Shown piece by piece: positions 1-64,000 of a stretch of 64,000 nucleotides of DNA (the first letter of the stretch is position 1; each line of letters begins with the position of its first letter). The translations under genes and the position numbers were made by a program. The notes under the pieces are model-generated. The model ran no database searches and was not told the DNA's origin. It saw nothing but the letters and a program-made list of their open reading frames with translations. The stretch covers positions 1 through 64,000 of the IMG/VR virus record IMGVR_UViG_3300008453_004667, one strand, 5' to 3'. Source of the DNA: a virus.

Positions 1-296
1 TTTTGTTTAGGCATTTTTGTTTGGACTTCTGGTTTTACTTCTAGTACGTAAGTCATCACTGTTCCATCTTTTTTCTTCGTTTTTACGACAAAATCTGGAA
101 AGTAACGGTGCATCTTTTTATCGATGGGATTGCGATATGGTATGAACAGTTCTTCTGATGCCCACCAGGTAACCATAGGATTTTCATCCAAATATTTCAT
201 GACGTAGAGTTCCCACGAAGAACGGTAGATGATATTTGTTGCATCTCCGTTATATTTCGTCGGATTTTTTGGAGTAAACTTTCCTGAATATGGCAT
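1..296 (-). CDS. 4: Head completion protein gp4 (partial, 3' end outside window)
   Basis: The minus strand reads open from an ATG at 296 to the window edge, giving about 98 residues. The start MPYSGKFTPKNPTKYNGDAT and the later stretches NIIYRSSWELYVMKYLD, WWASEELFIPY and KKMHRYFPDFVVKTK match the T4 gp4 (also called gp50) head-completion family from memory. In T4 this protein acts late in head assembly, before tail joining. T4 gp4 is about 150 residues, so roughly a third is missing here. It is divergent from the tube-cap gene at 325, with 28 bases between the starts; gp4 close to gp53 also fits T4 gene order. I see no strong ribosome binding site before the ATG. Confidence 0.85.
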   Translation of the reverse strand, partial: MPYSGKFTPKNPTKYNGDATNIIYRSSWELYVMKYLDENPMVTWWASEELFIPYRNPIDKKMHRYFPDFVVKTKKKDGTVMTYVLEVKPEVQTKMPKQ

Positions 297-301
297 AAAT
301 A
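294..301 (+). promoter_or_regulatory. T4-late-type promoter element candidate (CATAAATA)
   Basis: CATAAATA lies 31 bases before the ATG at 325 and resembles the T4 late promoter TATAAATA. The 11-mer TGGCATAAATA at 291-301 recurs exactly at 63926-63936 before gp13. A ribosome binding site (AAAGGAA, about 314-320) follows it. The element overlaps the gp4 start codon on the other strand. Confidence 0.5.
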
Positions 302-324
302 TTATATATTCACAAAGGAATCAT

Positions 325-1635
325 ATGGCATTTTTCAACTTAACCGAAATCAAAATCAATAATACGAGTGATGGTGATACCCTTGGTTTAACAAAACAAA
401 TTTTGCGTGATAGCAGATATATGAGTAATGTACTAAGATATCCTTTGGATATAGGTTCTTTAGATAAAGGACACTATATGGTAATCCATATTAATCAACA
501 AGAAAAAACTAGATTTGATAGAACAAAGGACGAGGTTGGCTTGCCTAACTTTTATGGAAATCCTACTATTATACAAAATCAAAAGTATAATGGAACACCC
601 AATCCTTTTTCGCAAACTGTATCTGGTCTTACACAAATAGTTGAAGATGTCAATGAATCTGGACCTACACAAATAAGTAAAGAAATGATTAAAAAAGGAG
701 CTTCTTTTCTTTCTGATAAAGCCAATGCAAAAATAGAAAATATGAATGAAACGTTCCAAGAAGGTTTTGAGAGTGCTGCTGGTGGATTAAATTCGTTTGG
801 TAAAGGATTGTCTGATTCTGCGAAAGAAATTTTTAATTTAGCTAATTCTGGAAAAGGTTTGAGAACTATAAAAAGAACCACGGATAGTATTGCTTTTTAT
901 ATGCCAGATACTTTAAATTTTACAAATAATCAACAATATTCTACAATAGAATTTGGATCTTCACCTCTAGCTTACTTGGCAGCTGCAACAGCCGGTTATA
1001 GTCAAATAAAAGGATCAGGAGAGAAAAAAATTGAAAGTGCCGTTAAAAACTTAACACCATTCATTTTAAACAATTTTTTACGAAAAACTCTCGGTGGTGC
1101 AGGATCAGGAGTTTTTGCCGCAGGATTTGGAGCAGTTGTAAATCCTCAACTAGAAATGATATATTCGTCTCCTTCATTTAGAGAGTTCAGATTTGATTTT
1201 ATGTTATATCCAAGAAGTTCTAAAGAAGCGGTTGAAGTTCAAAAAATATTACAAAGACTTAGATTTCATCAAGCACCAGAAGTTTTAAAAGAAGGAATTG
1301 GAGCCTTAGGTGGATTCTTCTTAGTGCCACCATCCGAATTTGATATAAAATTTTACTACAACGGTTCTATAAATCCTAATATTCCTCAAATTTCAACTTG
1401 TGTTTTGACATCTATAGATACAGATTATGCACCAAATGGATGGTCTGCATATGAATCTCCTGACAATTTTGGACAACCTGAGATTGGAAAAACTGGTATG
1501 CCTGTTGGTATTAGATTATCTTTAAATTTCCAAGAAACGGAAATTCTTACAAAAGATTCTTTTGTTGAAGTTGCGGGAAGAGATAGGGACGATGTGGCGA
1601 TGTGGGAAGTTTCTACCACCAAAAGAAGATTTTAA
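325..1635 (+). CDS. Baseplate tail-tube cap/initiator protein (gp48- or gp54-like)
   Basis: This 436-residue protein starts at MAFFNLTEIKINN. I chose the ATG at 325 because it follows AAAGGAA and because the longer frame from 229 would run through gp4 on the other strand. The C-terminal part, with SSPSFREFRFDFMLYPRSS, TCVLTSIDTDYAPNGWSAY and GIRLSLNFQETEILTKDSF, is the pattern of the T4 gp48/gp54 proteins that cap the central baseplate and start tail-tube polymerisation. The middle (about residues 90-180) is low in complexity and could be an insertion. It heads the gp53-hub-spike gene run. gp48 and gp54 are themselves related, so the choice between them is uncertain. Confidence 0.68.
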   Translation: MAFFNLTEIKINNTSDGDTLGLTKQILRDSRYMSNVLRYPLDIGSLDKGHYMVIHINQQEKTRFDRTKDEVGLPNFYGNPTIIQNQKYNGTPNPFSQTVSGLTQIVEDVNESGPTQISKEMIKKGASFLSDKANAKIENMNETFQEGFESAAGGLNSFGKGLSDSAKEIFNLANSGKGLRTIKRTTDSIAFYMPDTLNFTNNQQYSTIEFGSSPLAYLAAATAGYSQIKGSGEKKIESAVKNLTPFILNNFLRKTLGGAGSGVFAAGFGAVVNPQLEMIYSSPSFREFRFDFMLYPRSSKEAVEVQKILQRLRFHQAPEVLKEGIGALGGFFLVPPSEFDIKFYYNGSINPNIPQISTCVLTSIDTDYAPNGWSAYESPDNFGQPEIGKTGMPVGIRLSLNFQETEILTKDSFVEVAGRDRDDVAMWEVSTTKRRF

Positions 1636-1648
1636 TAAAAGGTAATAA

Positions 1649-2302
1649 ATGTCAAAATTTTTTAATTACTTTCCTAAGGTTGTTTATTTTTCCGATAGAG
1701 ATCAAACATCTTTAGATATAATAACAAACTTAACTTTTAAATTTAAGTTTAATGAAAATTTTAAACAAAATTCTGTTGTTTATTATGATTATATTATTCC
1801 TGAAGGAGAAACACCAGAAATTTTAGCGGACAAATTTTATGATTCTTCCGAAAGACACTGGATAATTTTAATGGTTAATAATATTATAAATCCTTTGTTA
1901 GATTGGCCAATGAGTTATACAACACTAAACAAATATATCGATTCAAAATATTCTGCAAATAATTATGCCGATACTTCTAATACCTCGGTTACGGGACTTT
2001 CTTGGTCGGAATCAAATGTAAAAGAATATTTTGTAAAAGAGAGAAAAACTATATTAGATACTAAAGAGTTTGAAGAAAAAACGATAATTCTAACGCAACC
2101 TGACTACGCAAATACTTCTCCAATAACCTCAAATAATTACACTTTAATTGGTGGTACTCAAATAGAATTTAAAAGAACTAGAGGAACAAAAACTTATTAT
2201 GAATATGAACATGAGACAAATGAAAATAAAAGAAAAATTAAATTGTTAAAAAAAGAATTCGTTCCTTTTTTAGAAAAAGAATTTAAAGATTTAACAAAAT
2301 AA
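1649..2302 (+). CDS. 53: Baseplate wedge subunit gp53
   Basis: The protein has 217 residues; T4 gp53 has about 196. The N-terminal region, with FNYFPKVVYFSD and then YYDYIIPEGETPEILADKFY and ERHWIILMVNNIINPLLDWP, is the hallmark of gp53, which carries a LysM-like segment and helps join wedges around the hub. The C-terminal third is rich in lysine and glutamate and less conserved in feel. It starts 13 bases after the tube-cap gene behind a weak AAAGG, and the next gene begins one base after its stop. Baseplate wedge assignment is firm from motif and neighbourhood. Confidence 0.85.
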   Translation: MSKFFNYFPKVVYFSDRDQTSLDIITNLTFKFKFNENFKQNSVVYYDYIIPEGETPEILADKFYDSSERHWIILMVNNIINPLLDWPMSYTTLNKYIDSKYSANNYADTSNTSVTGLSWSESNVKEYFVKERKTILDTKEFEEKTIILTQPDYANTSPITSNNYTLIGGTQIEFKRTRGTKTYYEYEHETNENKRKIKLLKKEFVPFLEKEFKDLTK

Positions 2303-2303
2303 A

Positions 2304-3656
2304 ATGCAATCGAATTTTTTAATATCAACTGGGTTTATAATAAAAGAATTAAACCTTGTCGCCAAAGATAAAACTGAACGAAGTCTTATTGCACACTACA
2401 AAGAAATAAACATTTTCGATTCAATATTGCAGCCATGTTTAACTGGTAATATTTTAATTGAAGATTCGTCTGGATTGTCTGATTCTTTTTTATTAGACGG
2501 TAATGATTTTATAAAAATTCACATAGGAAAAGTTGACGATGATACTTTAGATATAAAAAGAATTTTTAGAATTTATAAACAGTCTGATAGAAATGTAGTA
2601 AATCAAACTAAAGAAACTTATATTTTACATTTTATTTCTGAAGAATTTGTTACGGCACAATTTAAAAAGGTGGGACAAGCTTATTTAAATACCACATATA
2701 GTAACACTGCACTCAAAATTCTTAGAGATTATTTAAAAACTCCTAGTGAAAAAATAAAAGGAGGAGAATTTGATACATCTTTAGGAATAAGAGATATTGT
2801 AGTTCCATTATATTTAAATCCAATAGACGCTATAATGTGGATGACAAAATTGGCAATTGATACTGATCACAGACCATGTTTTCTTTTTTACGAAAATATT
2901 TTTGGTTATAACTTTGCTAGTTTAAGTAATTTGTTAGATAAAGAATCGGTTGTAAATATAAATTTTGATCCTAAAAACTTAGGTCGTATGGATGAAACAA
3001 ATGATATGTTTGGAGCCAGACATTTTGAAGTTATACAGCAGTTTGATATTTTATCAAATATAAAAAACGGAGTTTATTCGGGTAAATTTATTGGATATGA
3101 TAGAAATATAGGTCAAAGTCTAGAATTAAATTTCGATTACAATTCTATAAATCATCCAAAAAATTCTAGGAATAACGGACCTGCTGTGGCAAATTTAAAA
3201 ACCATAGAAGGCGATTTATTAAACAATTTTTCAGAATCAAATATAGTTGAAGGTCCTACAAGTTTAATATCTAGAAATATAAATGAAATAAAACAAAATA
3301 GTCCAGGAGAATTCGAAAAGAAGATAGATTATGAACAAATTTTATTTCAGAGAGAATCTATATTTGCAAACTTCTTTTCACAAAGAGTTAAACTTGTAGT
3401 GCCAGGAAATTTTGGAATTTCATCAGGAGCAAATGTATATTTAAACATACCTAAATTCTCCGAGAAAGTTCCAGGAGAAAATAATTTAGACAGAACATTA
3501 TATGGTCATTATATGATCATCGCAGCACGGCACAAATTAACACCGGACAATAAACACGAAACTATTTTTGAAGCTTGTACAAACAGTTCAAATAGAAGTG
3601 ATAGATATAATAAAATGATCGGCGTTGATAATGTAACTAATACAAATTATGCGTAA
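2304..3656 (+). CDS. Probable baseplate central hub protein (gp27-like)
   Basis: This 450-residue protein sits between gp53 and the gp5-like gene, where a hub protein is expected. The N-terminal region NIFDSILQPCLTGNILIED followed by FIKIHIGK looks like the beta-rich tube-like first domain of gp27/VgrG/gpD hub proteins. The C-terminal stretch GHYMIIAARHKLTPDN fits the second such domain. T4 gp27 is 391 residues and forms a trimer that mates the tail tube to the spike. The assignment rests on position plus weak motif resemblance; other baseplate-centre roles are possible. Confidence 0.55.
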   Translation: MQSNFLISTGFIIKELNLVAKDKTERSLIAHYKEINIFDSILQPCLTGNILIEDSSGLSDSFLLDGNDFIKIHIGKVDDDTLDIKRIFRIYKQSDRNVVNQTKETYILHFISEEFVTAQFKKVGQAYLNTTYSNTALKILRDYLKTPSEKIKGGEFDTSLGIRDIVVPLYLNPIDAIMWMTKLAIDTDHRPCFLFYENIFGYNFASLSNLLDKESVVNINFDPKNLGRMDETNDMFGARHFEVIQQFDILSNIKNGVYSGKFIGYDRNIGQSLELNFDYNSINHPKNSRNNGPAVANLKTIEGDLLNNFSESNIVEGPTSLISRNINEIKQNSPGEFEKKIDYEQILFQRESIFANFFSQRVKLVVPGNFGISSGANVYLNIPKFSEKVPGENNLDRTLYGHYMIIAARHKLTPDNKHETIFEACTNSSNRSDRYNKMIGVDNVTNTNYA

Positions 3657-3677
3657 TATTTTTTTAAGGATAATCCT

Positions 3678-5483
3678 ATGACTATGCAAGTTGTAGAAAG
3701 AGATGCTATAGTTATCAATAATGCTGATCCACTTGGATTAGCCCGACTTCAAGTTTTTATCTATGGTGTTCATGATATAACTGGAATTAAAACTCCATTT
3801 GAGAACCTTCCTTGGGCGTTTGCATCTCAAACTACCGTTTCTATACCAAAAATATACACTCCAATAAAAGTAAAATATAAATTTTCTTTTGGTAGTGCAA
3901 TGAGAGCTTTTGCTGATCAAGAGGCTTTAGAATGGCACTCTCCTTCACCTTATTTGAAATTAACAGAAAATAGAGACCCAAGACTCTATTTAAAATATGA
4001 CAGTGAAAATCAAAAATTTTTAAACCAAAGTCCTGTAGATTATTCAACGATTAAAAATAAAATAGCACAATTAGAGGAAGAAAAGAAAACATTAGAAAAT
4101 GCCAAAAAAGCTAATGAAGAAGAACTAAAAAATTTAATTGCAGATGAAGAAAAATATCAAGTTTCACCTATAGACGAATCTGGATGGACTGTAGCTATAG
4201 AATACTCAAAAAGTGAACTCAATAACTTTTTAAATGATGTTGGTTCAATTGGTTCAGTAAGTGGGCAATCTTACGATAGTAGAATTTCTCAATTAGAATC
4301 TCAAATACAAAGTGGTAGAAAATTAGCTGAGATTGCGTATCCAAATAGAAATGAAGATGAGCAAGATTTAACATTAGAACAATATGCTGATCAAGTTTGG
4401 AATTCTCGTGAACTAACTGAAAGAGATAATTTAGTAACCAGAAAAGGACTACTAGAAAGAAATATATTAGATGCTGAGACAAACCTGGCAAATCTTTATA
4501 AGAACTCTACATCAAATTTAAATAGAGTAAATACGCAAAAACAAGGAATTCAAGAAGAAATAAACAAACAAAGTCTTAAAATACAAGAAATAGATAAACA
4601 AATTGCAGAACTAAATTCTCAAGCTTCTAATGCGCCGAATGCTTTACTTTCCATAGAACAGGCAAGATCATTGGATGCAAGAGTAGGCCGATATGATGAA
4701 ACTTCTGGTAAAGTTTATAATACACAAGAAGAATTAATAGGTAACTGGACAGGATATACTTTTTATTTACCCGGTTACGCATTACAACCTGGACCTTCTA
4801 TACCAGACAGAAAAAAATTAATACCAATAGATTCGAAAGGTAGAATAAGTGAAGAATCTTATTTACAATCAACAAATCTTAATGGTTCAAAATCTGGTCA
4901 ACTGAGTACAATTATAGATCCTTCGGATAGTGTAGCTATAGAAAAATCAAATAATGATAAAACTTGGAATTGTGATATTTCCTATGAAACTAGATTAAAA
5001 ATTCTCACAAAAAGACAAGAAGTTATAACAGCAGTTAAATGGTTGAGAGATAAGATACTTGCTCTTTTTGCAATTGATGGAAATTCTGCCACAGCTCAGT
5101 GGATTAAACAAACGGTTAAACTTTTAACGGCTACACTCAAAAGTATTCAGAAATTTTTAAAAGTAATAAATGAAATAGTACTAGAGATTGCAAAAATTAC
5201 CGCACAGATAAGACAACTAATAAACTGGATATTAAGTTTACCCGCAAGATTATTGGTTCTGTTGCAAGACTGTTTAACTCATTTTTTTAATTCATTGACT
5301 GATGCTTTTTCCGAATCAATATCTTTAAGTGGTGCCGGTGGTGAAAATGTATCTTTTTCTGAAGTAACAGAATTAATATCTGAAACACAAAAAACATTCC
5401 AAACAGCAAAAGAAACAGTAGAAATTACAACAATAGTATATACAGAAATTAAAGCGATAGAAGCAACATTTGAAAAGGTATAA
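3678..5483 (+). CDS. gp5-like baseplate hub protein: OB domain and long coiled coil, no lysozyme domain seen
   Basis: This 601-residue protein begins with an OB-fold-like segment (NNADPLGLARLQVFIYGVHD, about residues 15-34) of the kind at the N-terminus of T4 gp5. Residues about 115-330 are rich in Glu, Lys, Gln and Leu with heptad character (for example KIAQLEEEKKTLENAKKANE), so a long coiled coil is likely. A second helical region spans about 440-530. I see no T4-lysozyme-like catalytic segment, unlike T4 gp5. The start at 3678 follows AAGGATAAT. The separate beta-helix gene follows with a one-base overlap, so OB hub and spike appear to be on two polypeptides. Confidence 0.6.
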   Translation: MTMQVVERDAIVINNADPLGLARLQVFIYGVHDITGIKTPFENLPWAFASQTTVSIPKIYTPIKVKYKFSFGSAMRAFADQEALEWHSPSPYLKLTENRDPRLYLKYDSENQKFLNQSPVDYSTIKNKIAQLEEEKKTLENAKKANEEELKNLIADEEKYQVSPIDESGWTVAIEYSKSELNNFLNDVGSIGSVSGQSYDSRISQLESQIQSGRKLAEIAYPNRNEDEQDLTLEQYADQVWNSRELTERDNLVTRKGLLERNILDAETNLANLYKNSTSNLNRVNTQKQGIQEEINKQSLKIQEIDKQIAELNSQASNAPNALLSIEQARSLDARVGRYDETSGKVYNTQEELIGNWTGYTFYLPGYALQPGPSIPDRKKLIPIDSKGRISEESYLQSTNLNGSKSGQLSTIIDPSDSVAIEKSNNDKTWNCDISYETRLKILTKRQEVITAVKWLRDKILALFAIDGNSATAQWIKQTVKLLTATLKSIQKFLKVINEIVLEIAKITAQIRQLINWILSLPARLLVLLQDCLTHFFNSLTDAFSESISLSGAGGENVSFSEVTELISETQKTFQTAKETVEITTIVYTEIKAIEATFEKV

Positions 5484-6295
5484 TGATGGCAGATACAGAA
5501 GTTAAAAAACCCGAAGGTGATAGTACTTGGTATGAACCCGATTCTCAAGCAAATAATTCAGTTTATCCTCATGTAAAAGGATTTTATTCCGATTCTGGTC
5601 ATTTTGTGGAAATGGATGACACACCACAATATGAAAGAATGAGAATACAACATAGAATAGGAAATTATACTGAGATACAATCCGATGGAACAGAAATTCA
5701 TAAAATTATTGGTGATAATTATGAAATAGTTGTTAAGAACAATCATGTTTTGATAAAAGGTTATTGCTCTGTGACTATAGAAGGTGATTCTAAATTAAAT
5801 GTTAAGGGAGATGTTTATCAAAACATTGAAGGTAATGTTTATCAAAACATTGAAGGTCAGATGGACGCTGTTGTCACCGGTGAGGTAAATTTAACTTCAG
5901 AAACCGATGTAAACATAACTGCTGGAGGAATAGAAGGACAAATTAATTTAAATGCTCCTTTTTCTGTTCATGTCGAAGGTGATTTAACTGTAAACGGAGG
6001 AATATCTTCCACAGGACCTATTGCTTGTTCTGAAAACATAATAGCGAGTAAAAAAGTTTTTGGTGCTTTAGGATTGGTAACTCCCACAGGAGTTTTAGTT
6101 GGCCTTCCAGATGCTGGTGCTGTTGCACCAGGAATTTATTCTGCTGGTCCCATTTCATCATTATCCTCAGTTACGGCGCCAGTATTGAATGATATTATTG
6201 GACCAATACAGATATTCAGACATGCGTATACATATCATTTTCATCCAGGAGATTCTGGAGGAGTTACTGGAATTCCTAGCATAGGAGCTTTATAA
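5483..6295 (+). CDS. Tail spike protein with gp5C-type beta-helix
   Basis: In this 270-residue protein, about residues 70-170 hold repeating octads of VxGxxxxx type: ITIEGDSK-, VKGDVYQN-, IEGNVYQN- and TGEVNLTS-like units. This is the pattern of the trimeric beta-helix at the C-terminus of T4 gp5 (the membrane-puncturing needle). The C-terminal FRHAYTYHFHPGDSGG segment is His-rich and could bind metal at the tip, as in phage spike tips. Two ATGs are in tandem at 5483 and 5486; either may be used. Gene order right after the OB hub protein supports the spike role. Confidence 0.75.
   Translation: MMADTEVKKPEGDSTWYEPDSQANNSVYPHVKGFYSDSGHFVEMDDTPQYERMRIQHRIGNYTEIQSDGTEIHKIIGDNYEIVVKNNHVLIKGYCSVTIEGDSKLNVKGDVYQNIEGNVYQNIEGQMDAVVTGEVNLTSETDVNITAGGIEGQINLNAPFSVHVEGDLTVNGGISSTGPIACSENIIASKKVFGALGLVTPTGVLVGLPDAGAVAPGIYSAGPISSLSSVTAPVLNDIIGPIQIFRHAYTYHFHPGDSGGVTGIPSIGAL
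5811..5858 (+). repeat. 24-bp tandem duplication in the spike beta-helix
   Basis: Units 5811-5834 and 5835-5858 are identical except for the last base. Each encodes one octad containing VYQNIEG, so the duplication adds exactly one beta-helix repeat and keeps the register. Confidence 0.9.
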
Positions 6296-7107
6296 TGGCA
6301 AATGTTTTAGATAGATTAACAACTACTTTCGATTCATCTAAATTTGGTGATGATATTAATTTGAGTGACAGAGCTAAAGCTTTTTTAAACACAAGTCCTA
6401 TAAAAATAAGTTCATGGGCGGCTAGTGATTTGGCCAATGGTGCGGTGACACGTTCTGATTATTTTCAAAATCCTGTTGCATCTTATGTTTCTAGTATATC
6501 TTCTAATTTAAATTCAATTATAACATTATGTACTACTAGTCCAGATACAAACTATCCTAGTTCTAATGCTGCGATAAAAAATTTAGCTAATTCATCAAAT
6601 AATTTAGTAACTCAATTAAATTTATTTTTACAACATACAAATAGAATATCTGGTGTTTCAGAGAGTTATTTTGATTCATCTACAGGAGTTATAAAACCAA
6701 ATTATCAAGATTGTGTCGGATCTGGAGGAATGATATTAACTATATTGGGAACAACAGATAATGTTAGAAATTCTACTCCTATTTTAAACCAGTTTACTAG
6801 TTTGTATATTGAAGAAGAATTGGCGGCTAATAATTGGAGTATAGGAAATACTAAAAACTCACTACAAACCGTGCCTTCTTCACTGACAACATCTCAAGTA
6901 AATGCAATGAATGTAATAATAAACACCGCAAATACATTACTTTACACCAGAAGAACCGAAGATGAGAATTATTTTTACGCTTCCCAACAAATTTTAAAAG
7001 ATTTTCAGATACTAAACGGAATGCAAAACTCGGGAAGTACTGAAAAAAATCTAATTACCAATAAAATAGGAACCGCAAAACTCAAAACCTCTTTAGGAGT
7101 TGAATAA
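6295..7107 (+). CDS. Conserved virion-associated protein of unknown function (baseplate region)
   Basis: I do not recognise this 270-residue protein as a named T4 homologue. It is rich in Ser, Thr and Asn, has no signal peptide or membrane segment, and has a predicted mix of helix and loops (for example INLSDRAKAFLNTSPI near the N-terminus). It lies between the spike gene (one-base overlap) and gp25 (7-base gap), inside an unbroken baseplate operon. A structural or tail-assembly role is inferred from position alone. Confidence 0.6.
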   Translation: MANVLDRLTTTFDSSKFGDDINLSDRAKAFLNTSPIKISSWAASDLANGAVTRSDYFQNPVASYVSSISSNLNSIITLCTTSPDTNYPSSNAAIKNLANSSNNLVTQLNLFLQHTNRISGVSESYFDSSTGVIKPNYQDCVGSGGMILTILGTTDNVRNSTPILNQFTSLYIEEELAANNWSIGNTKNSLQTVPSSLTTSQVNAMNVIINTANTLLYTRRTEDENYFYASQQILKDFQILNGMQNSGSTEKNLITNKIGTAKLKTSLGVE

Positions 7108-7114
7108 ATAATAG

Positions 7115-7519
7115 ATGGCCACAATTACTACCAATGTTGCGAGAACTTATAAGGACTTAGACCTCCTTTTCAATGTTCACCCAATAAAAAAAGACGTTAA
7201 TAAACACACAGCAGAAATGGCTGTGATTAATTCTGTAAAAAACTTGATTTTAACAAATCATTATGAACGTCCTTTTCAACCAGAAATAGGATCTAATGTC
7301 TCAAAACTTTTATTCGAACAACTAGATTTTGTGACTGCCGCAGCATTGGAAAGAGAAATTTCTCAGACAATACGAAATTTTGAACCAAGAGCCTCTGTTT
7401 ATAGAATACGTGCTTTACCAGATTATGACAACAATGGTTTTACGATAGATATGGAATTTACCATTATAAACAGAACTGAACCAATAACAATAACATTTTT
7501 TCTAGATCGAGTAAGATAA
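7115..7519 (+). CDS. 25: Baseplate wedge subunit gp25 (GPW/gp25 family)
   Basis: The 134-residue length matches T4 gp25 (132 residues). The segment VKNLILTNHYERPFQPEIGS is the family signature: the conserved ExPF..xxG motif of GPW/gp25 wedge proteins, which link the inner baseplate to the tail sheath. The C-terminal YRIRALPDYDNNGFTIDMEF beta hairpin also fits. The ATG at 7115 follows AGGAG at some distance; the next gene starts directly after the stop. Confidence 0.9.
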   Translation: MATITTNVARTYKDLDLLFNVHPIKKDVNKHTAEMAVINSVKNLILTNHYERPFQPEIGSNVSKLLFEQLDFVTAAALEREISQTIRNFEPRASVYRIRALPDYDNNGFTIDMEFTIINRTEPITITFFLDRVR

Positions 7520-9595
7520 ATGACAGATCGTTTAAGAGTAACAGAACTTGATTTTGATCAAATCAAAACAAATTTAAAAAGTTTTTTAAAAAGTCAAAAT
7601 GAATTTACCGACTATGATTTTGACGGTTCTGGATTAAGTGTACTTTTAGATATACTGGCTTATAATACACATTATAACGCTTATTATCTAAACATGATTG
7701 CAAATGAATCCTTCTTAGATACGGCTCTTTTAAGAAACTCGGTTATTTCTCATGCCAAAAAATTTGGATATGTTCCAAGATCAGCAACAGCTGCAAGAGC
7801 TACAATTAACTTTACTATCAATAGTTTAAACTCTACACCAGGTAGTTTAACTTTACCAAGAGGATATATTTTCTTATCTTCATTGATTGATAATAAAGTA
7901 TATAATTTTGTTACATTAGAAGATACTACCGTAACAAAAACTGGGACAAATTTCGTATTCAATAATTTAAAAATATACGAAGGATCTTTGAATAGATATT
8001 CTTTCAACCATTCTGAAGCTTCAAATCCAAAGCAAATATTTTCTATACCAGATTCGAATATTGATACATCAACATTAAAAGTTACTGTACAACAATCTTC
8101 ATCTAATACAGATTCGGTTGTTTATAGTTTAGCCACAGATGTAATAAATCTTACTGCTAACTCTACTGTTTATTTTTTACAAGAGGGACTAAACAATCAA
8201 TATCAGATTTATTTTGGTGATGATGTAATCGGTAAAAAAATACCTGACGCTGGTGTAGTAAATGTAACCTATCTTTCTACGAACGGATCTGTTGCTAATA
8301 AAGCCAATACTTTTGTTGCCACGACACCAGTCTCATCTTTTACTACTTTTAGTGTGACCCCAGTTGCCGCTTCTTCTGGCGGCGCAGCAAAGGAATCTGT
8401 CGATCAAATTAAGTTTGCAGCTCCATTACAGTTTACCTCTCAAAATAGAGCTGTAACAAAAAATGATTATATTAAACTAATTCAACAAAAATATCCACAG
8501 TTTGATGCGGTTAATGTTTGGGGTGGAGAAGAAAATATTCCTCCCGTTTATGGTAAAATTTTTATTTCTGCTAAACCTAAATTGGGATTTGAAGTTTCTG
8601 ATACCGAAAAAAATTATTTTATAAATGAGATAGTTAAACCCATAAGTGTTTTAACAGTTACTCCAGAATTTGTTGATGTTGATTATAATTACATTAAGTT
8701 AATTTCTACCGTTTATTATGACCCAACGAAAACTGATTTAAATACATCAACTCTACAATCAAAAGTTACAAATGCGATAACTTCATTTTCAAATTTAAAT
8801 TTAAATAAATTTAATTCAATTTTTAGTTCATCAAAATTAAGAACTAATGTTGATAATTCTGATATTTCTGTACAATCAAACGAATTGGAAATATTTTTGT
8901 CTAAGAGATTTAGACCTGTTTTAACACAAACTAATACTTATACTTTAGATTTTGGTGTTGAATTGTCTAGAGGCACAACACTCGATAATTTTTATTCTTC
9001 ACCAAATTTTAATATACTTGACGAAAATTTAATAGAAAGATCCTGCTTTATTGAAGAAGTTCCATCTTCATTTACAGGAGTCGAATCGATATCAGTTATA
9101 ACACCAGGTTCAGGATATACGTCAACACCAACCATAGAAATTATTGGAGATGGTCGAGGAGCCAAAGCGGCCGCCATTATCGTAAACGGAAAACTAAGTT
9201 CAGTAAAAGTTATAAATCCTGGTATTGGTTATACAACAGCTGCAATAAGAATTATTGGTGGTGGAGGAACAAATGCTACTGCTGAGTCTATTTTAGAAAA
9301 TAGGTTTGGTAAAATTAGAATCGCCTATTTTAAACCAGATGAGCTTACAAGTAGAAGTACAAAGGTTATTTTAAATGCCGAAAAAAATGAAGGTATTACT
9401 GGTGTTATAGATTACGTTTTAGGCACTATAACAATAGAAAATTTTGCTCCACTTTCTGTAGATAATGATTTTGATGAACTTTCTATAAATGTTAGACCAA
9501 AATCTACAGTTTTACAATCAATTAAAAATAAAATGTTAGCTTTCGATCAAACGGATCCAACCAGTGTTGTTGTTGAACTAAAAATCATAAAATAA
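7520..9595 (+). CDS. 6: Baseplate wedge subunit gp6
   Basis: The protein has 691 residues; T4 gp6 has 660. The N-terminal region with DYDFDGSGLSVLLDILAYNT and HYNAYYLNMIANESFLDTAL, then HAKKFGYVPRSATAARA, is typical of gp6, which forms the inner iris ring of the baseplate. A gpJ-like core follows (FTSQNRAVTKNDYIKLIQQ, about residue 305). Residues about 515-590 hold two copies of a Gly-rich beta module with GSGYTSTPTIEI and GIGYTTAAIRII, which also appears in the neighbouring wedge proteins. It starts immediately after gp25. Confidence 0.9.
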   Translation: MTDRLRVTELDFDQIKTNLKSFLKSQNEFTDYDFDGSGLSVLLDILAYNTHYNAYYLNMIANESFLDTALLRNSVISHAKKFGYVPRSATAARATINFTINSLNSTPGSLTLPRGYIFLSSLIDNKVYNFVTLEDTTVTKTGTNFVFNNLKIYEGSLNRYSFNHSEASNPKQIFSIPDSNIDTSTLKVTVQQSSSNTDSVVYSLATDVINLTANSTVYFLQEGLNNQYQIYFGDDVIGKKIPDAGVVNVTYLSTNGSVANKANTFVATTPVSSFTTFSVTPVAASSGGAAKESVDQIKFAAPLQFTSQNRAVTKNDYIKLIQQKYPQFDAVNVWGGEENIPPVYGKIFISAKPKLGFEVSDTEKNYFINEIVKPISVLTVTPEFVDVDYNYIKLISTVYYDPTKTDLNTSTLQSKVTNAITSFSNLNLNKFNSIFSSSKLRTNVDNSDISVQSNELEIFLSKRFRPVLTQTNTYTLDFGVELSRGTTLDNFYSSPNFNILDENLIERSCFIEEVPSSFTGVESISVITPGSGYTSTPTIEIIGDGRGAKAAAIIVNGKLSSVKVINPGIGYTTAAIRIIGGGGTNATAESILENRFGKIRIAYFKPDELTSRSTKVILNAEKNEGITGVIDYVLGTITIENFAPLSVDNDFDELSINVRPKSTVLQSIKNKMLAFDQTDPTSVVVELKIIK

Positions 9596-9599
9596 AAAA

Positions 9600-12395
9600 A
9601 TGTCAGAATTAATTGTTTCCAATTTAGTTTCAAGTCAACTACCTGATTTTATTAGGTCTGATAACCCCAAGTTTGTCATTTTTTTAGAAAAATACTATAA
9701 ATGGTTAGAAAGTAGTAATAATGCATTATACGAAGTCAAAACTTTAGAACAGTCTAAAGATTTAGATTTGGTCGATGATTACTATTTAAATGAAATAGCA
9801 AAAGAAGTTTTACCATATTTTCCAAAAGAAATTCTTTTAGATAAAAGAACTTTTATAAAAAATGTAGGAGAATTTTATAGGTCAAAAGGAACACCAGAAT
9901 CAGTAAAGTTTTTATTTAGAATATTATATAATGAAGATATTGAAATTTATTTTCCAAAAGAACAAATATTAAAAGTTTCTGACGGAAAATGGGTATTACC
10001 TTTATCGTTAAGAGTTGAGACTGGTGATACCAATATTTTTGATATTGAAAAATGTAAAATTACCGGAACAAATTCAAAAGCAACAGCTATCGTTGAAAAA
10101 GTTATAAAATCGGTTGACCGACAGTTAGGAATAGAATATGTAGAATTATACATTTCCAATATTAATAAATTATTTTTAACTGGAGAAAATGTAAGCACAA
10201 CTATAGTAAGAACCAATGGAAATGAAGATTTTGTTACCGCAAAATTAATTGGTTCTTTATCTGAAATTAAAATTGATCCTAAAAATAGAGGATTATATTA
10301 CAATGGATATGATACAGAATTAAGATATGAAGGAGATCCAGTTACAATTATAGGTGGATTGAATCCAAGTTCTGGTAACCCTATTGGTGCTATAGCTACA
10401 GTTGGAAATGTATTACAGGGTTCAGTTGACGATGTTGTTGTTACTAATGGAGGTTTTGGATTTAGGGATCCCGCATTATATCAAAATTCCTCAATTCTTG
10501 ATTTTACTGGAGGATTTAAAGATATATTATTAGGTTCTGAAGCTAAGGCTAAAATATTACTGTTGGATGAAAAAGTATATAGAACAATAAACGTAAGTAA
10601 TATAACAATAGAATCTTTCTATTCTTCAACTATTGACGGAATTGATAATGTAAATGACAATAAAACGATAAATGAATTGACTACGAAACAAACACTGAAT
10701 GTTTTTCCCATATCTTTTATTACCGTAGAATCTTCTGGTGGAGGGTATAAAACTCAACCCGATTTGGACATTTATAGTTTGTATATGGAAGAACTTGATG
10801 ATACATTAATTATAAATTCAACTACTGCCGTAAAGGGCACTAGAGTTTTGAGAGATGAGTCTCAAGATTTAACCAACTCTTTTGAAGTTGGAGAAACAGT
10901 AAAATTATTTTTAAGAAATAGATATGAAGAAATAAAAATTGTAGCCAACGTAAGTTCAAACACAATAACTTTTTTTGATGAATTTGAAAATAATATAAAC
11001 AATCTTTCAGTATATAAATTAAATAGAAGGAAATTAACCGAAGTTGGATCTTTAGGTAGAATTCAAATAGTCAATGGTGGAAATGGTTATTCTGTTGGGG
11101 ATTTTTTAGTTTTTAGTAGTACTGGTAGAGGATATGGAGCTAATGCGAATGTTAGTTCTGTACATGCCGGAAATAATGGAATTAAAACAATAACTTTCAA
11201 TGAAACATCCGATTATATTAGAGGTGGTGAAAGTTATACTATGATTGACCTTCCAACCGTAACAGTTAATTCTCCCGGTGGAGGACAAAATGCAGTATTA
11301 AAAGTATCCGAAATATTAGGTGAAGGATTAAATAAAGAAATTTCTACAACTAGAATTGGTGCAATATCAAGTATAAGAGTTATAAGTTACGGTTATGATT
11401 ATGTTTCTGCTCCAATTATTTCTTTGAGAAATGCTGACATATCATTAACTGATGTTACCGAAGGTCAAATTTATGTAGCGAATACATTTGTTTATCAAGG
11501 AGCATCGAATACAAATTATAGTTGGTCTGCTTATGTGGACAAATATTCAACATCAAATAATTCATTAAGAGTTTATAATTATACAGGAACTTTTGATTCT
11601 AGTCTATCTATAAAATCTGATGATAATTTAACCACAGGAAATGTTGTGACCTCGTTGTTCTACGGCGATGGTAAGGCTAAGGCAACAGCCAAATTTGAAA
11701 ATGGATTGATTCGATATCCTGGAATTTACTTGAATACCGATGGTCAACCAAGTTCGGATCAAAAATTTCAAGATGATAAAAAATATCATAACTTCTCGTA
11801 TATAATTAATACAGAAAATGATTATTATAAATTTAAGAAAACATTGCAAGAAACTGTACATCCATTAGGAACAAAAACTTTTGTAACTAAAATTGATACG
11901 AATTCAAAAAATGCTTCTGATCAAAATGTACAAATAATCTATTTAACGCAAGATTATCATTCAAATACATTTAATATAAGTAATATTTCTAATAGTATAG
12001 TGTCAACGTCAATAACTCCAAACGTGCAATCTGAAGTTTCTGTTGGCAATTTAATTATTTTAAAAAATTTAGAAAAAACCATAAATGGTACAGCAAATAT
12101 TTCATCCAGCTCAAATGTAATAACTGGTAACGGAACTAATTTTATTCATGATGTGGTTGATGGCCAAACGCTCTATCTTTCCTCTGGAAATACAGTAGTC
12201 GTAAAAAGTATATTTAATGCAAATACTATTTTTGCTCAAACAGAATTTGGCATTTCTAGCACCGATTTGACAATTAGGGTGGTGTTTGATGAAACGAAAA
12301 ATGTCTCTTTTGTGAATGCCAACACCATTTTAGTTGACACTAATCCAATAACAACAAACAACTTTGTTTCAATAATTGTACAAAAAGTGAGATAA
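9600..12395 (+). CDS. 7: Baseplate wedge protein, gp7-like
   Basis: This 931-residue protein lies between gp6 and gp8, the T4 position of gp7 (1032 residues). The N-terminal 120 residues (LPDFIRSDNPKFVIFLEKYY, RSKGTPESVKFLFRILYNED) look like the tail protein I type domain found at the start of gp7-like wedge proteins. Several Gly-Tyr-rich modules recur (NGGFGFRDP, SGGGYKTQP, NGGNGYSVGD, YGYDYVSAP). In T4, gp7 starts wedge assembly with gp10 and binds gp8 and gp6. Identity is supported by gene order and N-terminal domain rather than full-length similarity. Confidence 0.75.
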   Translation: MSELIVSNLVSSQLPDFIRSDNPKFVIFLEKYYKWLESSNNALYEVKTLEQSKDLDLVDDYYLNEIAKEVLPYFPKEILLDKRTFIKNVGEFYRSKGTPESVKFLFRILYNEDIEIYFPKEQILKVSDGKWVLPLSLRVETGDTNIFDIEKCKITGTNSKATAIVEKVIKSVDRQLGIEYVELYISNINKLFLTGENVSTTIVRTNGNEDFVTAKLIGSLSEIKIDPKNRGLYYNGYDTELRYEGDPVTIIGGLNPSSGNPIGAIATVGNVLQGSVDDVVVTNGGFGFRDPALYQNSSILDFTGGFKDILLGSEAKAKILLLDEKVYRTINVSNITIESFYSSTIDGIDNVNDNKTINELTTKQTLNVFPISFITVESSGGGYKTQPDLDIYSLYMEELDDTLIINSTTAVKGTRVLRDESQDLTNSFEVGETVKLFLRNRYEEIKIVANVSSNTITFFDEFENNINNLSVYKLNRRKLTEVGSLGRIQIVNGGNGYSVGDFLVFSSTGRGYGANANVSSVHAGNNGIKTITFNETSDYIRGGESYTMIDLPTVTVNSPGGGQNAVLKVSEILGEGLNKEISTTRIGAISSIRVISYGYDYVSAPIISLRNADISLTDVTEGQIYVANTFVYQGASNTNYSWSAYVDKYSTSNNSLRVYNYTGTFDSSLSIKSDDNLTTGNVVTSLFYGDGKAKATAKFENGLIRYPGIYLNTDGQPSSDQKFQDDKKYHNFSYIINTENDYYKFKKTLQETVHPLGTKTFVTKIDTNSKNASDQNVQIIYLTQDYHSNTFNISNISNSIVSTSITPNVQSEVSVGNLIILKNLEKTINGTANISSSSNVITGNGTNFIHDVVDGQTLYLSSGNTVVVKSIFNANTIFAQTEFGISSTDLTIRVVFDETKNVSFVNANTILVDTNPITTNNFVSIIVQKVR

Positions 12396-12403
12396 ATAAG
12401 TCT

Positions 12404-13744
12404 ATGTCATCAATAATAACGAACACCTTTTCTACTTTACTCGCACAACAATTCATAAATTTATTGGATGTTGGTGCGAATACGTACTTGCCCTTAAATC
12501 GAAGGTCTTATCTTTTTGCGACTATTGGCAAACAAACGCCTTGGAATCAAGGTGACACTCCTCCTGTTTCTCCCGGACAATCCACCAGAGATTTGATTGA
12601 ATATTACAATAGGGGTATTGTAGCGAAGGTAATTCAATTAGACAATGTTTCTTTCGTGGTTCCGAGGTATAATTGGCAATCCGGAACGGTGTATTCTAGA
12701 TATGGTTGTACAGTTTGTCCTATTGGAACACCATTTTATGTTTTAAATTCTAAAAATCAAGTTTTCAAATGTTTAGATAATAATAATAGTATTGCATCTA
12801 CGGATGAACCTGAATTATTTTTATCTGCGACTTCTTTAGAAGAACCATTTTTTATAACTTCTGACGGATATAAATGGAAGTATTTGTACACTATAAGTTC
12901 TGATCAAAAACAAAAATTTTTAAATCAAGATTGGATGCCGGTTGCTTATAATAGATTTGTTAGAGCAACTGCAATTAATAGAAGTATTGATATCGTTAGA
13001 ATAGGAAATGCTGGAAACAATTATGTTGATGGTCCAACACAAAGTATAATTACTATTGTTGGTGATGGAACCGATGCCGTTTTAAAAGCAAATGTTGTTG
13101 GTGGAAATGTAGTAAATATCGTTATTCAAAATAGAGGAAAAGATTATACCACAGCTAACTTAATATTTACTGATGTTGCGGGTGGCATAGGAACTGGTGC
13201 TTCAGCTAATGTAGTTTTATCTCCGCAAAATGGACATGGTTATGATCCGGTTGAAGAACTTTATGCAAATACTGTAATGTTTAATGTCGATTTTGATGGT
13301 AGTGTTGGTGGAATTTTTCCATCAGAAAATGAATTTAGAGAAGTTTCCTTAGTATACAATCCTTATATTAATAATACTGAGACATTGGCTTCAGCTGATA
13401 CATATACACTTTATAGTAAAGTTTTAGTGTCGCCTGGTGTTGGAGATTATAATAACGATGAAGTTATTATACAAGGTGACACTTTAGAAAATTCCACATT
13501 TAGTGCTGAAGTCATTTCATTTGATGAGGGTACTAATGTTATGTACCTTAATAATTTAAAAGGAACTTTTACACCCAATCAACCAGTAAAAGGATTGAGT
13601 AGTGGTTCAATACGAATAGGAATTAATGTAACAAACCCATCTTTAGAATTATATTCAGGAAAAATATTATTTGTTTCAAATAAAGTTCCTGTAACTAGAG
13701 ATCCAGACCAAACAGATAGAATTAGATTTATTTTAAGTTTCTAA
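12404..13744 (+). CDS. 8: Baseplate wedge subunit gp8
   Basis: The protein has 446 residues; T4 gp8 has 334. The opening TNTFSTLLAQQFINLLDV, then YLFATIGKQTPWNQGDTPP and the EEPFFITSDGYKWKYLYTIS segment are gp8 hallmarks. Residues about 190-280 carry the Gly-rich module seen also in gp6 and gp7 (NAGNNYVDGPTQSIITIVGD, then NRGKDYTTANLIF), which likely accounts for the extra length. It follows gp7 after 8 bases. Confidence 0.85.
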   Translation: MSSIITNTFSTLLAQQFINLLDVGANTYLPLNRRSYLFATIGKQTPWNQGDTPPVSPGQSTRDLIEYYNRGIVAKVIQLDNVSFVVPRYNWQSGTVYSRYGCTVCPIGTPFYVLNSKNQVFKCLDNNNSIASTDEPELFLSATSLEEPFFITSDGYKWKYLYTISSDQKQKFLNQDWMPVAYNRFVRATAINRSIDIVRIGNAGNNYVDGPTQSIITIVGDGTDAVLKANVVGGNVVNIVIQNRGKDYTTANLIFTDVAGGIGTGASANVVLSPQNGHGYDPVEELYANTVMFNVDFDGSVGGIFPSENEFREVSLVYNPYINNTETLASADTYTLYSKVLVSPGVGDYNNDEVIIQGDTLENSTFSAEVISFDEGTNVMYLNNLKGTFTPNQPVKGLSSGSIRIGINVTNPSLELYSGKILFVSNKVPVTRDPDQTDRIRFILSF

Positions 13745-13755
13745 AAGAGGAATAA

Positions 13756-16700
13756 ATGACTAAGCTTTTTAATTACGATCCATATAATGACGATTTTGAT
13801 GAAGATAAAAATTTTATGCGAGTTCTTTTTCGCCCAGGATATTCCTTGCAGGCGAGAGAACTTACTCAATTACAAACAATCTTGTCCAATCAAATTGAAA
13901 AGTTTGGTAATCACATATTTAAAAATGGAAGTCCAATAACTGGAGGTAAAATTTCCCTAGATGATAGAGCTTATTATCTAATTCTAAAGGGTCAATATAG
14001 TGGTCAAGATATTGTTTTGGAAAACTTTTTGGACAAAACTATTGTTTCTTATAATTCATCTAAAGTAATTAGAGCCAAAGTTATAGCTATAGATAATTCA
14101 ACAATTTTTCCTATTTTAATTGTAAAATATTTAAGTGGAGATTTTTTTGCAGAAGGCGATGAATTAAAAGTCTATGGACAAAATATTTTTGCTGAATTGG
14201 AAGATGCAAATGCTACAGGACGTTCTTATGTAGCTAGTATACAGGAAGGTGTTTATTACTTTAAAGGACAATTTGTAAAAGTTAGTCCTCAATTTTTAGT
14301 ATTAGAAACATATTATAGATTAGGTTTAAACACAGAAACAATTAACAAACAACCTTCTTATAGAATAGGTATTGAATTTGATGAATTGGTTATTGATGAA
14401 ATTGATGATGTTTCTTTATTAGACCCAGCACAAGGTTCGTTCAATTATCAAGCACCTGGTGCAACAAGGTTTAAAATTAATACCATATTGAGTAAGAGAA
14501 CATTAGATTCTGCTGATGAATCTTCTTTTTTCGAAGTTATCCGAATTGTTGATGGGGTAAAAACAAAAGAAATTGATTATCCTATTTACAATGAAATTGA
14601 TAAGACTTTAGCAAGAAGAACATTTGACGAATCTGGTAATTATACTGTTGATCCTTTTGTAATATCTCTAGAAGAAGAATACGTAGATACATCAAATAAT
14701 AATTACGTTGATCCTAATTATTTTACAGCATCATTGGATCCAGGTAAAGCATATGTCGGCGGTTATGAGGTACAAACAATAGCTCCAACAAAATTACAAG
14801 TGTCTAGAGGAAGAGCCACAGCTAGTATTAATGACTATGATTTACCCACAAATTATTCGAGTTATGTCCATGTAGCAAACGTATATGGAACCTTAGTTAT
14901 ATCCAACTTTGAACTTTTGGATATACATTGTGCAAATCATGCCAGTGTTAGTGTTGCTTCTACGACAGAATATAATTCTTCAAAAATTGGTACAGTTCGT
15001 GCCAATATGATAAAATATAACAAATCTTCTAATCCCGATCTAGGCACAACCCATCAGTTTACAGTTAATCTTTTTGATGCAAATACTTCTTCAATAACAG
15101 GAAGTGTAGCTTCTTCTGGATCTACTAATACCGTTATAGTCTTACCTTCATCTTTTGCACAACTTCCAGCAAACAGTTATTTGGGAATGTTTTTTAGTAT
15201 TAAAGATGGAGCAGGATTAAATTTAGCACCAGTTAGAATTAAAGAATCGAGTGGATCGTCAAAAACAATTACGTTATCTTCAGCTTTACCTTTTGTTCCT
15301 TCTTCAAACGCATTTTCAATTGATTCGGATTTTAAATTTGCAGAATCATTAATAAAAAGAAGTGGTTCAAAAATTTTTGGTGCTGATATAACAGATGATT
15401 CTAAAACTAACGATGATAATAAGTATGCTTTTATTACTGAACCTAACAGACAAGGATTAATTTTTGATGTTCCTTTTGACGCTATTAAGGAAGATACAAT
15501 AACAAATTTTGATTTTTTTGCAAGAAAAGTCTATAGCGATAAGACATCAAGTGGTTCAGGAATTATTACTTTAGCACCGGAGGGCACTGACACCTTTGCA
15601 TTTGCTGGTACTCCAGGAACTTTATCTGACAGCGTTATTTTAGATAATATAATTTGTTTTATTCGACCTGATACTTCTGGAGGAATTCCAAGTATAGCAC
15701 CAAATACTGTTTTAAGTTTAGCTAATAATGAATATACCGTATCAGCTATAAGTAGCACTGAAATTAGAGTCAATTTTGATCCTACAAACACAGGACTTTT
15801 TGGTGGTATTAGAGCAGATTTTATAGTAACAACTAAAGTGAATAATGCGGAAAATGGATCAACTGGAGCTATACGATCAAAAGTTTTATACCCATTATCT
15901 GTAAGTAAACATGAAAAAGTAGCTTATATGATTGATACTACAACGGGTTTAACTTCACTTAATACTGGAACAACTACTGCTTTTTCTGGAGGATATGTTT
16001 TTCCAGAGTTGGGTGTAACTTATTTTGATAATGAAACGGGAGCGGGAGATGCCGGTACAGTTAAGAAATTAAAAACTCCAGGAGTTCCTGTTAGTTTACA
16101 AGTACCTGACGTATTAGAAATTGTAAAAATTATAGATTCGAGAACAATTACTGGTAACATTACAACAGCAATGTTGACTGATCCACTTTATGACGTAACT
16201 AATAGATATGAATTTGATAACGGACAAAGAAAAACTCATTATGATCACGCAACAATCAAATTAAAAAGAGGATTTAGTTCTCCTGTTGGCAGTTCAATTT
16301 ATGTTATGTATAATTATTTGAGTCATGGATCAGCACCATCTCCTCAAAATGATGGATTATTTACTGTAGATTCTTATTTGAACGAAACTTCGGATATTAC
16401 ATATGCAACTATAAGTAAGTTTGTCGATAAATCTACTGGAAAAATTTTATCTGGAAGAGCTTCTTTTGATTTTAGACCAACTAGAGGTATTGCTCAAAAT
16501 ACTTTGTCTGGAGCGGTTTGTCCGGATCCTGATGAAATTGCAGAAGTTTCTTTTGAAAATTATTTAAGTAGGGTTGATAAAGTAGTTGTAAAACCATCAA
16601 AAGAGATGGCTATTATTGAGGGACAATCTGCTGTTAAACCTTTGATTCCTCCACATGATATAACTGATATGTTACTTTACACCCTGTATATACCCCCGTA

Positions 16701-19700
16701 TACAGAAAATGTAAAAGATGTTCGTGTAGATTTCCAAAATAATCGTAGATTTACCATGAGGGACATTGGTGCGTTTGAAAATAGAATTAAAGGATTGGAA
16801 TATTATGTCTCTTTAAATTCTTTAGAAAAAAATGCTAATGATTCTAAAATATTAGATGCTAATGGACTCGAAAGATCAAAATATGGAATTTTAGTTGACA
16901 ATTTTACTTCAACTAGCGTTCAAGCTAATTATGGTGATGTAGGTTTTGATAATAGAAATAAAGTAGAAGATGGAGAATTAAAGCCAGCTTCTTTAATGAG
17001 TACGACTAAACTCCTATGGTCGGAAAGTACTTCTTCTGGTAGTTATAAGGTTGTGGGTACAAATACTCAAAAATCTTTGATTATGAATTATACTTCCACA
17101 AAATTTGCCGATCAACCATATGCAACTAAAACTATTCCTATTGCTAGTGCTCTTTATGGTAATTTTAATGGAACGTTAAAACTTTTCCCAGAGTTTACGA
17201 GTGACCATGATACTAGTGTTACAGCTAAAGTTACTTTAAACTCGGTTCAAGGATTAGAAGATGCCTTTAATTTCGTTGATGATAGATTAAATTACGTAGC
17301 TGAACAGAATCCAACTTGGCTAAGTGACAAAGATAGTCCTTTTGCAAAAGTTCCAGATTCTTCTTGGTTTGAAACAAAAACCACAGTTGAAAATAAGACA
17401 GTACAAATTAATAGAAATACAAATGGTAATTTACAAACCACTACTGATCAAGTTTATGTTAAAACAGGAGCAACATTAAGTGCAGATCAGATTGGTGTGT
17501 CAACATCAAAACAGGATTTAGGATCTTATATTACAGACACAGCAATAAATCCTTTCTTAAAACCTAGAGGTATAGTTTTTATAGGATCTTCTTTAAGACC
17601 TAAAACGAGATTTTATTCGTATTTTGATGGCACATTAGTTGATAACTACACTATCGTTCCATCAAAAGTTACTTTAACTCAGAATACTCCATTTAAATCT
17701 GGAGAAATGGTTTTAATTGCCAATACAAATGCTGAATTATCAACTCATATAGATAATTATGCTTTAGATACTGGAATATACCATTTAGGTGTTTGTGCCG
17801 TTTCTGAAGTGGGATCAGCTAATGTTTCTATAGTAAATGAAAGTAGTTTGTCATTGAGTGGAAAATATGTATATGGTCTAGATTCGAAAGAAACTAAAAT
17901 TATTAGTTCAGTATTAGATCATCGTTGTGGAAATACAAAATCGGTAACATCCAGTACAATTACATTAGCTGCAGATGCTCCAAGTGTAGACATTACTGGC
18001 AACACAGTAAGTTTGGTTAGAATTCAAACTACTGACGCTGATGTAAATCCTGCAACTGGAATTGGTTCCACTTACACAATTACTGCTTATAATACTACTA
18101 CTAAAGTAGCTACAGTATCAGGAACAATACCTTCCTCCGAAGTAGGAAAAACATTTTCTTATAGTATAGGAACGAATGTTTCAAATAAAGCTGGCCAAAT
18201 TGGTGGAATATTTTATCCACCACAAGCCACTTTCTTAAGTGGAGAAAGAGTTTATAGATTAACGGAGTCTTTCAATAACTCTTATGATAAAGATGCAATT
18301 TCTTTTGCCGATAAAAATTTTGTATCATCAGGTATAACAACAACAAAAACTTCTTTAGTTGATACCGTATACAATATTGGAATAAGTAATCAAATTGTAG
18401 GAACTGTTACTTCACCATTGTTACAATCGACAACAGTTACAAGTACAATAACAAGCACTTGGAGAGTCGATCCATTAGCACAAACATTTTTTGTGGATGA
18501 ACAAACTTACCCACATGGATTGTATTTGGAGAGTGTAAATTTATTCTTTAGTGCTAAGGATGATGAAAACCTTCCAGTCAGAGTGCAAATTAGACCTACA
18601 GTAAATGGTACACCTTCTTTTGATTATTGGTATCCTGAATCTGTAGTTGAAAAATATCCTAGTGAAATAATTGTCTCAAACACACCTAGTATTAATGATA
18701 GTGCTACCAAAAATGTTTTTACTTTTAGTTCACCAGTATTTTTAAAACCAGGATTATATGCTGTTGTTATATTAACTGATTCTCCAGATTATGTTGTTTG
18801 GACAGCAGAAAAGGGACAAACAACATTAACTAATCAAACTGTTTCTGTTAACCCTTATGTTGGCACTTTGTATAAATCACAAAATGCTATGGAATATGTT
18901 CCATATCTAAATGAAGATTTAATGTTTGAATTGAATCGTTGTGTTTTCAATACAAGTTCTGCAACATTTTTATTACAGAGTGAGAAACAAGATTCAAAAA
19001 TTTATATTGATAGATTTAGATTGTTGGAGAAGTCTATTACAACACAATCTAGTTCTCCAATATCAATTTCTTACTCAGTTATTACTAAACCAGTAAATTC
19101 ATCGAAAGAAACAATTTATAGAAATATAACACCGTCTACAATTTATAGTATGGGAGATGACACCTTCTATTCTATAGGTAATAGAAGAAAAGAGTTACTA
19201 GATAAAAATGATTTTACAGTAAGATTAGAAATTTCAACTTCAAACGATGCTGTGACTCCTTTAGTTTCTTTAGAGAGTTTATATGTAAATACTTGGGAAA
19301 ACTTTATTGATAATGGTGAAATTAATCCTGAAGATTTTAATATTATTGTAGCTGGTGCAAAGTACTCAAATGCTAATGTGCTTACTGTTATTTCTTCCAC
19401 AGGAGAAGGCGCAAATGTTGAAATAGTTGTAAATAATAGTACAGATGGAAATGTGGTTCGAATGAATGTCGCTTCATCTGGTATAGGATATGTTGATGAC
19501 TTTTATATTTCATATCCACATACATCAAACAGTTCAACTGTAACAGCTAATGCCTCTATTGTATTAAATAGTGAATTTGATAGTTCTGGTGGACCATGTT
19601 TGGCGAGATATATTACTAAACCTATTATTTTGACAGACGGATTTGATGCTGGTGATTTGAGGGTATTCTTATCTGCCAATAAACCTGTTGGAACAGAAAT

Positions 19701-19995
19701 TCATGTTTTCTATAAAATTTTATCTAGTTCTGATATTATAAGTTTTTCCGATAGACCTTATGGTAAATTTGAATGTTTGAATCCTAGTGTTAGTGGCGCA
19801 ATAGATGAAACTGAATTTAGAGAATATGAATACCGACCTTCTCTAACAAGTGACGAATTGACTTACACTTCTGATGCTGGAGTTATTTACGACACATTCA
19901 AAACATTTGCAATAAAGATTGTTATGACTTCGCGTGATCCTTCGGTAATACCGAGGGTTAAAGATTTAAGAATAATTGCTTTGCCAGCAGGATAA
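13756..19995 (+). CDS. Very large baseplate/tail structural protein (DUF4815-like N-terminus)
   Basis: This 2079-residue protein opens with FNYDPYNDDFDEDKNFMRVL and RPGYSLQARELTQLQTILSN, the start I associate with DUF4815-type tail proteins in marine T4-like phages. It follows gp8, where T4 has gp9, gp10 and fibre-attachment genes, so a role in baseplate periphery or fibre attachment is inferred. The body is beta-rich with no obvious repeats until residues about 1860-1940, where a Gly-Tyr module like that of the wedge proteins appears (SSGIGYVDDFYISYP). The C-terminal 150 residues contain RYITKPIILTDGFDAGDLRV, a segment common to such proteins. RBS GAGGAAT precedes the ATG. Confidence 0.6.
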   Translation: MTKLFNYDPYNDDFDEDKNFMRVLFRPGYSLQARELTQLQTILSNQIEKFGNHIFKNGSPITGGKISLDDRAYYLILKGQYSGQDIVLENFLDKTIVSYNSSKVIRAKVIAIDNSTIFPILIVKYLSGDFFAEGDELKVYGQNIFAELEDANATGRSYVASIQEGVYYFKGQFVKVSPQFLVLETYYRLGLNTETINKQPSYRIGIEFDELVIDEIDDVSLLDPAQGSFNYQAPGATRFKINTILSKRTLDSADESSFFEVIRIVDGVKTKEIDYPIYNEIDKTLARRTFDESGNYTVDPFVISLEEEYVDTSNNNYVDPNYFTASLDPGKAYVGGYEVQTIAPTKLQVSRGRATASINDYDLPTNYSSYVHVANVYGTLVISNFELLDIHCANHASVSVASTTEYNSSKIGTVRANMIKYNKSSNPDLGTTHQFTVNLFDANTSSITGSVASSGSTNTVIVLPSSFAQLPANSYLGMFFSIKDGAGLNLAPVRIKESSGSSKTITLSSALPFVPSSNAFSIDSDFKFAESLIKRSGSKIFGADITDDSKTNDDNKYAFITEPNRQGLIFDVPFDAIKEDTITNFDFFARKVYSDKTSSGSGIITLAPEGTDTFAFAGTPGTLSDSVILDNIICFIRPDTSGGIPSIAPNTVLSLANNEYTVSAISSTEIRVNFDPTNTGLFGGIRADFIVTTKVNNAENGSTGAIRSKVLYPLSVSKHEKVAYMIDTTTGLTSLNTGTTTAFSGGYVFPELGVTYFDNETGAGDAGTVKKLKTPGVPVSLQVPDVLEIVKIIDSRTITGNITTAMLTDPLYDVTNRYEFDNGQRKTHYDHATIKLKRGFSSPVGSSIYVMYNYLSHGSAPSPQNDGLFTVDSYLNETSDITYATISKFVDKSTGKILSGRASFDFRPTRGIAQNTLSGAVCPDPDEIAEVSFENYLSRVDKVVVKPSKEMAIIEGQSAVKPLIPPHDITDMLLYTLYIPPYTENVKDVRVDFQNNRRFTMRDIGAFENRIKGLEYYVSLNSLEKNANDSKILDANGLERSKYGILVDNFTSTSVQANYGDVGFDNRNKVEDGELKPASLMSTTKLLWSESTSSGSYKVVGTNTQKSLIMNYTSTKFADQPYATKTIPIASALYGNFNGTLKLFPEFTSDHDTSVTAKVTLNSVQGLEDAFNFVDDRLNYVAEQNPTWLSDKDSPFAKVPDSSWFETKTTVENKTVQINRNTNGNLQTTTDQVYVKTGATLSADQIGVSTSKQDLGSYITDTAINPFLKPRGIVFIGSSLRPKTRFYSYFDGTLVDNYTIVPSKVTLTQNTPFKSGEMVLIANTNAELSTHIDNYALDTGIYHLGVCAVSEVGSANVSIVNESSLSLSGKYVYGLDSKETKIISSVLDHRCGNTKSVTSSTITLAADAPSVDITGNTVSLVRIQTTDADVNPATGIGSTYTITAYNTTTKVATVSGTIPSSEVGKTFSYSIGTNVSNKAGQIGGIFYPPQATFLSGERVYRLTESFNNSYDKDAISFADKNFVSSGITTTKTSLVDTVYNIGISNQIVGTVTSPLLQSTTVTSTITSTWRVDPLAQTFFVDEQTYPHGLYLESVNLFFSAKDDENLPVRVQIRPTVNGTPSFDYWYPESVVEKYPSEIIVSNTPSINDSATKNVFTFSSPVFLKPGLYAVVILTDSPDYVVWTAEKGQTTLTNQTVSVNPYVGTLYKSQNAMEYVPYLNEDLMFELNRCVFNTSSATFLLQSEKQDSKIYIDRFRLLEKSITTQSSSPISISYSVITKPVNSSKETIYRNITPSTIYSMGDDTFYSIGNRRKELLDKNDFTVRLEISTSNDAVTPLVSLESLYVNTWENFIDNGEINPEDFNIIVAGAKYSNANVLTVISSTGEGANVEIVVNNSTDGNVVRMNVASSGIGYVDDFYISYPHTSNSSTVTANASIVLNSEFDSSGGPCLARYITKPIILTDGFDAGDLRVFLSANKPVGTEIHVFYKILSSSDIISFSDRPYGKFECLNPSVSGAIDETEFREYEYRPSLTSDELTYTSDAGVIYDTFKTFAIKIVMTSRDPSVIPRVKDLRIIALPAG

Positions 19996-19998
19996 TAT

Positions 19999-20238
19999 AT
20001 GAAAGAAAATCTTTTAAAAGTAGAAGGCGATTTATTCGTAAAAGATAGGAAAAATGGTGCCATTTTGGCTGTAAATAAAAATATACTCATACAAAATGAA
20101 GCTAGAAAAAAAATGGGTAAAAAAATGAGCAGTAATGACACTGAGATAAATAACTTAAAATCTAAAATAGAAGAATTATCTAACGATATGACCGAAATCA
20201 AATCGTTGTTAAAAACTTTGATTCAAAAGAAGGATTAA
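19999..20238 (+). CDS. Small coiled-coil protein, unknown function
   Basis: In this 79-residue protein the N-terminal half (LLKVEGDLFVKDRKNGAILA) looks beta-rich. The C-terminal half (about residues 42-79) is a charged heptad stretch with leucines and isoleucines, likely a short coiled coil. It is set tightly between two large structural genes (3 and 9 bases), so a structural or chaperone role is possible. I recognise no family for certain. Confidence 0.6.
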   Translation: MKENLLKVEGDLFVKDRKNGAILAVNKNILIQNEARKKMGKKMSSNDTEINNLKSKIEELSNDMTEIKSLLKTLIQKKD

Positions 20239-20247
20239 TAATTAGAG

Positions 20248-23200
20248 ATGCCTACTTCACTAATACCAATTATTGCCAGAACTAACACTATCGATGAGTG
20301 GAGAATTCAAACTAATAAATCTGCTACAGATTTAAATGATCTTGGATTCTACACCTACGATAAAGCTCAAGGCACATTACTACTCTCGGGTACCTCCCTA
20401 TTAAGTATAACAGCTGAAGGAACACCGTTACAAGTAGCTAACAATGTTTTATTTCAAAGTAGTTTGACTCTTGGTAATACTCTTTTCTTAGGCATTCAAT
20501 CTTCAGCAACTGGTAATATTATTGCTGGTGGAACAATATCAGTTAGGGGTCCAGGACAATCTCTAAACGTGGCGAATAGTGTTTACGTGGGTAGAGACCT
20601 GCAAATTGTTCAAAATGTTTATACCAGTAATGTTATTGTAAATACTGACATAACCATAGCAAATAATTTAACTGTAACAACAGGAAAATTACGATTGAAT
20701 GGATCTGGAAATGTATCCTATATTAATACAGGTTCTTCTTTTACTAAAACGCTATATTCCGATCAAGTATATTCAACAAATGTAAGCACTGCAAACCTAT
20801 ATGCTTTATATGCTAAAGTTGATGTTTTAGATGATTTGTCTTTTGCTAGAATTATTACTTTAGATAATACTACTACAAATTCTCATATATTAAAAACTAA
20901 TGCCGCTACTTCAAATTTTTTAACAACTAAAAATTTAATAGCCAATGTAACAGCGAACATTGTAAATTTAGAATCGAATGTTGCTGTAATTAACGTAGCA
21001 ACAATAATTGATGGTAATGTAGTATCTCTAGTTTCAAACAATTCTACAATAAACATTTCTACCGTAAATACTTCTACGATATTGACTGGTAATGTAGTTT
21101 CATTAGTTTCAAACAATTCTATTTTAAATAATTCCACTGTAAATACATCTACGGTGTTGGTTGGTAATGTAGTAACACTTACTTCAAATAGTTCTACTAT
21201 AAATGTTGCTAGTATCAATTTAGCTTCGATTAATACTTTAACGACATGGAATATAACTTCCACAAATAGAATTACAGGAAATAGTATTGTAACAAATAAT
21301 ATCGTTTCTTCTACAATTAATACATCTATTTTAAATGTCACATCAAACTTATGGATGAGTACTGGTTCTTTAACAAGAATTTTTGCACCGAATGATCAGC
21401 ACGAATCTTTGACTGTTGATGGTAAAACTACTTTAAGAACTGCATTAATTACTAGTAATTTAACTGTTGAAGGAACTTGGACAGCTCTAGGTGATATTGA
21501 GTATGAAGTTGGTGAAATAATTTTAAATAAGAGAACACCAACAAACGCTGAAGCGACATTTAGAAATGAAAGACCTATAGGTGATGATGCGTTAATTAGA
21601 TGGAATGAAGCTGATGATAGATGGACTATTTCGAGAGGAAATACATATTCTTCCCTCTATGGAATTTTGGATGATAGTTTCTTAAGTTCATCAATAAACA
21701 GCACAAGTACTTCAAATGTTGCAACTTCTTTAGCTGTGAATACAGCCCATTTTGTTGCACAGACTTCGGGTATGTACGCTAACTCAGCATTTGCCGCACA
21801 GAATACAACAGGTAGTTATGCTAACTCAGCTTATGCTCAAGCAAATTTAGCATTTACCGCGGGAGGTGTTATAGCTGGAAGTTATGCCAATTCGGCTTAT
21901 CATACAGCTAATAGTGGATCATCATATGCGAATTCAGCTTTCACCCATGCAAATTCATCATTCATTCAAGCCAACACACCATCGCATGTAGCAAATTCTG
22001 CAGCACTTTATGCAAATGGTGCGTTCTTAAGGGCAAATACACCAACACATGTTGCAAACTCCGCGTCACTTTATGCCAATGCGGCTTTCTCTAAAGCCAA
22101 TACAGTTGCTACTGATTTAAATGACGTTGCTATTTCTACGGCTACAGCTGTACATACTTCAAGTTCTGCATCATTATATGCTAATGGAGCTTTCGCTAAA
22201 GCTAATAATTCTTCAGACGCTGTAGCTTTAGATAAAGCTACTTCTGGATCTGCATATGCTAACTCTGCATTTGCAGCAGCTAATAATGCTGTGCAGAAAG
22301 TTGCTCCTACACAGACGATTACTGGTGATCTTACTATAACCCGTAGATTAAATACTGCAAATCTTCAATTTGACGGAGATAGTGCTAGATATTTTGGTTC
22401 CAATTTTGTATTTAATTCGGATTTAAATCCAAATACATCTCCAGGTGAAAATGCTGCTATACAAGTTTATCGAGGAACTAATGCCTCTCCTGCTACATTC
22501 CAATGGAATGAAACATTAGATAAGTGGCAATTTGAAGATGGTGTAAATGGTTTACATAATTTGGAAGAATTTGCCAATAAAGCAAATAATATTACTGGTG
22601 GTGCAACTAATAAAATTCCATATCAAACAAACACTAGTGCAACACAATTCATTGATGCTCCTGCTGTTGCTAATCGTTTCTTAAAGTGGACAGGAACCGA
22701 GTTTACTTGGGCGGATGTTCCTGCTGCTGATTTAAATAATTTAAATGCTACCAATTTAACTTCTGGTACTGTGCCGAGTGGTAGACTAACCGGTACTTAT
22801 AGTATAAACATCAATGGAACAGCATCATCAGCATGTACTGCAACTACTGCTAGTTCGGCAACTAGTGCTACAAATGCTACAAATGTTATTGATGGTGGAA
22901 CTGTTCACACAAACACTATAAGATGTGATGATTTTGCAAATTTCTATTCGAACGTATTTTTTAGAAGTGGTGGAACAACAACGTCTAGAACTGACCCAAG
23001 TAATTTAGCTGCTTTAAAAGTTACTGGTGATGTTGCTGTTTCTAATGAAGTTTGGGCACTTCAGTTTCAAGGTGTCGCAGTGCGAGCCCTTTACGCTGAC
23101 TTGGCTGAAAAATATTTGTCCGATAAAAAATATCCTACAGGTACCATAATGATGGTTGGTGGCAAAAAAGAAGTTACTGCAGCAAAAGACACCAAAAAAC

Positions 23201-23460
23201 ACGCTATCATCGGAATCGTATCGGAGAAACCAGCATACGTAATGAATAATGACTTGAAAAATGGTTTAATAGTTGGACTTAAAGGTCGATTACCTGTTAG
23301 AATAATTGGTACTTGTGAAAAGGGTGATTTAATTACTGTATCTGAAAAGTCTGGTGTAGGTATTTCTATAAAAGAAAATGTAATTTTACCATTTAGAATT
23401 ATTGCTTTAGAAAATAAAGAAACTGAAGAAGAAGGTTTAATAGAAGTAGTTATTATGTAA
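20248..23460 (+). CDS. Tail fibre-like protein with YANSAF repeats and C-terminal G2-type domain
   Basis: This 1070-residue protein has an Asn/Thr-rich beta N-terminal third with repeats of NVVSLVSNNSTINISTVN type. Residues about 510-690 carry alanine-rich repeats (YANSAFAAQN, YANGAFLRANTPTHVANSAS) shared with the two larger fibres downstream. The last 130 residues (QGVAVRALYADLAEKYLSDK onward, with GLIVGLKGRLPVRIIGTCEK) resemble the peptidase G2 / intramolecular-chaperone type C-terminus of phage fibres that cleaves itself after trimerisation. I did not identify the catalytic residues. It is the last structural gene before the accessory island. Confidence 0.75.
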   Translation: MPTSLIPIIARTNTIDEWRIQTNKSATDLNDLGFYTYDKAQGTLLLSGTSLLSITAEGTPLQVANNVLFQSSLTLGNTLFLGIQSSATGNIIAGGTISVRGPGQSLNVANSVYVGRDLQIVQNVYTSNVIVNTDITIANNLTVTTGKLRLNGSGNVSYINTGSSFTKTLYSDQVYSTNVSTANLYALYAKVDVLDDLSFARIITLDNTTTNSHILKTNAATSNFLTTKNLIANVTANIVNLESNVAVINVATIIDGNVVSLVSNNSTINISTVNTSTILTGNVVSLVSNNSILNNSTVNTSTVLVGNVVTLTSNSSTINVASINLASINTLTTWNITSTNRITGNSIVTNNIVSSTINTSILNVTSNLWMSTGSLTRIFAPNDQHESLTVDGKTTLRTALITSNLTVEGTWTALGDIEYEVGEIILNKRTPTNAEATFRNERPIGDDALIRWNEADDRWTISRGNTYSSLYGILDDSFLSSSINSTSTSNVATSLAVNTAHFVAQTSGMYANSAFAAQNTTGSYANSAYAQANLAFTAGGVIAGSYANSAYHTANSGSSYANSAFTHANSSFIQANTPSHVANSAALYANGAFLRANTPTHVANSASLYANAAFSKANTVATDLNDVAISTATAVHTSSSASLYANGAFAKANNSSDAVALDKATSGSAYANSAFAAANNAVQKVAPTQTITGDLTITRRLNTANLQFDGDSARYFGSNFVFNSDLNPNTSPGENAAIQVYRGTNASPATFQWNETLDKWQFEDGVNGLHNLEEFANKANNITGGATNKIPYQTNTSATQFIDAPAVANRFLKWTGTEFTWADVPAADLNNLNATNLTSGTVPSGRLTGTYSININGTASSACTATTASSATSATNATNVIDGGTVHTNTIRCDDFANFYSNVFFRSGGTTTSRTDPSNLAALKVTGDVAVSNEVWALQFQGVAVRALYADLAEKYLSDKKYPTGTIMMVGGKKEVTAAKDTKKHAIIGIVSEKPAYVMNNDLKNGLIVGLKGRLPVRIIGTCEKGDLITVSEKSGVGISIKENVILPFRIIALENKETEEEGLIEVVIM

Positions 23461-23463
23461 ATT

Positions 23464-24198
23464 ATGATTGGAATTATTGGTTATGGAATGGTTGGACAAG
23501 CCGTTGAATACGGCTTTTCCAAAACCCAAGTTTTCGTTTGTGATCCGAAATATAATCACGTAACGGTCAAAGGCCTCTGTTTATTAAATCCAGAGGCAAT
23601 ATTCGTTTGTGTCCCCACACCAACAGACGATACTAATTATTCATTGGTTACTTCAGTATTGAATGAAATTTTCGAGATGAACTATCAGGGAATAGTTATA
23701 GTAAAGTCCACAATTTTGCCGCAATATCTTGAAAAATATGATATTGTGTATAACCCAGAATTTCTATCAAGATCAACCTCGAAAGAAGATTTTGTAAATC
23801 CACACTTATTAATACTTTCTGGTAAAAAATCTCAACAGGCTTTGGAACTTTATAAAAAACATTCTACCGTAGATACTGAAAATATTTTTGTAACAGATAT
23901 TAATACAGCATCATTTATAAAATACACCATGAATTCCTTTTATGCAACTAAGGTAACTTTTATGAACTCTATGTATGAGGTTGCTAAAAAAATGGGTGTC
24001 GATTATAATGAAGCTATAACTGTTCTCTCTAAACATCCATGGATGGGATCCAATCATTTCAAAGTACCTGGTCCTGATGGTAAAAAAGGATTTGGTGGGC
24101 CTTGTTTACCAAAAGACACAGAGTGTTTAGTTAAAAATTATGATGTTGAAATACTTAAAAAAGTTTTGGAATTAAATCAAAAGTTTAGAAATGAATAA
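23464..24198 (+). CDS. UDP-glucose/GDP-mannose 6-dehydrogenase family protein, shortened
   Basis: This 244-residue protein has a Rossmann GxGxxG motif at the start (GIIGYGMVGQ), the VPTPTDD segment (51-56), the central helix with FIKYTMNSFYATKV (about 151-164) and the catalytic-cysteine motif GGPCLPKDT with Cys214. Full-length enzymes are about 390-450 residues; here the C-terminal sugar-nucleotide-binding domain is absent. It could still bind NAD and act as a dehydrogenase, or work with a partner. It is the first gene of the island, 3 bases after the fibre gene. Its family normally oxidises UDP-sugars to uronic acids. Confidence 0.8.
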   Translation: MIGIIGYGMVGQAVEYGFSKTQVFVCDPKYNHVTVKGLCLLNPEAIFVCVPTPTDDTNYSLVTSVLNEIFEMNYQGIVIVKSTILPQYLEKYDIVYNPEFLSRSTSKEDFVNPHLLILSGKKSQQALELYKKHSTVDTENIFVTDINTASFIKYTMNSFYATKVTFMNSMYEVAKKMGVDYNEAITVLSKHPWMGSNHFKVPGPDGKKGFGGPCLPKDTECLVKNYDVEILKKVLELNQKFRNE

Positions 24199-24203
24199 GT
24201 TTG

Positions 24204-24232
24204 TTGAACAGTTTTGTCAAACACTATATATT
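24204..24232 (+). promoter_or_regulatory. Sigma70-like promoter candidate before the radical SAM block
   Basis: TTGAAC at 24204-24209 and TATATT at 24227-24232 are separated by 17 bases, the optimal sigma70 spacing. It lies in the 68-base gap before the first radical SAM gene, one of the longest gaps in the island. In such AT-rich DNA chance matches are common. Confidence 0.35.
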
Positions 24233-24266
24233 AGTACGTCTTTGGTTTAAATAAAAAGGAGAAAAA

Positions 24267-25373
24267 ATGGTAGTAGATATAAACGTAACAAGTATCTGCA
24301 ATTTAGCTTGCACATATTGTTCCGAAGGTTTTGAATGTGGACTATCTACCGAGTTTGAAGAAAATACTTCTTTGACATTAGATAATGTTGAAGAATTTAT
24401 GGCTAAAATTTCTGATCCCAAAAAAGATGTTTATTTCTGGGGTGGTGAACCATTTGTTAATTGGGATTTTTGTAAAGGTGTCATAGAAAAATTTAAACAT
24501 GATCCTGGTTTTTCTTTTTTCTTTTATACAAATGGAACGTATTTAAAGAGATATTTAAAAGATTTGGTTAGAATTCACAATGAGATTCCCGGTAGATTAA
24601 AGTTGCAGGTTTCATATGATGGAAAGCCTGTAAACGACATCGCCAGAGTGACTAAATCTGGTACTCCATCGTCAGCAATGGTCAAAGCAAACTATATTGC
24701 AGCTAAAGAAGCTGGATTGAATGTTTCACTGAAATCTGTACTAACGTCTGAAAATTTCCACTTAATCTATGAAGCCTTTTTGGATGTCATAGAAATGGAT
24801 AAAAATTATTTTCCAACACCAGATTTATACAGCCAATTGACAGAAGAAGAATTTATGCCTAAATTGGAAGTATTAAAGGATGGATTGAAGAAAATTGCTA
24901 AACATATTTACGAAAATAAATTACCTCCTGAGAAGTTTGGATGGTTCCAACAATCTAGAGCTCTATGTGCAGCAGGTATAAATTACGTAAGTGTTGATTT
25001 AAACGGCGATTTGAGTCCTTGCCATGGATGCATGTACAAAGAATCGCATTCACATAAATTAGGAAATATTTTTAAAGTTGCAGATTTGGATCAGTTGATT
25101 GAAGAAAAATCTCAAATGTATAAGGATGCGTTGAAGAATCAACCTTTAGATTGTATGAACTGTGACAGTCAATTCTGTATGAAATGTAATGCGGCAACTT
25201 ATGAAAAATCAGAAAAAGAAACATATCTAGAAAAATGGAGTGATCATACAGCAAATTGGCAAGTCTGTAAAGTATTTAAGACAAACGAGATAGTACATCA
25301 CGCATTAAGAACTGCACTAAAGAGTTATAAAAAGCCTGTAATTAAAATTCAGGCTGAACAGTGTACAGTATAA
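24267..25373 (+). CDS. Radical SAM/SPASM-type protein 1
   Basis: This 368-residue protein has the radical SAM cluster motif CNLACTYC (Cys11, Cys15, Cys18) and the WGGEPF SAM-binding motif. The C-terminal part has the cysteine spacing of SPASM domains, which hold auxiliary Fe-S clusters: CAAGINY..., GDLSPCHGC, then CMNCDSQFCMKC and a final Cys. SPASM proteins include many peptide maturases (sactipeptide, ranthipeptide, PqqE types). RBS AAAGGAGAAAAA precedes the ATG. It starts a run of four radical SAM genes leading to the Cys-heptad protein at 28967, the most likely substrate by position (inference). Confidence 0.88.
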   Translation: MVVDINVTSICNLACTYCSEGFECGLSTEFEENTSLTLDNVEEFMAKISDPKKDVYFWGGEPFVNWDFCKGVIEKFKHDPGFSFFFYTNGTYLKRYLKDLVRIHNEIPGRLKLQVSYDGKPVNDIARVTKSGTPSSAMVKANYIAAKEAGLNVSLKSVLTSENFHLIYEAFLDVIEMDKNYFPTPDLYSQLTEEEFMPKLEVLKDGLKKIAKHIYENKLPPEKFGWFQQSRALCAAGINYVSVDLNGDLSPCHGCMYKESHSHKLGNIFKVADLDQLIEEKSQMYKDALKNQPLDCMNCDSQFCMKCNAATYEKSEKETYLEKWSDHTANWQVCKVFKTNEIVHHALRTALKSYKKPVIKIQAEQCTV

Positions 25374-25382
25374 GGATAATAA

Positions 25383-26507
25383 ATGTTTACATTAGAAGTA
25401 AGTGTTACTGAAAAGTGTAATCTAGGTTGTCCGTATTGTTATGTGGCAAACAGACCAACTTGGATGACGAAAGAAGTTTTTGATCAGGGTATGAAAGACC
25501 TGCCAAAATTAATGCAAAGGTCCGGTGATAAAGATTATCATGTAAGTTTTTTTGGTGGTGAACCTTTATTAAATTGGGACCTAATAACTCACGCTGTTCC
25601 TTATTTAAGATCGGATGATAAATGTAAAGGTATTAATATCATCACAAATTTAACGATGATTGATCAAGATAAAGCTAATTATTTGAGAAATAATGGTGTT
25701 GGCGTTTCTTGGTCTTTTGATGGTATGAGTTCTAATGAGAGTAGACCTTTACTTCCACTTTTGGAAAATACTAATCCAGAAACAGGCGAATTGTTTGATG
25801 GTATACTTTCGATGTATGAATATAAGAAAGATATCATAAAGAATTTGACAAACGGATGTAAGGTCATGATATGGCCAGGAAATACAAAAGACATGAAAGA
25901 GAATTTTGAATTTCTCTTAGATTGGGGTATAGATCATCCCGATTTTAGTATTGTTCGTGATGATGTTTGGACAGAAGATGATATAATACAGTTTAGATAT
26001 GAATGTGAAAGACTTGCAGATTTTTGGATAGAAAAGATAAAATCTGGTAAACCATGTTCAGTAGGATTTTTAAAACTAGCTATTTTAGATATTCTCTATG
26101 GTTTAGTGAAAGGTAAAAGACCTTTTGGTTGTTTTGCTGGAACTAATGGTGGAGTATTGATGAGTTCTGGGGAATTCTACCCTTGCGCTAGGTTTGCATC
26201 CAAAAAAATTATGAAAATGGATGAACAGTATAATTTTAGGTACTATCAAGACATTTTTAATCCAAAAAATTATGATAAATGTGAACCGTGTGATTTGAAA
26301 CAGGTGTGTAATGCCGGTTGTACATATTCTCAAATTATGAATGATAATAAACCATTAGATAGTATTTGTGAATTGTTCCACATATATTATGAACAAGCAA
26401 TGCGAGTGGTAGATGAGTGTAAAGACGAAAGAGTTTTCCAAGATTTGGTTTTAAATTATATCGAAAATGTTGGTGTTGAAAATGAAGGTGTGGAGTGTAG
26501 GAACTAA
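25383..26507 (+). CDS. Radical SAM/SPASM-type protein 2
   Basis: This 374-residue protein has the motif CNLGCPYC (Cys12, Cys16, Cys19), then FFGGEPLLNWD and TNLTMID. The C-terminal half carries a SPASM-like set of cysteines: CFAGTNGG, SGEFYPCARF, CEPCDLKQVCNAGC and a last Cys in DSICELF. This layout is common in anaerobic-sulfatase-maturase-like and peptide-modifying enzymes. It is 9 bases after radical SAM 1 behind AAGGATAATA. The two are only distantly similar, so they probably do different steps or recognise different substrates. Confidence 0.88.
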   Translation: MFTLEVSVTEKCNLGCPYCYVANRPTWMTKEVFDQGMKDLPKLMQRSGDKDYHVSFFGGEPLLNWDLITHAVPYLRSDDKCKGINIITNLTMIDQDKANYLRNNGVGVSWSFDGMSSNESRPLLPLLENTNPETGELFDGILSMYEYKKDIIKNLTNGCKVMIWPGNTKDMKENFEFLLDWGIDHPDFSIVRDDVWTEDDIIQFRYECERLADFWIEKIKSGKPCSVGFLKLAILDILYGLVKGKRPFGCFAGTNGGVLMSSGEFYPCARFASKKIMKMDEQYNFRYYQDIFNPKNYDKCEPCDLKQVCNAGCTYSQIMNDNKPLDSICELFHIYYEQAMRVVDECKDERVFQDLVLNYIENVGVENEGVECRN

Positions 26508-26508
26508 C

Positions 26509-27357
26509 ATGAAAATTGTTTCTTGCACCAGTCAAGATAAAATTCTTAGAATTAACTGGCATATATTAAATTGGTGTAATTTAAAATGTTCCTACTGTAA
26601 TGTAAAGGAACATTTGAGTTATGATTATAATGATAATACTCAAATTTCAAATAATTATAAATTGATTATAAGTAGATTAAAAACTATTTCTAAACCTTTT
26701 GAGATTTGTTTGACTGGTGGGGAACCAACATTACATCCCAATATCGAAGATATATTAAGTGGATTAAATGAAATTGAAAATTTAACTAAAATTTATTTTT
26801 TTACTAACTTAACTAGATCAGAAAATTTTTATAAAAATATAAAAAGTTTTTCGAAAGTTACATATTACGCATCCTTTCACCCCGAATATCACAAAGAAGA
26901 TTTTTTAGATAAGTGTAAAAATCTAAACTGTGAGGTTCATATAAGTATGATGCCTGAATATAAAAATTACATTTTAAAAATTATTGATAAGTGTAAGTTG
27001 GAGGATATAAAATTTACATTAAATTTTTTAAGAGACACAAAATATTATTCAAGTAATTTAGAAGAAGATTTTTTCGTAGAAGCTTCTACTGCTGAATCTA
27101 TGATTGATATGGATGTTTTATATGATAATGGCTTTCGAGAAAATACTACAAATTTAAGATTATTATACGATAAAAAAAATAATTTCAAAGGCTATAAATG
27201 TTTACCGGAATCTTTTCAAATAGAATTAAATAATGTAGTTAAAAATGTTTGCACTAACGAAATTATGCCATTATCTTTAAAAGATATTACGAAAAAGGTT
27301 ATTTGTCCAAAAGAAGTTTGTGAAGGTGGACTTATGATGTATCCTAAGGAAATTTAA
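26509..27357 (+). CDS. Radical SAM protein 3 (short C-terminal Cys region)
   Basis: I start this protein at the ATG at 26509 (282 residues), one base after the previous stop and preceded by GTAGGAAC. The cluster motif is CNLKCSYC (Cys23, Cys27, Cys30), followed by CLTGGEPTLHPN. The C-terminus has four further cysteines in the pattern CLPESF...NVVKNVC...VICPKEVC, which looks like a reduced auxiliary-cluster (twitch-type) domain. It resembles the proteins at 33948 and 34843 in this layout, suggesting paralogues. The substrate is unknown. Confidence 0.85.
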   Translation: MKIVSCTSQDKILRINWHILNWCNLKCSYCNVKEHLSYDYNDNTQISNNYKLIISRLKTISKPFEICLTGGEPTLHPNIEDILSGLNEIENLTKIYFFTNLTRSENFYKNIKSFSKVTYYASFHPEYHKEDFLDKCKNLNCEVHISMMPEYKNYILKIIDKCKLEDIKFTLNFLRDTKYYSSNLEEDFFVEASTAESMIDMDVLYDNGFRENTTNLRLLYDKKNNFKGYKCLPESFQIELNNVVKNVCTNEIMPLSLKDITKKVICPKEVCEGGLMMYPKEI

Positions 27358-27686
27358 TGAAGAAAAATTTTAAAAGTATTGTATCTATACCTATTAAAGT
27401 TGAGATGCAACCAGTTGAACATCAAAGCAATAAAGTTTTGACTGTTGATGATTTGTCGAAACAAATAGAAGAAGCTAAAAAGGGAAAAGCCAAAGTCGAT
27501 AGTAAGTATGTAGGATTTGAACTGACTGAGAGAGGACATTTATTCGAATATAAATTTGATTATGTTAAATTTTTGGACAATATGTCATTCATAATCAAAA
27601 CGGCAAAACAGCGTAAAGAAATGAATCCTAATAATGTCTATACAATGGATAAAACTAAAAGTGCTAGACGAAAAAAAGAAATATGA
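27357..27686 (+). CDS. Small lysine-rich protein, unknown function, within the radical SAM block
   Basis: This 109-residue protein overlaps the previous stop by one base (TAATG) and the next gene by 4 bases, so all three are likely translationally coupled. It is basic, especially the last 25 residues, with no membrane segment and no cysteine. A middle region with KYVGFELTERGHLFEYKFDY looks beta-rich. Its placement between two radical SAM genes makes a leader-peptide-binding or accessory role possible, but I see no clear RRE (PqqD-like) signature. Confidence 0.6.
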   Translation: MKKNFKSIVSIPIKVEMQPVEHQSNKVLTVDDLSKQIEEAKKGKAKVDSKYVGFELTERGHLFEYKFDYVKFLDNMSFIIKTAKQRKEMNPNNVYTMDKTKSARRKKEI

Positions 27687-28576
27687 ACGCCGAAACTTTC
27701 AAAAAAAAGTATCCTCAAATAAATTTTTATGTAGGACATGAAACGGATAAAACTGTAACTAAAGATTCGGGAGTAAATGTATTATATTTCACAAATAAAT
27801 GTAATTTAGCTTGTACATATTGTTATGAAGATTTGCCTGGTCGCCCTCCACAAATTTTGTCTAAAGAAGATATTAAAAAAAGTATCGATAGAGTTATAGA
27901 AAGAGAAGATCCCAATAGTCAAACATTATTTGTTCTTTTTGGTGGAGAAGCTACTATGGAATGGGATAATGTTTGTTATGCCATGAATTATGCCTATACA
28001 AAAAAGAAAAATGTTCATTTTAATTTAAACACAAATGGCATAAGATACCTAAAACAAAGTTTTATAGAGGAAACAAAAAACAATTTTTTTTATAAAAAAA
28101 ACTTGTTAAGTATAGACGTTAGTTTTGACGGTATAGGAAATTCGGATAGAGTCACACACGGCGGCAAGGATTCAACTAATTTAATGATCCAAGTTTTCAG
28201 AAATTTGAGAAAAAACGCAATGAAATTTAGGATAAGATACACCATACATCACAAAAACGTTCATAATTGCTATGAAGATATGTCCAATATTATTAGATAT
28301 TTTAAACCAACCCGTCTTATAACATCCGTTGCGTGGGAAACTCTCAATAAAATTCAAATTGACTTGCTCCAAAACATGAAAGAAAGTCTCAGGAAAGATT
28401 GGATAAATAGGATAATTGATGTTCCAGTTTGTGAGTTATTTTGTGACATGTGTGATGGATGTGGTGAGAGAAAGGAAGTAAAAACTTATTTTACTGACGA
28501 GGGTAATGTAACCACATATGGTAATTATGAGAACTCCCCGAAATTTCATGATTTTAAAGAAAAGGTAATAATATGA
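27683..28576 (+). CDS. Radical SAM protein 4
   Basis: This 297-residue protein has the cluster motif CNLACTYC (Cys40, Cys44, Cys47) followed by YEDLPGRPPQ, then LFGGEATMEWD in the place of GGEP and NLNTNGIRYL. Near the C-terminus there are four close cysteines (CELFCDMCDGCG), suggesting an auxiliary cluster or metal site. A 30-40 residue extension precedes the radical SAM core. It is the last radical SAM gene before the Cys-heptad protein and overlaps the small gene between them. Confidence 0.85.
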   Translation: MNAETFKKKYPQINFYVGHETDKTVTKDSGVNVLYFTNKCNLACTYCYEDLPGRPPQILSKEDIKKSIDRVIEREDPNSQTLFVLFGGEATMEWDNVCYAMNYAYTKKKNVHFNLNTNGIRYLKQSFIEETKNNFFYKKNLLSIDVSFDGIGNSDRVTHGGKDSTNLMIQVFRNLRKNAMKFRIRYTIHHKNVHNCYEDMSNIIRYFKPTRLITSVAWETLNKIQIDLLQNMKESLRKDWINRIIDVPVCELFCDMCDGCGERKEVKTYFTDEGNVTTYGNYENSPKFHDFKEKVII

Positions 28577-28965
28577 GCACTGATAGAGAAATTGTAATTG
28601 AAAAGTTAACGAGTATTTCACAAAATATTAAAGAGATATCGGAATATGATGAAGGCCTCGCCAACTTAATTTGGATAGGTTTTGACACAGCTATGAGTTT
28701 AGCACAATCTATTTCTGAAAATAATGAGAAAAAGGAACAAATTGATATTTCTGTTTACATTCAACAAATTTGTGATGCTTTGGGTGTTGATATTGAACAA
28801 ATGGTTTTATCAATTATTCAAAATAACAATACTCAAGAATCTAGTAATAAAGAGCCGGACTTGGAAACTTTAGACTTTATAACATCCGATCTTGATGACT
28901 ATGAAAAGTTTTTAGCAAAAAGTTCAGCAAAAAATAATTTAGATTTTTTATCAAAGGAAATATAA
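28573..28965 (+). CDS. Small acidic protein of unknown function before the Cys-heptad gene
   Basis: This 130-residue protein is acidic, mostly helical by composition (many Glu, Ile, Leu, Ser), and has a single cysteine. The tail (EPDLETLDFITSDLDDYEKF) is strongly acidic. It overlaps radical SAM 4 by 4 bases (ATGA) and ends one base before the Cys-heptad gene, so the three appear to be co-translated. It could be a chaperone or binding partner for that protein; no family is recognised. Confidence 0.6.
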   Translation: MSTDREIVIEKLTSISQNIKEISEYDEGLANLIWIGFDTAMSLAQSISENNEKKEQIDISVYIQQICDALGVDIEQMVLSIIQNNNTQESSNKEPDLETLDFITSDLDDYEKFLAKSSAKNNLDFLSKEI

Positions 28966-28966
28966 G

Positions 28967-29575
28967 ATGGCTTTAGGTAAAATGTTTGACACTACTCTTG
29001 GAGTAGGTACTAACACAACTCCTGCTGGTGAACATAAAAGGCTATCAATAACTATACAAGGAACTGTTGGTAGTAATGCAGTGAATTATGATCTTGCGAA
29101 TGTTGTAGCTGGAGAGGATTTAATAACTAGATCGTTTTTTCAATCGCTGCTTGATAAAGCAAAAGAAGAAAATACGAGAAGGGGAGGCAGCGCCACTAAA
29201 GGTTCGTTATCAACAACAAACATTAGAGCTGCCGACTTTAATAATATCCGAGCACTTTTTGCTGTTGCCGATTCTAGGACAAATCAAGTTTATAATGATT
29301 GGTCTGGTGCAAATGCTAATTTGCCTAATGGTCCGACAGTAAATAGTCCCACAATAACAACCTTTCCTACTACTGCTGCACCAACTGGTGTTCCAGCAGC
29401 AGTTACCACAGATCCAGCAACTCAAATTAGAGCTACAATTCTGAATTCTCTCATTAATGCTTTGAATTCTGCTGGGCAAGTTTGCACCTGTAATTGTAAT
29501 TATTGTACTTGTAATTGCAATTATTGTACATGTAACTGTAATTACGCATGTACCTGCAACTGTAATTACTCCTAA
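28967..29575 (+). CDS. Candidate radical-SAM substrate: protein with four C-terminal Cys heptads (CTCNCNY)
   Basis: This 202-residue protein has three parts. Residues 1-120 look like a folded phage-type domain, including an AADFNNIRALFAVADSRTNQ segment reminiscent of tail proteins. Residues about 122-152 are a Pro/Thr/Ala-rich linker. Residues 173-202 hold four copies of CTCNCNY, three direct and the fourth after one Ala, ending in Ser: 12 cysteines in 30 residues. The only cysteines in the protein are in this tail. Position after four radical SAM genes and this layout (leader-like body, repetitive Cys-rich core) suggest a RiPP-like precursor or a structural protein with a modified tail. A metallothionein-like metal-binding tail is the alternative. 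RBS AAGGAAATATAAG precedes the ATG. Confidence 0.8.
   Translation: MALGKMFDTTLGVGTNTTPAGEHKRLSITIQGTVGSNAVNYDLANVVAGEDLITRSFFQSLLDKAKEENTRRGGSATKGSLSTTNIRAADFNNIRALFAVADSRTNQVYNDWSGANANLPNGPTVNSPTITTFPTTAAPTGVPAAVTTDPATQIRATILNSLINALNSAGQVCTCNCNYCTCNCNYCTCNCNYACTCNCNYS
29483..29569 (+). repeat. Four-fold heptad repeat CTCNCNY (coding)
   Basis: Units lie at 29483-29503, 29504-29524, 29525-29545 and 29549-29569, with an Ala codon (29546-29548) before the last. The encoded heptads are identical while the codons for Cys, Thr, Asn and Tyr vary between copies. Confidence 0.95.
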
Positions 29576-29586
29576 TTAAAAATATT

Positions 29587-30048
29587 ATGTTTTTTCAACT
29601 AAATCATTTAGAAGAAACCAATATGTCTTACATAAGACATTTTAATCATGGAATAAGATTGGGATCTTGGTTATTTTTGTGTTCCATCATTTTTTTAATT
29701 TATTGTCTTTTCTCTTTAAAATTTTTAGAAAACTTTGTGATAGCACGAATAAACACAATGTATCATGGATTAATGTTGCGATGGTTTGAAGATGAAACAT
29801 TTAATCGTGGAAAACCAGAAAAAGATGTTTTAGAAGAAAAGAAATATAAAAAGCAGTATGTAAAATTGATCGAAGATGGAATGATAAATCCTTTCAATAA
29901 AGTTAAAATATTTAATGGACTGTTAATTGCATCCATTACTAGTATAACACATTCTTTTATACCACAAATATTTGTGCATCATGCTGCCACCAATGTAATA
30001 AGATTATATTTTAATTATAAAATAATGGAGAAATTAAATGAAAAATGA
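29587..30048 (+). CDS. Small membrane protein (DUF6356-like)
   Basis: This 153-residue protein has a hydrophobic segment at about residues 25-50 (SWLFLCSIIFLIYCLFSLKF) and a weaker one near 110-130. The start HLEETNMSYIRHFNHG and the later ITSITHSFIPQIFVHHAATN resemble, from memory, the HPxSVxETYxxHM and HxxxPF segments of DUF6356 capsule-linked proteins; I hold this loosely. It comes 11 bases after the Cys-heptad gene, so a link to display or export of that product is possible but unproven. An alternative start is the Met at residue 13 (29623). Confidence 0.6.
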   Translation: MFFQLNHLEETNMSYIRHFNHGIRLGSWLFLCSIIFLIYCLFSLKFLENFVIARINTMYHGLMLRWFEDETFNRGKPEKDVLEEKKYKKQYVKLIEDGMINPFNKVKIFNGLLIASITSITHSFIPQIFVHHAATNVIRLYFNYKIMEKLNEK

Positions 30049-30442
30049 TAGAGTTGAAATTGAAGGTATTGATGCGAATACTTATGCTGGAAAAGCAATT
30101 AATGCATGTAAGTTAAAAGCAAGAGGAATTTTTGGAGATGAACTTTTAACTTTTAAACTTTTGGATTTTGTAAGTTTTTTAATGTTAAATAATGAATTTA
30201 CGTCAAAAGGTTATTTTATTAGTGAACATAATAGGGAAGAAATTTATATAAAAATTATAGAAACTGGTGATATACAATTAATAAATGATTTGGAAAAATA
30301 TATTAATCTTAGAGATTCTATAAAAGAATTACAAAGAAAAAAAGATGAATTTTACGATATTATTGAAAAATTAAATAATTTATCAAACTTGAATGATGAA
30401 ACGAGTGTTAATGAAATTGTAGAGTCTTATCTAAGGAGATAA
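30038..30442 (+). CDS. Hypothetical protein, helical C-terminus
   Basis: This 134-residue protein overlaps the preceding gene by 11 bases; AATGGAG at 30024-30030 may be its ribosome binding site. The N-terminal half contains NTYAGKAINACKLKARGI. The C-terminal half is charged and leucine-rich (LRDSIKELQRKKDEFYDIIE) with coiled-coil character. No catalytic motif or family is recognised. It ends 2 bases before the next gene. Confidence 0.55.
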   Translation: MKNDRVEIEGIDANTYAGKAINACKLKARGIFGDELLTFKLLDFVSFLMLNNEFTSKGYFISEHNREEIYIKIIETGDIQLINDLEKYINLRDSIKELQRKKDEFYDIIEKLNNLSNLNDETSVNEIVESYLRR

Positions 30443-30444
30443 AT

Positions 30445-31437
30445 TTGATAACCTTAATAAATGGACCTAAAAGTATACATTTAAGATATATTGCTAGAAG
30501 TATTTTAGATTCTGAAAAGATATGGAATTTTGAAGATTATACTGTAAAATATAAAAATGATGGATTCATAATTTTCGATTCAGAAGGAACAAATATATAT
30601 TGCAATAACTCGGAATTGGGTAATATAAACAATGATCTTTTAATAATGACCGAAGGTCAGAAAACTTATCTATTGGAAGAAATAGATAAGTTTAGTCACG
30701 ACATTAATGAAAAAATTGTAGAACATCATTTCATAGATTCTTGGCCTACAACAAGTATAGATAATTTATTCAGTGAAGAATGTTTTTTGGAAAATTATGA
30801 ATCTTTAGAATATGAAATGGAGTATCAAAAACTTTTAGATGACTTGAAGGATGATAGTATAACTAACATATGGACTGGAAGATTTTCTGCTTCTTGTATA
30901 AAAACCCTAAGGGAAAAGTTAGGAACAGAAAATGTAAGAGTTATAAACTTTTTCAGGAATCCTAGTGCTTGCATTTTTGGCAATCAATTAGATCCTGATT
31001 GTCAGTTAAAAAATGGATTAATTTCTATTTTAAATATGGTAATGGTTAAAAATTTACCAAATACCTTTAATATTAGATATGAAGATTTTTTAACCAATAA
31101 AAATTTTCATCTAAATGAAAATCAGATAGATTTTCCGGAAAAAATTGTAAATTATAATGGTATTATTAGTCTTTATGAAAAAGAAAACTATAGATTAGAA
31201 TTAATAAATGAAAATTTGATGGATCAGTTAAATCAAAACTTTTTGGATTTTGACTTGATAAAAAATTTAAAAATTGGAATGAGACCAAATAATTATAAAG
31301 ATTATGAAGGTTTTGAAAAATATATGACGTTATTAGAAAATAATTTAAATTTAGAAATTGCGAATAATATTCCAAAAAACTTTTTTGAATTTTTAGGTTA
31401 TACTCCATTAACAGTGGAACAAATTATCACCGGTTAA
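30445..31437 (+). CDS. Hypothetical protein, possibly sulfotransferase-like (TTG start)
   Basis: I accept a TTG start at 30445 because AAGGAG at 30433-30438 is well placed and no nearby ATG is in frame. The 330-residue product begins ITLINGPKSIHLRYIARSIL, which could be a degenerate P-loop. It later has VRVINFFRNPSACIFGN, which recalls the RxPxxxxxS nucleotide-binding segment of sulfotransferases. The P-loop is not canonical and the resemblance is weak. It sits between the peptide-like and glycan-like halves of the island. Confidence 0.5.
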   Translation: MITLINGPKSIHLRYIARSILDSEKIWNFEDYTVKYKNDGFIIFDSEGTNIYCNNSELGNINNDLLIMTEGQKTYLLEEIDKFSHDINEKIVEHHFIDSWPTTSIDNLFSEECFLENYESLEYEMEYQKLLDDLKDDSITNIWTGRFSASCIKTLREKLGTENVRVINFFRNPSACIFGNQLDPDCQLKNGLISILNMVMVKNLPNTFNIRYEDFLTNKNFHLNENQIDFPEKIVNYNGIISLYEKENYRLELINENLMDQLNQNFLDFDLIKNLKIGMRPNNYKDYEGFEKYMTLLENNLNLEIANNIPKNFFEFLGYTPLTVEQIITG

Positions 31438-31441
31438 TTCT

Positions 31442-32320
31442 GTGTCTTTAGTAAATCTGAGAAACTATGATTTAGTTATAACTACTTCATTTGGTTTCAA
31501 ATTTGGAATTTGTGGTCATTTATTTGAAATGATTGAATATTATTGGGCTATAAAAAATTGGACAAATCTAAATCCTTGTATACTATTGTCCGATGGTACT
31601 ACAATAGACGAATTTAATATAGCTTTAAACACGAAATATGATAATCTAGTTGTTGAAAATTTAATATACCATCCTTTTCCAAAACTATTATTGTCAAAAA
31701 ATTTATTGATAGTTGACGGATCTTCAAGACTTGATAATTCGGAAATATATACAGATAATTTTTTTCTATTCAGATGTCATGAAAAAAATTATGACTTTTA
31801 TATAAACAATAAAGCGCAATGTCACTTATTTCAAGATTTTGAAATATATGATGATATTCCTAAAAAAATAAATGTTTTTGATTATAAGAAAAAATTATTA
31901 TATTCAAAATTTAAAAAAATAAATGATGATGTAGAAAATTCTGTAATGTTTTATTTGACAGATGTTAGTAGATTTATGTCTGAAGAAACAATAACTGAAA
32001 TTTCCAATAAATATTCTTTCAACAACACAGTAGTATTTACAAATAAACCAGAACTTTATACAAAAATAAAAACATATAAAGTTCCAGTCCCAGACATGTG
32101 GAATAAATTTTCTACATATGTTTATACTAAATTACCTGGCAAAAAAGATTGTTCCAATAGATTTATTTTAGAGTGTATGCACTATGATAAAGAAGTTGTT
32201 TATGATATAGATTATTATGATAAAGCTTTAGAAATTAGAAAAAAGGATGGAATAAAAAATACATCTTTAGAACAAGGTGATTTTTTTATCAATTATATCA
32301 ATGAACAAATTAAGTGTTAA
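31442..32320 (+). CDS. Hypothetical protein, possible glycosyltransferase-like (GTG start)
   Basis: This 292-residue protein is read from a GTG at 31442, 4 bases after the previous stop, with no clear ribosome binding site. It has alternating beta/alpha character (DLVITTSFGFKFGICGHLFE near the start). The late CSNRFILECMHYDKEVVYD segment is reminiscent of the donor-binding end of GT-B glycosyltransferases. That is a weak argument, and no DxD or nucleotide-binding motif is certain. The next gene overlaps its end. Confidence 0.45.
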   Translation: MSLVNLRNYDLVITTSFGFKFGICGHLFEMIEYYWAIKNWTNLNPCILLSDGTTIDEFNIALNTKYDNLVVENLIYHPFPKLLLSKNLLIVDGSSRLDNSEIYTDNFFLFRCHEKNYDFYINNKAQCHLFQDFEIYDDIPKKINVFDYKKKLLYSKFKKINDDVENSVMFYLTDVSRFMSEETITEISNKYSFNNTVVFTNKPELYTKIKTYKVPVPDMWNKFSTYVYTKLPGKKDCSNRFILECMHYDKEVVYDIDYYDKALEIRKKDGIKNTSLEQGDFFINYINEQIKC

Positions 32321-33293
32321 AAAAATACTGATAGATTATGATAGACCTATTAACAATAGAGCTAAATTAGATACTGGTAAACTCTGTAATTATAAATGTG
32401 AATTTTGTTACTATAAAAATAGTTTGTCTGAGAGAGATGAACTTGATAAAATCTACAAAAGAATAGATTATTTACTTGACTATGGCATAAAAGAAATCGA
32501 TCTTAGTGGTGGTGAAAGTAGTGTAGAACCGAATTGGTTTAATATATTAAATTATTGCCAAAATAAATTTGATAGAATTAGTTGCCTTAGTCACGGAGGT
32601 AAATTTAGTGATAAAGAATTTATTCAAAAAAGTTTCGACTTAGGTTTAAGAGAGATACTCTTTAGTCTACATTGTACGGATGAAAGTGTTCATGATAAAA
32701 TTGTAGGCAAAAAAGGAGCTTTTAAAAATTTAATTAAAGCTATTGAGAACTCCCACCGTTTAAATATTGAAGTTAGATTGAACACAACTGTATATCATGA
32801 AAACTACAATAAAATAGACACTTCTTTTATAAAATCTTTAAACCCCACCCAAGTTAATTTTATTGCTCTCAATTATTGGAGAGACAATAAAGATTTTTAT
32901 CCTATTGATTACGGAACAATTTGTTCCTATGTTTCAAATTATATTGATGACCTTAAGGACTCAACCGAAGTTAATGCTAGATATTTTCCTTATTGTTTTA
33001 TGCCATCAAAAGAAAAATATATAAAAAACCATTATCATCATATATATGACTTTAAAGATTGGAATAAAGCGGTTTATAGTGGAACATTAGACACTAAAAA
33101 AAATTATACGCACAATGAAAAAGTAGAACATTCTTTCTCTGAAGCGGAACGAATGAGAATTTATAGTTACTTTAAAACCGAAGAATGTACAAAGTGTAAA
33201 TATTTTTATATATGTGATGGTATAGAAAATGAACTTAAAGATAAAGTTAGTCCAAATCCTGTTTTTGGAGAAAAGATAAGATTAATATGGTAA
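32301..33293 (+). CDS. Radical SAM protein 5
   Basis: The start is taken at the ATG at 32301 (330 residues); a GTG at 32277 is an alternative that overlaps the previous gene further. The cluster motif is CNYKCEFC (Cys29, Cys33, Cys36). The SAM-binding region LSGGESSVEPNW has GGE but not the usual P. LHCTDESVHDKIVGKKGAF recalls MoaA/PqqE-type enzymes. The C-terminus has CTKCKYFYICDG, a three-cysteine cluster that could bind an auxiliary Fe-S cluster. It is followed by a glycosyltransferase with a 7-base overlap. Confidence 0.85.
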   Translation: MNKLSVKKILIDYDRPINNRAKLDTGKLCNYKCEFCYYKNSLSERDELDKIYKRIDYLLDYGIKEIDLSGGESSVEPNWFNILNYCQNKFDRISCLSHGGKFSDKEFIQKSFDLGLREILFSLHCTDESVHDKIVGKKGAFKNLIKAIENSHRLNIEVRLNTTVYHENYNKIDTSFIKSLNPTQVNFIALNYWRDNKDFYPIDYGTICSYVSNYIDDLKDSTEVNARYFPYCFMPSKEKYIKNHYHHIYDFKDWNKAVYSGTLDTKKNYTHNEKVEHSFSEAERMRIYSYFKTEECTKCKYFYICDGIENELKDKVSPNPVFGEKIRLIW

Positions 33294-33973
33294 ACATTGA
33301 TTTATCTATTTTAATACTTACGCATAATAGGCCTAAACTTTTTGAAAGAAGTTTAAATTCAATTTTATCATATTTAACTCCAAAAATAGAAGTAATTGTA
33401 AATAATGATAGTTCTGATATAAAAGAAATTGAAAATACTAATGTAAATTATTATTATGAAAAATTTAATAATATATCAAGTGTATATGAATTTTTATTTC
33501 TTAAGTCTAAAGGAAAATATATTTATTTTTTGGAAGATGATGACTATTTGAGGAAGCAATTTTTCGAACAAAGTTTTGATGCTGATATTATAGCTGGAAA
33601 TTATTGTCCTACCTATAAGCCAGATAATACTTTTGAAATAATAAATTTGTTTAAAGATGAAGTTATACACGATAAATGTGAATTTTTAAATAAATTAAAC
33701 TTAGAACATTTACAATTAGGACAATTTATATTTAAAAGAAGTGTAATTGAAGATTTTTATTTTGGAATAGATAACAATATTCATAATGATATTAGACTGG
33801 TCTATCACGCTTCACAAAAGTCGAAGAAATTTAGAATGACCAATAAAGTATTTTACTACCAAACAAAAGATGGTAATGATAATATTTCTTTTCCTGGAAC
33901 AAAAAAAAGTATAAACGTAACGGCATCTTTGGACTTTTTAAAAAATTATGAAATACAAAATACAACATCATAA
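33287..33973 (+). CDS. Family 2 (GT-A) glycosyltransferase
   Basis: In this 228-residue protein the N-terminal LSILILTHNRPKLFERSLNS and the EDDD at residues 83-86 (IYFLEDDDYL) are the nucleotide-sugar and metal-binding motifs of GT2 enzymes. It transfers a sugar from a nucleotide donor; donor and acceptor cannot be told. At 228 residues it is a minimal catalytic domain with no membrane segment. It overlaps radical SAM genes at both ends (7 and 26 bases), so it is likely part of the same pathway. Confidence 0.82.
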   Translation: MVNIDLSILILTHNRPKLFERSLNSILSYLTPKIEVIVNNDSSDIKEIENTNVNYYYEKFNNISSVYEFLFLKSKGKYIYFLEDDDYLRKQFFEQSFDADIIAGNYCPTYKPDNTFEIINLFKDEVIHDKCEFLNKLNLEHLQLGQFIFKRSVIEDFYFGIDNNIHNDIRLVYHASQKSKKFRMTNKVFYYQTKDGNDNISFPGTKKSINVTASLDFLKNYEIQNTTS

Positions 33974-34850
33974 AGATCAAGATCCGGATCATATTAATAT
34001 TCATTGGGATAGTCTTACTATTTGTCAACTCAAGTGTTCTTATTGTTACGCTAGAAATGAGTATGGTAAAGAATGGGGTAAACTATCTAGTAAAAAAACA
34101 ATTGATGCTGTATTGGATGCTTTAAATCGAAGTAGTTTGAATTTTAATTTGGGTTTGTTGGGTGGCGAACCAACTTTAGGTCCTTATTATTACCATATTT
34201 TAGACTCAATCAGTAAAATGGAGAAATTTAATTGGGTTTATGTTGTAACAAATGCTGAAAAGGATTTGACACTTCACCCACATTATGATAAACTGGCTTT
34301 CCTATTCAGTTACCACCCGGCCGATTGTACGGATGAAAATAGATTTCTCAATAATATACATCATATGCTGGGTAGAGGTTATAAATGTAAAGTGAATGTT
34401 ATGCTTCACCATGATAAAAGTTTATGGCCAAAAATAAAAAATATGTTTGAAACTTTGGAAAAAATACCCAATTTAAAAATACATCCACACTTTTTATATG
34501 GTAATAGTATCACTAAATTGTTTAACTATAGAAAAGATTTTTGGGAATATTTTTCTTTTTTAGAGTCGTATGAAAAAGAATTAAAATATGATGATGATTT
34601 TTTTAATGATTATATTATATTTAGGGATAAATTAACCAATTTTAAAGGATGGAATTGTTACAACAATAATTATGAAATTGACGTTAGAGGTAACGTTGTT
34701 AAATTTTGTATGCCAAAAACTGATAATATTAATCTCATAAGCAATAGAGATTTTTTTAAAAATATAACCAAAACTGTTCCTATGGTTTGTCCACATAAAG
34801 CTTGCAATTGTGATGGTCTTTTAAAACAATTAAAAATTAAAAATGAGTAA
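33948..34850 (+). CDS. Radical SAM protein 6
   Basis: This 300-residue protein has the cluster motif CQLKCSYC (Cys26, Cys30, Cys33), then LLGGEPTLGPYYYHIL. The C-terminal cysteines (NCYNNNYEI, NVVKFCMPK, MVCPHKACNCDG) follow the same pattern as in radical SAM 3 (26509), supporting a paralogous pair with reduced auxiliary-cluster domains. FSYHPADCTDENRF also aligns with SFHPEYHKEDF of that protein. It overlaps the GT2 gene by 26 bases and the next gene by 8. Confidence 0.85.
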   Translation: MKYKIQHHKDQDPDHINIHWDSLTICQLKCSYCYARNEYGKEWGKLSSKKTIDAVLDALNRSSLNFNLGLLGGEPTLGPYYYHILDSISKMEKFNWVYVVTNAEKDLTLHPHYDKLAFLFSYHPADCTDENRFLNNIHHMLGRGYKCKVNVMLHHDKSLWPKIKNMFETLEKIPNLKIHPHFLYGNSITKLFNYRKDFWEYFSFLESYEKELKYDDDFFNDYIIFRDKLTNFKGWNCYNNNYEIDVRGNVVKFCMPKTDNINLISNRDFFKNITKTVPMVCPHKACNCDGLLKQLKIKNE

Positions 34851-35601
34851 GATTGTTGAATGGGAAATTACACTTAAATGTAATTATAAATGTGAGTATT
34901 GTACAAATTTGGATCCTAGTATGCGACCAGAATTGACTGAAGAAAAAATAAAAGATTTTATAAAAAAATTAGGTGAGACATATCCCGGTGTAGAAATATT
35001 TATTTTTGGAGGGGAACCATTTGTTCATCCAAAAATAAATTTTATAATAAAAACATTTAATGAATATAATATTCCATTTGTTATACAGACGAACTTCAGT
35101 AGTTATAGTAGAAAAACAATTCAAAAAATAAAAGATCCATTTAAAATTAATATAAGTGTTCATCCTACAGAAACGTCTATAGAAGATATAGTTCAGGGAT
35201 TAAAAGATACTAAAGTTAATATTAAAACTATAGATGTGATGTACACCGGTAAAGAAGCTATAGATTATTATTTTGCAGTAAAAAAATCTTTAGACCACGA
35301 CAATTTATTTTTAACTCCAGTAACAGACTTTGGTGATGGTCATAGTGATACTTTACTCGCACAATATCTTTCTTTAAAAAACAATTTAATGTATCGAAAA
35401 ATAATTAAATTTGAAGATATTGAAAGACTAGGTAAACAACGAAGTGATCTTTGGATAGATTCTAATTTTAACACTTTTGGAAAACCTTGTTTATATAAAG
35501 ATAAATACTTCCTCTACTCACCCAACTTAGATTTGTATAACTGTTGTTATAGAATCAAAGTCAACAAATTGTGCCCGAAAACAAAATGTTTTCTAATGTA
35601 A
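34843..35601 (+). CDS. Radical SAM protein 7
   Basis: This 252-residue protein has the motif CNYKCEYC (Cys13, Cys17, Cys20), then FIFGGEPFVHPKINF. The C-terminus has PCLYKD, YNCCYRIK, and a final CPKTKC, again the C...C...CPxxxC arrangement seen in radical SAM 3 and 6. It is the shortest of the eight radical SAM proteins; the protein ends only two residues after the last Cys motif. It overlaps the previous gene by 8 bases. Confidence 0.85.
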   Translation: MSKIVEWEITLKCNYKCEYCTNLDPSMRPELTEEKIKDFIKKLGETYPGVEIFIFGGEPFVHPKINFIIKTFNEYNIPFVIQTNFSSYSRKTIQKIKDPFKINISVHPTETSIEDIVQGLKDTKVNIKTIDVMYTGKEAIDYYFAVKKSLDHDNLFLTPVTDFGDGHSDTLLAQYLSLKNNLMYRKIIKFEDIERLGKQRSDLWIDSNFNTFGKPCLYKDKYFLYSPNLDLYNCCYRIKVNKLCPKTKCFLM

Positions 35602-35602
35602 T

Positions 35603-36436
35603 ATGAGATATCTTTTAGCCGGAGCTTTTAGTAAGTTTGTTCCCTTAATAAAATTTTTAAGTCAAAACATAGTCGATTCTAAAGAGTTGGTGGTTTATGA
35701 CGGCATTAATAAATGTAAATGGAATGGAGGTAGAATAAACAGGGATGTTTATTATAAAGATAATTTGATAGAATATTATTATAGTAAGAATATCAAGATT
35801 GCTTTAACATTTAGTAATCATAATATTGATTTGACTGACGAATTGGGAAATCATTTACTGGAGAAATTTCACAAAAAAGGAAATGCTTTAATTATTGTGA
35901 ATGATGACTTGAGAAAATATGTTAGAGAAAAATTTCCATTATACGATTTAATTTACAGTATTACTGGAATGGGACTATTAAACATACCTTTACAAGATAA
36001 AGATATAGAATTTTATAAAAAATTGGAAGAAAATTATGATTGGATCGTTCCTAGGTTTGAACACATATTTGATCCTAGGTCTAACGAACTGGACAAAACA
36101 AAGTGGGAAGTAATGCTGAATGATACTTGTGTTTATGGATGTAAACATTGGGATGCACACTTCAAGGCAATTGCAGATGAAAATACCGCCGGTAGACCGT
36201 ATAGTAAGGAAGTGGAAGAATGTTGGCTTCCTAAGTTTGATTTCAACAAAGATAGTAAATATGAATGTATGGATATAAAACCATTAGCGATGGAAAAATT
36301 AATAAAAGATGGAGTTAGGAGTTTTAAAATTACTGGTAGAGAAATGAAAGATGATGAATACTATGGAGAATTAATGAGATTCGTTTTAAATAGCAAATCT
36401 GTTAATATTGTAAAATGGCCAACTGGGAAAAAATAA
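35603..36436 (+). CDS. Four-cysteine protein A (possible U32-like; paralogue of 38683)
   Basis: This 277-residue protein shares with the one at 38683 the motifs CxWNGGRINR (Cys38), a YSITG segment, NDxCxxxC followed by HF (Cys176, Cys180), and a late Cys (Cys222) followed by GVRSFKITGRE. The layout (about 280-300 residues, one early Cys, a CxxxC near 180, end segment with fKIxGR) recalls U32-family proteins such as UbiU/UbiV, which hold a 4Fe-4S cluster and hydroxylate substrates. That is my inference; the identity is not certain. It lies between two radical SAM genes and overlaps the next by 22 bases. Confidence 0.55.
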   Translation: MRYLLAGAFSKFVPLIKFLSQNIVDSKELVVYDGINKCKWNGGRINRDVYYKDNLIEYYYSKNIKIALTFSNHNIDLTDELGNHLLEKFHKKGNALIIVNDDLRKYVREKFPLYDLIYSITGMGLLNIPLQDKDIEFYKKLEENYDWIVPRFEHIFDPRSNELDKTKWEVMLNDTCVYGCKHWDAHFKAIADENTAGRPYSKEVEECWLPKFDFNKDSKYECMDIKPLAMEKLIKDGVRSFKITGREMKDDEYYGELMRFVLNSKSVNIVKWPTGKK

Positions 36437-37488
36437 AAGTAGTTAGAAAAAAAGAGGACATGCAAGTTGGGCAAATAAAGCCTAAATGTTCTTACAAGGT
36501 TTTACAATTAAACAACAGTTCAATAATGGAGTCTAAGTATGTCGTTACATTTAGAATTACTGAAGCGTGCGACCTCAAATGTAATTATTGTCACTGGCAT
36601 AGTGGTAAACATTACAAATACGAAGATATTATAAAAACGATTGATAAGATATTTGAATTCTTACAAAAAAATAAATTAAAGTCTGTTCTGTTTTACTATC
36701 ATGGTGGAGAACCAACAACACATCCTAAGATAGTTGATATTCTGAAGTATATTCATGATAAGGGAAAACAAACAAATATTATTGCGTCTAATGAGATGCA
36801 AACCAATTTGACTTTAAAAGAATCAAAGTTAAAAGAAATACTACCATATTGTGACCTTTTTAATGTAAGCTTTCATTACTTGGAATTAAAAAGATTAAAA
36901 AAATTTAATAATTTTAATCACAATTGGAATCTTTTAAAAGAAATGAATGTGGAGATTCATAATTTAGATATCATGTTGGAGAATGTGGAGAGAACTCATT
37001 TATTTTATAATGGAGAAATTATTGAAATATATCCAGATGAGTTCTATAGTAGTATTGTAGATTATCTGAAATATGATAAAATTGTTAATAGTGAAATGAT
37101 ATATGGATTTTGTCACTACAAATACCCTCCAGAAATCGAAGCTAAACATATGGAGTTTTATAAAAAATATAATAAAACAGAACAGAAATATCTTATAGAT
37201 GATGTTGAGTATACCACGAATGATTTATTTAAATTCGGTATAGATGCTAGAGGTTGGCATTGTGCAGCCGGTAATGAAAGTATAACAATTAATGGTGATG
37301 GTAATGTTTTTAATTGTGGTATTCATATGACAAACTACATACGAGAAAGTTCTCCAGAAAAAGCATATACAAATTTAGTACATGATGAAATTGGGGTAAC
37401 AAAATTAACTTTATTATATAAAACTGGCACAATATGCCGTTGGGATTATTGTGGCGGCGATTTTTACTTAAGTAGAAAACCCAAATGA
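36415..37488 (+). CDS. Radical SAM protein 8
   Basis: In this 357-residue protein the radical SAM core begins unusually late: CDLKCNYC has Cys52, Cys56 and Cys59, after about 45 residues of N-terminal extension. YHGGEPTTHPKIVDIL follows. The C-terminus has WHCAAGNESITINGDGNVFN, then CGIH and ICRWDYCGGDF, a SPASM-like pattern with a reduced second half. The ATG at 36415 is inside the end of the previous gene. Next is the 2OG-oxygenase-like gene. Confidence 0.85.
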   Translation: MANWEKIKVVRKKEDMQVGQIKPKCSYKVLQLNNSSIMESKYVVTFRITEACDLKCNYCHWHSGKHYKYEDIIKTIDKIFEFLQKNKLKSVLFYYHGGEPTTHPKIVDILKYIHDKGKQTNIIASNEMQTNLTLKESKLKEILPYCDLFNVSFHYLELKRLKKFNNFNHNWNLLKEMNVEIHNLDIMLENVERTHLFYNGEIIEIYPDEFYSSIVDYLKYDKIVNSEMIYGFCHYKYPPEIEAKHMEFYKKYNKTEQKYLIDDVEYTTNDLFKFGIDARGWHCAAGNESITINGDGNVFNCGIHMTNYIRESSPEKAYTNLVHDEIGVTKLTLLYKTGTICRWDYCGGDFYLSRKPK

Positions 37489-37500
37489 GGATTGATAATT

Positions 37501-38103
37501 ATGTCAGAAATAATTTCATTGTTTCCAATTAATGTTTTAGTTGAAAAAATAAATGTCGATTGGAATAAAGATAAAGTGATAGAACACATTGAGAACTATT
37601 TAAAAAAACAATGTAAAACTGGAGAAGTAGGAGAAGATTTACACAAACAAGAAGTATTCAGTCCAATAGTAAAATTTATGAATGATAGTGTAAACAACTA
37701 TTGGAAATTATTAAATTATTCCAATCATTTTCCAATTGAAATGACAAGTATGTGGGCTAATAGACATGATAGACATCATGATAGACCACATGATTTGGAT
37801 GTTGATGGACCTGCAATTATATCAGCTGTTTTTTATGTTCAAAAAGAAAGTTCTCAAATGGGAAATTTATATTTTGGAAATCCCATTGAATTAATTTGGC
37901 AAACACAACCACTATCCGAATCGAGGCGCCATGAAAATAGATATTTTGAATTTGATGGTAGAACTGGTGATTTAATTTTTTTCCCTAGTTGGTTACAACA
38001 CGGCATAAGGCAAAATAAAACCGATATACCTAGATATTCTATAGCTGCAAACTTTGAATTGAGAGGTATTAAAATGATTAAACAATTGTCTAAGAAAAAA
38101 TGA
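37501..38103 (+). CDS. 2OG-Fe(II) oxygenase-like protein
   Basis: The ATG at 37501 follows AGGA at 37488-37491; an in-frame TTG at 37492 abuts that site and is rejected. The 200-residue protein has WANRHDRHHDRPHDLDVDG at about 85-103, followed by ISAVFYVQ, GNLYFGNP and GDLIFFPSWLQHGI (His167). This is the layout of the TIGR02466/PF13759-type putative 2OG-Fe(II) oxygenases common in marine phages. Metal ligands are probably a histidine and acid in the His-rich stretch and His167, but I cannot fix the first two. It would hydroxylate a small molecule or protein. Substrate unknown. Confidence 0.75.
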   Translation: MSEIISLFPINVLVEKINVDWNKDKVIEHIENYLKKQCKTGEVGEDLHKQEVFSPIVKFMNDSVNNYWKLLNYSNHFPIEMTSMWANRHDRHHDRPHDLDVDGPAIISAVFYVQKESSQMGNLYFGNPIELIWQTQPLSESRRHENRYFEFDGRTGDLIFFPSWLQHGIRQNKTDIPRYSIAANFELRGIKMIKQLSKKK

Positions 38104-38681
38104 AAGTGTCTTTGACAGGTTGGAACGGTTTTCTTTCTAAAAAATTGAGAGAAAGAACAGAAATAAAATGGCAAGAAGATGTGAATGGTAGTGATATACT
38201 TTTTCTTATGGGCAGTCCTACGTTTACGGGTTCTACTTTGGATAAAAACGATTCTCAAGTTATGCACAATTATGTAAAAAATACAATTAATAAAATAGAC
38301 TCCTATTCAAACCCTATTATTTTTGCTAGTACCACTGGTGTGAATGATATTGATTTAAATCATTCGGGAACAACTTGTTATAATTTGTGTAAACTTTACA
38401 TTGAAAATTATATAATGAATAAATGTGAAAATTGGATGATATTACGTATTGGCACTATTATATCCGATAATAAGTATGATATTGATAAAATGCGTTTCGA
38501 TAGAATACAACAGAGAATGCTCAAAAATGATTTTACAAACATAGAGTTTGAAGATAATTATCTATTTGTAGATGAATTTGTAAATACTACAATTAATAAT
38601 ATTTTAAACTTTAATATTGGTATAGTTCATTATAAACTAACAAAAATGACTTTACCAAAATTAATGCTTTTAGGAAAGTAA
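38100..38681 (+). CDS. Short SDR/NAD-dependent epimerase-like protein
   Basis: This 193-residue protein has a nucleotide-binding start SLTGWNGFLSKKL (TGxxGF-type, residues 5-17) and a YxxxK motif (Tyr94, Lys98 in CYNLCK), as in extended short-chain dehydrogenases that act on nucleotide sugars. It is much shorter than the usual 300 residues, lacking part of the substrate domain. It overlaps the previous gene by 4 bases (ATGA). A second short and a full-length relative lie downstream. Confidence 0.6.
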   Translation: MKVSLTGWNGFLSKKLRERTEIKWQEDVNGSDILFLMGSPTFTGSTLDKNDSQVMHNYVKNTINKIDSYSNPIIFASTTGVNDIDLNHSGTTCYNLCKLYIENYIMNKCENWMILRIGTIISDNKYDIDKMRFDRIQQRMLKNDFTNIEFEDNYLFVDEFVNTTINNILNFNIGIVHYKLTKMTLPKLMLLGK

Positions 38682-38682
38682 A

Positions 38683-39543
38683 ATGATTACAGTAAAGGTC
38701 GGAGGAGCTGTACAAAAATATAAAAACATATTGATGTTTAATGTTAAAAATAGGTCTTTAATTGATGGTCTACAAATGATTTATTATGATATGCCTAATA
38801 GTTGTATTTGGAATGGCGGCAGAATTAATAGAAATATAGAATTAACTCAAAATATAATAGATACTTACAATCAACAAAAATTTGGATTAGATTTAGGTTT
38901 TACCAATCAAGTCATAATTGATGTTGGAGATGAAGTTGGAAATTATTTGTTGGAAATGGTTTATTCGAATAATCCAAATAAATTGCATGGTGTTATTTTA
39001 GTAAGTGAAACATTAAGAAGATATTTACGTAAAAATTTTCCAGAATTTAAATTAACTTATAGTATCACTGGTCATCCGACTACCGATCAATTAAATTTTG
39101 AGGGATATTATAAAGAACTTGAAGAAAAATATGATATAATTGTACCAAAATATAGTCATTTAGATAATATATTACCTCTAATGTATGAAAATAAGTTAGA
39201 CGCATCCAAATATGAAATACTGGTTAATGACAACTGTAATGTCACTTGCCAATTTTACTCCGAACATTTTGCACAAATATCACATTTAAATTCTATTATA
39301 GAATTTCCTTGGGAAAAACAACACGAACTTAGTTATCAAGTCGAAATAAAACCTAAACTAAAATCTGGTCCAATTAAAAAAGAACCGAATTGTATTCAAG
39401 GTGATCTTCTGGTCAATAATTTACAAAGATTTTATGATGCTGGAGTAAGAAACTTTAAAATTAGTGGTAGAGATTTAGAAGATATTGATTTCGAACATCA
39501 ATTACCAAAACATTTAAGAGAAATAAAATCTATACATGTATAA
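38683..39543 (+). CDS. Four-cysteine protein B (paralogue of 35603)
   Basis: In this 286-residue protein the conserved set is CIWNGGRINR (Cys41), YSITG, NDNCNVTCQFYSEHF (Cys185, Cys189), NCIQGD (Cys237) and GVRNFKISGRD, matching the protein at 35603 in order and spacing. The other cysteine of that protein (Cys207) has no partner here, so four are conserved. A shared Fe-S or metal site is likely. U32-like identity is inferred, as for its paralogue. The next gene overlaps it by 8 bases. Confidence 0.55.
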   Translation: MITVKVGGAVQKYKNILMFNVKNRSLIDGLQMIYYDMPNSCIWNGGRINRNIELTQNIIDTYNQQKFGLDLGFTNQVIIDVGDEVGNYLLEMVYSNNPNKLHGVILVSETLRRYLRKNFPEFKLTYSITGHPTTDQLNFEGYYKELEEKYDIIVPKYSHLDNILPLMYENKLDASKYEILVNDNCNVTCQFYSEHFAQISHLNSIIEFPWEKQHELSYQVEIKPKLKSGPIKKEPNCIQGDLLVNNLQRFYDAGVRNFKISGRDLEDIDFEHQLPKHLREIKSIHV

Positions 39544-40336
39544 CTATGCGATAGTGTTTTCGGTTGAAAATAAAAAAAAATTAAATTACGAAAAATTGTC
39601 TATAATACTTTCAACTAGCATCAGAGAACATTTACCTGATATTGATGTGTACTGTGGTTGTTTTACAAGTAATACTATTAGTGACGAAACAAAAAAACAT
39701 TTAAAAAAATTAAATGTAAATATTCAAGAAATTGATATTTTTAACGAGAGAGATGGTGATGACTCTTTTTATTTAAGATTGTATACAAAATATTTTTTTT
39801 CCAAAACTTTATTAAATTCTTATGATTATCTAGTTTACGTTGATGTTGACACTTTATTTTTAAAACCGTTAAACTTTGATTTTGATCCTTTAGATAATAT
39901 TGTACTAGTAGAAACAATACCCAATTGGGTTAAAAAACATGAGTCGAAGAATACTTATGTTCCAGAGGGAAATTTGTATTATAATTGGATACAGATATTA
40001 AACCATAAAAACAAATTTCTATATGATATAGATTTTTCCGATATAAGTTTTTTAGAAAGTAAAATGGCTGATAGTTTTATATCCAAAAGAATAGACAATT
40101 CTGGATTAAAATTAATTGAACAGAATATAGGAGCCAACCACTGTTTAAAGCCTATAACAGAAAAAACACAAATAATACACTACGATGATTTGGATTATGA
40201 TGGTTGTTTTATTGATTTGGAAGATTTATATCCAGAAACTTACAAAAAATATAAATTATTAATAGAACAAATTTTAAATTTGAAAATAACCAATATTAAA
40301 GATTATTATAAAAATATAAGAGATTTATATTCATGA
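39536..40336 (+). CDS. Glycosyltransferase, GT8-like
   Basis: This 266-residue protein has a DxD motif in the expected setting, YLVYVDVDTLFLKPL (Asp103, Asp105), as in GT8 and related retaining GT-A enzymes. Upstream SFYLRLYTKYFFSKTLLNSY fits the nucleotide-binding helix, and a late GANHCLKP/QIIHYD segment fits the C-terminal metal-binding His. Donor sugar and acceptor cannot be inferred. It overlaps its neighbours by 8 and 4 bases, placing it firmly in the same operon. Confidence 0.72.
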   Translation: MYNYAIVFSVENKKKLNYEKLSIILSTSIREHLPDIDVYCGCFTSNTISDETKKHLKKLNVNIQEIDIFNERDGDDSFYLRLYTKYFFSKTLLNSYDYLVYVDVDTLFLKPLNFDFDPLDNIVLVETIPNWVKKHESKNTYVPEGNLYYNWIQILNHKNKFLYDIDFSDISFLESKMADSFISKRIDNSGLKLIEQNIGANHCLKPITEKTQIIHYDDLDYDGCFIDLEDLYPETYKKYKLLIEQILNLKITNIKDYYKNIRDLYS

Positions 40337-41016
40337 AAAAAGAAATTTTAGAATATTCTTTTGAAAAAGATGTTGCTCATATACCTTCAGCTTTATCAAT
40401 GTCGGACTATATTGAGGAGTTGTTTAGTGAAAAATTAGTAACACCTGACGATAAAATAATAATAGGAAAACCTTTTGGAGCTCAAGCCTATTATATAATA
40501 TGGAAAAAAATGGGATATTTGGATGATATACATAAATTAAGTCCTGTTTTAAAAATGAGTGAAGTTGATTTTGTAGATTTTTCTGAAGAAACTATGGGAG
40601 ATTCATTGGGTATAGCAGCAGGCATAGCTCTAACTACAGAAAAATTAGTTTGGGTAAATCTATCTGATGCAACTTTACAAATGGGACCAACACTTGAAGC
40701 AATACAGTTTATAGGACAAAATTGTTTAAAGAATGTTTTAGTAACAGTTGATTATAATGGAACTCAAGTAACGGGGTATACAAAAGATATAATTAATACT
40801 GATCCTATCGTAGACATGTTTAGAGGATATAATTGGGAAGTATTTCATGATTTGAACAATTTTAGTATTGGTAAAAAGCCTAAAGTTTTTATTATGAAAA
40901 CAATTAAAGGTAATGGAATACCAAGCATGGAAAAGGATATAAAAAAATGGCATTACAGGAAAATACAATCACAAGAAGAATTACAGTCGTTGGTGCAGGA
41001 ACTTCAGGTTATTTAA
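40333..41016 (+). CDS. Transketolase-like N-terminal half (TPP-binding)
   Basis: This 227-residue protein matches the first domain of transketolase: HIPSALSMSDYI near the start (HxGSSLS-like), ETMGDSLGIAAGIAL, then LSDATLQMGPTLEAIQ and LVTVDYNGTQVTG. These hold Asp112 and Asn142 in place of the GDG...N diphosphate/metal motif, although the first Gly is Ser. The end MKTIKGNGIPSMEKDIKKWH is also typical. The active site needs the second half, found at 42259. The overlap of 70 bases with the following halogenase gene is unusually long. Full transketolases move two-carbon ketol units between sugars. Confidence 0.8.
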   Translation: MKKEILEYSFEKDVAHIPSALSMSDYIEELFSEKLVTPDDKIIIGKPFGAQAYYIIWKKMGYLDDIHKLSPVLKMSEVDFVDFSEETMGDSLGIAAGIALTTEKLVWVNLSDATLQMGPTLEAIQFIGQNCLKNVLVTVDYNGTQVTGYTKDIINTDPIVDMFRGYNWEVFHDLNNFSIGKKPKVFIMKTIKGNGIPSMEKDIKKWHYRKIQSQEELQSLVQELQVI

Positions 41017-42290
41017 CTGTTTTATATTTTTGCAAAAAATATCCTGATATGCAGGTGACATGGATTTATCCAGAAGTCAACCAGCCCATAGGTGTTGGTG
41101 AAGCAACAGTACCACAAGTTCAAAGATTTTTAGCTGAGTTGGGAGTATCTGTTCAAGATATGATATTACATTGTAATGCAAATTTAAAAATTGGAGCAAT
41201 GTTTGAAAATTGGTCACCAACACAAAAATCTTTTTTTCATCCATTTGGATCCACAGATGAAAATTGTTTGGATTTGGAGTGGTACTTAAAAAATAATCAA
41301 ATTCCACCAAATATTTTAGAAGCTTATCCCGAAACATTAGAATATATGTTGGAGAATGATGATTTTCCAGATTTTGCAACAAATTTTGATGTAAGAGAAT
41401 TGTGTAAGTACTTGGATAAAATTTTTGAAAATTTTAAAAATTTAAAAGTAATACGTAAAACTATAACAGATGTTGATGAAATTGAAGATGATCACATCAT
41501 AGATGCCACAGGATTCTCCAAAACATTAATCAATAAAACTGATAAAGAAAATTTCAAAAGTATTAAACACATTATACCTAATAATAAAGCTTTTGTTTAT
41601 CGAGCTGAATATTCCGATAAAGAGAATCAACAACAACCTTATACAACAATTACCGCGGTGACGCATGGTTGGATATGGACTATACCATTGAAAGATGTTA
41701 TAACATTTGGTCACGTACATGATGATCGTTACGACACTAAACAAGAATACATAAATTTTGTGGAGTCTAGACTTGGTTACAAAATAGACGAATCTAAAAT
41801 TGTTGAAGTTAAAATGATTACTGGTAGGAATATAAAACATTTTAGAAAACAAGGAAACAAGTCGATTTATTCAATTGGTTTAAGTTCTTATTTTATTGAA
41901 CCTATAGAAGCTACAGGATTATATCTTGCAACTTATGGTATTAAATTATTAGATCGTCTGTTAAAAAATGAAATAACCGTGGATGAGTATAACAATGATT
42001 ATAACAGAGAATTTGATGCTGTTACAGACTTTATTACTACATATTATAAATTTTCAAAAAACTCTAATGAATATTGGGATCATTTTAAAAAATTAAATAT
42101 AGAAACTCATAGGAAAAATAATATTTTTCCGGCCAGAAGTTGGAATTTAATATTATCTGGAATGGGACAAGAAGAAAAAAAATACAAAATAAAAGCAGAA
42201 CGTATAATAAAAATTAGAAAAAATAATGTAAAATATAGTGAATGGTTAAAAGAATTTCATGAGAAAAACTCTACATCAATATCTAAGTAA
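40947..42290 (+). CDS. Flavin-dependent tryptophan-halogenase family protein 1
   Basis: This 447-residue protein has the FAD motif GAGTSG (16-21), the conserved Lys81 in NLKIGAMFENW (equivalent to the catalytic Lys of PrnA/RebH), the WxWxIP motif at 242-247 (GWIWTIPL) and FIEPIEATGLYL with the conserved glutamate. These support a true FAD halogenase, though size and substrate are unknown; relatives halogenate free tryptophan or other aromatics. A flavin reductase would be needed and is not seen here. RBS AAGGAT precedes the ATG at 40947, inside the transketolase half. Confidence 0.85.
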   Translation: MALQENTITRRITVVGAGTSGYLTVLYFCKKYPDMQVTWIYPEVNQPIGVGEATVPQVQRFLAELGVSVQDMILHCNANLKIGAMFENWSPTQKSFFHPFGSTDENCLDLEWYLKNNQIPPNILEAYPETLEYMLENDDFPDFATNFDVRELCKYLDKIFENFKNLKVIRKTITDVDEIEDDHIIDATGFSKTLINKTDKENFKSIKHIIPNNKAFVYRAEYSDKENQQQPYTTITAVTHGWIWTIPLKDVITFGHVHDDRYDTKQEYINFVESRLGYKIDESKIVEVKMITGRNIKHFRKQGNKSIYSIGLSSYFIEPIEATGLYLATYGIKLLDRLLKNEITVDEYNNDYNREFDAVTDFITTYYKFSKNSNEYWDHFKKLNIETHRKNNIFPARSWNLILSGMGQEEKKYKIKAERIIKIRKNNVKYSEWLKEFHEKNSTSISK

Positions 42291-42738
42291 ATTAAAACAT
42301 CCCGACATTTATCTATTACATGGAGATATGTGGGGTTTCCCCACAAAAGGCAATGTAATTAATTGCGGTATACAAGAACCAAATATGGTTAATATTGCAG
42401 CTGGTCTTGCCAGTCAAGGTAAAAAAGTGATAGTATATGGTGTTGCTGGATTTGTAATTTATAGAGCTTACTCTCAAATCAAACTCAATATTAAAGATTG
42501 GGCAGAAAATTTTGGTTCGATTATATTTGTAAATGCTGGTTATAATGGGTGTTATTCATACTGCGGTAGAGGACATCTCGTATATGATGATCATTTATTG
42601 ATGAATGCTTTAGACATTCCGTTATATACTCCCGACGATTGTAGTGGTTTTATACGTACAGTAAAAGAAGGACTACAACAGAACGGAGTTCGTTTTATTC
42701 GATTGGGTTGGGATGGTGCACCATGGAAATTGCGGTAA
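42259..42738 (+). CDS. Transketolase-like pyrimidine-binding half
   Basis: This 159-residue protein matches the second domain of transketolase: FPTKGNVINCGIQEPNMVNI contains Glu40, in the position of the catalytic glutamate that activates thiamine diphosphate, followed by AAGLASQGKKVIVYGVAGFV. It ends at WDGAPWK, so the third (C-terminal) domain is absent. With the half at 40333 it could rebuild a TPP active site. Its start lies inside halogenase 1 (32-base overlap) and its end overlaps the next gene by 16 bases. Confidence 0.8.
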   Translation: MRKTLHQYLSKLKHPDIYLLHGDMWGFPTKGNVINCGIQEPNMVNIAAGLASQGKKVIVYGVAGFVIYRAYSQIKLNIKDWAENFGSIIFVNAGYNGCYSYCGRGHLVYDDHLLMNALDIPLYTPDDCSGFIRTVKEGLQQNGVRFIRLGWDGAPWKLR

Positions 42739-43319
42739 CTGGACACACGGGATTTATTGGTAGAAATTTGGTCGAAGAATTTAAACGCCAAGGCTATAAT
42801 CCAATTTTAATAGACAAAAATTTTACACCAGTTAAGTGTGATAGGATATATCATTTGGCTTGTCCTGCAACTACATATCACATTACAAATAATACTATTA
42901 GTGTTATGGATGCTATATTAGATTTAACTCGCAAAGCAATGAATATATGTAGTGATGCTTTATTTGTAAATGCTAGTTCTTTTGGCGCTGCTGATATTAA
43001 TGAAAGTAAGCAAGGTGGATATAATGTTGCTAAAAGATGTATGGAAATATATTTGTCGCATTCTAAAATTAATTATATAAATTATAGAATACCTTCCGTT
43101 TATGGTCAAGACGCCAGTACCGATTCCTTTATTAAAAGGTGTGTTTTAGGTACTGCTTACAAACCCACAAACTCCTCACAGATTTGGCCGATATCTCATG
43201 TTGATGATGTCGTTGAAGCTTTAATTAATCTTTCAGAAATTAAAATTGAATATATTACTTTGGGTGAAATATACGAACAATTTACTTCGGGAAAAAGAAA
43301 TTTGATAAAACATGAATAA
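42723..43319 (+). CDS. Short NAD-dependent epimerase/dehydratase-like protein
   Basis: This 197-residue protein is read from the ATG at 42723; an in-frame TTG at 42708 is less likely. It has TGHTGFIG (6-13), the IYHLACPAT segment that is typical of UDP-sugar epimerases/decarboxylases, an ASSFG segment and YxxxK (Tyr100, Lys104). PSVYGQ and HVDDVVEALI also fit. It is shorter than the usual 310 residues because the substrate domain is reduced. It overlaps the next gene by 8 bases. Reaction unknown. Confidence 0.7.
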   Translation: MEIAVTGHTGFIGRNLVEEFKRQGYNPILIDKNFTPVKCDRIYHLACPATTYHITNNTISVMDAILDLTRKAMNICSDALFVNASSFGAADINESKQGGYNVAKRCMEIYLSHSKINYINYRIPSVYGQDASTDSFIKRCVLGTAYKPTNSSQIWPISHVDDVVEALINLSEIKIEYITLGEIYEQFTSGKRNLIKHE

Positions 43320-44577
43320 TATAGAAAATATTACAGTTATTGGTGCAGGCACTACAGGTTATTTAACCGTTTTTCATTTGTGTGAAACTTATCCTAATAA
43401 AAAAATTACTTGGATTTATCCGAAAGAAAATCAACCAATCGGTGTTGGAGAAGCTATTATACCAGATGTTAGTAAATTTTTACAAAATTTTGGAGTTAAA
43501 CATCAGGATATATTAAAACATTGTAATGGAACACTAAAATTTGGAGTCTATCTGAAAGGATGGAATAAACCAGGAGAAGATTTTACTTTTCCTTTTGGTT
43601 TCGAATCTGCTAATCCTAGACACAACTCGTCCAGTCAAGATAGAATAATGAAAACTAATAAAATACCAAAAAGAATATTTGATTACCAAAACATTTCTAC
43701 GCATTTTAGGGTTACCGAACTATTGGAATATCTAGACAACTATAAAAAGAAATATTCTAATTTAACTGTTATTAGAGAAAAGGTGACATTGAATGATATA
43801 AAAGACTGTTATGATTTAATAATAGATTGCACTGGATTTGAAAGAACTGTTAGTTATATTCCAAATAATTTTAAAAACATTTCGGATAAAATACCAAATA
43901 ATCAAGTTTTTCTTTTTAGACATACTTACACAGATAGGGAAAAACAATGTGTTCCTTATACCGTTGCAGAAGCAATGAATTATGGTTGGTGTTTTAATAT
44001 TCCTTTAAGGAATGAATTGGCTTGCGGTTATGTACATGACGGAAAATTTGATGTTAAAGAAGAATATATTAATTATTTGGAAAAAAAGTTTAATATAAAA
44101 GTTGAACCTTCGAGTATAAAATCGTTAAAGATGGTAACTGGTAGAAATAAAATACATTTAAAAAACAATATTGTAGCTATGGGTCTTGCCTCATCTTTTA
44201 TTGAACCGTTGGAATCTACAGGTTTATATTTGGTAACTAGTGCTCTTAGAAAATTGTGTGATTATATAGATAAGAAAATTACTGAAACTGAATATAATTT
44301 TTTTATTAATGAAGAATTCGATACTATTACAGATTTTATAGTCGAACACTACAAATATTCTAAAAGAGACAATGAATATTGGAACTTTTATAAAAAAGTA
44401 AATACCAAAAAACGCACAGTTAATATATTTCCTAATTCTGGATGGGACACAATAAAAAGTGGTTTTCTCTCCGAAGTACCTAGGCCTACTGAACCCATGG
44501 ATAGTAAAGAATTAATTGAAATACATAAAGGTAAACCTTTTCATGAGTGGATATTAAACGAAGAAAATTACATATGA
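43312..44577 (+). CDS. Flavin-dependent tryptophan-halogenase family protein 2
   Basis: This 421-residue protein is clearly a paralogue of halogenase 1: GAGTTG (11-16), IYPKENQPIGVGEA, Lys76 in TLKFGVYLKGW, and FIEPLESTGLYL. The WxWxIP motif is changed: Trp226 is kept but the second Trp is Phe228 (GWCFNIPL). That motif marks the family and is thought to keep out monooxygenase activity, so this protein may have a different reaction. It overlaps the epimerase genes on both sides (8 and 4 bases). Confidence 0.83.
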   Translation: MNNIENITVIGAGTTGYLTVFHLCETYPNKKITWIYPKENQPIGVGEAIIPDVSKFLQNFGVKHQDILKHCNGTLKFGVYLKGWNKPGEDFTFPFGFESANPRHNSSSQDRIMKTNKIPKRIFDYQNISTHFRVTELLEYLDNYKKKYSNLTVIREKVTLNDIKDCYDLIIDCTGFERTVSYIPNNFKNISDKIPNNQVFLFRHTYTDREKQCVPYTVAEAMNYGWCFNIPLRNELACGYVHDGKFDVKEEYINYLEKKFNIKVEPSSIKSLKMVTGRNKIHLKNNIVAMGLASSFIEPLESTGLYLVTSALRKLCDYIDKKITETEYNFFINEEFDTITDFIVEHYKYSKRDNEYWNFYKKVNTKKRTVNIFPNSGWDTIKSGFLSEVPRPTEPMDSKELIEIHKGKPFHEWILNEENYI

Positions 44578-45497
44578 ATAATTTGATATTAGGTGGAGCT
44601 GGTTTTATAGGACAGCACTTAACACATAAACTTTTAAAAACTAGACAACAAAGAGTTACTATAATAGATAATTTATCTACCAGTAAAATAAATTTAGATA
44701 ACTTTTCTGAATACAAAAATTTATTTAAATTTGTTGAAGGTGACATTTCCAAAATGGAAGATAAAGAACTACTCAAACATATGAGAGATCACAATAGAAT
44801 TTTTCATTTTGCGGGCAGTGTTGGTGTCGAACATATTGATAAGGATCCATCAGGCACTCTTTTCAATAACAATTCTTTAACTAATAAATTAATACCATTA
44901 TTTAAAGAATCCAAGAGGCATGTAATATTTTCCAGTACCAGTGAAATTTACGGAAATGGACCCTTCAACGAAGAAGATTGTAGTAACATAGGACCTAGCA
45001 ATAAGTTAAGATGGGGATATGCAACAAGTAAATTGATGGCAGAATTTTTATTAAATGCTAGTGGTGTGCCGTATACTATTTTAAGATTTTTCAATATAGT
45101 TGGACCTGGACAACTATCAGATTACGGTATGGTTTTACCTAAATTTATAGAAGCTGCAAAACGAAATGAAGATTTAATTGTTTATGGAACTGGTGAACAG
45201 ATAAGGTGTTTTTTTCATATTGATGATGCGACAGATGCTATAATAAAATGTACCAATTTTAAAAATGAACTTTTTAATGTTGGAAATGATGAACCGATTA
45301 CCATAAACAAACTTGCCAAAAAAGTTATTAAAATAAGTGGATCTAGTAGTAAAATTGTTCACATTCCTTATGAAAAAGTTTTTAGTAAAAACCACGGTGA
45401 TATACAAAAAAGAATTCCCGATATAACCAAACTCAGAGAAAAAACAAATTTCAGACCAAAGAAAAATTTGGATGATATCATAAAAGATATGTTATGA
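44574..45497 (+). CDS. NAD-dependent epimerase/dehydratase (extended SDR), full length
   Basis: This 307-residue protein starts at the ATG at 44574, which overlaps the halogenase stop (ATGA). It has GGAGFIG (7-13), the SSTSEIYG segment with the active-site Ser/Thr, and Tyr149-Lys153 (GYATSK). FFNIVGPGQ and a late FFHIDDATDAI segment are typical of UDP-glucose 4-epimerases and UDP-glucuronate decarboxylases. With the dehydrogenase at 23464 it could make a pentose or uronate donor, but exact activity is not determined by these motifs. Confidence 0.82.
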   Translation: MNNLILGGAGFIGQHLTHKLLKTRQQRVTIIDNLSTSKINLDNFSEYKNLFKFVEGDISKMEDKELLKHMRDHNRIFHFAGSVGVEHIDKDPSGTLFNNNSLTNKLIPLFKESKRHVIFSSTSEIYGNGPFNEEDCSNIGPSNKLRWGYATSKLMAEFLLNASGVPYTILRFFNIVGPGQLSDYGMVLPKFIEAAKRNEDLIVYGTGEQIRCFFHIDDATDAIIKCTNFKNELFNVGNDEPITINKLAKKVIKISGSSSKIVHIPYEKVFSKNHGDIQKRIPDITKLREKTNFRPKKNLDDIIKDML

Positions 45498-46138
45498 AAA
45501 TAGTTTTTATATTTGCACATTTAGACGATGAGTCTTTTGGGCCAGCCGGAACAATATCAAAATTGTGTGAAGATAATGAAGTTACAATTGTATCTTTATG
45601 CAAAGGAAATCGTCCAGGTAACGAACATGTTGAATCCAAAAGATTGAATTCTTTTTATAAAGTTTGTGATTATTTTGGTGCGAAACCTATAGTTTTTAAT
45701 AACTCCGATTGCACTTTAACTTTAGAAAAGTGTTTGAGTGATGTTGAATTGGTTATCAACGAAATACAGCCAGAGATAGTCTTTACGAATAATATATCGG
45801 ACATACATAGAGATCATAGAATAGTTTCCGAATCTGTTATGGTTGCCTGTAGACCTAAACCAAATTCTTCGGTAAAACAACTCTATATGTGCGAGATACC
45901 AGCTTCAACCGAATGGTCTATGGGTCAAATAGAGCCTATTTTTATACCAAATTATTTTGTGAATGTTGAGTATTATATGCATAAAAAGAAATTCGTATTG
46001 TCACTATATGATACGGAAACGTATTCTTATCCTGATGCTAGATCAGAAAAAAGTATGATAGTTCTATCGGAACAAAGAGGTAAACAAGTTGGATATAATC
46101 ACGCAGAATCATTTAAGATGATATATAACCTTCAATAG
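45494..46138 (+). CDS. PIG-L / LmbE-family deacetylase
   Basis: This 214-residue protein has AHLDDESFG at residues 8-16, the PIG-L metal motif (family consensus PHPDDE), and DIHRDHR for the second zinc ligand set. Such enzymes remove acetyl groups from N-acetylglucosamine-type sugars. It overlaps the previous gene by 4 bases and ends convergent with the minus-strand NodB-like gene, overlapping it by 26 bases. It is the last plus-strand gene of the island proper. Confidence 0.85.
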   Translation: MKIVFIFAHLDDESFGPAGTISKLCEDNEVTIVSLCKGNRPGNEHVESKRLNSFYKVCDYFGAKPIVFNNSDCTLTLEKCLSDVELVINEIQPEIVFTNNISDIHRDHRIVSESVMVACRPKPNSSVKQLYMCEIPASTEWSMGQIEPIFIPNYFVNVEYYMHKKKFVLSLYDTETYSYPDARSEKSMIVLSEQRGKQVGYNHAESFKMIYNLQ

Positions 46139-46667
46139 AAACCCTCTCTCTACCATAAAATTCATTAATACCGTAAGACTTTAAGACGGTTTGATATAAT
46201 CCATTTAAATCGTTATTATATGGGAAACAAAACTTAACCGGAAAAATATTTAAGTTTTTATTGAACCATTCCAACATTAATTCGGTGTCCATTTTTATAT
46301 GGTCTATTTTATCTTTCAGGCTGCTGAAAAAATTCAAATTTTTGTGAAAATGTGAATGTCCTCCTATAATAACGTTTTTTCTAGTAGATAAATAACTTAT
46401 CTGGTCCACATTCATAAAATCTTCATAATTTCCTTCGAATGCTTTTTTATGGCAATTTTCGGAACTTATGAATTTTTTAGATTGTTTTCCTTTACAAATA
46501 ATGTTTGTTGATACAAAAAATATTTTTTCTGTTTCTATTTTTTCAATTTTTGGGTAATAATAGAAGTGGTTGTAAAGTCCATCATCAAAAGTTAGAACAA
46601 AATCTTTTAATTTTGGAACTATTAAGTTTTTTTCTATTTTATGTATCATTAAAACTGGTTTGTCCAT
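46113..46667 (-). CDS. Polysaccharide deacetylase (NodB-type), minus strand
   Basis: I start at the ATG at 46667 (185 residues); a longer frame to 46757 would run through the IscA start and is rejected. Motifs: LTFDDG (Asp28, Asp29; NodB motif 1), GGHSHFH (HSxxH-type motif 2) and FCFPYNN (motif 3). This is a short metal-dependent sugar deacetylase. It is the only complete gene on the minus strand. It overlaps the PIG-L gene end to end by 26 bases and starts 28 bases from the IscA gene, so expression timing may differ from the rest of the island. Confidence 0.75.
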   Translation of the reverse strand: MDKPVLMIHKIEKNLIVPKLKDFVLTFDDGLYNHFYYYPKIEKIETEKIFFVSTNIICKGKQSKKFISSENCHKKAFEGNYEDFMNVDQISYLSTRKNVIIGGHSHFHKNLNFFSSLKDKIDHIKMDTELMLEWFNKNLNIFPVKFCFPYNNDLNGLYQTVLKSYGINEFYGRERVSIEGYISS

Positions 46668-46671
46668 ATCA

Positions 46672-46679
46672 AATAAATA
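46672..46679 (+). promoter_or_regulatory. Late-type promoter element candidate before iscA-like gene
   Basis: AATAAATA lies 24 bases before the ATG at 46696, close to the spacing at the other candidates (27-32 bases), with AGGAG at 46683-46687 between. It sits in the 28-base divergent gap between the NodB-like and IscA genes. Confidence 0.4.
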
Positions 46680-46695
46680 TAGTAGGAGAAAATTA

Positions 46696-47010
46696 ATGCT
46701 TAATATAACTGAATCTGCTGTAAATGAAATCAAACAATATTTAGACGATGAAAACAAATACTTGAGGGTCTATGTTGAGGGTGGTGGATGTTCTGGTTTT
46801 AAATATGGTTTTGATTTTGAAGAATCTGTTTCCGAAGATGATTTTGAAATTCCTTTAGATGGTTTTTCAATTCTTGTAGACTCTTTCAGTATGCAATATT
46901 TGGAAACCGCAACTTTGAATTTCAAAGAAGATATTATGGGACACACTTTTACTATAGAAAACCCTAATGCACAGACGACCTGTGGCTGTGGAAGTAGCTT
47001 TTCGGTATAG
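46696..47010 (+). CDS. IscA/HesB-type Fe-S cluster carrier
   Basis: This 104-residue protein has the A-type carrier fold signature: Cys32 in EGGGCSGFKYGF, and Cys96 and Cys98 in TTCGCGSSF. The three cysteines ligate a bound Fe-S cluster or iron for delivery to apo-proteins. The ATG at 46696 follows TAGGAGAA. IscA-like genes are known in marine T4-like phages. Here it lies directly after an island with eight radical SAM enzymes, all of which need 4Fe-4S clusters, so a supply role is attractive but inferred. The following gene is structural. Confidence 0.9.
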   Translation: MLNITESAVNEIKQYLDDENKYLRVYVEGGGCSGFKYGFDFEESVSEDDFEIPLDGFSILVDSFSMQYLETATLNFKEDIMGHTFTIENPNAQTTCGCGSSFSV

Positions 47011-47026
47011 TAAAGATGTCAGTTTG

Positions 47027-47034
47027 ACTAAATA
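47027..47034 (+). promoter_or_regulatory. Late-type promoter element candidate (ACTAAATA)
   Basis: ACTAAATA lies 32 bases before the GTG start at 47059, with AAAGGGAG (47046-47052) as ribosome binding site. It resembles the late promoters of T4-like marine phages and stands before the second block of structural genes. Confidence 0.45.
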
Positions 47035-47058
47035 CCACATTAACAAAGGGAGTTTAAT

Positions 47059-47391
47059 GTGGCTGAATTTGTAGAACTTACCATAGACCAGGGTGCGACT
47101 TTTAACACCGTAATTACTGTAAATGATGGTACCGGCGCAGGCCAAAACCTGTATGGATATATTGCCAGGTCCCAGATGAGAAAATCTTACTACTCCTCAA
47201 CAAAATACGATTTTAATGTTCAAGTGACCACTCCTAACATTGGAGAAATCACTATGATCATGTCAGCAGCAAATACTGCAAATTTAACTCCGGGACGATA
47301 CGTTTATGATGTAGAAATAGATGATGGCGCAGGTGAAATCACAAGAATTTTTGAAGGTATAATTACTGTCCTTCCTAACGTTACGAGATAA
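47059..47391 (+). CDS. Small virion-associated protein (GTG start)
   Basis: This 110-residue protein begins at GTG 47059, strongly supported by AAAGGGAG; the ATG two bases upstream is out of frame. The beta-rich sequence (FVELTIDQGATFNTVITVND, then LTPGRYVYDVEIDDGAGEIT) looks like a small tail or fibre-associated immunoglobulin-like domain of the type phages place beside fibre genes. It is followed by another small gene and a giant fibre. Function unknown. Confidence 0.6.
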   Translation: MAEFVELTIDQGATFNTVITVNDGTGAGQNLYGYIARSQMRKSYYSSTKYDFNVQVTTPNIGEITMIMSAANTANLTPGRYVYDVEIDDGAGEITRIFEGIITVLPNVTR

Positions 47392-47394
47392 AAA

Positions 47395-47595
47395 ATGCCA
47401 ATAAATGTAAACGTAAAACCACAAAAAACAACTATATCTTCGGTTACCGTGGCCAGAACTGCAAATTTAGCTCTATCACAATTGAATAATGTTGAAACTC
47501 AGGGTGTGGAAGAAGGATTCGTTTTGACTTATGAATCTGGATCCAATAAGTATGTTATGAAAGAAATTCCTGTAATTAACGGCGGAAGCTTCTAA
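47395..47595 (+). CDS. Very small protein of fibre operon, unknown function
   Basis: This 66-residue protein shows nothing catalytic. The LALSQLNNVETQGVEEGFVL and SGSNKYVMKEIPV segments resemble short linker motifs at the N-termini of phage fibres. It ends directly before the GTG of the 1756-residue fibre, so it could be an attachment or assembly helper. Confidence 0.6.
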   Translation: MPINVNVKPQKTTISSVTVARTANLALSQLNNVETQGVEEGFVLTYESGSNKYVMKEIPVINGGSF

Positions 47596-50500
47596 GTGTC
47601 AACAGCAATTGTAACCAAGTATTCTACCGCGAATACTGTACCTACTGCAAACTCACTTCTTGGTGGTGAATTAGCTTATTCATTTCCTTCTGGTAATTTA
47701 TTCATAGGAACTGAAGCCGGATCGTATGAAATTATTGGTGGTAGTTATTACACTAACATAATAGATCAGAGAAGTAGTAACACTTCATCCGGAACTTTAG
47801 TTTTACGGAATGTAGATGGTGATATTAGAACTAGTGTTTTTATATCAACACAAGATGATACTCCTGGATTTATTGGAAATTTAGATGGTATTGCGGATAG
47901 AGCAAACGCACTCCATAATTCAGTTCAAATAGTTCTTTCGGGTGATGTTCAATCGAATGTATTTACGACCTTTGGTAATACAGTTAATTTTCAAGTTGAA
48001 TTAAGTACTATAGTTCCCGGTGTATCTGGTACATACGGTAATTCTACTAATATTCCTGTAATTACAGTTGACACCAAGGGTAGAGTAACAGCTGTTTCCA
48101 ATTTAGCGATTTCTGTAGCATCACAAGAACAAGCAACTGCTGCCTTTGATAAAGCTAATGCAGCAAATGTATTAGCGCAAGCAGCTTTTAATGCAGCCAA
48201 TAGTTTAAGTCCCAATTTTAATCAGTCTGCATTTGATCGTGCTAATGCGGCTTTTAATTTAGCAAATTCTAGTTCTTTAGCTGCTAATACTCCTAGTTCA
48301 ATTGCAAATATAGCTTTAGATTTGGCTGGACTAAGTTATATACATGCTAATGCGGCTTTTGCTGTTGCGAATACTGGAGCTAACGCAGGACAAACTGCAA
48401 ATGAAGCCTACAGTTTAGTCAGTTATGTTTCAACTTCCGTAAATGCTTCGTTTGATACAGCAAATTCAGCTTATGATGCTTCAGTAAATACAGCTAATAT
48501 TGTTGTTGCTCTTGGTGAGTTAATACAGAGTTTTCAGGGAGTTGCAGTAAATGCTGAAAATATTTCAGTATCTACAAATACTTCTACTACATTAGCTTAT
48601 AGACACGCCAACGCTTCATTTAATGCTGCTAATACTAAATTAAGTTTAACTGGCGGCACAATTAATGGTAACGTATCGATTGTTGGTAATTTAAGTATAT
48701 CGGGTGATGTCAATTATATTGGCACAAATCAGTTACTTATTGGCGACAATATCATCACATTAAATGCTGATTTACCTAACAATTTAGCTCCCACTCAAAA
48801 TGCTGGCATAGAAGTTGCAAGAGGTTCCTCATCAAATGTTCATATAACATGGAATGAAGTTGCAGATAGATGGACATTTACAAACGATGGTACAAACTAT
48901 AGTAATTTTGCAACAGACTCAGCCGAGTCATATGCGAATGCCGCCTTTGCACAAGCTAATTCATCATTTGCATTAGGTACTCAAGCTGGTATTAGTGTTA
49001 GTGCAGCTTTTGATAGAACCAACTCTGCATTTACAAGAACAAATTCTTCGTTTAGTCAAGCAAATGCCTCCTATAATACGGCTAATGCAGCGTTTATACA
49101 GGCTAATACACCAAGTCATGTTGCAAACTCCGCGTCACTTTATGCCAATGCAGCGTTTGCTGCTGCGAATTCTTTAAGTCCAGAGTTCAACCAGAGTTCT
49201 TTTGATAAAGCTAATGCAGCTTTTAATTCTTCAAACTCTGTTGCTAACGTAGTAGGTTCTTATTCTAATTCAGCATACACTCATGCGAATGCGGCATTTG
49301 CTGCTGCAAATTCAATTACGTTTTCTGTAACTGACTTATATGCAAGAGCTCATTCTAATGCTGCTTATACAAATGCCAATAATACGTTAGCTGTAGCAGA
49401 TTCTTCTTATACACAGGCAAACCTTGCTACTGTTATTGCTGTTGCTGCTTATGCTAAGGCGAATAGTATTATTGATTTGGCAACAGGTCAAGCAGCTTTC
49501 GATGCTTCGAATAGTGCTGGTAATTATGCTAATTCCAGTTTTATACATTCTAATGCAGCATTTGCTTATGCAAATACTTTAGCTGCTGACTCTGTAGACT
49601 TCTTTGCTAGACCTCATGTTAATGCGGCATTTACACATGCCAATGCATCGTTTATACATGTAAACTCCGCATTTAGTGCCGTAAATACTAAATTCTCATC
49701 TTCTGGTGGAACAATTACCGGTAATGTAATAATTAACGGTAATGTAACGATAGATGCAATTCAGGCATCACTTAGTGTATCGACTTTAAGTGTGCAAGAC
49801 AATATTATTGATATTTCATCGGAGACAGTTGGTACACCTACAAATCCTGCTGGTATTAGAGTAATTCGTGGAGATGAGGTACCCGTACAGTTTAGATGGA
49901 ACGAATCATTATTAAAATGGACATTTACTAATGATGGATTTACTTATAGTAATGTAGGTTCGTCAACTGCTGAAGAATATGCTAACTCAGCTTTCTTAAA
50001 GTCCAACTCATCTTATGAGAGTCAGAATACAACAGGCATTTATGCTAACTTAGCTTTCACTCATGCAAATTCTGCTTATGAAAGTCAGAATGTAACAGGC
50101 ATTTATGCTAATTCCGCTTATTCTTTAGCTAATACTAAATTCTCATCTTCTGGTGGTACTGTAAGTGGTGATATCGTTGTTACTGGCAATTTAACAATAG
50201 TTGGTGAGACAGTTTATGCTAATACACAAACTGTATTAATCAAAGATAATATAATTACATTAAATGCAGCAACCAATTTATTATCTCCTGCTATCTTTAA
50301 TGCTGGTATAGAGGTTAATAGAGGATCATTATCAAACGTAGCTTTAATTTGGAATGAAACTGTAGACAATTGGCAGTATACGGTAGATGGAACAACCTAT
50401 ACAAACCTTTCTTCTGCATCGGCCGAATCTTACGCTAATGCAGCATTTGCTGCACAAAACACAACTGCAATTTACGCCAACTCATCCTTTAGTGCAGCTA

Positions 50501-52866
50501 ATACTGCTGACGATAAAGCTGTAACGTCTGGTAGTTATGCTAACTCTGCTTTTGTTGCTGCAAATTCTTCTGGTGCTTATGCTAATGCTGCGTTTAATTC
50601 TTCGAACATAGCTTTTTCAGTTGGTGCTACATCTGGCGCTTATGCTAATGCAGCATTTGCTTTAGCCAATACGTTATCTATAAGTGCAGTTGATACTTAT
50701 GCAAGACCACATGTTAACGCAGCATTTACTCATGCTAATGCATCATTTAATTTAGCTAACACCGCAAATGATACTTCTTTAAGTGGTAGTAATTATGCTA
50801 ACTCGGCATTTAGTGCTGCAAATACCTCGGATTCTAAAGCTGTAACATCAGGATCATATGCTAATGGAGCTTATACTCAAGCAAATACCGCAACTACTAA
50901 TGCGGCCACTGCTGATGGTAAAGCTGTAACAGCAGGTGACTATGCTAATGGTGCGTACAGTGCTGCAAATACTTCCGATTCTAAAGCTGTAACAGCTGGC
51001 AGTTATGCTAACGGTGCTTATGATAAGGCTAATACAGCAGACACTAAAGCTGTAACATCAGGTGTTTATGCAAATTCAGCATTTACTGTTGCTAATACTG
51101 CTGATGTTAAGGCTGTAACATCTGGTTCTTATGCTAACTCAGCGTATGAACAAGCTAATACTTCAAATACCAATGCTGCAACTGCTGATTCAAAAGCAGT
51201 AACAGCCGGTAACTATGCTAATGCTGCCTTTGGATCTGCAAATACATCTGATAGCAAAGCTGTAACGGCAGGTAACTATGCCAATTCAGCATACGGACAA
51301 GCAAACACTGCTACAACTAATGCTGCTACAGCTGATGGTAAAGCAGTAACATCCGGATCTTATGCTAACTCTGCTTTTGATACAGCTAATACTGCTGACG
51401 GTAAAGCTGTAACATCTGGTAATTACGCTAACTCTGCTTATGGTCAGGCCAACACCGCAACTACAAATGCTTCTACTGCTGACAGTAAAGCAGTAACAGC
51501 TGGCGATTATGCTAATTCTGCTTACAGTCAAGCTAATACATCGGATAGTAAAGCGGTAAGTGCAGGATCTTATGCTAATGGAGCTTATACTCAAGCTAAT
51601 ACCGCAACTACTAATGCAGCTACAGCTGATGATAAAGCGATAAGTGCTGGATTATACGCCAATTCTGCGTTCACTGCTGCTAATACTGCTGACAGTAAAG
51701 CATCAAGTGCAGGATCTTATGCTAATGGAGCCTATACTCAAGCAAATACCGCAACTACAAATGCGGCTACTGCTGACAGTAAAGCGACAAGTGCTGGACT
51801 ATACGCCAATTCAGCATTTGGTGCGGCTAATACCAAGTTCTCATCTTCAGGTGGTACCGTAAGTGGTGATGTAATCATTACTGGTAATGTAACAATTCAA
51901 GGAAATACCGCCGAATTTAGTGTACCACATTTCATTGTTCAAGATGGCATAATTGAAGTTAATGTTGAACAGATAGGAAATAATCCCGTAGAAAACGCTG
52001 GTTTAAGAGCCATGCGTGGAGATTTAAATCCAACATTAATTTTATGGAATGAAACGAATGATAGTTGGTCGTTTACAAATGATGGATTAAATTATAGTAA
52101 TATTGCTTCACAATCAGCAGAAAGTTATGCTAATGCAGCATTCAGTTCTGCCAATACGGCCAACAGTAATGCTATAAGTGCAGGCAGTTACGCTAATTCA
52201 GCTTATGCTTTAGCTAATACTATATCTTCTGGCGCAATTGATAACTACGCTAGACCACATGTTAATGCAGCATTTACACATGCTAATTCATCTTTTGATG
52301 CTGCAAATACTGCCGACTCTAAAGCTGTAACAGCTGGTAGCTATGCCAATAGTGCATTTGGTGTTGCTAATACTAAGTTAAGCACATCAGGAGGCACAAT
52401 CTCTGGTGATTTAAGTGTTACTGGTAATTTGACGGTATTAGGTAATGCTACTTCTATAGCTGTTTCAAGTATAAAAATAGATGATTCTTTAATTCAATTA
52501 GCTGCTAATAATGAATCGTCCGATACGATTGATATAGGTTTCTTTGGTCATTATAGCCCAGATGCTGGCGTGTCTAAAAAACATACTGGTTTATTCCGTG
52601 ACGCTAATGATGGTCGTTATTATCTATTTTACAATTATGAAGATCCTAGTTTCGAAACTCTATCGCCGAATAATGTAATTGATGTTGCTAATTCTACTTT
52701 TAGAGTTGCTAATTTAACTGCAAACGTCATTACAGATGTAATATCAATTCGTGGATATGATCCAATTAATTATACAAATACTGTTTATACTCATGCAAAT
52801 GCATCTTACTCTGCAGCAAATACTGCTATATCCGACGCTTTAGCCTTTGCCATTGCACTAGGATAA
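47596..52866 (+). CDS. Giant tail fibre protein (1756 residues) with alanine heptad repeats
   Basis: This protein is read from GTG 47596, adjoining the previous stop. After about 175 unique residues the protein alternates alanine-rich repeats (YANSAF, AVTAGSYANSAYGQANTATT) with beta modules. Each module starts with SSGGT[IV]xG and holds GNxTI, a DNII segment, and GIxVxRGD...WNE...W.FTNDG. I count five such modules; the last continues into HTGLFRDANDGRYYLFYNYE. The alanine repeats come in multiples of seven residues, suiting a trimeric coil. It likely forms a long fibre with globular bulges. No catalytic motif is seen. Confidence 0.8.
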   Translation: MSTAIVTKYSTANTVPTANSLLGGELAYSFPSGNLFIGTEAGSYEIIGGSYYTNIIDQRSSNTSSGTLVLRNVDGDIRTSVFISTQDDTPGFIGNLDGIADRANALHNSVQIVLSGDVQSNVFTTFGNTVNFQVELSTIVPGVSGTYGNSTNIPVITVDTKGRVTAVSNLAISVASQEQATAAFDKANAANVLAQAAFNAANSLSPNFNQSAFDRANAAFNLANSSSLAANTPSSIANIALDLAGLSYIHANAAFAVANTGANAGQTANEAYSLVSYVSTSVNASFDTANSAYDASVNTANIVVALGELIQSFQGVAVNAENISVSTNTSTTLAYRHANASFNAANTKLSLTGGTINGNVSIVGNLSISGDVNYIGTNQLLIGDNIITLNADLPNNLAPTQNAGIEVARGSSSNVHITWNEVADRWTFTNDGTNYSNFATDSAESYANAAFAQANSSFALGTQAGISVSAAFDRTNSAFTRTNSSFSQANASYNTANAAFIQANTPSHVANSASLYANAAFAAANSLSPEFNQSSFDKANAAFNSSNSVANVVGSYSNSAYTHANAAFAAANSITFSVTDLYARAHSNAAYTNANNTLAVADSSYTQANLATVIAVAAYAKANSIIDLATGQAAFDASNSAGNYANSSFIHSNAAFAYANTLAADSVDFFARPHVNAAFTHANASFIHVNSAFSAVNTKFSSSGGTITGNVIINGNVTIDAIQASLSVSTLSVQDNIIDISSETVGTPTNPAGIRVIRGDEVPVQFRWNESLLKWTFTNDGFTYSNVGSSTAEEYANSAFLKSNSSYESQNTTGIYANLAFTHANSAYESQNVTGIYANSAYSLANTKFSSSGGTVSGDIVVTGNLTIVGETVYANTQTVLIKDNIITLNAATNLLSPAIFNAGIEVNRGSLSNVALIWNETVDNWQYTVDGTTYTNLSSASAESYANAAFAAQNTTAIYANSSFSAANTADDKAVTSGSYANSAFVAANSSGAYANAAFNSSNIAFSVGATSGAYANAAFALANTLSISAVDTYARPHVNAAFTHANASFNLANTANDTSLSGSNYANSAFSAANTSDSKAVTSGSYANGAYTQANTATTNAATADGKAVTAGDYANGAYSAANTSDSKAVTAGSYANGAYDKANTADTKAVTSGVYANSAFTVANTADVKAVTSGSYANSAYEQANTSNTNAATADSKAVTAGNYANAAFGSANTSDSKAVTAGNYANSAYGQANTATTNAATADGKAVTSGSYANSAFDTANTADGKAVTSGNYANSAYGQANTATTNASTADSKAVTAGDYANSAYSQANTSDSKAVSAGSYANGAYTQANTATTNAATADDKAISAGLYANSAFTAANTADSKASSAGSYANGAYTQANTATTNAATADSKATSAGLYANSAFGAANTKFSSSGGTVSGDVIITGNVTIQGNTAEFSVPHFIVQDGIIEVNVEQIGNNPVENAGLRAMRGDLNPTLILWNETNDSWSFTNDGLNYSNIASQSAESYANAAFSSANTANSNAISAGSYANSAYALANTISSGAIDNYARPHVNAAFTHANSSFDAANTADSKAVTAGSYANSAFGVANTKLSTSGGTISGDLSVTGNLTVLGNATSIAVSSIKIDDSLIQLAANNESSDTIDIGFFGHYSPDAGVSKKHTGLFRDANDGRYYLFYNYEDPSFETLSPNNVIDVANSTFRVANLTANVITDVISIRGYDPINYTNTVYTHANASYSAANTAISDALAFAIALG

Positions 52867-52869
52867 ATA
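52862..52869 (+). promoter_or_regulatory. Late-type promoter element candidate (GATAAATA)
   Basis: GATAAATA lies 28 bases before the ATG at 52890, with TGAGGAAAA between as ribosome binding site. It overlaps the stop codon of the fibre gene upstream. Confidence 0.4.
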
Positions 52870-52889
52870 TTGTTTATTGAGGAAAATAA

Positions 52890-53213
52890 ATGGCAAATAC
52901 GTTTAAAAATAGTTTTTCACAAAGTGTAGGTCAAACTTCAGACACAATTTATACTGCTACTGGTGTTCAAGCCACCGTTATAGGTATGAGTGTTGCGAAT
53001 GTTACTCAGGCAGATGTAAAAGCAAATGTTTTTGTTACTTCTTCCGGAACAGATTATTTCTTAGTTAAAAGTGCATTGATAGAACCTGGTAGTGCATTAG
53101 TTCCTATTGGAGGAGATCAAAAATTGGTTTTAGAGTCTGGTGACTTAATTAAAGTTCAATCAGATACATCTTCTTCTTTAGATGTAATCTTAAGCGTATT
53201 AGAAATAAGCTAA
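52890..53213 (+). CDS. Small virion protein paired with giant fibre
   Basis: This 107-residue protein is beta-rich (TVIGMSVANVTQADVKANVF, SALIEPGSALVPIGGDQKLV), without cysteines. It resembles the 121-residue protein at 62606 in length and layout: both contain a TVxxxxxxN beta region, then a pattern of SxxIPxxSxLVxxxxD and a LESGDLxxV or EESDVLQL turn. A pair of small related proteins flanking the 3128-residue fibre suggests cap or adaptor roles, known for such phage proteins only in general. Confidence 0.6.
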   Translation: MANTFKNSFSQSVGQTSDTIYTATGVQATVIGMSVANVTQADVKANVFVTSSGTDYFLVKSALIEPGSALVPIGGDQKLVLESGDLIKVQSDTSSSLDVILSVLEIS

Positions 53214-53214
53214 C

Positions 53215-56200
53215 ATGACATATTCTTATATTGGCAATCAGTCTACTTCCAATCAACTTAATAAAGTTAAAACTGAAGCTAACTCAGCATTTAGTGCTGC
53301 AAATTCTTCAGGTTCTTATGCTAACTCAGCATTTAGTGCTGCCAATACAGCCGACAGTAAGGCTGTAACATCTGGATTATATGCTAATTCAGCCTACGCT
53401 TTAGCTAATACTGTATCCTCTGGTGCAATCGATAATTATGCTAGACCACATGCTAACGCTGCATTTGAGGTAGCTAACAGTAGTTCTTCTTATTCTAATT
53501 CTGCATTTTTAGCAGCCAATACATCAGACAGTAAAGCTGTTACGGCTGGTTCTTATGCTAACTCTGCTTATGGTCAAGCAAACACTGCCACAACTAATGC
53601 TGCTACGGCCGATACTAAAGCTGTAGATGCTGGTAATTACGCTAATTCAGCGTTTGGTATTGCCAACACAGCAAATGTCAATTCTATTTCTGCTGGCAGT
53701 TATGCTAACTCTGCTTATACTCAAGCAAATACCGCAACTACAAATGCTGCTACAGCTGATGGTAAAGCAGTAACAGCTGGCAGTTATGCTAACTCATCCT
53801 TCAGTGCAGCTAATACTGCTGACGGTAAAGCTGTAACATCTGGATCATACGCTAACTCAGCATTTGCAACAGCTAATACTGTTGATGATAAAGTATCAAC
53901 ATCTGGATCATACGCTAACTCAGCATTTGGTGCTGCCAATACAGCGGATACTAAAGCAGTAAACGCTGGATCATATGCTAATGCTGCCTTTGGTCAGGCT
54001 AATACAGCCACAACTAATGCGGCTACGGCCGATAGTAAGGCTGTTAGTGCTGGTAATTATGCTAACGCAGCATTTGATGTTGCTAACACTGCTGATGGTA
54101 AAGCTGTAACAGCTGGATCGTATGCTAATTCGGCATATGTTCAGGCTAATACAGCTACTACTAATGCGGCCACTGCTGACAGTAAAGCAGTAAGTGCTGG
54201 AGAATATGCTAACTCATCTTTTGGTGCAGCTAATACTGCTGATAGTAAAGCTGTAACAGCTGGTAATTACGCTAACTCAGCATTTGGTTCTGCAAACACC
54301 GCAGACGCTAAGGCTGTAACATCTGGATTATATGCTAATGCAGCCTATGCTTTAGCTAATACTATATCTTCTGGTGCAATTGATAACTATGCTAGACCTC
54401 ATGCTAATGCTGCATTTGAGGTAGCTAATTCAGCTTCCAGTTATGCTAACAATGCATTTGCTTCTGCTAACACGGCCGATAGTAAAGCAGTAACATCTGG
54501 TAGCTATGCTAACTCAGCATTTAGTGCTGCCAATAACAAATATTCTTCCTCTGGTGGTACTATTACAGGAGATGTTGTTGTTACTGGTAATTTGACAGTA
54601 AGTGGAACTCAGACTATTATTAATACTGAGACATTAAATCTTGCTGACAATCTAATTGACCTCAATAGTAACTTTACATCGGGAGCACCTACTGAAAATG
54701 CCGGTATAAGAATTATACGCGGTGATGAGTTGCCCGTACAATTGAGATGGAATGAAACTGTAGATCAATGGCAATTTACTGTTGATGGATCTAATTATAA
54801 TAACATAGCTTCACAATCAGTAGAAAGTTATGCTAACTCAGCCTTTGGTACTGCTAATACAGTAGACAGTAAAGCAGTAACAGCTGGCAGTTATGCTAAT
54901 TCCGCTTTTGGTACTGCTAATACAGCTACTGCAAATGCTGCTACAGCTGATGGTAAAGCAGTAACAGCTGGCAGTTATGCTAATAGTGCTTTTGCTGCTG
55001 CGAATACTGTTTTAAGTGGTTCAGTTGACAACTATGCTAGACCTCATGCTAATGCAGCATTTGAGGTAGCTAATAGTTCCTCTGTTTATGCTAATTCGGC
55101 TTACGGTCAGGCTAATACCGCAACTACCAATGCGGCTACTGCTGACAGTAAAGCGATAAGTGCTGGCAGTTATGCTAATTCAGCATTTAGTTCTTCTAAC
55201 ACCGCCACAACAAATGCTGCTACTGCTGACAGTAAAGCAGTAAGTGCTGGAGAATATGCTAACTCTGCTTACGGTCAAGCTAACACCGCAATCACTAATG
55301 CTGCTACTGCCGATTCTAAAGCTGTATCAGCAAGTGACTATGCTAATGGTGCATTTAATACTGCGAATAGTGGTTCGAGTTATGCTAATTCAGCATTTTT
55401 AACATCCAATACTGCTGATAGTAAAGCTGTAACATCTGGTAATTATGCTAATGCAGCCTTTGCTTTAGCTAACACAGTATCAAGTGGATCGGTTGATAAC
55501 TACGCTAGACCACATGCTAACGCAGCATTTGAGGTAGCTAATTCAGCTTCCAGTTATGCTAACGGTGCATTTGCTTCTGCTAACACGGCCGATAGTAAAG
55601 CAGTAAGTGCTGGTAATTACGCTAACTCGGCTTATACTCAAGCAAATACTGCTACGACTAATGCTGCAACTGCTGATGGTAAAGCAACAAGTGCTGGTTC
55701 ATATGCTAATTCAGCTTATACTCAAGCAAACACTGCTACGACTAATGCTGCAACTGCTGATGATAAAGCAACAAGTGCTGGTTCATATGCTAACTCCGCA
55801 TTTAGTTCTTCTAATACTAAATTCTCATCTTCTGGTGGTACTATTACAGGAGATATTGTCGTTACTGGTAATTTAACGGTAAGTGGAACTAGAACGATAG
55901 TAGATACAGAAATTGTAACTATAGCTGATAATTTAATTGATCTTAACAGTAATTTTGTTACCGGTACTCCTACTGAAAATGGTGGCATAAGGGTTATCCG
56001 AGGTGATGAAGTACCTGTACAATTAAGATGGAATGAAAGTGCAAAATATTGGCAGTTCAGTAATGATGGTGTATCATATTCAAATGTAGCTTCTCAAATA
56101 TCTGAACAATATGCCAACTCGGCATTTGCAACTGCTAACTCCGCTGATAGTAAAATAACTACAGTAGGTAACTATGCTAACTCGGCATTTGGTGCTGCTA

Positions 56201-59200
56201 ATACATCAGACAGTAAAGCTGTAACAGCTGGATCGTATGCTAACTCTGCTTATGGTCAAGCAAATACAGCAACTACGAATGCTGCTACGGCCGATACTAA
56301 AGCTGTAACAGCTGGCAGTTATGCTAATGCAGCCTTTGCTTTAGCTAATACAGTATCAAGTGGTTCGGTTGATAATTATGCTAGACCACATGCTAATGCT
56401 GCATTCAATACTGCTAATAGTGGATCAAGTTATGCTAACTCTGCATTTGGTGCAGCTAATACTGCTGACTCTAAAGCAGTAACATCTGGTAATTACGCTA
56501 ACTCAGCTTATGGTCAGGCTAATACAGCAACTACGAATGCTGCTACTGCTGACGGTAAAGCAGTAACAGCTGGATTGTATGCTAATGGTGCGTACAGTGC
56601 AGCTAATACTGCTGACGATAAAGCAATAACATCAGGATCATATGCCAATTCAGCATATGGACAAGCAAATACAGCAACTACCAATGCGGCCACTGCTGAC
56701 AGTAAAGCAGTAACGGCAGGAGACTATGCTAACTCATCCTTCAGTGCAGCTAATACTGCTGACGGTAAAGCTGTAACAGCTGGTAATTACGCTAACTCAG
56801 CCTATGGTCAAGCAAACACCGCAAACACCAATGCTGCAACTGCTGATGGTAAAGCAGTAACAGCTGGCAGTTATGCTAATAGTGCTTTTGCAGCTGCCAA
56901 TAATGCGGTAGATACTTGGGTTAGAGATGCTGCCAATAGTGCATCTAGTTATGCTAATTCAGCATTTGGCGCAGCGAATACATCTGACAGTAAAGCTGTA
57001 ACAGCTGGCAGTTATGCTAACTCATCATTTACAAAAGCAAATTCTGCTTATGACTTAGCTTCAGCTGTAGCGGCAAATGGTAATTTTATATTGAGTGTTA
57101 AAAATGACACTTTTGTTGGAACGGGTTCTTGTACAACTTTTCAATTATCAACAACTCCTGCAAATGAAGATTATACTTTAATTACTATAGAAGGTGTCAC
57201 TCAATTAAAATCTTCTTATAGTTTATCTGCTGCAAATGTTATATTTTCTGAAGCGCCAAAGTTAAGTGATAATATTGATGTATTAGTATTTTCTTCTGAT
57301 GTTAATCCTTCATTTGGTGCAGCCAACTCAGCAGGACTTTATGCTAATGCTGCCTTTGCTTTAGCTAATGCAGTTTCGAGTGGTTCTGTTGATGCTTATG
57401 CCAGACCTCATGCTAATGCTGCCTTTGATGTAGCTAACAGTGCTTCTGGTTATGCCAATTCAGCATTTGGTGCAGCTAATACTGCAACTACTAATGCGGC
57501 CACTGCTGACAGCAAAGCTGTAACAGCGGGTAGTTATGCCAACTCAGCATTTAATACTGCGAATAATAACGTATCAAATACTGGCGGCACAATCTCTGGC
57601 GATTTAAGTATTACTGGCAATTTAACAGTATTTGGCAATGCAACCTCAATTGCAGTCTCTAGTATAAAAATAGATGATTCTTTAATTCAGTTAGCTGCTA
57701 ATAATGAATCTGATGCAATTGATATCGGGTTTTTTGGACATTATAGTACTGATGCTGGAGTAACTCAGAAACATACTGGTTTATTCCGTGATGCTACCGA
57801 TGGTCGTTATTATTTGTTTTACAATTACGAAGATGCCAGTTTCGATACACTAACACCGAATAATGTAATTGATGTTGCTAATTCTACTTTTAGAGTTGCC
57901 AATTTAACTGCGAATATTGTTACGGATGTAATATCAATTCGTGGATATGATCCAATTAATTATACTAATTCTGCTTTTAATGCAGCAAATACAGCAGATA
58001 GTAAAGCAGTATCAGCTGGTAGTTATTCTAACGCAGCATTTGAGGCAGCTAATAGTTCTTCTGGTTATGCTAATTCAGCTTATGGCCAAGCAAACACTGC
58101 CACAACTAATGCTGCGACTGCTGATGGTAAAGCTGTAACAGCTGGCATTTATGCTAATGCTGCGTTTGCTTTAGCTAATACAATCTCAAGTGGTTCAGTT
58201 GACAACTATGCTAGACCACATGCTAATGCTGCATTTGAGGTAGCTAATTCAGCTTCCAGTTATGCTAACGGTGCATTTGGTGTGGCTAATACAGCAGATA
58301 GTAAAGCCGTAAGTGCGGGACTTTATGCTAATGCAGCATTTGGTACTGCTAATTCAGCTTCAAGTTATGCTAACTCAGCATTTGGTACTGCTAATACGGC
58401 AGATGCTAACGCTGGAACTGCTGATAGTAAAGCTGTAACAGCTGGTAACTATGCTAACTCTGCATTTAGTGTTGCTAATACGTCAGACAGTAAAGCTGTA
58501 ACAGCTGGCAGTTATGCTAATGCAGCCTTTGCTTTAGCTAATACAGTTTCAAGTGGTTCAGTTGACAACTATGCTAGACCACATGCTAATGCAGCATTTG
58601 AGGTAGCTAACAGTGCTTCTGGTTATGCTAACTCAGCTTATGGTCAAGCTAATACATCAGACAGTAAAGCAACGAGTGCTGGCAGTTATGCTAACTCAGC
58701 TTATGGTCAGGCTAATACAGCTACTACCAATGCTGCGACTGCTGATCAGAAAGCAGTTACTTCGGGTTCTTATGCTAATTCTGCATTTGATACTGCTAAT
58801 ACAGCCACAACTAATGCTTCTAATGCCAACAGTAATGCTTTAATTGCTGGATCGTATGCTAACTCAGCATTTGCTGCTGCTAACAATGCTACAGACACAT
58901 GGGTAAGAAATGCTGCTAATGCAGCTTCCAGTTATGCCAATTCAGCATTTGGTACTGCAAATACATCGGATTCTAAGTCTCAATCCGCAAGTTTGTATGC
59001 TAATGCTGCTTTTGCTTTAGCTAATACACTATCTTCAGGTAATGTAGATCAGTATGCTAGAGACCTATCTAATGCAGCATCATTACATTCAAATACCGCA
59101 TTTAATTTTGCAAATACTTTAATAGGAACTGGAACATCAATAGTTGGTTATGTAGATGAGTTTTTGGGCGATGGAGCTTGTACAGAATTTACACTAATAA

Positions 59201-62200
59201 ACACTCCTAATAGTGAGAATTTAACTTTAATAAGCATTTCCGGATTAGTTCAGTCTAAAAACAATTATTCGTTAACGGGTAATGTAATAACATTTAGTAC
59301 AGCACCTCCATTAAATTCCAAAATTGAAATTAATACTTTCTCTGGCGGCGGCGCAGGATTAAGTTTTGATGCTGCTAATTCAGCTGGTTTATATGCTAAT
59401 GCAGCTTTTGCTTTAGCTAACACAGTTTCAAGTGGCTCAGTTGATAATTATGCTAGACCTAATTCTAATGCTGCATTTGAAGCAGCTAATAGTGGATCAA
59501 GTTATGCTAACTCAGCTTATGGTCAAGCTAATACAGCTACTACAAATGCTGCAACTGCTGATGGTAAAGCTGTAACAGCTGGCAGTTATGCTAATAGTGC
59601 TTATGGTCAAGCTAATACAGCTACTACAAATGCTGCTACTGCTGACAGTAAAGCAGTAACAGCTGGCGATTATGCTAATTCGGCATTTGGTGTAGCAAAT
59701 ACAAAATATTCTTCTTCTGGTGGCACTGTTTCTGGCGATGTAATCATTACTGGTAACTTAACCGTAAGTGGAACTAGAACGATAGTAGATACAGAAATTG
59801 TAACTATAGCTGATAATTTAATTGATCTTAACAGTAATTTTACAACAGGAACACCCACTGAAAATGGTGGCATAAGAGTAATTCGTGGAGATGAAGTACC
59901 TGTACAATTAAGATGGAATGAAAGTGCAAAATATTGGCAGTTCAGTAATGATGGTGCCTCTTTTATTAATATTTCTTCACAGTCAGCAGAAAGTTATTCT
60001 AATGCTGCATTTAGTGTTGCCAACTCATCATCCAGTTATGCTAACTCAGCATTTGCTGCTGCTAACAATGCTACAGACACATGGGTAAGAAATGCTGCTA
60101 ATGCAGCTTCCAGTTATGCCAATTCAGCATTTGGTACTGCAAATAGCGCAACTACTAATGCTGCAACTGCTGATGGTAAAGCTGTAACAGCTGGCAGTTA
60201 TGCTAACTCAGCATTTGGTGCTGCCAATACGTCAGATTCAAAAGCTTTAAGTGCAGGACTTTATGCTAATGCTGCCTTTGATTTAGCTAACACAATTTCT
60301 AGTGGTTCAGTTGATAACTACGCTAGACCTCATGCTAATGCTGCATATAATACTGCTAACAGTGCTTCCAGTTATGCTAATTCTGCATTTGATACTGCTA
60401 ATACAGTAGATAGTAAAGTAGTAACATCTGGCAGTTATGCTAATGGAGCTTATACTCAAGCAAATACCGCAACTACAAATGCTGCAACTGCTGATGGTAA
60501 AGCTGTAACAGCAGGATCTTATGCTAACTCAGCTTATACTCAAGCTAATACCGCAACTACTAATGCTGCAACTGCTGATGGTAAAGCAGTAACAGCTGGC
60601 AGTTATGCTAATGCTGCATTTGCTTTAGCTAATACAATCTCAAGTGGATCAATTGATAGCTATGCCAGACCTCATGCTAATGCTGCTTTTGAGGTAGCTA
60701 ATAGTGCTTCTGGTTATGCTAATGCTGCATTTGCTTTAGCTAACACAATTTCAAGTGGCTCAGTTGACAATTATGCTAGACCTCATGCTAATGCAGCTTT
60801 TGAGGTAGCTAATAGTGCTTCCAGTTATGCTAATGCAGCATTTGATACTGCTAATACGGCAGATAGTAAATCAGTAACATCTGGTAACTATGCTAATGGA
60901 GCTTATACTCAAGCAAATACAGCCACAACTAATGCTGCAACTGCCGATTCTAAAGCAGTAACATCTGGATCGTATGCTAATAGTGCTTTTGGTACTGCTA
61001 ATACAGCCACAACTAATGCTGCAACTGCTGATGGTAAAGCAGTATCAGCTGGCAGTTATGCTAACTCAGCATTTGGTACTGCTAATACAGCCACAACTAA
61101 TGCTGCAACTGCTGATGGTAAAGCAGTATCAGCTGGCAGTTATGCTAACTCAGCATTTGGTACTGCTAATACATCGGACAGTAAAGCAGTAACATCTGGA
61201 TCGTATGCTAATAGTGCTTTTGGTACTGCTAATACAGCCACAACTAATGCTGCAACTGCCGATTCTAAAGCTGTAACAGCTGGCAGTTATGCTAACTCAG
61301 CATTTGGTACTGCTAACAATAAATTAAATTCTTCTGGTGGTACAATTTCTGGTGATTTAACTGTTAATGGAAATATTAGTGTAACAGGTTGTACAACGAC
61401 ATTAACAGTCAATACATTAAGAACTTCAGATCATATTATCGATTTAGGATTTGGCACTGTAGGAGTTCCTACACAAAATGCAGGTATAAGAATACTTCGT
61501 GGTGATGAAAATCCTGTGCAATTGAGATGGGTTGAAGATGACAATTCATGGGAATTTACCAACGATGGTGCAAATTATTTAAAAATAGGTGCTCAATCTG
61601 GTGAAATTTATGCTAATTTAGCATTTACTGCTGCTAATACACCAAGTCATGTAGCTAATTCTGCATCAAGTTATGCTAATGCATCTTTCATACATGCTAA
61701 TGCAGCTTTTGCTGTTGCTAACTCCGGTGGAGGTGCTGGTACAGACTCTTACGCAAGAGACACCGCAAACTCAGCTAGTGTGTATGCTAATGCAGCCTTT
61801 GCTGCAGCAAATACAGGAGGTGGTGGAGGCGGAGGTACAGGTCAATATGCATCTACGATGAAAGTGGACTCATTCACTGGAACTGGTGCCTGTACACAAT
61901 TTACACTGACACAAGAACCAAGTGGTGAAGATTATACAATTGTTTCTTTGAACGGTATTTTACAACACAAGTCAGCATACTCTTTATCGGGTTCTATTGT
62001 AACATTCTCTGAAGCTCCAGAAAATAATATTGCTATTGATATTGTTTCGTTAGTAAATAAAGTTGCTGGCGGCTCTTCGGAAATTGTTGTTGATAACTTT
62101 ACTGGCACGGGTGCATGTACACAATTTACATTAACTACCACACCGGCAAATGAGAATTTTGTTACCGCAGTGTTTGATGGTGTAACGCAATCCAGATTAA

Positions 62201-62601
62201 CATACTCTGTAAGTGGTACAACAATTACCTTCGATGAAGCACCACCCAATACTGCAAATATTGAAATTACCACTATTAAGAATATCTTTGGTACGTTCAT
62301 AAATAGAAATTACCTTGGAGATGGTTCAAATACAAACTTTACTGTTACGAGTGGCGTTTCAGCAAATAGTGTTCTTGTGTTCCAAAATGGTATCGCACAA
62401 AGACCTATTACTGATTATACTGTAAGTGGAAGCACACTATCATTCTCAACGGCACCAACGAATGGTGAAATTGTACAAGTGCGAGAACTTGTAGGTGATC
62501 CTGGTGGTTCAACAGTTCTTGCACAAGCGGCTTTTGATAAAGCAAATACGGCAGCAACAACAGGTAAATCTATTGCAATGGCGATAGTATTCGGAGGATA
62601 A
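53215..62601 (+). CDS. Giant tail fibre protein (3128 residues)
   Basis: This is the largest gene in the window. Most of it is alanine-rich repeats of 21 or 28 residues (AVTAGSYANSAFxxANTADSK; with TATTNAATADGK inserts), plus a recurring NYARPHANAAFEVANSASSY unit. Five beta modules of the SSGGTxxGDVxxxGNLTV type are spaced along it; two contain near-identical IADNLIDLNSNF stretches. At least five copies of another module (FTGTGACTQFTL, ...ITFSEAP type) occur, three of them in tandem near the C-terminus. No YANSAF repeats occur in the final 240 residues. It probably is the main long fibre. Confidence 0.8.
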   Translation: MTYSYIGNQSTSNQLNKVKTEANSAFSAANSSGSYANSAFSAANTADSKAVTSGLYANSAYALANTVSSGAIDNYARPHANAAFEVANSSSSYSNSAFLAANTSDSKAVTAGSYANSAYGQANTATTNAATADTKAVDAGNYANSAFGIANTANVNSISAGSYANSAYTQANTATTNAATADGKAVTAGSYANSSFSAANTADGKAVTSGSYANSAFATANTVDDKVSTSGSYANSAFGAANTADTKAVNAGSYANAAFGQANTATTNAATADSKAVSAGNYANAAFDVANTADGKAVTAGSYANSAYVQANTATTNAATADSKAVSAGEYANSSFGAANTADSKAVTAGNYANSAFGSANTADAKAVTSGLYANAAYALANTISSGAIDNYARPHANAAFEVANSASSYANNAFASANTADSKAVTSGSYANSAFSAANNKYSSSGGTITGDVVVTGNLTVSGTQTIINTETLNLADNLIDLNSNFTSGAPTENAGIRIIRGDELPVQLRWNETVDQWQFTVDGSNYNNIASQSVESYANSAFGTANTVDSKAVTAGSYANSAFGTANTATANAATADGKAVTAGSYANSAFAAANTVLSGSVDNYARPHANAAFEVANSSSVYANSAYGQANTATTNAATADSKAISAGSYANSAFSSSNTATTNAATADSKAVSAGEYANSAYGQANTAITNAATADSKAVSASDYANGAFNTANSGSSYANSAFLTSNTADSKAVTSGNYANAAFALANTVSSGSVDNYARPHANAAFEVANSASSYANGAFASANTADSKAVSAGNYANSAYTQANTATTNAATADGKATSAGSYANSAYTQANTATTNAATADDKATSAGSYANSAFSSSNTKFSSSGGTITGDIVVTGNLTVSGTRTIVDTEIVTIADNLIDLNSNFVTGTPTENGGIRVIRGDEVPVQLRWNESAKYWQFSNDGVSYSNVASQISEQYANSAFATANSADSKITTVGNYANSAFGAANTSDSKAVTAGSYANSAYGQANTATTNAATADTKAVTAGSYANAAFALANTVSSGSVDNYARPHANAAFNTANSGSSYANSAFGAANTADSKAVTSGNYANSAYGQANTATTNAATADGKAVTAGLYANGAYSAANTADDKAITSGSYANSAYGQANTATTNAATADSKAVTAGDYANSSFSAANTADGKAVTAGNYANSAYGQANTANTNAATADGKAVTAGSYANSAFAAANNAVDTWVRDAANSASSYANSAFGAANTSDSKAVTAGSYANSSFTKANSAYDLASAVAANGNFILSVKNDTFVGTGSCTTFQLSTTPANEDYTLITIEGVTQLKSSYSLSAANVIFSEAPKLSDNIDVLVFSSDVNPSFGAANSAGLYANAAFALANAVSSGSVDAYARPHANAAFDVANSASGYANSAFGAANTATTNAATADSKAVTAGSYANSAFNTANNNVSNTGGTISGDLSITGNLTVFGNATSIAVSSIKIDDSLIQLAANNESDAIDIGFFGHYSTDAGVTQKHTGLFRDATDGRYYLFYNYEDASFDTLTPNNVIDVANSTFRVANLTANIVTDVISIRGYDPINYTNSAFNAANTADSKAVSAGSYSNAAFEAANSSSGYANSAYGQANTATTNAATADGKAVTAGIYANAAFALANTISSGSVDNYARPHANAAFEVANSASSYANGAFGVANTADSKAVSAGLYANAAFGTANSASSYANSAFGTANTADANAGTADSKAVTAGNYANSAFSVANTSDSKAVTAGSYANAAFALANTVSSGSVDNYARPHANAAFEVANSASGYANSAYGQANTSDSKATSAGSYANSAYGQANTATTNAATADQKAVTSGSYANSAFDTANTATTNASNANSNALIAGSYANSAFAAANNATDTWVRNAANAASSYANSAFGTANTSDSKSQSASLYANAAFALANTLSSGNVDQYARDLSNAASLHSNTAFNFANTLIGTGTSIVGYVDEFLGDGACTEFTLINTPNSENLTLISISGLVQSKNNYSLTGNVITFSTAPPLNSKIEINTFSGGGAGLSFDAANSAGLYANAAFALANTVSSGSVDNYARPNSNAAFEAANSGSSYANSAYGQANTATTNAATADGKAVTAGSYANSAYGQANTATTNAATADSKAVTAGDYANSAFGVANTKYSSSGGTVSGDVIITGNLTVSGTRTIVDTEIVTIADNLIDLNSNFTTGTPTENGGIRVIRGDEVPVQLRWNESAKYWQFSNDGASFINISSQSAESYSNAAFSVANSSSSYANSAFAAANNATDTWVRNAANAASSYANSAFGTANSATTNAATADGKAVTAGSYANSAFGAANTSDSKALSAGLYANAAFDLANTISSGSVDNYARPHANAAYNTANSASSYANSAFDTANTVDSKVVTSGSYANGAYTQANTATTNAATADGKAVTAGSYANSAYTQANTATTNAATADGKAVTAGSYANAAFALANTISSGSIDSYARPHANAAFEVANSASGYANAAFALANTISSGSVDNYARPHANAAFEVANSASSYANAAFDTANTADSKSVTSGNYANGAYTQANTATTNAATADSKAVTSGSYANSAFGTANTATTNAATADGKAVSAGSYANSAFGTANTATTNAATADGKAVSAGSYANSAFGTANTSDSKAVTSGSYANSAFGTANTATTNAATADSKAVTAGSYANSAFGTANNKLNSSGGTISGDLTVNGNISVTGCTTTLTVNTLRTSDHIIDLGFGTVGVPTQNAGIRILRGDENPVQLRWVEDDNSWEFTNDGANYLKIGAQSGEIYANLAFTAANTPSHVANSASSYANASFIHANAAFAVANSGGGAGTDSYARDTANSASVYANAAFAAANTGGGGGGGTGQYASTMKVDSFTGTGACTQFTLTQEPSGEDYTIVSLNGILQHKSAYSLSGSIVTFSEAPENNIAIDIVSLVNKVAGGSSEIVVDNFTGTGACTQFTLTTTPANENFVTAVFDGVTQSRLTYSVSGTTITFDEAPPNTANIEITTIKNIFGTFINRNYLGDGSNTNFTVTSGVSANSVLVFQNGIAQRPITDYTVSGSTLSFSTAPTNGEIVQVRELVGDPGGSTVLAQAAFDKANTAATTGKSIAMAIVFGG
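55879..55956 (+). repeat. 78-bp exact repeat within beta modules, copy 1
   Basis: Identical to 59764-59841. Both encode the IVDTEIVTIADNLIDLNSNF part of two beta modules. The flanking bases of the modules differ, so the identity is local. Confidence 0.85.
58855..58963 (+). repeat. 109-bp exact dispersed repeat, copy 1
   Basis: Identical to 60037-60145. It encodes a YANSAFAAANNATDTWVRN-type unit in the giant fibre. Exact identity among otherwise diverged repeats suggests recent conversion or duplication. Confidence 0.85.
59764..59841 (+). repeat. 78-bp exact repeat within beta modules, copy 2
   Basis: Second copy of the unit at 55879-55956 in the same gene and frame, about 3.9 kb away. Confidence 0.85.
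60037..60145 (+). repeat. 109-bp exact dispersed repeat, copy 2
   Basis: Second copy of the unit at 58855-58963, about 1.2 kb downstream in the same orientation and frame. Confidence 0.85.
60988..61155 (+). repeat. Perfect 84-bp tandem duplication in the giant fibre gene
   Basis: Units 60988-61071 and 61072-61155 read the same at every base. Each adds 28 residues, four heptads, in frame. A recent slip or unequal exchange is the simplest cause. Confidence 0.88.
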
Positions 62602-62605
62602 TTAA

Positions 62606-62971
62606 ATGGCAGCACCAAATATAGTTAATGTAAGTCAAATAACAGCGAATACAAATTTAGCAAATGTTACCACAGTTGTATCAAACGTGGTGACGAATTC
62701 TGCAAGTAGTGGTAAAGTATATAAAGTAAATAACATACAACTTGCAAATTATAGTGCTGCAACAGTTACAGCCAACGTAATTTTTAATAGAAATTCTGCT
62801 TCACCAACATCTTATTATATTGCTGGATCTATTTCAATACCTGCTACTTCTACTTTAGTTGTTGTAGCAAAAGATACTTCATTTTATATGGAAGAAAGTG
62901 ATGTTTTACAATTGTCCTGCTCAGCAAATTCATCTGTTCATGGTGTAGTCTCTTATGAGGTTATAAGTTAA
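62606..62971 (+). CDS. Small virion protein, relative of that at 52890
   Basis: This 121-residue beta-rich protein has no catalytic motif. It resembles the protein at 52890 in layout (SISIPATSTLVVVAKDTSF, then EESDVLQLSC). RBS TCGGAGGAT precedes the ATG. It overlaps the next gene by one base (TAATG). A fibre adaptor role is inferred from pairing and position. Confidence 0.6.
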   Translation: MAAPNIVNVSQITANTNLANVTTVVSNVVTNSASSGKVYKVNNIQLANYSAATVTANVIFNRNSASPTSYYIAGSISIPATSTLVVVAKDTSFYMEESDVLQLSCSANSSVHGVVSYEVIS

Positions 62972-63906
62972 TGCCTAGAGTTAGGTCAAATTTTGGAATT
63001 ATTGGTAATGAAAAAACTATCAACTCAGGTAGTACAGGTATTTTATCTAGTAGTATCGAATCACAGTACTTAAAGAGTTCTGGTAAATGGCCAGGATTAA
63101 CAACAACAGTTAATTTCTTAGTCGTTGCTGGTGGTGGCGGAGGATCAGAAGATAATACAGGTGGAGGTGGAGGAGGAGCAGGAGGATATAGAACTGATAC
63201 TACAGAACTCGGAACCGGAACATATACAATTACTATTGGTGCTGGCGGTAGTGGAGGAAGCACGGATGGTGCTAGAGGAGCCAATGGATCAGTTTCTCAA
63301 ATAACAAATGGAACATACACAATGACTTCTACTGGAGGTGGCGGTGGAGGTTCACAAACACTTAATGGTTTTCCTGGTGGGTCTGGAGGTGGAGCATCTA
63401 GAGCATTACTTGGTGCTGCCGGCAATTTAGGAGGATACACTCCACCCGAAGGACAAAGAGGTGGTAGAGGTATAGATGGTACTCCATACGCCGGCGGCGG
63501 TGGCGGTGGTGCTGGTGTTGCTGGCGCTAATGCCTCTGTAACTGGTGGAGGTTCTGGAGGCACAGGAAATACTTGGCTTAATGGAGTAGTTTATGCAGGA
63601 GGCGGCGGAGGAGGTTCCCGTGTAGCTGGAACAGCAGGAGCGGGCGGAAGTGGCGGCGGCGGCAACGGATCAAACACACATACTGCGCCGGGAGCTTCTG
63701 GAACAGCAAACAGAGGAGGTGGTGGTGGAGGAGGAGGTTATAACAGCGGTACGAGTGATGGTGGTGCCGGCGGATCAGGTGTTGTTATATTAAGATTTCC
63801 AACCGCTTCTGCAAACGCTACTTCTACTGGAGGATCACCAACATATACTGAAAGTGATGGATATAGATATTTTACTTTCACAGCTTCAGGTTCAATTACA
63901 TTCTAA
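62971..63906 (+). CDS. Poly-glycine adhesin-like fibre tip protein
   Basis: In this 311-residue protein, after about 45 residues, VNFLVVAGGGGGSEDN begins a long glycine-rich domain with many GGGGG runs, ending in GGSGVVILRFP and a C-terminal YRYFTFTASGSITF. This is the known phage Gly-rich domain; T4-like gp38 adhesins pack such runs as polyglycine sandwiches and bind the receptor with the loops between. It lies at the end of the fibre operon, as receptor-binding tip genes often do. Glycine codons make this stretch GC-richer than its neighbours. Confidence 0.75.
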   Translation: MPRVRSNFGIIGNEKTINSGSTGILSSSIESQYLKSSGKWPGLTTTVNFLVVAGGGGGSEDNTGGGGGGAGGYRTDTTELGTGTYTITIGAGGSGGSTDGARGANGSVSQITNGTYTMTSTGGGGGGSQTLNGFPGGSGGGASRALLGAAGNLGGYTPPEGQRGGRGIDGTPYAGGGGGGAGVAGANASVTGGGSGGTGNTWLNGVVYAGGGGGGSRVAGTAGAGGSGGGGNGSNTHTAPGASGTANRGGGGGGGGYNSGTSDGGAGGSGVVILRFPTASANATSTGGSPTYTESDGYRYFTFTASGSITF

Positions 63907-63928
63907 CATTCGTTAAAACCTTAGATGG

Positions 63929-63936
63929 CATAAATA
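63929..63936 (+). promoter_or_regulatory. Late-type promoter element candidate before gp13
   Basis: CATAAATA in the context TGGCATAAATA, identical to the 11 bases at 291-301. It lies 27 bases before the ATG at 63956, with AAAAGGAG (63943-63950) between. Confidence 0.5.
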
Positions 63937-63955
63937 CTCTGTAAAAGGAGAATTT

Positions 63956-64000
63956 ATGGCATCCCCATCAACTAGAGCACAATTCAAAGATTACTGTTTA
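63956..64000 (+). CDS. 13: Neck protein gp13 (start only)
   Basis: Only the first 15 codons are inside the window: MASPSTRAQFKDYCL. This start is the one I know from gp13 neck proteins of marine T4-like phages, where RRLG and a conserved acidic helix follow. AAAAGGAG is ideally placed. In T4, gp13 helps seal the head and join the tail. Fifteen residues are too few for full certainty; the surrounding T4-like context supports it. Confidence 0.65.
   Translation, partial: MASPSTRAQFKDYCL

Follow-up and report, generated by a model that had tools for sequence, protein, structure and literature searches.

A stretch of 64,000 nucleotides from a virus (IMG/VR record IMGVR_UViG_3300008453_004667, positions 1 to 64,000; hereafter the window) carries a locus by which the virus is likely to mature, in RiPP-like fashion and with enzymes of its own, a protein of the fibre tip or of a similar part of the virion surface, probably by PapB-like thioether chemistry. 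A repeat rich in cysteine is conserved at the end of this protein, three radical SAM (rSAM) enzymes are retained with it across many gene orders, and in relatives it stands next to the S74 chaperone domain. Since many large phages, cultured Campylobacter phages among them, retain the three enzymes together with a Cys-repeat protein of structural appearance, these viruses may chemically cross-link one component of their own virions. A sequence-only reading of the same DNA had proposed a modified protein tail of this kind, and the analysis presented here supports that interpretation.

Organization of the locus

The locus (24267-29575) comprises four rSAM genes and two small genes followed by the gene of a 202-residue heptad protein, all on the + strand; the co-directional run into the heptad gene, as described earlier, is borne out by the ORF coordinates. 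Gaps are restricted to 9 bases between A and B and 1 base upstream of the heptad gene, and overlaps amount to 41 bases between B and C (if the first ATG is assumed) and then to 1, 4 and 4 bases. All four rSAM products exceed the cut-off of PF04055. The features are as follows.

20248..23460, + strand: upstream tail-fibre-like protein with Peptidase_G2-like C terminus, structural context
24267..25373, + strand: core rSAM/SPASM enzyme A (368 aa); PF04055 8.8e-16, SPASM 21.6 bits
25383..26507, + strand: core rSAM/SPASM enzyme B (374 aa); PF04055, seven SPASM-type Cys
26467..27357, + strand: rSAM C (296 aa), accessory, in only some close relatives of the window
27357..27686, + strand: small 109-aa protein, conserved module partner
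27683..28576, + strand: core rSAM enzyme D (297 aa); C-terminal Cys C250, C254, C257, C260
28573..28965, + strand: small all-helical 130-aa protein, adjoining the heptad gene upstream in the window's group
28967..29575, + strand: heptad protein (202 aa), proposed fibre-tip protein and substrate; PHROG_26958 on residues 154-201
29426..29479, + strand: pre-array helix, candidate recognition element; pattern 'I.A..IN.LI..IN.AG'
29483..29569, + strand: four CTCNCNY heptads (12 Cys), proposed modification sites

The tail-fibre-like product encoded upstream matches PF11962 with 25.3 bits (cut-off 25) and a PHROG tail fiber family with 2.4e-9. Four further rSAM genes of the window lie beside sugar-type genes, roles judged from N-terminal sequence alone.

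The cysteine array and its protein

The last 30 residues of the 202-residue protein form four CTCNCNY heptads, and the earlier statement that Cys is confined to this tail proved correct, all 12 Cys falling in residues 173-199. Among the four heptads there are 22 pairwise base differences, of which 22 are silent, with only about 3.0 silent sites available per 21-base heptad unit. Because every difference is silent, it is selection on the protein that maintains the repeat, and a fresh DNA duplication is ruled out. Across relatives the consensus is CTC[ND]CNY, with Asn mostly at positions 4 and 6; position 6 is Asn in 370 of 414 heptads, and position 7 is Tyr, His or Phe in 399 of them. Related loci carry differing arrays (CPCNCNF, hexads CxCNxx, alternating CxCxCx) which have Cys in common, Cys having been sought deliberately. 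The arrays lie near the C terminus of proteins mostly 140-530 aa long (one of 125 aa). On contig 3300008107_005910 (L096/L160) the heptad gene is present without repeats, by assembly or in nature.

A similar helix-like stretch precedes most arrays as judged by eye, and a loose regular expression for it matches 49 of the 52 unique proteins; in the predicted structure of the window's protein a helix occupies residues 156-170. Structure prediction of the N-terminal part, as suggested in the sequence-only reading, yielded an ordered core but no PDB or BFVD fold match at E <= 0.001 (best BFVD match E 0.05, uncharacterised), and the array region was modelled with pLDDT <50. The database search suggested there likewise gave a divided result: direct tblastn of the 202-aa protein against the phage collection found no match, presumably because of low-complexity filtering and divergence, but a 534-aa relative retrieved 15 Campylobacter records.

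The S74 chaperone domain is a mark of tail-fibre maturation. In 30 of the 52 unique proteins the array is followed, usually two residues on, by SDxxLK, the start of this domain, which is present whole in 8 and with its first 12-17 residues only in 22; in 11 of the 52 the chain ends within 6 residues after the array. PF13884 scored above cut-off in all six long proteins tested (L013, L014, L015, L027, L031, L039) and in three of four separate downstream ORFs. The heptad protein of the window has no S74 (PF13884) or other Pfam match, and its chain stops where S74 starts in relatives. The array is thus more than the tail described earlier: in these 30 proteins it runs into the S74 start, a continuation that points to a fibre tip. 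Array proteins are moreover often found in tail-fibre neighbourhoods.

The radical SAM enzymes and their small partners

Four rSAM genes are indeed present at the locus, as first noted, but the conserved core consists of three: A and B with full SPASM Cys sets, and D with four C-terminal Cys. rSAM C was rejected as a core enzyme, being present at this position in L007 and L031 and absent from it in L008, L009, L012, L014, L030 and others. The two SPASM-like Cys sets claimed earlier were recovered: A narrowly passes PF13186 (cut-off 21.5 bits), and its auxiliary Cys (C234, C252, C296, C299, C304, C307, C334) are invariant across 13 aligned rows; B has no Pfam SPASM match, and its family keeps CX12GX4C...CX2CX5CX3C...C, with the seven SPASM-type Cys invariant in 11 aligned rows. 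The enzymes begin almost at the CX3CX2C motif, and this motif plus seven auxiliary Cys is found in A and B also in the Campylobacter phage CP220, where the four C-terminal Cys of D have identical spacing. A, B and D each form one clade (support 96, 99 and 99), within each of which an identical set of 22 lineages forms a clade; the A of L021 (86 bits) was left uncounted and kept out of the tree.

PapB (NF047865) was the best NCBIfam match for A, B and D in two lineages (6 of 6), with 78.5, 132.2 and 79.9 bits in the window and 103.3, 114.7 and 61.7 bits in L022, all below the curated cut-off of 340. The core enzymes reached no NCBIfam cut-off; B scored below those of the SCIFF, CXXX-repeat and His-Xaa-Ser families (TIGR03974, 87.4 of 425; TIGR04115, 56 of 350; TIGR03978, 66.2 of 370), and several cyclophane maturases also scored, below cut-off. 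By sequence profile, the closest solved structure to A and B is 5wgg/5why, which we take to be the thioether-forming enzyme CteB.

The 109-aa protein occurs in 22 unique sequences including that of the window, also in loci of other gene order, and matches no family above cut-off. Of the 130-aa protein there are 18 unique sequences, again including the window's. This helper was considered as a candidate RRE, and its model is all helix without a PDB fold match at E <= 0.001. No RRE family appeared among the Pfam matches or the 25 best NCBIfam rows per protein.

Distribution and co-retention

The array was found in 60 IMG/VR viral contigs (our own tally from the tables, several being near-identical copies) and in 11 cultured Campylobacter phages. 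The exact two-heptad DNA pattern had a single match among 84,980 prokaryote genomes, a search which variant arrays would escape; at the level of this pattern the array appears to be virus-specific. Heptad genes in many phages lacking rSAM genes had been named as an observation that would speak against the proposal, and 31 of 34 array-bearing viral records, drawn from the 46 array contigs then known with near-copies omitted, have rSAM genes. The three others are contigs of 22.7, 16.1 and 43.8 kb, of which the two shorter end within about 0.9 and 1.6 kb of the array.

Scanning with enzyme B alone retrieved 56 contigs that hold a full-length orthologue, and the array was found in 52 of these, in the flank in 49 and elsewhere in the genome in three (Campylobacter phages); none of 11 weak or partial B matches carried it. 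Among the best 80 of 223 matches of the corresponding scan with A there were 22 strong relatives, comprising 16 with the array pattern, five with other Cys-rich tips (L164, L166, L167, L169, L187) and the broken contig L160. L109 starts at B and belongs to a lineage that apparently has the array upstream, and the 8.6-kb contig L120 holds B and A and no array. A control scan with the single sequence of another rSAM, F (33948), reached only 10 loci of 91-100% identity and was uninformative, all contigs matched carrying heptads. A distance test between Cys-array ORFs and rSAM ORFs was discarded as confounded, since the loci had been chosen for the array or for rSAM. Human-gut phage records gave 15 weaker rSAM matches.

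The genes of the module occur in at least six orders. In 35 lineages A was present in 34, B in 35 and D in 32, counts that are not population estimates because the lineages were hand-picked from array- or B-positive loci (L166 with a degenerate array only); in L103 and L117 the A ORF is shortened, as is the B ORF in L111. Loci L010, L056 and L166 lack D next to the array, and L021 lacks A; L064 has D and neither A nor B on its 50-kb contig. L099 and L138, cut by contig ends, were set aside.

Among 50,697 phage records, searches for the array protein and for B led to the same 11 Campylobacter phages (15 records each), B having at least 36% identity over 93%. In these phages A, B and D are dispersed, yet all three are kept: the heptad gene of CP220 lies at 160.9-162.5 kb, A at 164.7 kb, B at 16.4 kb and D at 83.9 kb. 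Profiles built without any Campylobacter row found the B (404 bits) and the D (193 bits) of CP220, and the auxiliary Cys are kept. Of the 11 rSAM matches in CP220, the majority are of non-core types. NCTC12673, the one sister-genus phage included, had no rSAM match and is in neither the array nor the B list. The 11 rSAM genes of CP220, their excess, and a 21-bp repeat in its CPT_0180 were noted in 2010 (PMC2853527), so that the earlier remark that no phage system of this kind had been described needs qualification, although the two observations are unconnected in the accessible text of that report. The 11 gel bands named there for CP220 virions do not include CPT_0180 (PMC2853527); for IBB_35 virions a table of 38 proteins is available (PMC3322345).

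Proposed mechanism and alternatives

We propose that A, B and D, as PapB-like rSAM enzymes helped by the small partners, would act on the C-terminal [CTC(N/D)CNY] array, probably guided by the helix just before it. The Cys sulfurs would most likely be linked to neighbouring residues as thioethers, which would give a rigid, covalently knotted tip. In relatives, S74, complete in the heptad chain or started in it and carried on by a separate ORF, would form trimers and release itself by cleavage at Ser-Asp, so that the array would become the exposed C terminus; in the window the heptad gene simply ends at that point. The Ser-Lys dyad of S74 auto-cleaves after trimerisation (PMC3742443).

The enzymes might modify the array with a product other than thioethers, such as epimerised residues, C-C or ether cyclophanes at Asn/Tyr or C-methylation, the Cys binding metal or forming disulfides. 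The constancy of positions 6 and 7 and the scores of cyclophane maturases below cut-off would fit such a product, but we consider it unlikely, since a PapB-type ranthipeptide maturase is the best match of all three enzymes in both lineages tested, the nearest solved relative of A and B by sequence is thioether-forming, and what the differing arrays share, in a deliberate search for it, is Cys. That the arrays are unmodified, metallothionein-like metal-binding or disulfide-stapled tips, with the rSAM enzymes serving a sugar, nucleotide or other pathway, appears distinctly improbable: CxCxC resembles a metal ligand, most rSAM matches of CP220 are not of the core type and the four further rSAM genes of the window adjoin what their N-terminal sequences suggest are sugar-type genes, but such tips would leave unexplained why A, B and D stay with the array however the genes are reshuffled or dispersed, and why a scan with B alone reaches it in nearly every contig.

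Small peptides are the usual products of rSAM/SPASM enzymes that have Cys-rich partners, and the protein could accordingly be a precursor from which a secreted peptide (a bacteriocin or signal carried by the phage) is made, with no part in the virion. We give this very little weight: the proteins concerned are mostly 140-530 aa long with the array close to their C-terminal end, some have S74 and they are often found in tail-fibre neighbourhoods, and in 17 loci viewed neither a transporter nor a RiPP peptidase was noticed next to the core genes. Maturation of a fibre tip by thioether formation is thus the reading that we favour. More tentatively, and somewhat short of an even chance, rSAM cross-linking of Cys-rich virion tips may be a general means, evolved by viruses, of making fibres harder or giving them functions, in which several repeat chemistries (CTC[ND]CNY, CxCNxx, CxCxCx) would each have their own SPASM enzyme or enzymes, and in which a self-cleaving domain (S74 or Hint-like) would often come after the repeat and expose the finished tip.

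Significance and comparison with known systems

If our proposal is correct, viruses own a multi-enzyme radical chemistry for building virion parts. Among the papers listed by searches of open PMC text, we found none that describes such maturation for a virus or connects rSAM enzymes with a structural protein of a phage, and the string 'CTCNCNY' was absent from the open PMC papers searched. The proposal would also give a reason for three of the 11-12 rSAM genes of Campylobacter group II phages, a puzzle since 2010, and covalently knotted phage peptide tips would be a natural model for constrained-peptide display.

The firehammerviruses CP220 and CPt10 resemble the system of the window in holding the array protein together with A, B and D; they differ in that the genes are dispersed, and no link between rSAM enzymes and the repeat is proposed in the accessible text of PMC2853527. 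The sactipeptide/SCIFF maturases (CteB-type, 5wgg) provide the solved structure closest to A and B by sequence profile, and the SPASM Cys set leads one to expect two auxiliary clusters here too, but B is far from the TIGR03974 cut-off and no SCIFF-like precursor was seen. In the PapA/PapB (freyrasin) ranthipeptide system, SPASM rSAM enzymes likewise adjoin a substrate with Cys repeats, and PapB is the best NCBIfam match of A, B and D. In contrast to that system, the locus is virus-borne, has three paralogous enzymes scoring far below the PapB cut-off, and has as proposed substrate the C-terminal array of a structural-looking protein instead of a small peptide, with CTC[ND]CNY heptads instead of Cys-X3-Asp. 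PapB links Cys to Asp/Glu in the motif Cys-X3-Asp/Glu, accepts Cys-Xn-Asp with n of 0-6 and takes 2 Da from the product per link (PMC9413430); in the consensus heptad (spacing 7), Cys+4 is occupied by C, Y or T and not by Asp/Glu. Finally, tail fibres of the endosialidase type resemble those relatives in which S74 stands directly behind the array, whereas the window's protein lacks the domain, three cases were seen with its remainder in a separate ORF, and the Cys array takes the place where a triple beta-helix would be expected.

The heptad gene and its surroundings

The heptad gene is preceded by four radical SAM (rSAM) genes (A, B, C and D) together with two small genes (24267-28965), as the sequence-only reading had described, and its account of the 202-residue product (28967-29575) was likewise confirmed: four CTCNCNY heptads form the C terminus, and cysteine occurs nowhere else. 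The codons of these four heptads show 22 pairwise differences and no amino-acid change. Both small proteins recur as conserved partners, with 22 and 18 unique sequences respectively. The surroundings are of T4-like myovirus type, with baseplate hub and wedge proteins and a tail tube cap at 229-13744 and a fibre-like protein at 20248-23460; among the best 12 of 2331 records, the wedge protein at 7520-9595 matches phages of Pelagibacter, Methylophilales and Synechococcus, with identities of about 36-43%. The full IMG/VR record comprises 72,718 bases.

Four more rSAM genes, outside the core defined below and of varying conservation among the relatives of the window, lie 3' of the heptad gene at 32277-37488 (32277, 33948, 34843, 36415). 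In the same island, the N termini of two putative proteins (40947-42290, 43312-44577) resemble, by motif, those of FAD-dependent tryptophan-halogenase-type proteins.

Distribution and composition of the array

Scanning IMG/VR with one protein-guided and two DNA-pattern scans gave 46 distinct contigs (our own count) with an array, that is, a run of CTCNCNY-like heptads near a C terminus, and enzyme-profile scans of IMG/VR added 14, for a total of 60. These are not independent, as seven share a 100% identical protein and others are near-copies; three of the 60 are the cultured Campylobacter phages CPt10, CP21 and CP220. The exact two-heptad DNA pattern had one match in 84,980 prokaryote genomes, a 3-kb MAG contig that also carries an A-type rSAM gene, and of 50,697 phage records 15 hold the Campylobacter array protein; they correspond to 11 CP220-type phages. 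The heptad gene occurs in tandem in two loci (four copies, L009:6045-8609; three copies, L013:7962-10019), the N-terminal parts being unlike and the arrays near-identical.

Across 52 unique array proteins 414 repeats were counted, 3-28 in each, spaced mostly by seven (n=194) or eight residues (n=151). Thr is commonest at position 2 (292/414), position 4 is mostly Asn, Asp or Gln (202, 166 and 31), position 6 is Asn in 370, and position 7 is mostly Tyr, His or Phe (330, 36 and 33). The constancy of Cys 1, 3 and 5 is no evidence, because the search pattern fixes them.

A core of three enzymes

Comparison of array-side rSAM genes with those of the window placed A, B and D in a core, and C, E, F, G and H outside it. 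PF04055 was present in 31 of 34 viral records (whole-record search; 35 loci, the other being the MAG). In alignments A and B carry SPASM-type cysteine sets, and D a four-Cys C-terminal set. The B and D profiles, built without any Campylobacter sequence, match Campylobacter phages across nearly their full length. In the 177.5-kb genome of CP220 the genes are dispersed (array protein at 160.9, A at 164.7, B at 16.4 and D at 83.9 kb), and the auxiliary cysteines of all three enzymes are kept, spaced as in the window. No rSAM match was found in one sister-genus phage, NCTC12673. In CP21, A is apparently split into ORFs of 118 and 298 aa (about 78.9-79.5 kb), B and D matches being intact.

The B profile alone retrieved 56 loci with full-length B, of which 49 had the array pattern in the flank and three (CPt10, CP220, CP21) elsewhere in the genome. 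In L096 the heptad gene is broken and the repeats are gone; the other three loci without the pattern are L099, whose contig ends after B, L109, whose contig begins at B, and L120, an 8.6-kb contig. None of the 11 weak or partial B-profile matches had the array pattern. One of these, L140, has a different Cys-rich repeat: its 294-aa protein (L140:4990-5874) carries CDCxxRTAVC-type repeats that hold 51 Cys, and is encoded beside a 438-aa rSAM gene only 23% identical to B.

Orders of the core genes and the array
A-B-D-array: window type
A-D-B-array: L103
B-D-A-array: L019, L020, L022, L028, L029, L117, L119
B-A-array, D absent (not beside the array): L010, L056, L166
B-A-array-D: L131
array-A-B-D: L107, L110, L113
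dispersed A, B, D, array: CP220

In L021 A scores just 86 bits, and in L064 D is present, A and B not being found on the contig. In a tree of 104 rows, A, B and D formed one clade each (SH-aLRT 96, 99, 99), a monophyly partly expected because the profiles supplied the labels. What we regard as the informative part is the matching inner split, in which a single set of 22 lineages recurs as a clade inside each of A, B and D (SH-aLRT 96, 99, 95). The tree was built by a quick method, and long branches, including D of CP220, were flagged.

Position of the array in the protein

The last repeat is followed by SDxx(L/V)K in 30 of the 52 unique proteins, with exactly two residues between in 24; eight of these 30 continue with a domain-length chain and 22 stop 12-17 residues past the Ser, or slightly earlier. 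Eleven more of the 52 stop at most six residues past the last CxCxC, as does the window protein (CNCNYS-stop). The chaperone domain Peptidase_S74 (PF13884) scored above the Pfam cut-off directly behind the array in all six long proteins tested (L013, L014, L015, L027, L031, L039) and in three of four separate downstream ORFs tested (L111, L119, L122; L107 below). The corresponding Ser and Lys of endosialidases make up an auto-cleavage dyad acting after trimerisation (PMC3742443). Given S74 behind the array and this dyad, we therefore infer that the array forms the exposed C-terminal end of a trimeric tip.

The S74 domain is divided between two ORFs at L111:13167, L119:14397 and L122:14763: the heptad ORF ends in the first residues of the domain, and the remainder is a separate ORF in another frame. 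Frameshifting, translational coupling or a chaperone of two chains could account for this.

The Campylobacter phage arrays are without the S74 start, and their gene adjoins one annotated RNA ligase and tail fibre attachment catalyst. CPT_0180, the CP220 protein with the 21-bp repeat and a putative virion component, is missing from the 11 virion proteins that the gel legend of PMC2853527 names.

Other cysteine-rich tips

Among the best 80 of 223 loci in the A-profile scan, related enzymes adjoin other Cys-rich tips. Three structural-looking proteins, each beside an A-like rSAM gene, carry CxCNxx hexads followed directly by S74 (PF13884 above cut-off) and look like sister forms of the maturation proposed here:
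L167:11130-11840, CxCNxx hexad protein
L169:11097-11921, CxCNxx hexad protein
L187:11113-11832, CxCNxx hexad protein

A Cys stretch precedes a Hint/intein-like region (Pfam below cut-offs) at L164:11770-12444 and possibly L229:2238-3467, as though S74 had given way to another type of self-cleaving domain. Alternating CxCxCx stretches also occur in short phage proteins encoded near other SPASM-like rSAM enzymes:
L195:9262-9789
L196:8638-8895
L197:4543-4944
L206:6274-6762
L212:9269-9781
L214:5965-6540

The adjoining rSAM genes (within about 5 kb in L197) belong to other subfamilies and are longer, about 435-490 aa. By regular expression, alternating CxCxC stretches were detected in nine of the 58 weaker loci within these 80, seven being judged ORF-backed; the 58 were chosen by A-profile match and are not a random sample.

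Comparison with known maturation systems

Among solved structures 5wgg, the enzyme CteB, comes nearest to A and B. The best NCBIfam match was the PapB ranthipeptide maturase for all six queries (A, B and D of each of two distant lineages), in every case below cut-off. PapB links Cys to a downstream Asp or Glu with 0-6 residues between, at a loss of 2 Da per link (PMC9413430). Every Cys of the consensus heptad is followed within three residues by Asn or Asp; since Asn predominates, the acceptor may differ from the Asp/Glu of PapB. Most arrays, those of Campylobacter phages included, are preceded by a helix of pattern I.A..IN.LI..I or similar (49 of 52 by a loose regular expression), which would be a candidate recognition element.

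Among the papers listed in searches of open PMC text, none links rSAM enzymes to a phage structural protein. Campylobacter phage papers record rSAM genes and also the intragenic 21-bp repeat of CP220 (PMC2853527), and in their accessible parts the two are not connected. In its proposed working the phage system would resemble ranthipeptide maturation, but its scores lie below the membership cut-offs, and its owner, its substrate and the number of its enzymes are different.
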